Source: a virus
IMG/VR virus record: IMGVR_UViG_3300042555_003141
Coordinates: 1 to 26,873 of that record
Reading direction: 5' to 3' (one strand)
Length of the DNA: 26,873 bases
The position numbers and the translations under genes were made by a program. Positions 1 through 26,873 of the stretch are shown here, piece by piece. Below the pieces are notes generated by a model. The model worked only from the letters and a program-made list of their open reading frames with translations. It was not told the origin of the DNA and did not search any database. Position 1 is the stretch's first letter; every line of letters starts with the position of its first letter.

Positions 1-476
1 CAACATTTAAGAACTTTTGCGTAAATTTAGTTTGTAAAAGACATCTTGCAACAGCTATAGCGTCAGCGAAAAGAATGAAGAATTCAGCTTTGAATGATTC
101 TATTTCGCTTGACGCTCCTTTTATTTTAAATGACGATGGTAATTTCCATTCTTTGGGAGACTATATCCCTGATAAGAAAAATCCTTATGATGAATCTCCA
201 GAAGTAAATTTAGTAGAAGATCTTATTGTTAGAGAAGAACTAGAATTAAACTCAGAACTATTGATGGACAAGCTTACGCCATTAGAGGCAGATATATTTG
301 TTGAGTATGGCCACAATTCTTCATATAAAGAAATTTCACAAACACTAAGTGTTCCAGCCAAATGTGTTGACAATGCACTTACAAGAATTAGAAAAAAAGC
401 ATCTGAAGTTTATACTCAATTCAAAGATGATGAGAAGAAGGATGCTACTCATAAAGTGCCAAAAAGTAAGTTATGA
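1..476 (+). CDS. SigH-like RNA polymerase sigma factor, 5' truncated by window edge
   Basis: The reading frame is open from base 3 to the TGA at 474-476, giving 157 visible residues, so an ATG at 75 is internal and the gene begins to the left of the window. The first visible residues (TFKNFCVNLVCKRHLATAIA) look like sigma-70 region 2.4. They are followed by an SLDAP segment and a C-terminal region-4 helix-turn-helix (LTPLEADIF, then SYKEISQTLSVPAKCVDNAL, then TRIRKK). This order, and the SLDxP and VDNALxRIRKK wording, match the sigma-30/SigH group known from Firmicutes better than ECF factors. It would redirect the host RNA polymerase core to phage or sporulation-type promoters. The stop overlaps the next ATG (ATGA), so the two genes are coupled. 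The family call is firm; the promoter it reads is unknown. Confidence 0.82.
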   Translation, partial: TFKNFCVNLVCKRHLATAIASAKRMKNSALNDSISLDAPFILNDDGNFHSLGDYIPDKKNPYDESPEVNLVEDLIVREELELNSELLMDKLTPLEADIFVEYGHNSSYKEISQTLSVPAKCVDNALTRIRKKASEVYTQFKDDEKKDATHKVPKSKL

Positions 477-1096
477 TAAATTTTCTTCGCACTGCTTCTA
501 TCCTAGACAATTTAGGATGCTTCAAACTTGCTGACAAATTTACCAAAGTTGCAATAGATCAATCAGATTTAGACTTTGATACTGTGTATAGAAATCCAGA
601 GACATATTCTGATTTTGCATTAACTAAAGCAAGAAAACAAGGCAGAGATATTGTAGAGGTTCTTGGAGATGAAAAGTTCACTGTAGATCCATCAAAAGAT
701 CCTATGGAACAACTTGTTGAAAGATCCAAAGGAACAAGAAGACATTTTGCAATTTATCCTCAAATTATTTTATTTCCTGAAAGTGGAGTATGGAAATTTT
801 TCTTTTTAGATCCTTTATCATTAAAATCATTATCAAAAGGTTCTGACAAAGAGGGCAAACTCTTAACAGATCAGCTTTCTATCCCTGGATTAGAAAATTT
901 ATATGGTGAGGAAGAAGATGCCGAAGAAATTTCTCACGATGTAGTTTTCACTTCAAATTTGACCCTTGAAGATTACAGCAAAGAAGAAGCAATGGAAAAA
1001 GTTCGACAAAAATTCCCAGATACACACGTTGATGTTGTTGTAAATGGTATTGATGATAGAGAGTTTTTTGACGAAGAAAAAGACATAGAATTATAA
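473..1096 (+). CDS. Hypothetical protein with N-terminal LDxxG-AD helical motif
   Basis: This 207-residue protein is not recognised. It starts with the ATG that overlaps the previous stop. Residues about 5-27 (RTASILDNLGCFKLADKF) form a short amphipathic segment of the type LDxxGxxxxAD, also seen in the protein at 12287. The centre has an aromatic, strand-like stretch (IYPQIILFPESGVWKFFFLD), and the C-terminal third is acidic (GEEEDAEE; FFDEEKDIEL). There is no signal peptide or membrane segment. It sits between a sigma factor and purA, but nothing in it suggests transcription or nucleotide chemistry. The shared N-terminal motif and the RTAS tetrapeptide link it loosely to the virion-module proteins further right. 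Confidence 0.7.
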   Translation: MINFLRTASILDNLGCFKLADKFTKVAIDQSDLDFDTVYRNPETYSDFALTKARKQGRDIVEVLGDEKFTVDPSKDPMEQLVERSKGTRRHFAIYPQIILFPESGVWKFFFLDPLSLKSLSKGSDKEGKLLTDQLSIPGLENLYGEEEDAEEISHDVVFTSNLTLEDYSKEEAMEKVRQKFPDTHVDVVVNGIDDREFFDEEKDIEL

Positions 1097-1120
1097 CTTG
1101 CTTGCATCTCTACAATGAAG

Positions 1121-1126
1121 TAGAAT
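1121..1126 (+). promoter_or_regulatory. Possible -10 box (TAGAAT) before purA
   Basis: TAGAAT lies 6 nt before the ATG at 1133, with no recognisable -35 hexamer and no good Shine-Dalgarno sequence. It is the weakest member of a group of four start-proximal TATAAT-like boxes (see 4221, 8443, 18876). If used, transcription would begin at or next to the start codon. Confidence 0.3.
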
Positions 1127-1132
1127 GTGCAT

Positions 1133-2128
1133 ATGGAAACTTCAATTGTTGATGTAGTTATCGGTATGCAGTATGGTGATGAAGGCAAGGGCAAAATAGC
1201 CAATCAAATGGCTGCATCAGGTGAATATGACTACGTTGTCCGTTTTAACGGTGGAGGAAATGCTGGTCATACAATTTACATCAATGGAGAGAAAATTGTT
1301 ACGCATCTTGTTCCTTGTGGCGTTCTGCATGGCATTCCTAGTGTCATTGGTAATGGTTGTGTTATCAATACGCAAAAATTATTTGACGAACTTGCGTATC
1401 TTGAAGGACTTGGATTCAATACATCGCTTTTAAAGATTGCAGAAAACGCACACATAATTACCCAAGAACATATTGACGAAGATTCCAAAGATACAACTAT
1501 TGGAACAACTCGCACTGGAAATGGCCCTTGTTATAAAGACAAAGTTGGTCGCACAGGTCTTCGTGCTAAAGATGTTCCAGAATTGGCACCATATCTTGTT
1601 GATATGCACAGCCTTATTCATTCTTCACCCAAGAAATTTTTAGCTGAAGGTGCTCAAGGATATTGGCTTGATATTGACTTTGGTGATTATCCTTATGTCA
1701 CTTCATCAAACACTGGAGTAGGAGCAGTATTAAACAATGGTTTCAATTATAAGCAAGTACGGGATGTTGTCGGGGTTATCAAGTGTTATTCTACCTATGT
1801 TGGAGCTAAAGGATACCAAAAAGATGACGAGCGATTTGAACAACTCAGAGAAATTGGTCAAGAGTATGGAGCCACAACCGGACGACCAAGACAAATCGAC
1901 TGGCTAAATATCCAAGAAGTCATAACTGCTTGTCAAATGAATGGTGTTACAAAGCTTATTATCAACAAAATGGATGTTCTTCGACAAGTTGACAGCGCTT
2001 GGAATTATTACGAAAATAATATGTTGATTTCTTGTGCAAATGAAGATACATTTGTTTCTAATATTTGGAAAGAAGTTGGAATGGTTCTTCCTGGTGTATT
2101 TATCCAATTTCAAGGACAACTGCATTGA
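1133..2128 (+). CDS. purA: Adenylosuccinate synthetase, short archaeal-length form
   Basis: It is predicted to join IMP and aspartate to adenylosuccinate using GTP, the first committed step to AMP. From the ATG at 1133 it has 331 residues, close to archaeal PurA and phage PurZ and about 100 shorter than bacterial PurA. Visible motifs are the GDEGKGK loop (D16, the catalytic-base position), NGGGNAGHT (catalytic His 46), GTTRTGNGPCYKDKV with R140 (IMP loop, inter-subunit Arg), EGAQGYWLDIDFGDYPYVTSSNT, the aspartate-binding ATTGRPRQ loop and NKMD (guanine recognition). In PurZ, the enzyme of diaminopurine genomes, the catalytic Asp is replaced by Ser or Gly and the enzyme uses ATP; here Asp and NKxD are both kept, so PurA chemistry is favoured. 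A GTG at 1127 would add two residues. The gene ends in TTGA, overlapping dnaN. An extra adenylate supply would suit an AT-rich genome; that is inference. Confidence 0.88.
   Translation: METSIVDVVIGMQYGDEGKGKIANQMAASGEYDYVVRFNGGGNAGHTIYINGEKIVTHLVPCGVLHGIPSVIGNGCVINTQKLFDELAYLEGLGFNTSLLKIAENAHIITQEHIDEDSKDTTIGTTRTGNGPCYKDKVGRTGLRAKDVPELAPYLVDMHSLIHSSPKKFLAEGAQGYWLDIDFGDYPYVTSSNTGVGAVLNNGFNYKQVRDVVGVIKCYSTYVGAKGYQKDDERFEQLREIGQEYGATTGRPRQIDWLNIQEVITACQMNGVTKLIINKMDVLRQVDSAWNYYENNMLISCANEDTFVSNIWKEVGMVLPGVFIQFQGQLH
2113..2116 (+). promoter_or_regulatory. Shine-Dalgarno (AGGA) deciding the TTG start of the clamp
   Basis: AGGA (within CAAGGACAAC) lies 8 nt before the TTG at 2125. It sits inside the end of purA and supports initiation at the TTG that overlaps the purA TGA. 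Confidence 0.5.
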
Positions 2129-3222
2129 AATTTAAGTTGAATAAGGCAGAACATCTCGTTTGTTTTGCCTTACTTAATAAAATCGAAAAATCGAAGCTAT
2201 CTATGCGTGAAAATAAAGCTGCATCAAGTAGTCTTATTTTTCATTCAATTGATGGGAAGCTTTACGTACAGACAGAAAACAATTTCTGTTGTTCAAAGTT
2301 TTTACTTACAAATGTTCAACCTACAGAAGATGGAACATTTGGCTTAGACGTGTCTTCTTTTTTCAATGCTTTAAATAACTTTCCAACAGAAGAAGTTCAA
2401 TTTATTTATAGCCCTGCCGACAATTTACTCATCTTTGGAAACAAGAAAACTAGAGTATCTTTGGCTACCGTTCCTGTTGATAATTTTATTGTTAGTTTTT
2501 CTCAAGATTTAGAAACGCTAGATATTACAGCAGATGATTTTGTTCACAGTATAAAAATGACTTCATTTTCTTGCGCACCTGATTTTGATGAACATCCTTA
2601 CACTTCTATTCTTTGGTTTATAGAAGATGGAAAAATAAACACTCAATCTTCAGACAAGCATAGAATTAGCGTGTTTGGTAAAAAATATGAATTACAACAA
2701 TCTTATCTGATTTCCAAAACAATTTCAGATGTAGTTCTTTATTATATTGAAAAAATACCTGGCATCGTTTTCTCTCTTTATAATAGCAAAATTTATTTGA
2801 CCTGGAATGGTGGAGAATTATCTTGCAATCTTGAGAAAAATACTTACGAGAAGATCTTTTCAAACTTCAATCAATTTTTCAGTGATCAATTTTTTCTTTC
2901 ACTCGATTTAGAAAAAGATGCATTGGTAAAGAGTGTTAAGTTTGTATCCAATATTACAAATTCTCATATGATAAACTTAACTCTTGACATCAACAAGATC
3001 GTGATATCAGCAACAAGTAATGAAAAAAATGCTGTTGTAGATACCATTGAAGTTGAAAATTATGAAATTTTATCTGTATCTTATGTTTCTTCTCATTTGA
3101 TAAGAGTTTTGGATTTGCTCGATAGCAAGAAATTAAAACTTAATTTTATAAAGCATAATGATTTTATTTTATTGATGCTCGAAGCTGAAAACTTTAAGCA
3201 CATTCTTTTCCCAATGGATTAA
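2125..3222 (+). CDS. dnaN: DNA polymerase III beta sliding clamp homologue
   Basis: The predicted ring-shaped processivity factor would tether the replicative polymerase to DNA. Starting at the TTG at 2125 gives 365 residues, almost exactly the family length, and an N-terminus MKFKLNKAEHLVCFALLNKI like bacterial DnaN. An ATG at 2065 would add 20 residues with no family match and overlap purA by 64 nt. Further support is the LLIFGNKKTRVSLATVPVD strand pair (domain 1 end), SSDKHRISVF (counterpart of ATDGHRLA) and the C-terminus HILFPMD (counterpart of the VIMPMRL ending). Sequence similarity is otherwise low, as is usual for phage-borne clamps. Its TTG overlaps the purA stop (TTGA), and the HolA-like gene starts 1 nt after its stop, so the three are translated as a unit. 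Confidence 0.83.
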   Translation: MKFKLNKAEHLVCFALLNKIEKSKLSMRENKAASSSLIFHSIDGKLYVQTENNFCCSKFLLTNVQPTEDGTFGLDVSSFFNALNNFPTEEVQFIYSPADNLLIFGNKKTRVSLATVPVDNFIVSFSQDLETLDITADDFVHSIKMTSFSCAPDFDEHPYTSILWFIEDGKINTQSSDKHRISVFGKKYELQQSYLISKTISDVVLYYIEKIPGIVFSLYNSKIYLTWNGGELSCNLEKNTYEKIFSNFNQFFSDQFFLSLDLEKDALVKSVKFVSNITNSHMINLTLDINKIVISATSNEKNAVVDTIEVENYEILSVSYVSSHLIRVLDLLDSKKLKLNFIKHNDFILLMLEAENFKHILFPMD

Positions 3223-3223
3223 T

Positions 3224-4225
3224 ATGTTTCCAAGAATTTATTACGGATCAACAACTCTAGCATTGAATAAGATCAAGGAAGAATTCCCTGGTCTTATTCT
3301 TCTTATTGATAACAATGTTGAAAAGATAATTAATAATTATTCTAAATTCTTTGATAATAAAAATGTATATATTCATACAAATATTTCTAATGAAGATATC
3401 AAGCTTATTCAAGAAAAGAGTGAGAAATTAGGCAGCAATCACGTCATTTTGTATGAAGATGATAGTTTTGATGGAAGATTGTCTCTTATAGCAAAAGCCA
3501 AGAAGAATAACTTGATTTTTGATTGTAGTTATCCACTTGTCGGAGATTTCAATGCACTCAAACGTCATATAAATAATTATGTGTTAAAAAACAACGCAAA
3601 CATCAATGGTGAGACTTTGAATCATCTTGTTGAGGTCTGCCCTGTATTGCGTATCAAGTCTAAGCAATCAGGCAGTAAGAAAGAAATTATCTGCTATGAC
3701 ATTGATATTCTTTTCAAGGAATTAGAAAAGATAATTTCTTACACAGACAAAATATTTCTGCGTGACATCCAAAATGCGTCTTTCAATGAAGAATGCGACA
3801 TATTCGAATTTATCGAACAACTGATGAATAAGAATTTGGATTATTGCTTGACAAAAATAGATCTTCTTATTGATTCTATGGGAGAGCAAGGATTCTTACT
3901 TGTCTTATTAAGTCAATTAAACTTTATGCTTGTTATATCAGAGACTAATAAGAAATATCACCACTTTACTGAAGTTCAAGAAAAAGTTGAATTACGGGAT
4001 TTGCTGGGCAAGTATTTAAGTGATGAATACAAAGAGCCTACTTTCACAGTGAAAGTTCAAAATCCCATAAGAATTCGTATCCAATCGAGCAAAGATAATA
4101 TGTACAGCCCAGCGCAATACTCGAAAATGATTACTTTGCTTGTTGATAGTATTATTGATTTACGCTCAAATGGTTCAGTCAATCATTCAGTTCCCATTCT
4201 AATTTCAAAACTCACCTCTGTATAA
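3224..4225 (+). CDS. holA: DNA polymerase III delta subunit-like clamp loader protein
   Basis: This 333-residue protein fits the delta (HolA) fold, the subunit that opens the beta ring. The N-terminal 110 residues alternate strands and helices as in the degenerate AAA+ domain (YYGSTTLALNKIKEEF; FDCSYPLVGDFNALKRHINN), and no P-loop is visible, as expected for delta. Residues about 125-140 (NINGETLNHLVEVC) correspond to the family's AxxxLVExxG lid segment. The C-terminal half (DIFEFIEQLMNKNLDYCLTK, then LLVLLSQLNFMLVI) matches the helical collar. Direct adjacency to the clamp gene strongly supports the call. No gamma/tau or delta-prime is seen here, so it may work with host subunits or with genes outside the window. 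Confidence 0.72.
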   Translation: MFPRIYYGSTTLALNKIKEEFPGLILLIDNNVEKIINNYSKFFDNKNVYIHTNISNEDIKLIQEKSEKLGSNHVILYEDDSFDGRLSLIAKAKKNNLIFDCSYPLVGDFNALKRHINNYVLKNNANINGETLNHLVEVCPVLRIKSKQSGSKKEIICYDIDILFKELEKIISYTDKIFLRDIQNASFNEECDIFEFIEQLMNKNLDYCLTKIDLLIDSMGEQGFLLVLLSQLNFMLVISETNKKYHHFTEVQEKVELRDLLGKYLSDEYKEPTFTVKVQNPIRIRIQSSKDNMYSPAQYSKMITLLVDSIIDLRSNGSVNHSVPILISKLTSV

Positions 4226-4226
4226 T
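4221..4226 (+). promoter_or_regulatory. -10 box (TATAAT) 6 nt before the sigma factor start
   Basis: A perfect TATAAT overlaps the stop codon of the upstream gene and sits 6 nt before the ATG at 4233. No -35 hexamer or Shine-Dalgarno is visible. The distance places the expected transcription start at the start codon, so a leaderless mRNA is likely if the box is used. Confidence 0.45.
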
Positions 4227-4232
4227 CTCTGT

Positions 4233-4799
4233 ATGGCCGAGAATAATTACGATGAGATCAACCAGCTTTTACATAAATACAAAGCTGGAAATGAAGAAGC
4301 ACTTTTTGAATTATATGAATTCTATAAACCTCTCTTTATTTCATCAGTTAAAAGAATTGTTCAAAAAGAATCTCGGCTTTCTTCGCATAGAGAAGATATT
4401 TTAAGTGATTCTATATTTGTTCTCAAGAAATTAATCGACCAATATGATCCAAAGTTATCTTATTTTTCTTATTTCTTATCAACAAGAATAGACATAAATT
4501 TATTCAGATATACCGCTGATAAATATTTCCCAAAAGAAGAAATTTCAGATGATGATTATTTTCCTGAAGAATATGAAGATCCATTTAATAAGATTGACAA
4601 TGTAATTTGTATACATCAAGCTATGGATCAATTGAGTGAAAAAAGCAAGGAAGTAATCCAAGTCTATTTCTTCGATGGATTAGATCAAAAAGAATGTGCT
4701 GAAACTCTAGGTATTACTCAAGGGGCTTTTTCAAAAAGATTATCAAAAGCCCTTGAACAAATGAAACTAATTCTTGGTGAAGATTTCTTATTTGATTAA
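4233..4799 (+). CDS. ECF-like RNA polymerase sigma factor
   Basis: The 188-residue protein has sigma regions 2 and 4 only. Region 2 spans about residues 18-80 (ALFELYEFYKPLFISSVKRI, then REDILSDSIFVLKKLIDQYD and SYFSYFLSTRI). An acidic linker follows (EEISDDDYFPEEYEDPF, about residues 93-110). Region 4 is about residues 128-180 (AMDQLSEKSKEVIQVYFFDG, then QKECAETLGITQGAFSKRLS), a clear helix-turn-helix. It would bind host core polymerase and direct it to phage promoters, plausibly the late class. The start is preceded by TATAAT, so it might read its own promoter. The gene overlaps the convergent minus-strand peptidase gene by 12 nt. With the left-edge SigH-like gene this makes two sigma factors within 5 kb. 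Confidence 0.85.
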   Translation: MAENNYDEINQLLHKYKAGNEEALFELYEFYKPLFISSVKRIVQKESRLSSHREDILSDSIFVLKKLIDQYDPKLSYFSYFLSTRIDINLFRYTADKYFPKEEISDDDYFPEEYEDPFNKIDNVICIHQAMDQLSEKSKEVIQVYFFDGLDQKECAETLGITQGAFSKRLSKALEQMKLILGEDFLFD

Positions 4800-7499
4800 T
4801 TTTCTGTAATTGAAAACGCTAGCAATTTTGTCTTCTTTTCTTTCTATAGTAATATCAACTTGTTGATCATCTTTTTCTGCATCATCAAAGCCTGGAAAAT
4901 TGCCAGGTGGTCTTCCAGTACCTTTATATCTTGGAATAATAACGTCAATCTTTCTGCCACTCGGGATAGGCTCTGTTTGTTGAATTTGAAATCTTGCGTG
5001 TTGTTTAATGTCTTGTGCTGTTGGTGGTTCTTGTTTTTTAGCTTCTTCACGTAATTGCTGATTTTCTACTCTTTGATCTTCGCCTTGAGGATTAATTGTA
5101 TCTGTTGTAAGTAAGCCATCTGCTACAGCTTTCGCAATTTTGCTATAGTAATCTGCTAAATATCCCTCAACTACAGCCTCAGATACATCTTTCACATCAA
5201 AGATAAGCATTCTCCCTGATTCAACTAAATTTGTTTCAACTTCTTTTAATTCTTTTTCGAGTTTGGTTCTTTCAGAAGAATAAATAGGGGTAGATTCAAT
5301 TTGTTGAGCTAATTGATTTTTCTTACCAATCAACCCTCTTCTATAATCACGTCTTCCTTGAATTTGAAAAGTCTCGTGAAAAATCATTTCCAATCTGTTT
5401 CTTTGACGCTGTAATTTTTTATTAATTACTTCAAGAGGATCAGTTAATGTAATTGTTTGTCCTGTAGATGAGGTGTAAGTTCCAAATCTACCAGTCTCCA
5501 TATCTTCAAGTAATCTTTTAGCATTTGTTCCACCTGACATCAAGTGAATCATTTCATCCTGGATATCTAGAATCCATTGTTCTTTGGCAGCTTGATAGAT
5601 TTTTGGATCTGCCATCAATTTTCCAATATGAGCATCAAAGATTCTAGCCAGATAAGGTATATCTCCGTGAATTCTTGCATATAGTTCAGAAGGATCAGAT
5701 ATGTAAGCTTCTTCAGGAGTCAATTCTGGATTTAAAGCTACAGAATCTTCCATCATCAAATCTCCAGATTGAAGATACTGTAATGCGTGAGCTACTTCGT
5801 GTCTTTTAGTGGCTTCAAGATAATGATTAGCATCCATTCCAATATTTTCAGCTAATTTTCTATGAAAAGCTAATTGAGACCATATATCTGTTTTGATAAT
5901 AATTGCTGGACGTGGACCCATATCTTTTGTTGGAAATTTAGGTACAAATAATCCACCCCATTTCTCATCAGTAAAATCTACAGGACCTATTTTTAATTTA
6001 GGCACATTATTTTCTCGCATAAAATTCTTTAAGCTATAAGTGCTAAATTCTACAATCACCATTTGATCAGCATATTTACTTATATCTTCAGTACTTACGC
6101 CAGCAAATGGAGCTTCTTGTTGCATACGATCTTCATATGACTGTTGGAACTTTGAAAATATTTCATCAGACTTTTCTTTTTGTCTTTGTTCGCTTTCAGA
6201 CATACCTTGTGGTGCTGGGTCTCTTTTTGGTCCTTTTCCGTAAGCATAATTAAAAGCAGTGTCAGAAGCTTTAATTATTTTTATAACTCCTTCTTGTTGT
6301 GCTTTTTCTAAAAGAGCAAAACCATCAGATTGAATTCTGGCTTTTGCAGCTTTGCCTTTTTGTTGAATTTGGTTTTTAATTTCACTGCCAAGGCTGTCTA
6401 ATAAATTAACATCAAATTTTTCATAATCTTCTGGATTTTTATCTAAATAATTTATAATAACTTGTGGTTTTGCAATTCCCTTGATTATAAATAAAGGAGA
6501 GCATTGATCACCTTTACTATCAATAAGATCCATAAATTTTTTGAAAGATTTAAGTTTTCTTATTAATAAAACATCTTGATCAAAATCATACTCACCGATA
6601 CTTGAGTATAACTTTTCTGCTATATTTTGGCAAAATCTATCGTACTGTGGGTATTCATCGATTTTTACAGCTACGTTAATTTGAGTTTTGTTTGGAAGAT
6701 AGTGAAGCATACTTGCAACATCTACTTGATCAAAATCTTTCAATAATAACTCAAAAACAATTTCTAAAATTTTGCTTTCGGTAATACCTGAAAAAATGTA
6801 TTCTTTGATGTTTGGAAAATAGAATTTTCCCTCTCCACGTCTAATTAAATTTACAACATTTTCTTGATTTTGAAAATATTCTAATTCTGGTCTGGCTTCA
6901 AGAAGTTGATAAACAAGCAAGTTTCTTTGTTGAGAAAGAGGATATCCTAGTAAGTTAACATCATCTCCACGAATGATAAACATAGCTAGTGCCTCATTCA
7001 TACTCGTGCCTTTTTTCAAGAGTAAATTTAATGTGGTAAATCCCATACCAAGAGTGCTATTGACAGATGATTTTACTTTGTCAATATCTGGAATTCTATC
7101 ACCAAGTTCTATGCCATTTCCGCCTCTTGATTTTATATATTCATTGAGTTTGCCAAGAAAGTCTAATACTTTCATCATATCTGTATTAGCAGAACTTCCT
7201 TGTTTTTTCATTTCATTATCAATAAATTTTGATAAATTATAAGAAAAAATTGAAATGTCAGACAAAGTACTGCCGTCATTTTTCGCTTTCTCAAGATATT
7301 TATCAATAATTGAATCACCAGTTCTGCCCTTTTCTATATCTCCTATAAACTTGAGCATAGCAGTCATAGTAGGGTTTTCATTTGGATCGTAAAATGAAAA
7401 ATCTTTGAAAGTTCTAGAGAAAGAGCCAGCCCACAAAACTTCTTTAGTAGATAAAACGTCCCAGGCTGTTGCAGATTCGATAATTTTTGAGTACCACAT
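4788..7499 (-). CDS. Large protein with HEVAH zinc metallopeptidase motif
   Basis: This 903-residue protein is the only minus-strand gene and starts with MWYSKIIE. Residues H567-E568-V569-A570-H571 form an HExxH zinc-peptidase signature inside a helix (KRHEVAHALQYL), and E605 in DPSELYARIHGD is a plausible third zinc ligand about 34 residues on, as in gluzincin-type enzymes. The N-terminal 400 residues are mostly helical with no family I recognise. A charged coiled-coil-like stretch follows the peptidase region (about residues 690-760), and the last 110 residues are low-complexity and end KIASVFNYRKLIK. There is no signal peptide, so an intracellular or virion-packaged role is likely: proteolysis of a host or phage protein, or an internal head protein. 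The opposite orientation and 12-nt convergent overlap with the sigma gene suggest an independently regulated unit. Confidence 0.72.
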   Translation of the reverse strand: MWYSKIIESATAWDVLSTKEVLWAGSFSRTFKDFSFYDPNENPTMTAMLKFIGDIEKGRTGDSIIDKYLEKAKNDGSTLSDISIFSYNLSKFIDNEMKKQGSSANTDMMKVLDFLGKLNEYIKSRGGNGIELGDRIPDIDKVKSSVNSTLGMGFTTLNLLLKKGTSMNEALAMFIIRGDDVNLLGYPLSQQRNLLVYQLLEARPELEYFQNQENVVNLIRRGEGKFYFPNIKEYIFSGITESKILEIVFELLLKDFDQVDVASMLHYLPNKTQINVAVKIDEYPQYDRFCQNIAEKLYSSIGEYDFDQDVLLIRKLKSFKKFMDLIDSKGDQCSPLFIIKGIAKPQVIINYLDKNPEDYEKFDVNLLDSLGSEIKNQIQQKGKAAKARIQSDGFALLEKAQQEGVIKIIKASDTAFNYAYGKGPKRDPAPQGMSESEQRQKEKSDEIFSKFQQSYEDRMQQEAPFAGVSTEDISKYADQMVIVEFSTYSLKNFMRENNVPKLKIGPVDFTDEKWGGLFVPKFPTKDMGPRPAIIIKTDIWSQLAFHRKLAENIGMDANHYLEATKRHEVAHALQYLQSGDLMMEDSVALNPELTPEEAYISDPSELYARIHGDIPYLARIFDAHIGKLMADPKIYQAAKEQWILDIQDEMIHLMSGGTNAKRLLEDMETGRFGTYTSSTGQTITLTDPLEVINKKLQRQRNRLEMIFHETFQIQGRRDYRRGLIGKKNQLAQQIESTPIYSSERTKLEKELKEVETNLVESGRMLIFDVKDVSEAVVEGYLADYYSKIAKAVADGLLTTDTINPQGEDQRVENQQLREEAKKQEPPTAQDIKQHARFQIQQTEPIPSGRKIDVIIPRYKGTGRPPGNFPGFDDAEKDDQQVDITIERKEDKIASVFNYRKLIK

Positions 7500-7562
7500 A
7501 TATTTTTTATTTTACAAATGTACTAATTTAACCTTTGGAATATATTTTTGAAATTCTCGTAT

Positions 7563-7568
7563 TATACT
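7563..7568 (+). promoter_or_regulatory. Possible -10 box (TATACT) in the divergent gap
   Basis: TATACT followed by AATATGTT resembles the TATAATATATGTT block before the portal gene. No -35 is visible. It would start a transcript with a leader of roughly 100 nt carrying the hairpin at 7583-7618 and a proper Shine-Dalgarno. Confidence 0.3.
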
Positions 7569-7582
7569 AATATGTTCCACAA

Positions 7583-7618
7583 AAACCTCTACGACTTTTC
7601 AAGCACGTCTAGAGGTTT
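7583..7618 (+). terminator. Hairpin in the divergent gap, terminator or leader element
   Basis: AAACCTCTA (7583-7591) pairs with TAGAGGTTT (7610-7618). The stem extends inward by GAC/GTC after a one-base bulge, leaving an 11-nt loop. It is followed by the T-rich ATTTATTTAAG. It lies between the start of the minus-strand gene and the GTG at 7676, so it is either a terminator for upstream + strand transcription or a leader hairpin of the 7676 gene. The rest of the gap (7500-7675) shows only A/T-rich sequence. Confidence 0.55.
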
Positions 7619-7660
7619 ATTTATTTAAGTCCTTTTGTTGGTGGGGATCAAAAAAATCTA

Positions 7661-7666
7661 AGGGAG
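7661..7666 (+). promoter_or_regulatory. Shine-Dalgarno (AGGGAG) supporting the GTG start at 7676
   Basis: AGGGAG lies 9 nt before the GTG at 7676, the best-placed start in this frame. It fixes a non-ATG start for the next gene. Confidence 0.6.
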
Positions 7667-7675
7667 ATAAGATAA

Positions 7676-8389
7676 GTGTCTGAAAATAACACAAATGACA
7701 TGATTTACAACTGGCGCAATGAATTAAAGTCACATAATGATGGTGTTTTCGTTGTTGCCAATAGTCAAGCTCAAAAATACAAAAATCAAGGTTTTGAAAA
7801 GTCCGAAGTTGTAGAATTACTTGCAGCTGATAATTTTGATTTAGACATTGCAAACAGAGTAGCTTCTAAATTATTTGATAGTGCTGAAGAAGTTGCACAA
7901 AATACTGCTATCGAAGTTGCTGTAGTCCCAACAAGATATTCTGACTGCGCTCCTATTATTGAAAGATCTTTGACCAAATTATCTGCGAAGGAATTTGTCA
8001 AGAGACTTTGCACTGGTCCTCATTCAATTGTAAAAACTGACGAAAAAGGGCTTGGATTTTGGTTAAGAATTACTGAAGCTGCTAAAGAAAGTAGAACTGG
8101 AAGAGGAAATCTTCATGCATCTTTAAAGCCTTTTATTGAAGAAACACTTCTTAACAATGTTCTTTTAGCACAATCTCAAGAAGCTCAAATTAAAACAGCT
8201 TCTAAAAATAAATATGTTGTATCCATGAAGAAGGGAACTGCTGAAGTTGATTTGACAAATGCAACTTCATCCAGTGATAAATTTATAGGCGGGAATTATG
8301 TTGATTTTGGTCTTGCTGACGAATTTATGGTAAAAGCTGTAGATACAGTTTCTCCATATCAAAGACTCAAAAGAGCCTTAAAAGACTAA
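7676..8389 (+). CDS. Hypothetical protein, first gene of the packaging module
   Basis: This 237-residue protein has a GTG start behind a good Shine-Dalgarno. It is not recognised. The N-terminal third is helical (MIYNWRNELKSHND; GFEKSEVVELLAADNFDLDI), and the latter resembles a small UBA-like three-helix unit, though I would not assign it. The middle carries SAKEFVKRLCTGPHSIVKTD and GLGFWLRITEAAKE. The C-terminal part contains KTASKNKYVVSM, a copy of the KTAS motif frequent in the virion genes downstream, and ends in a basic helix (SPYQRLKRALKD). It is monocistronic, bounded by the gap hairpin before it and a strong terminator after it. This suggests expression at a level different from the terminase operon. 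Confidence 0.72.
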   Translation: MSENNTNDMIYNWRNELKSHNDGVFVVANSQAQKYKNQGFEKSEVVELLAADNFDLDIANRVASKLFDSAEEVAQNTAIEVAVVPTRYSDCAPIIERSLTKLSAKEFVKRLCTGPHSIVKTDEKGLGFWLRITEAAKESRTGRGNLHASLKPFIEETLLNNVLLAQSQEAQIKTASKNKYVVSMKKGTAEVDLTNATSSSDKFIGGNYVDFGLADEFMVKAVDTVSPYQRLKRALKD

Positions 8390-8411
8390 TTTATATCCTA
8401 ACAGAAAGAAA

Positions 8412-8433
8412 CAAGCCGCATTTATGCGGCTTG
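8412..8433 (+). terminator. Rho-independent terminator
   Basis: CAAGCCGCAT (8412-8421) and ATGCGGCTTG (8424-8433) form a perfect GC-rich stem with a tight loop, followed by TTTTGCTTG. It closes the 7676 gene and separates it from the terminase genes. Confidence 0.8.
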
Positions 8434-8442
8434 TTTTGCTTG

Positions 8443-8448
8443 TATAAC
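8443..8448 (+). promoter_or_regulatory. -10 box (TATAAC) 7 nt before the small-terminase gene
   Basis: TATAAC follows the terminator stem directly and ends 7 nt before the ATG at 8456, with no -35 and no Shine-Dalgarno. It falls between a terminator and the packaging operon, exactly where a promoter is needed. Confidence 0.42.
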
Positions 8449-8455
8449 TAAAGAA

Positions 8456-9136
8456 ATGGAATCGAAAAAAGAAACTGTAGATGCTCTTATTGTTCCTGAT
8501 GAAGGACCCAAGAAACCATCGAGAATGTTCAGGGATTTGAAAGAAGGCGATAAGCCATTAATGCCTCTTCCTCCTGACAATATGAGTGATATATCTTATC
8601 CTCAATTCATAGAACCTAGATGTGCGATTTGTACTTCACCATTTAGAGATTTAGTAGAACACGTATATTTAGACAGTGGAAGAAAAAATCAATCGGTAAT
8701 TAGATTTTTCCATCAGTATTTTGATGCACAGATGAACTGGATGCAAATTAATACTCATATGGAACAACACTGTGATTTCAAAAAAATCTCAACTTCTGGT
8801 CTTAAGAACTACGAACAAAGAGAAGAACTTATCGCTCCATGGATTTTTCGTGAACATCAATTAGCCCTTACTGCTTTACTTGTAGAACTTGATGATGTTC
8901 GTGGCATTGACTGCTCTAAAAATAATGACATGAAACTTAAAAGAGCAGCTATGGTTGAGAAATTAATTTCTAAAATTCTCAATGTCAAAGACTCGAGAGA
9001 TAATCGTGGAATCTTTGACATCAATATATTTGAAATTTTAGCTAATCTTCACGAAAAAATGGAAAGTGAAGCAGATAAAAGAATTATCAGAGAAGAAATT
9101 GTAGCTTTGAGAAATAAGATCCAACAAGATAATTAA
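8456..9136 (+). CDS. Probable terminase small subunit with Cys/His zinc site
   Basis: This 226-residue protein lies immediately upstream of the large terminase, sharing one base with it (TAATG). It has a putative zinc-binding helix-turn-helix region: C56-x2-C59 (RCAICTSPFRDLVEH), then a helical segment, then H101-x3-H105 (INTHMEQHCDF). Cys pairs followed by a paired-His recognition helix are compatible with a DNA-binding small terminase. The C-terminal half is helical and charged (MKLKRAAMVEKLISKILNVK; EEIVALRNKIQQDN), suited to oligomerisation. The call rests on position plus a DNA-binding-like architecture; direct similarity to a named TerS family was not recognised. The N-terminal 50 residues are proline-rich and probably disordered. 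Confidence 0.55.
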   Translation: MESKKETVDALIVPDEGPKKPSRMFRDLKEGDKPLMPLPPDNMSDISYPQFIEPRCAICTSPFRDLVEHVYLDSGRKNQSVIRFFHQYFDAQMNWMQINTHMEQHCDFKKISTSGLKNYEQREELIAPWIFREHQLALTALLVELDDVRGIDCSKNNDMKLKRAAMVEKLISKILNVKDSRDNRGIFDINIFEILANLHEKMESEADKRIIREEIVALRNKIQQDN

Positions 9137-11247
9137 TGAGAAAGCCAACTCCAGTCGTTAAATCTTCAAACGAATTACGAAGTCAATTATTACAGCAAGC
9201 AAATTCAGTTACAGAATTATTCAAAGGCACGGAATATGCCGAAGATTTTGTAGATGAAATTGCTCCTGCTACAAGACAAGAAGTAGCACCTCCAGTCAAA
9301 CCTCCTAAAGACAGATTTAACCCTGACCAAATTGTAGACATTATTACATTTATTGAACATCCATATTTTTGTAATCTAAGACCTTATCCTTGGCAAAAAC
9401 TTATACTTAAATGTTTTTATATGGGGCAAGAAGGCAATACTAACCTTGTAATAAATGAATCTGACAATCAAGAAGATTGCAAAGGATGTGTTTGGGATTA
9501 TATCCAAAAGAACGAAAATGAATTTTTAAAAGCCCGTGCAGAAAAAAGACAATTCAAAACAATTTTCAATGTCGTCAATTCACCTTGTCTTCAATGTAAG
9601 CGTCTTAAAAATGAAGTTAGAGATGAAAGATATAAATTTGCAAAAGATGAAGCAACTAACCCAGATGCTGAAAGACAAGTTGAGGTATTAGAAGCAAGAC
9701 CAATAATTGATGCTTTTCAAAGTGAATTCGACTTACTTTATTCCGAAGAATTTGACCCAAAATTAAGGATGCAAGTTCAAGAAAAATGCAAAAAAAGATA
9801 TAAATTTGAAGAATTAGTTTTAGTGCTTGGCAGACGTTCGGGTAAGTCATTCCTTGTGTCTGCTATGGCTCTTTATGAATTATATAGATTGATTTCTATG
9901 GGTCACCCTCAAGCTAGATATGGCTTGATGGAATTTGATGAAGTTGTTCTTCTCAATGTTGCTCGTAATGAAGAACAGGCTAAAAAAGCAATCTTCTCAA
10001 AAATCAAACAAACAGTTCTAGCTTCTCCATTCTTTGCTCCTTATATTGGCAAAGATACAGAGCTTGAAATGCGATTTTATACAGAACATGATAGAGAAGA
10101 GAATGTAAGAAGAAAAGAGCAAAATATCAATCTTTTTGCGGGTTCTTTGGTATTGCGATGTGGTAGTAGTAATGCTTCAGGTCTTGTTGGTTTAACTTGT
10201 TGGGCAATTATTATGGACGAAGTTGCTGCTATGGCTGGAGATAATCCTGAATCTGGTGTTGACTACGCTCTTTATGATGACTTAAAGCCATCTCTTGCTA
10301 CATTTGGTAAAGATGGCAAAATGATGCTTCTTTCCAACCCTAAAGGTCCTCTTGGGTTGTTATATGATCTTCACGAAAATAGACAAGAAGATCCAACAAC
10401 TCTTGTGATGAGACTTCCTACTTGGCTTACAAATCCAAACATTGACAAAGAATGGTTGGATGGGCAAAAGAAGAAAGATCCTCAAGAATTTCAGATGCAG
10501 TATGGAGCTGAATTTGGTGCTTCATCCTCTGACCCTATGTTTAATTCTGAAGATATAGACAGAATGTTCGCTTCAATGTCTATGGTCAAAAGAAAAGAAA
10601 TGGCAGAGGGACATTTTGAATATTTTTGCCACTTAGACCCTGCCAGAACGTCAGACTACTACGCTCTTGTAATTGCTCATACTGAAAATATGTATGGTCA
10701 AATTGGGCCTGATTTTCAACCACTCAAAAGAGTTGTGATTGATCATGTACATTTTTGGAATCCTAAAACTAAAAATCAACCTGTAAAAGAAAGCGAAGTT
10801 GAAGATTATGTAATCGATTTACATCATAAATTCAAATTCAAGCAAGTTTCTATTGATCAATGGAATTCTCAATCATCATTAATTAAATTGCAATCAAGAA
10901 GAGTCCCAATTGTAGAGCGCCAATTTAATAAAGAATACAAGGAAAAAATTTACACTGAATTATCACAATTAATCCGTGATGACCGAATTGATATTTATGA
11001 TTTGCCTGGTGGAGAATATAGAGATTTAGATAATAGGCTTATATCTTTAAATGAAATACAAGAAGCAAAAATTCAATTTTTATTTTTGCAGAAAAAATGG
11101 AAAGGCAAAAGATATTACATTGAGGCACTTTCTGGATATAAAGATGATATTTGTGATGCAGTCGCTGCTGTAGCATTTGAATGCTTAACATCTAAAATTA
11201 TGATTAGATTGCCAAGATCAAAAATGGTCAATTTAAATAGAAGATAA
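9136..11247 (+). CDS. terL: Terminase large subunit (packaging ATPase-nuclease)
   Basis: The DNA-packaging motor has 703 residues. ATPase motifs are the adenine-binding PYPWQKLILKCF (about 84-94), Walker A LGRRSGKSF (231-239), Walker B WAIIMDE (356-362, E362 catalytic) and the coupling motif LLSNPKG (398-404). The RNase H-like nuclease follows, with D501 (HLDPARTSDYYA), D574 (VSIDQWNSQS) and D671/D674 (YKDDICDAV). The protein is longer than a typical 500-600 residue TerL because of an insertion of about 130 residues between the adenine-binding motif and Walker A. This insertion contains two CxxC pairs, C115/C118 and C151/C154, forming a likely zinc knuckle followed by a charged helix. The N-terminal 60 residues look disordered. 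The gene is coupled to the candidate small subunit, and the portal lies about 7.6 kb downstream. Confidence 0.95.
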   Translation: MRKPTPVVKSSNELRSQLLQQANSVTELFKGTEYAEDFVDEIAPATRQEVAPPVKPPKDRFNPDQIVDIITFIEHPYFCNLRPYPWQKLILKCFYMGQEGNTNLVINESDNQEDCKGCVWDYIQKNENEFLKARAEKRQFKTIFNVVNSPCLQCKRLKNEVRDERYKFAKDEATNPDAERQVEVLEARPIIDAFQSEFDLLYSEEFDPKLRMQVQEKCKKRYKFEELVLVLGRRSGKSFLVSAMALYELYRLISMGHPQARYGLMEFDEVVLLNVARNEEQAKKAIFSKIKQTVLASPFFAPYIGKDTELEMRFYTEHDREENVRRKEQNINLFAGSLVLRCGSSNASGLVGLTCWAIIMDEVAAMAGDNPESGVDYALYDDLKPSLATFGKDGKMMLLSNPKGPLGLLYDLHENRQEDPTTLVMRLPTWLTNPNIDKEWLDGQKKKDPQEFQMQYGAEFGASSSDPMFNSEDIDRMFASMSMVKRKEMAEGHFEYFCHLDPARTSDYYALVIAHTENMYGQIGPDFQPLKRVVIDHVHFWNPKTKNQPVKESEVEDYVIDLHHKFKFKQVSIDQWNSQSSLIKLQSRRVPIVERQFNKEYKEKIYTELSQLIRDDRIDIYDLPGGEYRDLDNRLISLNEIQEAKIQFLFLQKKWKGKRYYIEALSGYKDDICDAVAAVAFECLTSKIMIRLPRSKMVNLNRR

Positions 11248-11281
11248 AGGTAATTATTTTTATTTATAAGAACAATTCATT

Positions 11282-12274
11282 ATGTCTAACAATATCAGAA
11301 CAGCTCAATTTGGTGGTGTAGGCGGTGGAGGGAATGGAGCTCCATTTCAGCCTGGTGGTAGTCCTATCGGTCGTGGTGGTGGAAACCGAGGTGGACATGA
11401 AATCAATTTATACGTAGACGAAGATTCAAGCTTCGATAAATTGTTAAGACGTACCCATATTGAACCTGATACAAGAGATGTCAATATAGAGTCAAGATTG
11501 ACTCCACAACATAAAAATTATGAAGAATTAATTCCTTACGAACTTACTCCTGAGGAAAGATTAAGAGCTAAATTTAGAGCTCAATTACATAATTACAAAA
11601 AATCTTTAGAAAATGCAGCAAGCGACTTAATGAAAAATAGTCCAGCATATATACGAGATCATTATCAGCCAAAAAAAGAGCATATGATGACTATGGAGCA
11701 ATCCTTAGAAGATCGTCATAAATACAATAAAGATTTCAAATATCCAAGAGAAGAATACAAAGATCCAGATAAGCCAGAAAGATTACATTTTGCCATTTCA
11801 GATAAGTCAATAAATCGTATTGCAGAAGACTATGAAATTGCAAGAAGAAACAGGATGACAAAAGAATATCCTGAAGAACGAAATGAATTTGATGAAAATC
11901 AATTTAGTTATGTTCCAATTGGAAAAACTCCCATCCTAACTCACGGTGAAGATTTCAATGATTATATAAATCATTTGATGATTGAAAAAACTCCAAATGA
12001 AGATGGATTCCAAGAGTATGGCTTGAAAGACACTTTATTGTCTTACCCTGATCCTGATACAAAACCAAATATATATGCGCCAAAAGATATTGCCCCTAAA
12101 TCAGAAGCAACAAAAGATATTGATCCTTTCGTTTCTTTTGAACAGCAATTGAATCCAAAGAAAAAAGATACAAATTATTTAGATTTTATCGATCCTTCAA
12201 ACAAAGAACCTAAAGGCGTTGAAGAATCGTATCCAGGATCTGCATTCTACGGGATATCGGGTCATAGTCTTTAA
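11282..12274 (+). CDS. Hypothetical virion-module protein, Gly-rich N-terminus
   Basis: This 330-residue protein is not recognised. The first 40 residues are glycine-rich and start with NNIRTAQFGG, one of the recurrent K/R-T-A motifs. The rest is strongly polar and charged, rich in Asp, Glu, Lys, Pro and Tyr (EELIPYELTPEERLRAKFRA; REEYKDPDKPERLHF), with few hydrophobic clusters. It is probably extended or disordered rather than enzymatic. It lies 34 nt after terL, followed at 12 nt by the next gene. Position between terminase and portal suggests a virion or head-assembly component; this is inference only. Confidence 0.68.
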   Translation: MSNNIRTAQFGGVGGGGNGAPFQPGGSPIGRGGGNRGGHEINLYVDEDSSFDKLLRRTHIEPDTRDVNIESRLTPQHKNYEELIPYELTPEERLRAKFRAQLHNYKKSLENAASDLMKNSPAYIRDHYQPKKEHMMTMEQSLEDRHKYNKDFKYPREEYKDPDKPERLHFAISDKSINRIAEDYEIARRNRMTKEYPEERNEFDENQFSYVPIGKTPILTHGEDFNDYINHLMIEKTPNEDGFQEYGLKDTLLSYPDPDTKPNIYAPKDIAPKSEATKDIDPFVSFEQQLNPKKKDTNYLDFIDPSNKEPKGVEESYPGSAFYGISGHSL

Positions 12275-12286
12275 AGGTTCAAAATC

Positions 12287-12745
12287 ATGAATGCTAAATC
12301 AATTCAAACAATTATAAAAATATGTTCAAGATTGGATAAATCTGGCGAATACTTAAAGTCAGATAAGTTGTTTGAAAAAATTGCACAATATTATCCACAG
12401 CAATCAATAACTCAATCTCCAAATGTTTCTTTGGTTCCATATGAGGAAATAGAAGAAGAAACAAAACAAAATGACTATTGGAGACAAAAAATAAATCCTA
12501 GAAAAGTTCCAAAAGAATATATGGATTTGGGTGGAGAAGCTGATGGTGCAAATATAGAAGGACAATTACATGGTCCTGATAATGTTCCTGGTCCTGCTTA
12601 TGTAGACCCAGGTAATCCAGCATCAAGCCCATCTATGGCAATTCATAGCGGAGCTGATTTGTGCGATAAATTTTCTTGGGAAGAAACCTATCAGAAAAAT
12701 GTTGATGAAGGAAATGGTTGGAAAAATAGATTACCAATTAGATAA
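12287..12745 (+). CDS. Hypothetical protein with N-terminal LDxxG-SD motif
   Basis: This 152-residue protein follows a Shine-Dalgarno-like AAAGG. Residues about 5-33 (IIKICSRLDKSGEYLKSDKL, then FEKIAQYYP) repeat the LDxxGxxxxADxxxxxxA pattern at the start of the protein at 473. The rest is proline- and glycine-rich (GQLHGPDNVPGPAYVDPGNP) with a short C-terminal helix containing WEETYQKNVDEGNGW. There is no catalytic motif. A small virion or adaptor protein whose N-terminal helix hairpin contacts a common partner is possible, but unproven. Confidence 0.65.
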   Translation: MNAKSIQTIIKICSRLDKSGEYLKSDKLFEKIAQYYPQQSITQSPNVSLVPYEEIEEETKQNDYWRQKINPRKVPKEYMDLGGEADGANIEGQLHGPDNVPGPAYVDPGNPASSPSMAIHSGADLCDKFSWEETYQKNVDEGNGWKNRLPIR

Positions 12746-12759
12746 AGGAATAAAAAATT

Positions 12760-13251
12760 ATGCCTATACCAATTAAGCCAGTACACTCTTTAGATTTGCA
12801 TGCAGAATTATTTGACGGACCATCAATGGAAGGTCTTGGACTTTCTGATATTCAAATTCAACTTCTTGGTGTTTCACAAGCTCCTAAAAAAGCAGAAGCA
12901 GCTAAATTAAGTGAAAAATATTTGGAAATGCTTAAGTCAATTGATGCAAATACAGATGCTTTAGTTACTGCTGCTAGCTATGTTGCTTTACACAAAGACA
13001 GCAAAGTATGTGGAGTTCCTACTGAAATTTCTGATAATGATCTTTTAGCTATGAAAACTGCTGGATTACTTACAGGTTATGGTAGATCTGTAGAATTGAC
13101 TGAAAGAGCAAGATTAGCATTACGTGATCATTATTTGAGCATAGATAATGTTAATGAATTTAGAAAGCAAAGAACCAAAGATAGATTTGATCTTGAAGAC
13201 GCAAGAAGTGTGAAAGCATCTTCAAATAAATTTAAAAAAGTTGGTTCATGA
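12760..13251 (+). CDS. Hypothetical protein; ends in a TGA followed by an in-frame DUF192 extension
   Basis: This 163-residue protein has an AAAGGA Shine-Dalgarno 8-9 nt before its ATG. It is mostly helical (LSEKYLEMLKSIDANTDALV; LTERARLALRDHYLSIDNV), contains a short conserved-looking segment SDNDLLAMKTAGLLTGYGRS and ends in a basic tail. No family is recognised. Its stop is TGA in the context TCA-TGA-CTC. The same frame then continues without interruption into a complete DUF192 domain (13252-13632), so a readthrough product of 163 residues plus one recoded residue plus 126 residues is possible. TGA followed by C is known as a leaky context in bacteria. Confidence 0.72.
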   Translation: MPIPIKPVHSLDLHAELFDGPSMEGLGLSDIQIQLLGVSQAPKKAEAAKLSEKYLEMLKSIDANTDALVTAASYVALHKDSKVCGVPTEISDNDLLAMKTAGLLTGYGRSVELTERARLALRDHYLSIDNVNEFRKQRTKDRFDLEDARSVKASSNKFKKVGS

Positions 13252-13326
13252 CTCACTAATGAAGAATTCCGTGATGAATTCGATGTTAGGTTTGTAGCAG
13301 ATACTGATAAATTACGAAGTAAAGGA
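13249..13326 (+). other. TGA stop and startless N-terminus of the DUF192 domain
   Basis: After the TGA at 13249-13251 the frame reads 25 codons with no ATG, GTG or TTG before 13327. These codons encode FDVRFVADTDKLRSKGL, which matches the first strand and the RxxGLM motif expected at the DUF192 N-terminus. ATG codons at 13248 and 13259 are in other frames and stop after 3 and 12 codons respectively. This is a candidate readthrough segment, or the scar of a mutated start or fused gene. Confidence 0.6.
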
Positions 13327-13632
13327 TTGATGCATGCAGAACCTTTGGGAGAATATGAAGTAGTTTATTTTACTTTTGATTATCCTGATTGTTATTCTTT
13401 TTGGAATAAGAATGTGTCATTTCCACTTTCTTTAGCTTTTTTAGACAAAAATCATAAGATTGTGGACTTTAAAGATATGGAAGCAGATGATCCAAAATCT
13501 GTTTCTCCAGATTCTAACAACGTTGTATTTATTGTAGAAGCAAATAAAGGCTTGTTTAAAAAACTAAAGATTGGTATTGGAGACAAATTGCTCTTGAAGG
13601 GCAAGAAACTAATTTTGAGTAAAAAAACATAA
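13327..13632 (+). CDS. DUF192 domain protein
   Basis: The first usable start codons are TTG 13327 and ATG 13330, giving about 101 residues. The domain is recognisable from FWNKNVSFPLSLAFLDKNHK (counterpart of FWMKNTxIPLDIAFLD), IVDFKDME, SPDSNNVVFIVEANKG and LKIGIGDKLLL (counterpart of GIKVGDxV). DUF192 is a small beta-barrel of unknown biochemical role, found in bacteria, archaea and many phages. Starting at 13327 cuts off the first strand and begins inside the GLM motif, so this form would be truncated; the full domain reaches back to 13252 with no start codon. An AAAGGA directly before the TTG is too close for efficient use. Either the protein is made as a readthrough extension of the 12760 product, or the gene is damaged. 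Confidence 0.72.
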   Translation: MMHAEPLGEYEVVYFTFDYPDCYSFWNKNVSFPLSLAFLDKNHKIVDFKDMEADDPKSVSPDSNNVVFIVEANKGLFKKLKIGIGDKLLLKGKKLILSKKT

Positions 13633-13693
13633 ATAGATGCATTAAAGGAATTTGAGCATTAAATTTAGAAATTTTCTTAATGTATTTTTTCTT

Positions 13694-13699
13694 GAGGAG
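13694..13699 (+). promoter_or_regulatory. Strong Shine-Dalgarno (GAGGAG) before 13711
   Basis: GAGGAG lies 11 nt before the ATG at 13711 and is the strongest ribosome site in the window, suggesting high translation of the next gene. The rest of the 13633-13710 gap is AT-rich with no clear promoter. Confidence 0.55.
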
Positions 13700-13710
13700 A
13701 AAAATTAATT

Positions 13711-14781
13711 ATGGCAGATAGAATTTTCCCAAACAGATTTCAAGAAGATCCTCTTGATTCTGACTTGGTTTTCCAAGGAATTGATTGGGACAACTTTAAC
13801 CAAAGATTAGCTGAAGCCAAAGAGCCTAAAGAGAACAAGGGTCTCAAAGCTCTTATCGACGCTATTGGTGATGAAGAAGTCGATAGATTACAAGGCGAAG
13901 ATCACGATGATCATGACGCTGAATCTGGGATGGATCACAAATCAGGTATGGGCAAAGAAGCCAAGAAAGGTCTTCCAGAAGGCTTGAGAAAGTGGATGGA
14001 AGAGAATGGCAAGGGCAAGAAGAAGTCTGAAGATTCTGAAGATGAAGATGAAGACGAAGGTCATGATGATGAAGAAAAAGCTGACAAAGGTCCTATGAAG
14101 AGAAAAGGTCCTAAGTCTAAAGCTGAAAAGAAGGCTTTTCACTTCAACCATGCATCACAATTATCAGCTGAAGCAGTAGAAGCTGCTGTAGCTGCTGGTG
14201 ATGAAGATCTCAAGAATGCTATCCTTGCTGCTCGTCATGATAGAAGAGTCAGATTAGCTGGCAAAATCGAGCGCCAAGTACAAGCACAACAAGAGGCAAA
14301 TGTAAAGCTTGCACAAAGAAAAGCTTACAGAGAATCCTTGGTTCAAAGAGTTGCTGAAAAGATGGAAGAAAAGAAAGAAGCAGCTATGGACAAAGAATGT
14401 GAAAAATGTGGCGGAGTTTATGCTGGCAAAAAATGTGAATGCGGAAAGGATTCAGAAATGAAGGAAGTTAAAGCATTCTCATCTGCTGCAAGAAGAGCAT
14501 TTGCTGCTAAGGCTTTAGCAGAAGGTTTCCCAATTGAGTATGTAAATGCTAGATTAGGCGAAACATCCACACCTGAAGTTGACAATTTATCCGATATCAA
14601 GAATGTTCTTGCTTCTGGCCTTGAAACAAATGTAAAGGTTGCTGCAGCTTCTTCAATGATCAAAGTTGCAACCCTTTCAGATGCAGACTATTCCAGAATT
14701 ATTGATTACTGGAAAAATGAACTTGGTTATGGTGATCAAGAGTGGATTGATGCACTCTTCACCAAGAAATACGACAAGTAG
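13711..14781 (+). CDS. Acidic/basic low-complexity protein with zinc knuckle
   Basis: This 356-residue protein has the strongest Shine-Dalgarno in the window and the only TAG stop. Residues about 60-145 are charged low complexity (DHDDHDAESG; EDSEDEDEDEGHDDEEK; KRKGPKSKAEKK). A long helical stretch follows (about 150-225, RRVRLAGKIERQVQAQQEAN), then a Cys cluster C230-x2-C233-x8-C242-x-C244 (CEKCGGVYAGKKCECG) likely to bind zinc. The C-terminal 100 residues contain KVAAASSMIKVATLSDADYS and end in WKNELGYGDQEWIDALF. High predicted expression, charge segregation and helix content would suit a scaffold or internal head protein, but no family is recognised. The gene is followed by a large hairpin and stands as its own unit. 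Confidence 0.72.
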   Translation: MADRIFPNRFQEDPLDSDLVFQGIDWDNFNQRLAEAKEPKENKGLKALIDAIGDEEVDRLQGEDHDDHDAESGMDHKSGMGKEAKKGLPEGLRKWMEENGKGKKKSEDSEDEDEDEGHDDEEKADKGPMKRKGPKSKAEKKAFHFNHASQLSAEAVEAAVAAGDEDLKNAILAARHDRRVRLAGKIERQVQAQQEANVKLAQRKAYRESLVQRVAEKMEEKKEAAMDKECEKCGGVYAGKKCECGKDSEMKEVKAFSSAARRAFAAKALAEGFPIEYVNARLGETSTPEVDNLSDIKNVLASGLETNVKVAAASSMIKVATLSDADYSRIIDYWKNELGYGDQEWIDALFTKKYDK

Positions 14782-14793
14782 TAAAAATAATCC

Positions 14794-14837
14794 TCAAGAA
14801 AAATAGTCCCAGGGCTTTTGCCCTGGGACATTCTTGA
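14794..14837 (+). terminator. Bipartite hairpin after the 13711 gene
   Basis: The core stem is GTCCCAGGGC (14806-14815) with GCCCTGGGAC (14820-14829) and a TTTT loop, all ten pairs matched. An outer arm TCAAGAA (14794-14800) pairs with TTCTTGA (14831-14837) across an asymmetric internal loop (AAATA opposite A). There is no long U tract, so it may be a weak terminator or an mRNA-stabilising 3' end rather than a classical terminator. Confidence 0.7.
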
Positions 14838-14848
14838 AAAGTAACAAC

Positions 14849-14852
14849 AGGA
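14849..14852 (+). promoter_or_regulatory. Shine-Dalgarno (AGGA) deciding the start at 14861
   Basis: AGGA lies 8 nt before the ATG at 14861. The alternative TTG at 14834 lies inside the hairpin arm and has no ribosome site, so 14861 is preferred. Confidence 0.55.
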
Positions 14853-14860
14853 TAATAAAC

Positions 14861-15676
14861 ATGAGCAGATTTAGAAAAGTATCAGAAATCGAAAATATTC
14901 CAACATTCTTGGAAAAGAGATTCATTGGCGCTCAAGTTGAAGTTGAAGAAGATCCTTATGCAGAGTTAAAAAGAAATTCTACGGCCAACAGACAGTCAAT
15001 CTCTAAACAAAATATTGGTTTTACAAAAGAAGCAAATAATATCAATAAATCTTGGGAAAAAATTCAAGGTCCATCTACTTATCAAGACTTAAGAGAAACC
15101 TCTATGGAAGAAAGAATTTTATCACAGGATTTTGGTGCAATCAGAAGAGCTGGATCACAATTTGATTCTGGTGAGACTGCAAGAACTACAACTAGTGGTT
15201 TAAAAGCATTTTCAGCAGATGAATATATGAATGCAATGTTGTCAAGATCTGCTTCTATTTTCAACCCTGATATGATTGCAATTTCTGAAGAATTCTTGAA
15301 TTCTCAATCTTCTACAAGCGAGCAATCGATTATTGAAAATCAAAGAGTAAGAGAAGCTAAAGCAACTCGTCATAAAGCTTGGGAAGAAAGCCAAATAAAT
15401 AACTTGAGACAATCTTCTGTAGTTTCCTCAAGAGCACATTCAATCTTAAGAACATCATCTGACAATGAATTCAATTCTACATTTGGAATGATAGATCCAT
15501 CTGCTCTGGATTCTAGAGAATCAATGAGAATTGCAAATCAAGAAAAGATCAGAAATGAAAGATTAGCAATTAAGAAAAATATTCAAAATGACATGAACAG
15601 TAAATCTCTAAATAGAGCTAAAACTGTTAATGAAATTTATAATAGTATTGACATAAACTTTGACGATTTAGATTAA
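14861..15676 (+). CDS. Hypothetical Ser/Asn-rich virion-module protein
   Basis: This 271-residue protein, counted from the ATG at 14861, is not recognised. It is rich in Ser, Asn, Gln, Arg and Glu with little hydrophobic core (RNSTANRQSISKQNIGF; SSTSEQSIIENQRVREAK). Two more ordered patches are the N-terminus FRKVSEIENIPTFLEKRFIG and ADEYMNAMLSRSASIFNPDM. The C-terminal 60 residues form a charged helix ending in an acidic DINFDDLD. It shares one base with the next gene (TAATG), so the two are translated together. It is probably an extended structural or assembly protein. Confidence 0.68.
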   Translation: MSRFRKVSEIENIPTFLEKRFIGAQVEVEEDPYAELKRNSTANRQSISKQNIGFTKEANNINKSWEKIQGPSTYQDLRETSMEERILSQDFGAIRRAGSQFDSGETARTTTSGLKAFSADEYMNAMLSRSASIFNPDMIAISEEFLNSQSSTSEQSIIENQRVREAKATRHKAWEESQINNLRQSSVVSSRAHSILRTSSDNEFNSTFGMIDPSALDSRESMRIANQEKIRNERLAIKKNIQNDMNSKSLNRAKTVNEIYNSIDINFDDLD

Positions 15677-16665
15677 TGAATAAACTGTCTCAAATTGAAC
15701 CACCTTTAGCTTCAAATCCTGCAAATGGGATTAACAATATTCCCTTGAGTGGTGAAAATGCCGAAGGTGTAACCAAAGATGAAATGAGACAGTTGATGAA
15801 CAAGGTCAAATCTGCTAATGAGAACTACGGTGAACTTTCAGATGAAGTTACTGTCATAGCAGACAGAGTGCAAGATGAAAGCTTAAGACATCAATTATAT
15901 AAGTTATCTAAAGCACTAATTATGTCAAATAATAGTAGAACAAGAACTAAAGATCCAATTACTCAAGAATTAGATCCAAGCTATTCTGATATAGCGAATA
16001 AGATTGAAGAAACTTATTTATCCGAGGCTAAAAACGTGTACAACAATTCAAAAACAGCACAGGTCAAAAAGAAAAAGAAAACTAGAGGCAATCCATTCCG
16101 TGTTTTAATGGGTAAAGTGGGTAAATTGCTTGATCACGGTGTCGAAAAGAACGATATTGTTAGATACATTTCAAAACTCAAGTACTGGAATAAAGAGACA
16201 ATTGAACGTGCTGTAGATATTGTTAAAGAATACAACAAAAAACTAGAGCAAGGCAAAGATAAAGAAGAAAAACCAAAAAAATCTAAAAAAACTGCCAATG
16301 TTGTGGATCTTGAAAGATTACTTGACAAACAAGAAGAAGTCGAGAAAGAAACTAAAGATGTTGAAGAAACAATAGAGCAGATAAATGATACTGAAGAAAA
16401 AGGTAACAAGAATGCTTCAGTAAAAACTGCAGCTTTTGATTATAATGCAAAACCAAATTTTGAAAAAAGATCTACGCCTGAGTTGATTATGAGAGCTTGT
16501 TTTCTTATGGATTTACAAGATTACTCCAAAACAACCAAACAAGGTGATTTCAAAGATGCTGCAGATAAAAAAGGCGTATCAGAAGAATTAAAACAAATTA
16601 AGGCAGCACTTCAGGATAGAGGTTTTGATAAAGAAGAATTATCAAACTTAGGATTGGGTAAATAA
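15676..16665 (+). CDS. Hypothetical Lys/Glu-rich helical virion-module protein
   Basis: This 329-residue protein starts by overlapping the previous stop by one base. An N-terminal proline/asparagine segment leads into helices (TKDEMRQLMNKVKSANENYG). The most ordered part is about residues 130-190: a basic KKKKKTRGNPFRVLM, then GKLLDHGVEKNDIVRYISKL and a helix with NKETIERAVDIVKEYNKK; this block looks like a folded helical domain. A highly charged coiled-coil-like region follows (LLDKQEEVEKETKDVEETIE). The C-terminal 80 residues contain SVKTAAFDYN and PELIMRACFLMDLQDYSKTT. It has three K-T-A motif copies. No function is recognised. Confidence 0.7.
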   Translation: MNKLSQIEPPLASNPANGINNIPLSGENAEGVTKDEMRQLMNKVKSANENYGELSDEVTVIADRVQDESLRHQLYKLSKALIMSNNSRTRTKDPITQELDPSYSDIANKIEETYLSEAKNVYNNSKTAQVKKKKKTRGNPFRVLMGKVGKLLDHGVEKNDIVRYISKLKYWNKETIERAVDIVKEYNKKLEQGKDKEEKPKKSKKTANVVDLERLLDKQEEVEKETKDVEETIEQINDTEEKGNKNASVKTAAFDYNAKPNFEKRSTPELIMRACFLMDLQDYSKTTKQGDFKDAADKKGVSEELKQIKAALQDRGFDKEELSNLGLGK

Positions 16666-16667
16666 TT

Positions 16668-18323
16668 ATGGACAAAGGATATAAAATCAAAGCTACATAC
16701 GAGACACACGATCCTGAAAAAATTGAAAAGATTTTAGAAAAAAAATCAGAAGTTGGTGGTAATGGATTGCTTCGTATGCTTCAAGATACTTTATCAGGTC
16801 TTGGAGATGGAGATTCTATGCCAATGTCTTCTCCATTTCACGTTTTAGGAATGGATGATTTTGGTGATGATCCAGTAATTTCAGCCTTCAAAAATATGGG
16901 TGGTCCTGAGCACATTATGAAGATAGTAGCTCTTCCAAAAAAAGATGCACATCATCATTTACATCAGGCATTTAATAATTTAAACAATATTAGAGTTGCT
17001 GAAGAAAGAAATACTCTCCGTTATGCATATATGGCTATTCAAAATTTCTTGAACAAAGATAATGAAGCAGCTAGAATGGAAAGAGTTGCTTACAAGAATA
17101 GTGAAAAGTCATCAGGTTTTTGGCAAATTGAAACGATTAATACACTTGATAAACTTACAGCATTTTGTTCTTCAGAAATTAGACTTAGCAAAATTGCAAA
17201 TGCTAGAAAAATTGTTTTGTCAGGAAACAAAAACTTAGCTGTCAAAATTGCAAACTATTTACACAATTGGTATTCAGAAATCACACCAAAAGAAAATAGA
17301 AGAGTTGCATATACAACTTTATTTACACAAGCCAATGAGCCTTATTTATTGTGTCCTAAAGGAAAAATGCAAGGATACAAAGCTCCAATTCCTATGGAAA
17401 TATCCAAGTGTAGAGAAAATTGTATAGACTCAAGAGTTGGCAAAGATGGAACTGTAACTTGTGCATATCAAGATTGGCTTAAAGTTGCTTTCCAATCTCA
17501 TGATGAAGTTATGGCTAGACTTGATGTTCATAAGCATCCTGATAATGAAGCCAATGCTCTTGAACTTAAGGAAGGCGAAAGATCCAAAAAACTCACTGAA
17601 GGTGAAATTGGATTTGAAGCTAGATTTGACAATTCTGATAGGGGCGCTAATAAAATCAGAGGCAAACAAAATGTCGATGATTCAATGGAAAAACAATTGT
17701 CAGATGCCAAGCAATCCAGTTATGGCCATCAACAAGGCGACAAGCCTGTTATGCGCCCTAAACAAGCTCAATCTGATTCTTTGAAAACAATTGACTCACA
17801 ACTTCCTAGAAAAGAACAAAAAGGCACAGAATACCTTGAAGCTTTATTGAGAAAATTGAATAACCAAGAATCTGTTACTGATGAAGTACTAGAAGATCAA
17901 CTTGATTCTGATGGACTTTATACTCATCGTGGTGAAATGGAAGAATCTTATGCTGATCAATTGAATGTCAACGGTAAAGATCCAATCAATTACAGAGATG
18001 AATTGAACAAAGACAAAGCTGAACCAAAAGAATCCATTATTCAACAGTTAGATAAGACTGCATCCAAAAAAGAACTTAATCAAGAGCAAATTCTTGGTGA
18101 AACAAGAAAGAAAAATATAGTTGATGTTCCTATGGATAAACAACTAGAAGATACAAGACAAAACAAGAAGATCACTGTTAATATCGAAACTTTATTGAAT
18201 GACGAAGACGAAGATAGCTTTGGTCATCAATTTTCAGATGATGATCTTAAGAAATTTGCTGATGAACTTGGTTTAGATTACATCATGGAATCTAAAAGAG
18301 AAGAATACGACGATGTGGTATAA
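16668..18323 (+). CDS. Hypothetical virion-module protein with Cys cluster and QL repeats
   Basis: This 551-residue protein begins 2 nt after the previous stop. Residues 1-220 are helical (HHHLHQAFNNLNNIRVAEER; RKIVLSGNKNLAVKIANYLH). A Cys cluster C229, C248, C252, C265 (YLLCPKGK, KCRENCIDSR, VTCAYQDWL) looks like a zinc-binding module. From about residue 340 to 495 the sequence is polar and carries at least seven copies of a degenerate xxQL element (EKQLSDAKQ, DSQLPRKEQ, EDQLDSDG, ADQLNVNG, RDELNKDK, QQLDKTAS, DKQLEDTRQ) spaced about 15-35 residues apart. The next protein has a related copy. The C-terminus is acidic. It overlaps the next gene by 11 nt. Function unknown; the repeats may be docking peptides for a multimeric partner. 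Confidence 0.72.
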   Translation: MDKGYKIKATYETHDPEKIEKILEKKSEVGGNGLLRMLQDTLSGLGDGDSMPMSSPFHVLGMDDFGDDPVISAFKNMGGPEHIMKIVALPKKDAHHHLHQAFNNLNNIRVAEERNTLRYAYMAIQNFLNKDNEAARMERVAYKNSEKSSGFWQIETINTLDKLTAFCSSEIRLSKIANARKIVLSGNKNLAVKIANYLHNWYSEITPKENRRVAYTTLFTQANEPYLLCPKGKMQGYKAPIPMEISKCRENCIDSRVGKDGTVTCAYQDWLKVAFQSHDEVMARLDVHKHPDNEANALELKEGERSKKLTEGEIGFEARFDNSDRGANKIRGKQNVDDSMEKQLSDAKQSSYGHQQGDKPVMRPKQAQSDSLKTIDSQLPRKEQKGTEYLEALLRKLNNQESVTDEVLEDQLDSDGLYTHRGEMEESYADQLNVNGKDPINYRDELNKDKAEPKESIIQQLDKTASKKELNQEQILGETRKKNIVDVPMDKQLEDTRQNKKITVNIETLLNDEDEDSFGHQFSDDDLKKFADELGLDYIMESKREEYDDVV

Positions 18324-18855
18324 GCAAGTTTTAGCCCAAATTGGTGGTGGCGTCAATTTGTCAGGAGAAAAGCCTCTTGACACTATTGATTCAACATCAA
18401 ATTCTAAAATAGATGAAATTCATGATGTAGACAATGAGCCTGCAGGACTTTATGATGAACTTGCTGGCATTTTAGATAAAATGGGCAAAACTCTTGATCA
18501 ATATTACAATATGAATCAAGAACAACAAAAAGAAATTTGGGATCTCTTGGTTCAACGGCCTCATAGAATGAATATGGATAATAATGGACAATTTATTATT
18601 TCCCCTCAATCTGCATCTATAGAAGCTCGTAGACACTCTCCATATCATGATGCGCCTGAAGTCACAACATTAGAAGATCAATTGGAAGGCTCAAGACAGC
18701 AAAACAATAATAGAGATCCACAAAGTATGGGTTCAATTGAAAAAGGAAATAGCTTTCAACATTTTAAGAATGGTGAAGGATATTATCAAGCATTAAAAGG
18801 TAAACAAGACCCTATCCTTTTCGGTAATAAACCATCCAATCAAACTTGGTATTAA
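18313..18855 (+). CDS. Hypothetical protein starting MWYK, upstream of portal
   Basis: This 180-residue protein overlaps the previous gene by 11 nt. It starts MWYKQVLAQIGGG, similar to the MWYSKIIE start of the minus-strand peptidase. One folded-looking helical segment is present (about residues 43-78: GLYDELAGILDKMGKTLDQY, then QQKEIWDLLVQRP). The rest is polar, including TTLEDQLEGSRQQNN, which matches the QL repeat of the upstream protein, and it ends NQTWY. This sharing suggests the two act with the same partner. No known family. Confidence 0.68.
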   Translation: MWYKQVLAQIGGGVNLSGEKPLDTIDSTSNSKIDEIHDVDNEPAGLYDELAGILDKMGKTLDQYYNMNQEQQKEIWDLLVQRPHRMNMDNNGQFIISPQSASIEARRHSPYHDAPEVTTLEDQLEGSRQQNNNRDPQSMGSIEKGNSFQHFKNGEGYYQALKGKQDPILFGNKPSNQTWY

Positions 18856-18873
18856 GTTCTATTTTTATAGAAC
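18856..18873 (+). other. Inverted repeat between 18313 gene and portal promoter
   Basis: GTTCTAT (18856-18862) and ATAGAAC (18867-18873) flank TTTT, starting right after the stop codon at 18853-18855 and ending 2 nt before the TATAAT box. It is short and AT-rich, so it is more likely an operator-like or weak terminator element than a strong terminator. Confidence 0.4.
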
Positions 18874-18875
18874 GG

Positions 18876-18881
18876 TATAAT
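18876..18881 (+). promoter_or_regulatory. -10 box (TATAAT) 7 nt before the portal start
   Basis: A perfect TATAAT ends 7 nt before the ATG at 18889, with no -35 hexamer at 16-18 nt and no Shine-Dalgarno. Geometry predicts a leaderless or near-leaderless portal mRNA. Confidence 0.45.
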
Positions 18882-18888
18882 ATATGTT

Positions 18889-21258
18889 ATGGCAAATAGA
18901 ACATCATTGGCTTCTGCTATCAGAACAGCAGCAACACAAGTATCAGGAGCACCAACAAGCACAACTACTGTAGAGAGAAATTATGCAAGTAGTCGAATTG
19001 GTCTAGGATTAGGACCAAGCGTCACTAGAACTGCAAGCATAAACACAGTTACTACAGCTCCTAACTTCTATTCACCATTTCTTACTCCATCATCGTTTCA
19101 AATCCCAAATGCTCGACGTGAAGTTTATCTTTGGGCAAACTGGTGGAGAAACAATGAACCAAAAATTGCTGCAGCCATTAATTTCTATACTAACTATCCT
19201 TTCTCTGGATGGAAATTAGAATGTTCTTCATCTTACGTAAAAGATTACTTTGAAAAGTTAGTAGAATCTCTTAACTTTCAAAAATGGCTGCCAGAAATTT
19301 CCAAAACATATCACTTATTAGGTGATTCTTTTGTGCTCCTTTCATTGGACTGCCCACATTGTCATGGATCTAACTGGGATGATGACAAAAATCAAGAATG
19401 TCAACATGATGGTGCTACTTGGAAATCAATTTCAATTCTTAATCCAGATTCTGTAATTAAAACTCCAGGAATGATTGATCAAGCTGGAAGCTATGCTTAT
19501 CGACCATCTGCTGAAGAAATAAGAATTGTAAACGAAAGAAATCCTAAAGAAATTTACGATTCAATTCCTGACAACATCAAAAAGATGATTATTCAGGGTA
19601 ATCCAATTAAGTTGAATCCTATTTCTATCCACCATTTTAAGTATGGATCAAACCCATGGGAAGATTATGGAATTTCTATGATTCGCCCATTATTTCCAAT
19701 CTTAACTTACAAAGATAAATTACGTCAAGCACAATATATGATTGCAGAACGTCTTATCTTACCAATCAAGGTTGTAAAGATTGGTAGTGATACAAGACCA
19801 GCATCACAAGAAGATATTGACAACGTGCAAGATGAATTGGCATCTATTGCCAATGATCCAAACTTGACTCTTGTTACTCACCACAATTTTGATCTTGAAT
19901 GGTATGGAGCTACTGGTAAAATTCATCCTCTAACTGGTGAATTTGAACTTATTGAACAAGAAATCTTAGACGGCGTTATGCTCAACAAAGCTCTGTTGAA
20001 TGGTGAGGGCCCAACTTATGGAAACGCTCAAGTTGGACTTCTTGCAATGGCTCAAAGATTAGAGACATTTAGAAGAGAAGTAGCCCATTGGATTGAACAA
20101 AATGTTTTCATGCCAGTTGCAAAATGGAATGGCTTTGTAATTGAAGGCGAGAGAGGACAAGACGAATTAGTCTATCCAAAAATCAAATTTGATGATCTGC
20201 AATTGCGTGATGATACTGGTAAGTTGCAAATGCTTGTCACTGCAAATCAAAATGGAGTGATTTCCAACGTTTCATTGATTGAAGCTTTCGGGCTTGACTC
20301 TGATCAAGAAATTGAAAGACTTAGATTTGAACAAGGTGCAAACTTTGTAAATGATCAATCTTTTGGTACTCCTAATGTTTCATTAAGTTTTCAGAGTGGT
20401 GGTGTTACTGGGCAAGGTTTTGGAGCAGCAACACCCAATGCATCTGCTGGTATTGAAGGAATGCCACCTCCTGCTGATCTTTCAGTTGGTGGTACGCCTC
20501 CTGCTGGTGGTGCTCCACCTCCTGCACCTGCCGCTCCAGGAGCTGCACCTACAGCTTCTGTAATGAATAAGTTCTACAAAGTTGCTAGTTCTACAATTAA
20601 TGAAATTTACACTGAAAGAATAGAGGCAAAAAATTCAGGCGTAAGAACTGCTAGCAAGAAAATCAAATCTGCAGCCCATGAAGGTTTCTTGAAATCATTA
20701 ACTCCAGTAACAGGCAGAGGATCATTAGGTCCTTTACCAGATGAATATGATGGATTATTCGGCACTTTGTATATACCAATTATGGGTGGTGATAATTCTC
20801 ATCCATTAAATAATTATGCTCTAGAAGAGATTTATCAATTTGCCAGCAACGAAAACGATTCAATAAAAAAATATGCAAAAAAGAAAGTAGATGTTTCTCA
20901 GCAACCAAAAATGTTTACTAATCTTGAAAAGAAACTTTATGGACTGATGATGTCTTTAAACATGCCTTTTCCCTTATATGCACAATATTCTGCTGGTCCT
21001 ACAATGGATTATCAACTAGATGCAGCTATTCCAAACTTGAAACTTGGAATTGAGGCAGATGGTGAAATTTGGCATAATAACCCAGACAAAATTGCAAAAG
21101 ATAAACGTAGAGATTCTGAATTGGCTGCAAATGGCTGGATTATCATCAGATTTACAGATAAAGAATTGAATGATCATCCTCAAGATTGTTTAAACGTGTT
21201 AATTAAAGTAATTAAGCGAAGAACAGGTATGGGAGAGGGTAATTCGGAATATCTATAA
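18889..21258 (+). CDS. Portal protein fused to a C-terminal Vsr/DUF559-like endonuclease domain
   Basis: The 789-residue protein has a portal region at about residues 60-490: LWANWWRNNEPKIAAAINFY, YPFSGWKLEC, HLLGDSFVLLSLD, then SIHHFKYGSNPWEDYGISMI, IAERLILPIKVV and EGPTYGNAQVGLLAMAQRLE, typical of the clip, stem and crown order of large-phage portals. A Cys/His insertion (C155, C158, C171, H173) sits in the wing. A Pro/Gly/Ala linker (about 495-555) leads to a C-terminal module. Residues about 676-778 fit a PD-(D/E)XK nuclease: NLEKKLYGLM (E680), YQLDAAIPNLKLGIEADGEIWH (D711, E722, D724, H729), DKRRDSELAANGW and IIIRFTDKEL. This pattern is the DUF559/Vsr core, with catalytic residues kept. 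A portal carrying a nuclease is unusual. No intein splice motifs were seen, so it reads as one continuous fusion. Confidence 0.85.
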   Translation: MANRTSLASAIRTAATQVSGAPTSTTTVERNYASSRIGLGLGPSVTRTASINTVTTAPNFYSPFLTPSSFQIPNARREVYLWANWWRNNEPKIAAAINFYTNYPFSGWKLECSSSYVKDYFEKLVESLNFQKWLPEISKTYHLLGDSFVLLSLDCPHCHGSNWDDDKNQECQHDGATWKSISILNPDSVIKTPGMIDQAGSYAYRPSAEEIRIVNERNPKEIYDSIPDNIKKMIIQGNPIKLNPISIHHFKYGSNPWEDYGISMIRPLFPILTYKDKLRQAQYMIAERLILPIKVVKIGSDTRPASQEDIDNVQDELASIANDPNLTLVTHHNFDLEWYGATGKIHPLTGEFELIEQEILDGVMLNKALLNGEGPTYGNAQVGLLAMAQRLETFRREVAHWIEQNVFMPVAKWNGFVIEGERGQDELVYPKIKFDDLQLRDDTGKLQMLVTANQNGVISNVSLIEAFGLDSDQEIERLRFEQGANFVNDQSFGTPNVSLSFQSGGVTGQGFGAATPNASAGIEGMPPPADLSVGGTPPAGGAPPPAPAAPGAAPTASVMNKFYKVASSTINEIYTERIEAKNSGVRTASKKIKSAAHEGFLKSLTPVTGRGSLGPLPDEYDGLFGTLYIPIMGGDNSHPLNNYALEEIYQFASNENDSIKKYAKKKVDVSQQPKMFTNLEKKLYGLMMSLNMPFPLYAQYSAGPTMDYQLDAAIPNLKLGIEADGEIWHNNPDKIAKDKRRDSELAANGWIIIRFTDKELNDHPQDCLNVLIKVIKRRTGMGEGNSEYL

Positions 21259-21285
21259 TTATAGAATAGTTTGTCACTGTACAAT

Positions 21286-21309
21286 AAACCCGTCGATTTC
21301 GACGGGTTT
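21286..21309 (+). terminator. Rho-independent terminator after portal
   Basis: AAACCCGTCG (21286-21295) pairs perfectly with CGACGGGTTT (21300-21309) around an ATTT loop, followed by AAATTTTAC. It separates the portal from the protease gene, which then has its own Shine-Dalgarno (AAGGA at 21371-21375). Confidence 0.8.
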
Positions 21310-21383
21310 AAATTTTACAGGTCTTAATAGGTCAAAAATAGAACAAATCCTATTGATAACTTTATTTTTTAAGGATTGAATAT

Positions 21384-24300
21384 ATGTACAAGGTTGCAAA
21401 AGGTGGAGCTATAACAATAAATAGTTTCCTCAACGAAAATGACCGAAATATAGCTAGAGATTATATTATCAAGACTGCTTCTTCAAATATGAGAGAGGCA
21501 GCAAAAATCGGTCTTCAATCTCTCTATGCAGATCCAAAAGAAGTCCTAGAAAAATACAAAGATTTCGATATTGTCAGAGAAATGCAAGCACGTAAAGGTG
21601 CTAAATTGCTATGGGTAAGAGCTAGAGCCATAGATGCTGACGTAGTAAATGCAAATGGTGACTTATTTTCCAAAGAAGAATTACTCAAAGAAACTGAAAT
21701 TAAAGGCAAGAAAATTCCAGCCTACAAAACTTTTGAAGGCGTTCCTATCTATACAAACCACAAGAATGATGATATCGAGCAAGCAAAAGGAATGGTTGTA
21801 TATGCAGAGTGGGACGAAAAAGAAGACTGTGTGTATTGTACTTTCTTTGTAGATGAAGAAGCTTATCCAGATATTGCTAGAAATATCCGCACTGGTGTAA
21901 TCCATGACGTTTCTATGGGAGCAAGTGTTGAATGGGGCGTTTGTTCGGTTTGTGGAAATAAAGCCTATACCGAAAGAGATTATTGTGAACACCTCAAAAA
22001 ATATAAAGGGAAAATTTACCCTGAATCAGGCAAAAAAGCATATGAGAAAAACTACGGAGTAAAGTTCATTGAGCTTTCTTGTGTTGGTGATGGTGCTTTT
22101 GAATCTTGTGAAATTCAAGAAATATATGATGTAGATGACGTTCTTGATGCAGCGACAAATTTAGAGAAAAAAGCAAATGAAATTTCTTCAAATATTGTAT
22201 TGGCTCTTCAAGGTGCTCCACATGACAATATCTCAAGACCTGAATATGAAAATTGTCTAAGAGTTGCAAATGCAACTGCCAAAACAGCAGTAAGACTAGC
22301 TCAACAAGCTGGGACATTAGTTGGTGGGCCTTTACTAGCAGGGCAGGGTGCAAATCAGAATTCTACTGTTGCAGCTGTTCTTGGCGCATTAGGTATTGAT
22401 CCAAGATCTGGCCTTAATATCTTGGACTTGATCAATTTATCACTAAACTTCCTTGAAGTAGCAGTTATGAATATGTTTGCCCGAAAAGACAATGTAGATC
22501 TTGGACATGTTGGCAAAGTTACAAAATCAATGGCTGAACTTCAATCAACAATGCAAGACATGATTGACGACGGTGTTGATGTTGGTAGTGGTCAAAGACC
22601 TCAACAAATAAATCAACCTCAAAATTTACAACAAGGACAAGCCCCACAAGCTTCTCCGATGAATGCCAATGTTGGTTTGGCAAATTATGCACCAACTGAA
22701 TCTGTTGGAAAAGTAATGGATCTTACTTATTCTGAAGATCAAGATAGTCAGGTTGGAGGCGGAGTTGCATTAGCCTCTAGCTCGCACAATTTGGTATGGG
22801 CTTCAAGAGATGGTAAAAGAGAAGTTTTTGCTAGTACTCAAAGCAGTTCATCTTCCAATAAAATTTTGAATTTATCTCAAAGCATATTAAATTTGAAAAA
22901 TAATTTAAGTGACAATTCAGAAATTCAAAAAAGTATTGATAATGTCATTAGGGTTGCTAATGAAAGAAGCAAAAATATAAAAACAAATACGCCTTTCGTG
23001 GCGGGGAGCAGAAATCAAATGGATCACTTTGCAAAGATTGCATCAGAGCAAAGAAAAAAACTTGCTGCTGCAGTTACAATCGATTTTAAAGTCGAGGATA
23101 ATGCAGGTAATAGAGTTGTTCTTTCTACTGATGGTTCGATTACAGGTTACACAAATGGAAAAAGAACTGCTTGGGAACCTATCCTTAATGAAAACCAAAT
23201 TGGTTTAATGGAAAATGGACAAGGAACAAGAGTTGCTGCTGATTTACTCAAGGACTACTCACAATTTGTCAAGACTGCTTTACTTGATGTCAAAGAAAGA
23301 CTTGATGAAAGAGAAAGACAACTTGATGAAGTTAGAAGTGGTGAGTCATATGATAACTTGGTTGATGGCGTTAAGAGCAAGAATACTGGTGTTATCAATC
23401 AAGTTCGTGAACTTACTCTTAAATCAAAACAAACAGGTGCAAGCCAAGATGCAGTCAAGGAAATTCTTCTTGGAGATGCTGGACTTTATGGCAGAAGAGT
23501 CAAGGATGAAGAAGTTTGCAAGTCCTTAACTGAATTGGTAGATGAAGTAACTCATGGTGTTCCAACTGAAGTTTTAGAAAAACAATTAGCTTGCTGCCGT
23601 ACAGAGGGCTCTGCAAGTGCTCACGAAATTATGGCTGCTACAATCAATGCCTTGGGCAAGGCTGTAATTTCATCGCTTGAAACTCCTAAGACAATTGTTA
23701 GAGTTGCGCAAACATTAGCTGAAGAACCAATGCTTCCTGAAATGATTGGAACTGCTGCTGCTGGAACTGATATGGAAGCAGATAAAGCAGAAAAGGTTGA
23801 TTTCTTTGGTGGCAATGCTGAACCAGAAAATTCTGTATCTGCAATTCTCAAGCAATTAGGTGCAGCTGTTACTTCAGAAGTAACAGCTCAAGATCTTGCT
23901 GATGCACTTTCAGTTGCCGTTGAAGAAGGCGAGATGACCAAAGAAGGTGTTTCAAGAATTGCTGAACTTCTTATGGGACAAGCTTCTGTTCCTGAAGAAG
24001 GACTAGACGTAGAGACTGCTCCTTCTAAAAATGAAGAACTTAAGTCTGCTTTAATGTCAGCTGTAGATGCTGATGCTGATCTTATTTCAAAAGATGATCT
24101 TAAGTCTGCAATTTCTGCAATGGCAATGTCATCAAAAGAAACTGGAACAACTCCTGATGAAGTAGTTGATTCTGTTGAAGCAATGCCAGAAAAACAATTG
24201 ATGGCTGCTATTGATAGAGCTAAAACTGCAACTGCAACTGATGGCAGATTAAGAGCTAGAGCAAGAAGAGAATTCTGGGGCGTAAAGACTGCTTCAACAA

Positions 24301-25520
24301 AGAATATTTCTGATAATGTTGTTGGATGGTTGGCAGACTACTCAACAAACTTTGGCATCAGCACAAGAAGAATTGCTAAGGCTGCAAAGAGACTTTGTGA
24401 AGAATTTGAAGTTGCAGAAAAATTAGTTGCAAAAGCTGTAATTGCTTCTGAAAGAACAGCTGGTATGACTGTTACCCAAAGCAAGTCAGATTGCATCAGA
24501 TTTATCTGTAGATCTGAAGACTTAGATGGTATGCAACCTAGTGACAGCAACTTTGATGATTCATTCAAGCAAAAAGCAATTGAAGTTCTTCAAGGACATG
24601 GCTTCCAAGTAGATCCAGGTACTTTCTCTTTCACTGACTTAATTGTATCAGAAAATGGTGATGTAACTGCAACAGTATCAACATCATCTTCAAAGACTTT
24701 CAAGACAGATGAAGCAGATGGCGAAATGAATGCCGAAATTACAGAAGAAATGCCTGTAATTATGACCGAAGGTGCTAGACTTGCTAGAAAGAATCGTAGA
24801 GACTCTATTCTATCAAAATATGCACAAGTTGCCCCAGGTATGGGTGCTCCTGCTCCAGCCGGTCCTGCTGCAGGTCCTGTTGATCCAGGTATGGGTGCTG
24901 GCGCTCCTGGTGGTGGTGATTTAGGAATTTCTTCATTGACTGGTGGAACAGATATGAACGCATCTGAAGATATGGATGCTATTGCTGAGCCAGGTGAAAA
25001 GAAACCATGGGGAAGCGTTTGTCCTGTTTGTGGAGCAGACGATGTAAACATTTCTGAATCAAATGCAGACTGTCAAAGCTGTGGAACAACTTACAAAATT
25101 CTTCAACAAATTGAATTAATTTCAATGGGAGATAAGGGTAAGTCATCAATGGAAGAAGAACCTATGGGATTAGGCCCAGATATGGGTCTTGGAGCTGCTA
25201 CTGCTCCAACTGAAACTCCTACACCTTCTCCAGCAGCTCCAGGCATGGGTCCTGTAGCATCTGAAATCAAAACTATGGTCAGATTATCTGCCACAGTTGA
25301 TTCTGATATATACCTCAAAACTGCACTACCAAACTTTGATAAGACTGCAGTTTCTATGCTTCCTATTGGTATGGTTTGCCCATCATGTGGAAATAGAGAA
25401 GCTCATAAGGTAAAGAATAATACATTCTGTTATAAGTGTGGAAATTACTCTAGAACTAGTGTACATGCATCCAGAAAAGATCCATCAAAGCTTGATGTTT
25501 CTATCACATGGATTGATTAA
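21384..25520 (+). CDS. Prohead maturation protease fused to a long helical region and zinc ribbons
   Basis: The protein has 1378 residues and a good Shine-Dalgarno. Residues about 75-250 form a prohead serine protease: DVVNANGDLFSKEELLKE, H126 in YTNHKND, S177 in HDVSMGASVE, and FIELSCVGDGAFE as the third conserved block. A zinc module C187/C190/C201/H203 (CSVCGN, YCEHLKK) is inserted after the catalytic Ser. Residues about 255-1190 are mostly helical and Ala/Glu/Lys-rich, with scaffold-like composition and a Gln/Pro linker (about 405-430). A PGMGA-type linker follows (two near-identical copies at 24834-24899), then two zinc ribbons: C1213/C1216/C1230/C1233 and C1332/C1335/C1349/C1352. Protease-scaffold fusions are known in tailed phages, but 1378 residues is very long. 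It probably cleaves head proteins, and itself, during capsid maturation. Confidence 0.85.
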   Translation: MYKVAKGGAITINSFLNENDRNIARDYIIKTASSNMREAAKIGLQSLYADPKEVLEKYKDFDIVREMQARKGAKLLWVRARAIDADVVNANGDLFSKEELLKETEIKGKKIPAYKTFEGVPIYTNHKNDDIEQAKGMVVYAEWDEKEDCVYCTFFVDEEAYPDIARNIRTGVIHDVSMGASVEWGVCSVCGNKAYTERDYCEHLKKYKGKIYPESGKKAYEKNYGVKFIELSCVGDGAFESCEIQEIYDVDDVLDAATNLEKKANEISSNIVLALQGAPHDNISRPEYENCLRVANATAKTAVRLAQQAGTLVGGPLLAGQGANQNSTVAAVLGALGIDPRSGLNILDLINLSLNFLEVAVMNMFARKDNVDLGHVGKVTKSMAELQSTMQDMIDDGVDVGSGQRPQQINQPQNLQQGQAPQASPMNANVGLANYAPTESVGKVMDLTYSEDQDSQVGGGVALASSSHNLVWASRDGKREVFASTQSSSSSNKILNLSQSILNLKNNLSDNSEIQKSIDNVIRVANERSKNIKTNTPFVAGSRNQMDHFAKIASEQRKKLAAAVTIDFKVEDNAGNRVVLSTDGSITGYTNGKRTAWEPILNENQIGLMENGQGTRVAADLLKDYSQFVKTALLDVKERLDERERQLDEVRSGESYDNLVDGVKSKNTGVINQVRELTLKSKQTGASQDAVKEILLGDAGLYGRRVKDEEVCKSLTELVDEVTHGVPTEVLEKQLACCRTEGSASAHEIMAATINALGKAVISSLETPKTIVRVAQTLAEEPMLPEMIGTAAAGTDMEADKAEKVDFFGGNAEPENSVSAILKQLGAAVTSEVTAQDLADALSVAVEEGEMTKEGVSRIAELLMGQASVPEEGLDVETAPSKNEELKSALMSAVDADADLISKDDLKSAISAMAMSSKETGTTPDEVVDSVEAMPEKQLMAAIDRAKTATATDGRLRARARREFWGVKTASTKNISDNVVGWLADYSTNFGISTRRIAKAAKRLCEEFEVAEKLVAKAVIASERTAGMTVTQSKSDCIRFICRSEDLDGMQPSDSNFDDSFKQKAIEVLQGHGFQVDPGTFSFTDLIVSENGDVTATVSTSSSKTFKTDEADGEMNAEITEEMPVIMTEGARLARKNRRDSILSKYAQVAPGMGAPAPAGPAAGPVDPGMGAGAPGGGDLGISSLTGGTDMNASEDMDAIAEPGEKKPWGSVCPVCGADDVNISESNADCQSCGTTYKILQQIELISMGDKGKSSMEEEPMGLGPDMGLGAATAPTETPTPSPAAPGMGPVASEIKTMVRLSATVDSDIYLKTALPNFDKTAVSMLPIGMVCPSCGNREAHKVKNNTFCYKCGNYSRTSVHASRKDPSKLDVSITWID

Positions 25521-25524
25521 TCAT

Positions 25525-25565
25525 AAAGAAAATAGTGAGAGATTTGCTCTCTCACTATTTTCTTT
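25525..25565 (+). terminator. Strong bidirectional hairpin terminator
   Basis: Arms at 25525-25541 and 25549-25565 are perfectly complementary over 17 bp (GAAAATAGTGAGAG against CTCTCACTATTTTC at the core) with a 7-nt loop. The 3' arm ends in TTTTCTTT, so it can terminate on the + strand, and the A-rich 5' arm would serve the minus strand. It closes the protease gene. The rest of the gap to 25675 is AT-rich, with a Shine-Dalgarno-like AAGGGA near its end. Confidence 0.85.
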
Positions 25566-25675
25566 AAAAAAGGTGTAAAAACAAGTTATCTAGAAGTTTA
25601 AAAAAAGTTTATAAATAACTAATTTATAGATTCTTTGATAAAAGATTTTATTTTATTAAGGGAAGCAGCATAAAA

Positions 25676-26873
25676 ATGAATAAAAATTCGAATAGAGCCA
25701 ATCAGGAGAGATTTGCAGCAATGAGATTAGCTGAAATCAATGCAACTGATAAGGAAGATTTAAAAAATTGCGCTTCTGATATGGAAAAAACAGCTTCACT
25801 TGAAAAAGATGAGGCAATTGTTGTAGCCCATGCTATCAGAGCAAAATATCTTCCAAATATTGCAAAGCAAGCTGGTATTGTTGTTTCAAGTTTGGACCTT
25901 GATGAGGGCAAAGAGACTGTTGACTTCGCAAACGATGAATCTGAAGATGATGAAGATGATATGGAATTTCATCACTTTGAGAGTGATGAAGATTCAGAAG
26001 ATGTAGATGATGATGACATGTCTGATGAAGATATGGACGACGAAGACGAAGTAGAAGATAGTGATGATGTCGCCACTTTTGAGATTGAAGTTCCCGCTGA
26101 TATGGTTGACCAAGCACAAAAAGCTGTGCAAGAGGCGCTAGATAATCTTCTTGGCGGAGATGATGATTCTGACGAAGATGATGATGAAGATATCACTCAT
26201 TTTAATGATGATGAAGATGATATGGATTCAGAACATGAGTCAGATGATGACGAAGACAATGAAAAACAATTTATGAAAACAAGCAAAGAGGTTAGATCAA
26301 TGACTAAACAAGCATTGGCTGAGCGCAAGGCACAGAGAGAAGCTCTTTTAAGAAGAGCTGAAAGAGAAGAAATTCTCAAGAAGATTGCTTCAGAAGAAGA
26401 AACTTATCCAGCGTCAGCCTCATTTAAGTATAACGAAGATATGGTTGACATGGATGGTGAAGTTGAATATCCAAGCATGACAATGCAAGGTAGTGAAGGC
26501 AACTCACTTAAGGAACAAAATCCAACTTGGGCTGAACAAAAGGTTCCTACAATGAATCCAGGTTCATTGCAATTCCCTTCAGTCACAAAGCCTGGAAAGT
26601 TTGAAGGTTCTGGAGATGGTTCATTAGAGTACACAGTTGATTGGGACAATTTAGAAAATCCTTCTGCAGGATTAGAAGATGTAGAGCATCCACAAATCCC
26701 AACACAAATGCCTTCAATGCCACACAAGACCACCAGATCAGTTGCAGCATCCAGAGATGAAGAAGCAAAGCATGATTGTGAATGCACTTCTTGTGGTGCA
26801 TCGATGAGACTGTCTGAAGCAGAAATGAATGATGAAGCAACTCGTTGTGCAAATAAGGGTTGCCCATCAAACG
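25676..26873 (+). CDS. Highly acidic virion-module protein with Cys cluster, 3' truncated by window edge
   Basis: The frame is open from the ATG at 25676 to the end of the window, 399 visible residues, behind an AAGGGA ribosome site. The N-terminal 80 residues are helical with MEKTASLEKDE. Residues about 85-200 are extremely acidic, runs of Asp/Glu broken by a short helical block (EIEVPADMVDQAQKAVQEAL). A basic helix follows (ALAERKAQREALLRRAEREE), then LKKIASEEETYP, a polar proline-rich stretch, and a Cys cluster at the edge: C368, C370, C373, C391, C396 (CECTSC, CANKGC). Acidic segments bounded by possible cleavage motifs next to a protease gene suggest a scaffold or a precursor head protein. 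It may also be the front of a longer capsid fusion. No family is recognised. Confidence 0.72.
   Translation, partial: MNKNSNRANQERFAAMRLAEINATDKEDLKNCASDMEKTASLEKDEAIVVAHAIRAKYLPNIAKQAGIVVSSLDLDEGKETVDFANDESEDDEDDMEFHHFESDEDSEDVDDDDMSDEDMDDEDEVEDSDDVATFEIEVPADMVDQAQKAVQEALDNLLGGDDDSDEDDDEDITHFNDDEDDMDSEHESDDDEDNEKQFMKTSKEVRSMTKQALAERKAQREALLRRAEREEILKKIASEEETYPASASFKYNEDMVDMDGEVEYPSMTMQGSEGNSLKEQNPTWAEQKVPTMNPGSLQFPSVTKPGKFEGSGDGSLEYTVDWDNLENPSAGLEDVEHPQIPTQMPSMPHKTTRSVAASRDEEAKHDCECTSCGASMRLSEAEMNDEATRCANKGCPSN

Follow-up and report, generated by a model that had tools for sequence, protein, structure and literature searches.

A conserved in-frame UGA, probably a programmed recoding site, precedes a DUF192 domain in the terminase-portal region of giant phages

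Introduction

To our knowledge, programmed in-frame readthrough of a stop codon is known in phage mainly from Q-beta, an unrelated RNA phage, and its relatives. The frame of the Q-beta coat gene continues past its UGA stop into a second domain, giving two products, coat and A1, from one start (NC_001890; PMC8067240, in part). Extended products also arise by frameshifting, as in tail genes of the P2 E/E+E' type, where a shift at a slippery site yields a short and a C-terminally extended protein (PMC3091744, in part), and the Escherichia coli gene prfB (RF2) has an in-frame UGA followed by CU (TGA CTA) at which ribosomes move into the +1 frame (PMC5009743, in part). Certain jumbo phages read TGA or TAG in hallmark genes as sense, a change that extends across genes and is judged by coding density (PMC13037316, in part). 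Bacterial selenocysteine (Sec) insertion at UGA depends on a SECIS hairpin, modelled in excerpts of PMC13188914 with a loop of 3-9 nt, a stem of 4-16 bp and a position 16-37 nt from the UGA, a G within the first two nucleotides of the loop (usually as N(0-1)G[G/U]) and a minimum free energy (MFE) of at most -7.5 kcal/mol. Among the open-access papers surveyed in PubMed Central, we found no report of single-site readthrough in tailed or jumbo phages and none of a phage selenoprotein.

The locus described here lies in a window of 26,873 nucleotides, the whole stretch of viral DNA that was analysed (positions 1 to 26,873 of IMG/VR record IMGVR_UViG_3300042555_003141). Between terL and the portal gene, a gene that we call gene A ends at a TGA behind which the same frame encodes a DUF192 domain. 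An earlier note, made from the window alone, had read this arrangement as possible stop readthrough, and comparison with related loci supports that reading in the form of programmed recoding, which we now regard as very likely.

Results and discussion

Organisation of the locus

The gene A stop stands in the context TCA TGA CTC, and from 13252 the frame runs on through 126 codons until it meets a TAA at 13630-13632. The features of the locus are as follows.

12760..13251, plus strand: gene A, 163 aa, the product of ordinary termination
13249..13251, plus strand: in-frame TGA, very probably a recoded stop; TGA in 409/409 records with the stop visible
13252..13254, plus strand: CTC codon after the TGA, a leaky 3' context; CTC, CTG or CTA in all records
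13252..13632, plus strand: DUF192 extension, accessible only if the TGA is decoded; Pfam match at 13294-13590
13264..13281, plus strand: upper stem-loop GAATTC-CGTGAT-GAATTC, SECIS-like; stem 13264-13269/13276-13281, loop 13270-13275
13256..13289, plus strand: lower stem CTAAT/GTTAG, weaker, flanking the upper stem-loop; 13256-13260 pairs with 13285-13289, and some clades are without it
13327..13329, plus strand: first in-frame start, TTG, within the GLM motif; a start here drops the first strand

Residues 15-113 of the extension match PF02643 over profile positions 5-94 of 96, with 72.7 bits (cut-off 27) and an E-value of 2.7e-20, which bears out the claim that the frame runs past the TGA into a full DUF192 domain. 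The absence of ATG, GTG and TTG from the first 25 codons of the extension was likewise confirmed; codon 26 is the TTG at 13327, which encodes the Leu of GLM, so that the first usable start cuts the domain inside this motif as had been stated. In a model of the fusion (mean pLDDT 63, the DUF192 part mostly 70-85), the first DUF192 strand occupies residues 173-180, between the TGA (position 164) and the TTG (position 190), and since the TTG follows the strand, initiation there would be predicted to remove it. The DUF192 part of the model resembles the solved DUF192 structures 3m7a and 3pjy (Foldseek E 1e-6). The likeness to DUF192 (PF02643, COG1430) is thus one of sequence and predicted fold; the solved relatives are separate cellular proteins, whereas the phage copy is found as a readthrough domain only. 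We know of no established function for DUF192 in cells either.

Protein A and its neighbours

Gene A has no Pfam match. Its residues 46-129 were modelled as a winged-helix-like fold (model pLDDT 64), with VIA Z scores of at most 7.5 to MarR-type and other winged helices, under the tool's caution line of 8, and with Foldseek E-values of 0.16 or worse for the gene A model; the predicted winged helix in the middle of the protein therefore falls below identification. The gene lies between terL and portal. By analogy with other phage genes that yield products of two lengths, the A-DUF192 fusion would probably be a less abundant form of a virion or packaging protein that carries the extra domain.

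Three other genes of the window deserve mention. The portal gene (18889-21258) encodes a C-terminal domain (residues ~704-775) like DUF559/MTES_1575 restriction-type endonucleases and so constitutes a portal-nuclease fusion. An adenylosuccinate synthetase-like gene at 1127-2128 (333 aa; PF00709, E 5e-85, the profile being longer at 416 positions) could belong to a modified-purine pathway. On the minus strand, 4788-7499 encodes a 903-aa protein with an HEVAH motif, possibly a metalloprotease.

Conservation of the TGA and of the frame

To gather relatives, viral contigs were scanned six times, the queries being gene A, DUF192 and profiles from two rounds; four of the scans contributed the best 80 of 99, 114, 110 and 110 relatives, the weakest relatives thus lying outside the sample. 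A total of 419 records were examined; excluded were ten whose contig stops within gene A or does not include its start. Record counts include some contigs fetched repeatedly, as well as the window and its own record; we therefore also give distinct junctions, defined as 30 nt before the TGA to 60 nt after, of which there are 64 (63 at full length).

The earlier note had proposed aligning homologous loci for a TGA or a sense codon at this position, and the stop proved to be TGA in all 409 records in which it is visible (64 distinct junctions, best-80 scans included), with no sense codon, TAA or TAG among them, while gene A identity to the window copy drops to 50% within the sampled relatives. 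The linker between TGA and domain varies in length by whole codons only, and DUF192 is in frame 0 in each of the 406 records where it was detected. In all eight large records the domain occurs once, solely at this site, and the terL-to-portal gene order is kept in the 15 tested loci holding the site, as far as the loci reach and their genes were detected. Searches of bacterial and archaeal genome contigs and of the phage collection yielded no gene A relative, and the DUF192 query matched a single record of that collection, at 30% identity over 67% of the query. No glutaredoxin family was detected in eight records. The carriers are a family of large uncultured bacterial viruses (giant phages) forming a broad lineage.

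Recurrence of the arrangement in 409/409 records excludes chance or error as its source. A recent nonsense mutation, a pseudogene or a sequencing error, which the earlier note had named as the main alternative, drew its support from the single-window view alone; with this TGA shown by all 64 distinct junctions, which stem from many IMG/VR contigs, purifying selection on the extension (see below) and the domain present in 8/8 large records, it is no longer a serious contender and we give it a negligible probability.

DUF192 might instead be a separate gene, translated from a non-AUG start or by re-initiation after the stop. A homologue in which the domain has its own start upstream would have spoken for this, and the earlier note had named such a homologue as grounds for giving up readthrough; no start codon (ATG, GTG or TTG) precedes the first-strand R-F-x-A motif in any of 65 distinct longer junctions. 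A start codon does lie between R-F-x-A and GLM in 11 of the 65, and a start at GLM loses the strand. CTG, a weak possible start, directly follows the TGA in 22/61 distinct genes, but in 38/61 the first codon is CTC, for which we know of no case as a start codon. An ATGA overlaps the stop in 17/65 distinct junctions, but its ATG is in another frame, and the two other frames meet stops within ~24 codons of the TGA in 60/61 and 61/61 distinct genes. We consider a separate gene improbable.

Two further ways past the stop were set aside. Frameshifting is of no help, since DUF192 lies in frame 0 and neither alternative frame stays open; no shift separates the domain from gene A, in contrast to P2-type tail genes, which shift at a slippery site, and to prfB. 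Variation in the codon that precedes the TGA (TCT, TCA, GGC, ACT, AAA, ATA) makes a hop over the stop unlikely.

Selection on the extension

We estimated dN/dS from 272 pairs, 80-97% identical, among the 61 distinct complete genes and obtained 0.062 for gene A, 0.131 between the TGA and GLM, and 0.107 for the remainder of the extension. The two latter values make it very probable that the extension is translated and of use, and, as judged from these substitution patterns, the DUF192 extension is under purifying selection. The proportion of synonymous differences (pS) in the first 15 columns after the TGA is 0.154, compared with 0.411 for gene A and 0.335 for the remainder; this trough is not the deepest of the gene, quieter windows lying toward the 3' end of the extension. 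There, at alignment columns ~+93 to +107 and +119 to +134 after the TGA (within 13252-13632), synonymous sites are quieter than those behind the TGA, as if another nucleotide-level signal overlaps late DUF192.

Ordinary use of TGA and the context of the stop

The two largest records, 358 and 316 kb long, were scanned in 20-kb pieces, so that ORFs spanning piece ends were missed; in them TGA terminates 57/311 and 36/267 ORFs of at least 100 aa (93/578), and is thus a normal stop. Another TGA with an open extension of 62 codons, in record G001, was rejected as a comparable site; it is not conserved, a relative having TAA or TAG there.

This usage bears on a global reassignment of TGA, whether through an alternative code or through a suppressor tRNA of the phage. 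The frame would be open if TGA were sense, and TGA reassignment has been reported for some jumbo phages (PMC13037316, in part), which are likewise large; there the change affects many genes, whereas gene A has one such site in genomes that use TGA as a general stop. tRNA genes were present in 4/12 records and none in 8/12, all 12 of which may be fragments; in the four records, the codons read by the ARAGORN-called tRNAs are those for Leu, Lys, Ser, Met, Asn, Glu, Gln, Thr and Arg. None of these calls reads UGA, and two uncalled weak hits have no TCA anticodon by eye. With 93/578 ORFs ending in TGA and no UGA-reading tRNA among those called, we regard reassignment as very improbable.

Immediately behind the TGA, the 409 records have CTC (308), CTG (97) or CTA (4), and the 61 distinct genes CTC (38), CTG (22) or CTA (1), all Leu codons. 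In these same genes TTA, CTT and TTG account for 1753 of 1966 Leu codons, and the preference for CT[C/G/A] despite this usage points to nucleotide-level selection behind the TGA. CT follows only 2 of the 93 TGA stops that end ORFs of at least 100 aa, and both are copies of gene A. Two cis elements are accordingly recognised, UGA-CU[C/G/A], which has no exception in the records, and a small hairpin.

The context suggests that a standard tRNA, most likely tRNA-Trp, may misread the UGA, helped by a poor terminator and a hairpin that slows the ribosome, in the manner of Q-beta A1. E. coli prfB has the same UGA-CU context (TGA CTA), the Q-beta UGA is read as Trp at a low level (PMC8067240, in part), the residue before the TGA varies, and a lack of sense variants is what would be expected if the ratio of the two products is under selection. 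Against this, the Q-beta UGA is followed by A and not by CU, and no G[G/U] loop was found behind the coat UGA (NC_001890) by the hairpin test described below. The parallel with Q-beta drawn in the earlier note consequently stands as a functional one, and the part that tied it to UGA followed by C does not; in context the site matches prfB instead. Near-cognate readthrough is, in our estimate, distinctly possible, with a probability clearly short of even.

A hairpin behind the UGA

The window hairpin, GAATTC-CGTGAT-GAATTC, begins 12 nt after the TGA and its loop begins at nt 18. Among 28 sequences of the same FRDEF type, the outer pair of the upper stem is G-C in 18 and A-U in 10, and each of the six lower-stem pairs is unpaired in 0 to 6. 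Upper and lower stem together pair in 94.6% of alignment cells, compared with at most 44% for slid versions. In the clade alignment the covariation score exceeded all of 500/500 shuffles, but neither the count of pairs altered in both arms nor that of pair types did so, and covariation support for the predicted hairpin is limited.

Other clades carry unrelated stems in about the same place (CATCAA-AGTT-TTGATG, TCA-GTT-TGA, GAAC-TGGAT-GTTC), and reading of the sequences suggests about eight or nine independent hairpin types. RNAalifold gave no consensus over all 41 sequences, because linker lengths differ and hairpins shift between clades, and gave one only from the 28-sequence FRDEF-type alignment. 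Folding energy alone is a modest and unconvincing signal, with a mean codon-shuffle z of -1.08 in 44 distinct sequences and, in 13 representatives, a z of -0.9 after the TGA and of down to -1.24 in windows 19-22 codons downstream. A second region of low folding energy in these shuffles, at ~13306-13356 (codons +19 to +35 after the TGA), is perhaps an extended 3' structure.

Geometry and loop motif

The SECIS geometry and G rule, applied to the MFE structure, hold for 55/58 distinct downstream sequences, and geometry with the MFE limit for 38/58, including the window type (-8.7). The corresponding figures are 500/2246 and 143/2246 for control sites, and 526/1160 and 165/1160 for codon-preserving shuffles; in a rerun with a wide box, geometry was found in 55/58 sequences versus 113/571 sites inside gene A. 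Under a stricter rule, an N(0-1)G[G/U] loop is present in the most stable local hairpin of 50/55 distinct sequences, the GU of the loop having been spotted before the test was framed, versus 9/90 other TGA stops (11/92 when two copies of gene A are included), 14/398 TAA stops, 5/87 TAG stops and 35/1043 sites inside gene A, or 3-10% overall. The motif was found in 10 of 11 representatives less than 76% identical, which are nevertheless related and several of common ancestry, versus 75/454 hairpin-giving codon-preserving shuffles (17%), and with the wider box in 49/58 sequences versus 33/571 sites inside gene A.

In most members the loop starts at nt 16-23 after the UGA. The E. coli Sec genes fdhF, fdnG and fdoG likewise have a UGA followed by C and an N(0-1)G[G/U] loop starting in a similar place, and as positive controls all three were recovered (two distinct sequences, fdnG and fdoG being identical there), with loop GGTC at nt 18 in fdhF and GTC at nt 19 in fdnG and fdoG. 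The prfB UGA also scores, with loop GGAAGA at nt 24, and as this is a frameshift and not a Sec site, the hairpin test is not specific for Sec sites. The GG loop of the prfB record (L489) is probably due to chance, at the ~10% rate of other TGA stops.

The loop motif is missing from its usual place in one subclade (L253, L258, L303, L305 and L310). Several of its members have GAGTTT-GAWTTA-AGACTY farther 3', with the loop GAWTTA at nt 27, and the subclade offers a natural test of which feature matters.

The agent that decodes the UGA

In geometry and loop the hairpin looks like a bacterial SECIS, and this likeness raises the possibility that the residue inserted at the UGA is selenocysteine. 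The hairpin would then act as a SECIS at which host SelB brings Sec-tRNA in competition with RF2, placing Sec at residue 164, and production of the fusion would be confined to hosts that have the Sec trait. The fit of 55/58 sequences to the geometry, the motif in 50/55, and a loop start at nt 16-23 in most members, close to that of fdhF and of fdnG/fdoG, are in keeping with this proposal; dependence on a host Sec system would also explain why UGA is found in all records, UAG and UAA never, and why the loop is kept. A link between phages and Sec has a precedent in the tRNA-Sec genes of Bacillus phages (PMC6145125, in part). Near-cognate readthrough, by comparison, leaves unexplained the G[G/U] loop motif shared by unrelated hairpin sequences.

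Several observations weigh against selenocysteine. Cys homologues exist for nearly all selenoproteins (PMC13188914, in part), yet Cys or another sense codon occurs at this position in 0/64 distinct junctions. Residue 164 sits in a linker, and the alignments of gene A, DUF192 and the fusion contain no invariant Cys; C84 of gene A, nearly invariant in a set of 21 sequences, is not so in 24 more diverse ones. The site thus differs from bacterial Sec genes in its linker UGA, in the lack of an invariant Cys or a detected Cys homologue, and in stems that are A/U-rich and change from clade to clade. Rfam returned no SECIS match at the site, only one chance-level snoRNA match, and the hairpin test also scores prfB. 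The tRNA-Sec model matched, in 12 phage records, only where ordinary tRNAs also match, its best score being 47.7 bits (cut-off 47) for a gene that ARAGORN calls tRNA-Ser; no SelB wing was found in eight phage records. Overall, we place the selenocysteine reading a little short of an even chance.

If recoding is granted, Sec insertion by host SelB and tRNA-Sec has about an even chance, a figure that owes its height to the SECIS geometry of the hairpin, and near-cognate readthrough (e.g. by tRNA-Trp) stimulated by the hairpin somewhat less than that, leaving a small share for anything else. The choice between the two is about even, with a slight lean to selenocysteine.

Proposed mechanism and implications

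Comparison of sequences establishes the conserved TGA, the in-frame extension and selection on it, the context, and the hairpin with its loop motif. Readthrough itself, its level and its agent we infer, and we propose that the TGA at 13249-13251 is, with high probability, a site of programmed in-frame UGA decoding which, whatever the agent, yields protein A and an A-DUF192 fusion. Most ribosomes would probably stop at the TGA and release protein A (163 aa), and a minor share would insert a residue at the UGA (position 164) and continue into DUF192. The outcome would be a 290-residue fusion, presumably the minority product, made in a set ratio to protein A from one gene of the terminase-portal region. 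The host Sec machinery may serve as the device that sets this ratio, a SECIS and SelB extending a fixed or selenium-dependent share of protein A, a proposal that we hold tentatively, at just under an even chance.

The finding would extend readthrough to a site conserved over a broad phage lineage and joined to DUF192. If the hairpin is a SECIS, it would represent a Sec signal working without a redox site. The fusion would then be a phage selenoprotein in which Sec decoding is valuable for making the fusion and not for the chemistry of the residue, and a virion or packaging function would be tied to the selenium status of the host. Because gene callers split or truncate readthrough genes, further phage proteins may have gone unnoticed for this reason.

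Follow-up and report, generated by a model that had tools for sequence, protein, structure and literature searches.

The stretch of virus DNA analysed here, called the window (26,873 nucleotides, positions 1 to 26,873 of IMG/VR record IMGVR_UViG_3300042555_003141), was found to encode a phage portal protein that carries a nuclease domain at its C-terminus. This architecture, a portal with a tethered Vsr/EDxHD-type nuclease, is almost certainly real, ancient, conserved and apparently undescribed; the components are of known kinds and the novelty appears to lie in their combination. The usual view of a portal is that of a passive channel and valve. By analogy with the endonuclease VII bound to the T4 portal, the likeliest role of the nuclease would be to clear or cut abnormal DNA on the inner side of the packaging vertex, a reading to which a probability of a little under 0.4 is assigned. 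Taken more widely, the enzyme-portal of these giant phages rather probably serves either as a packaging checkpoint at or inside the capsid mouth or as the carrier of nuclease heads that are released by a protease and delivered at infection; if this is true, either the checkpoint or the delivered nuclease would give the portal a role in the virion that has not been described before.

The portal-nuclease gene and its predicted active site

The initial annotation had proposed a portal protein with a Vsr/DUF559-like endonuclease domain at positions 20914-21225, and both assignments were borne out. The span corresponds to residues 676-779 of a single intact frame of 789 codons, in which the numbering given for E680, D711, E722, D724 and H729 is correct. 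The parts of the gene are as follows.

18889..21258, + strand: portal-nuclease fusion gene, 789 aa, one protein that matches both portal families and DUF559/MTES_1575
19057..20346, + strand: portal core, residues 57-486
20347..20556, + strand: flexible Gly/Pro/Ala-rich linker of low pLDDT, residues 487-556
20557..20898, + strand: middle segment, residues 557-670, weakly conserved in alignments
20899..21228, + strand: Vsr/DUF559 EDxHD-type nuclease domain, residues 671-780
20926..20928, + strand: predicted catalytic E680
21019..21021, + strand: predicted catalytic D711
21052..21060, + strand: predicted catalytic E722 and D724
21073..21075, + strand: predicted catalytic H729
21100..21114, + strand: D738 and D742 (DxxRD), likewise invariant

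The portal core was identified by its conservation and by homology searches, in which PHROGs gave the portal family phrog_16240 (1.3e-32) and the Pfam family Portal_Mu was matched above its cutoff (5.8e-8). The top PDB fold matches of the full-length AlphaFold model in Foldseek were all portals; the model is poor (mean pLDDT 54) and was used for fold identity and linker disorder only. Residues 458-629 have pLDDT below 50 in this model and are predicted to be disordered, so the nuclease would be tethered by a long flexible stretch. The portal core also contains a conserved insert, C155-x2-C158 ... C171-x-H173 (window 19351-19407), which from its residues is probably a zinc ribbon.

The tail matches two Pfam families over residues 704-775, DUF559 (7.9e-7; 29.4 bits against a cutoff of 20.6) and MTES_1575 (2.6e-9; 37.5 bits with the whole protein and 39.3 with the tail alone, against a cutoff of 38.2). 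It is not the Vsr mismatch endonuclease proper, as the NCBIfam vsr cutoff was missed (18.5 against 97.85 bits), and no Pfam match to Endonuclease_7 (PF02945) was found in the tail. The closest solved sequence in the PDB sequence search is the homing endonuclease I-Bth0305I (3r3p, E 1.6e-4). When the tail was modelled with 28 homologues, most of the nuclease reached a pLDDT of 80-90 in the topology a-b-b-b-a-b-a, and the Foldseek matches of this model included 3r3p (E 5e-4, TM by target 0.71-0.75), the DUF559 protein NGO0050 (3hrl, TM 0.85) and Vsr (1vsr and 1cw0, 0.54-0.55). Interspersed with these matches were Vsr-like folds of mitoribosomal proteins, which were read as RAP-type domains; work on FASTKD4 supports the kinship of the RAP domain with the Vsr-like fold (PMC11879112).

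The residues expected for metal-dependent cleavage, which the initial annotation had described as kept in the window, are retained throughout the lineage. E680, D711, E722, H729, D738 and D742 are invariant in 75 of 75 tails, whose nuclease domains are only 25% identical in the most distant pair, and D724 is kept in 74, with one E. The final E of EADGE, E726, is replaced by G in two relatives (L069 and L227); on this comparison it is not essential. The acidic pair of E-x-D is kept almost everywhere, as is H729. Catalytic roles were assigned to single residues from fold and conservation; the tail is a complete and probably active nuclease of the Vsr/DUF559 type. These data bear on an improbable alternative, that the Vsr-like fold is a non-catalytic module which grips DNA or RNA at the vertex in the manner of the FASTKD4 RAP domain. 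The fold is shared by RAP/FASTK proteins, of which FASTKD4 seems to be non-catalytic (PMC11879112), and an active nuclease beside the packaged genome would be hazardous. However, all predicted metal and base residues are retained over the 75 sequences, whereas FASTKD4 has an Asn at the position of Vsr His69 (PMC11879112).

Age, selection and distribution of the fusion

For this lineage of uncultured large phages, scans of IMG/VR with single proteins and with alignments gave 76 complete and distinct portals, on contigs of up to 494 kb. The tail, which the initial annotation had suggested looking for in related phages, is present in 75 of them. In the one that departs from this (contig 3300012000_000088; L059/L120/L383) the linker is interrupted by an in-frame TGA, beyond which the nuclease is still open in the same frame. 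Portals of the lineage without the tail were sought as a natural control, and only contigs that end inside the gene and this one in-frame stop were found. An assembly or frameshift error joining separate genes, named in the initial annotation as a possible source of the fusion, was ruled out because the fusion recurs in these portals on independent contigs.

The median pairwise dN/dS was 0.094 for the core, 0.138 for the nuclease, 0.364 for the linker and 0.444 for the middle segment. Because these pairs share ancestry and are not independent of one another, the contrast between segments is informative and the absolute values less so. The tree distances of core and nuclease were correlated with r 0.955, while the maximum of 999 permutations was 0.470. 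Exactly one DUF559 match per record, at the portal, was found in 17 fusion records, and in seven further records the domain likewise lies in the portal. Carriage in nearly every portal, the kept residues, the low nuclease dN/dS and the congruent trees together indicate that the fusion is old, vertically inherited and selected. The simplest reading of these comparisons is one ancient fusion, retained by selection on a domain that bears the active site.

Inteins or intein-like insertions recur in the lineage. They were seen in the portal (L251, L253, L254, L255 and L257), in the terminase large subunit (TerL) of the records of L134, L169, L171 and L181, and in the head protease (L120, 6732-12035); several relatives carry one to three inteins within the portal core and still keep the tail. 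On an unrelated contig, an intein-like protein (L260, 46-1338) contains a DUF559-like nuclease, and such domains may be spread in this way.

Two alternatives are touched by this pattern of inheritance. It is very unlikely that the tail is a captured homing endonuclease that once spread by cutting portal alleles without it and is now a passenger. The closest solved structure is that of a homing enzyme, inteins abound in the portal, TerL and protease genes of the lineage, and the L260 protein offers a DUF559-type domain in an intein-like setting. However, passenger homing enzymes come, go and decay, whereas this tail is fixed at one site, congruent with the core tree and under strong purifying selection; neither the sporadic spread nor the tree conflict of an active mobile element was seen among the 76 portals. 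Homing-type relatives of the Vsr/EDxHD fold cut rival genomes. This and the many nucleases that phages use in such conflicts (PMC7824862) would suit a cytosolic weapon, in which the late-made portal-nuclease cuts the DNA of the host or of a co-infecting phage before head assembly. That proposal gives no reason for a fusion to the portal, and a fixed, slowly evolving tail speaks against it, so it is regarded as very unlikely, if slightly less so than the captured homing enzyme.

Outside the lineage the combination was not found. Of the 50,697 phage records searched, 230 gave a match to the portal, in no case one that spans portal and nuclease together; a divergent lineage member used as query again gave none over both parts. 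With the tail alone as query, the matches in the phage records were to helicases, methylase neighbours and homing enzymes and none was to a portal, and the portals of Tunturi_5, LR745208, Rctr197k and Vibrio phage D69 showed no nuclease on inspection. No description of a portal-nuclease fusion was found in the open-licence papers that were searched, which is weak evidence of absence. The architecture, in which the initial annotation had seen a possible undescribed packaging or competition system, was met with in none of these records and papers. A fast-turnover competition system is an awkward fit to a tail that is fixed and co-inherited.

In the wider phage G-like group, one portal (L191, 7698-10748) has a different C-terminal extension of about 400 aa with no Pfam match above cutoff and a possible Cys/His zinc site; portal C-termini in this group may accept different modules. 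Bacterial genome scans for a host gave no portal relative, and one nuclease-only match of 28% in an archaeal bin. A prepilin-like protein in a 347-kb fusion phage (L302, 10947-11930, - strand) is a possible host hint, its style being one that we take to be associated with Armatimonadota.

Candidate roles at the packaging vertex and inside the head

In the favoured reading, the gene encodes a portal subunit whose C-terminal, capsid-inner end holds a metal-dependent endonuclease of the Vsr/EDxHD type on a long flexible linker. From general portal biology, the dodecamer would display about 12 nuclease heads around the inner mouth of the DNA channel. These heads may act on abnormal DNA that arrives or stalls in packaging, such as branches, flaps, mismatches or lesions, and trimming or nicking it would let the huge genome be packaged or finished. 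The arrangement would be a covalent version of that in T4, where the resolvase gp49, which is endonuclease VII, is associated with the portal and frees packaging-arrested Y- and X-DNA (PMC10893049; PMC9958956). The T4 portal tolerates C-terminal GFP fusions, and the parts of it that are within the head are the crown, wing and stem (PMC9958956).

The packaging role is favoured by the near-universal fusion, by the residues that stay invariant down to 25% identity, by the constraint on the nuclease and the agreement of the two trees, by the Vsr/I-Bth0305I fold, and by the position of the sole DUF559 match of each fusion record at the portal, with none in phage G. Against it, portal C-termini lie inside the capsid, whereas one would expect DNA to be debranched at the entrance of the channel or ahead of it. 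Moreover, a separate RusA-like resolvase is present in the window's branch, and the terminase has its own nuclease.

9136..11247, + strand: terminase large subunit (TerL; phrog_2, 1.1e-27), own nuclease residues intact

A need for the tail in cutting concatemers, a role that the initial annotation had offered beside degradation of host or rival DNA and proofreading, is not supported. G232RR..K237 and D361/E362 of the Walker A/B motifs and the nuclease residues D501, D574 and D670/D671/D674 of TerL are invariant in 8 of 8 aligned sequences. The position of the tail at the packaging vertex would suit a replacement of the terminase nuclease, but with the acidic triad invariant this candidate was rejected and is hardly credible.

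Replacement of a Holliday resolvase was at first favoured, since no RuvC and no endonuclease VII was found in the 17 fusion records and phage G, whose portal lacks the tail, has a RuvC homologue. The idea was weakened by RusA-like genes, which were matched in 8 of the 17 (the window's branch), including all five of at least 300 kb, with three above the curated cutoff. In the seven records of the second branch there was no RusA, no RuvC and no endonuclease VII above cutoff. Endonuclease_7 (PF02945) was above cutoff in none of 25 records, and T7 endonuclease I gave no match above cutoff. Judged from gene content, the tail is constant and the resolvase content variable, and the tail is not simply the only resolvase. 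A RecA-family recombinase is present in 9 of the 17 fusion records, again including all five of at least 300 kb, which makes branched replication products plausible.

In the packaging reading the nuclease would adjoin the packaged genome, and the enzyme must therefore be selective or gated. The window also encodes an adenylosuccinate synthetase of only 333 aa that keeps the GDEGKGK loop (1127-2128). It matches phrog_1211 (2-aminooxy adenylosuccinate synthetase, 1.7e-68); PurA models fit it better than PurZ, and all NCBIfam models stay below cutoff. Diaminopurine DNA, if these phages use it, could spare self DNA.

The main rival to the packaging role arises from the gene directly downstream and from a short motif.

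21384..25520, + strand: head maturation protease domain (residues about 82-242) followed by a long scaffold-like region; phrog_18299, 4.5e-21
20578..20589, + strand: KVAS (portal residues 564-567), a possible targeting or head-protease motif immediately ahead of the nuclease segment
20644..20655, + strand: RTAS (portal residues 586-589), second copy of the KVAS-type motif

The pattern [KR][TIVLF]A[STAQ] occurs 25 times against 3.8 expected in the head-cluster proteins (window 11282-25520), an enrichment of about sevenfold, and 0 times against 0.8 expected in other genes, being absent from the replication genes and TerL. From these counts it is a candidate recognition signal of the head protease or a capsid-targeting signal. 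At the start of the middle segment, Y-[KR]-x-A (563-566) is kept in 41 of 41 closest portals. Of 48 distinct segments, 37 have a similar motif immediately ahead of the portal core, where shuffled sequences gave 12.5%; relatedness inflates this contrast. The major capsid protein has 284 aa and is without a long propeptide. At the edge of the head cluster lies a 903-aa protein (window 4788-7499, - strand) with the HExxH sequence HEVAHALQY and no Pfam match; this motif is typical of zincin metallopeptidases.

If the motif copies are cleavage sites, the nuclease would be freed inside the head, comparable with the processing of some head proteins in SPN3US. The freed enzyme could then exit with the DNA and attack host or rival DNA, in the manner of MuF-linked toxins or of the internal proteins that giant phages eject. 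This head-borne effector is considered unlikely, though it is well ahead of the other alternatives. The adjacent protease gene and the enriched, well-placed motif speak for it, as do the cleavage of the SPN3US portal and the many ejected proteins packaged by that phage (PMC10052503), and the presence of nuclease domains in more than half of 191 MuF toxins (PMC5576092). However, what the protease recognises has been guessed from counts of the motif, the copy in the linker is eroded in distant relatives while the one before the portal core persists, and effectors usually turn over, whereas this tail is fixed and co-inherited.

A conserved portal nuclease, apparently active and tethered at the inner end, would mean one of two things: that DNA is processed within the packaging machine, or that the head has an effector built into it. 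The fusion offers direct access to the question of how very large phages treat branched or damaged DNA while packaging, and of how a packaged genome can survive with a nuclease beside it. Since portal and nuclease are covalently joined, the T4 portal-resolvase partnership becomes testable in a single polypeptide.

Comparison with known systems

The nearest functional parallel is T4 gp20 with gp49, where a structure-specific nuclease acts at the portal in packaging (PMC10893049, PMC9958956); unlike the fusion, gp49 is a separate protein of unrelated fold (Endonuclease_7, PF02945) with no covalent join. I-Bth0305I, the closest in solved fold and sequence, has a comparable EDxHD catalytic motif, but it is intron-encoded and free-standing, bears a DNA-binding extension and is not a structural protein. 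The DUF559/REase_MTES_1575 proteins such as NGO0050 belong to the same Pfam family above cutoff, with a TM by target of 0.85 for NGO0050, yet they stand alone. The Vsr mismatch nickase shares the fold, whereas the tail scores far under its NCBIfam cutoff. MuF-linked polymorphic toxins are likewise head proteins of the portal neighbourhood with C-terminal nuclease domains (PMC5576092). In contrast, the carrier of the tail is the portal itself, with no MuF family among its Pfam matches at E <= 1, and MuF toxins are highly variable where the tail is uniform. Among isolated phages the closest portal core is that of Bacillus phage G gp14 (28-34% identity), which differs in having 648 aa, a Pro/Gly tail end and no nuclease.
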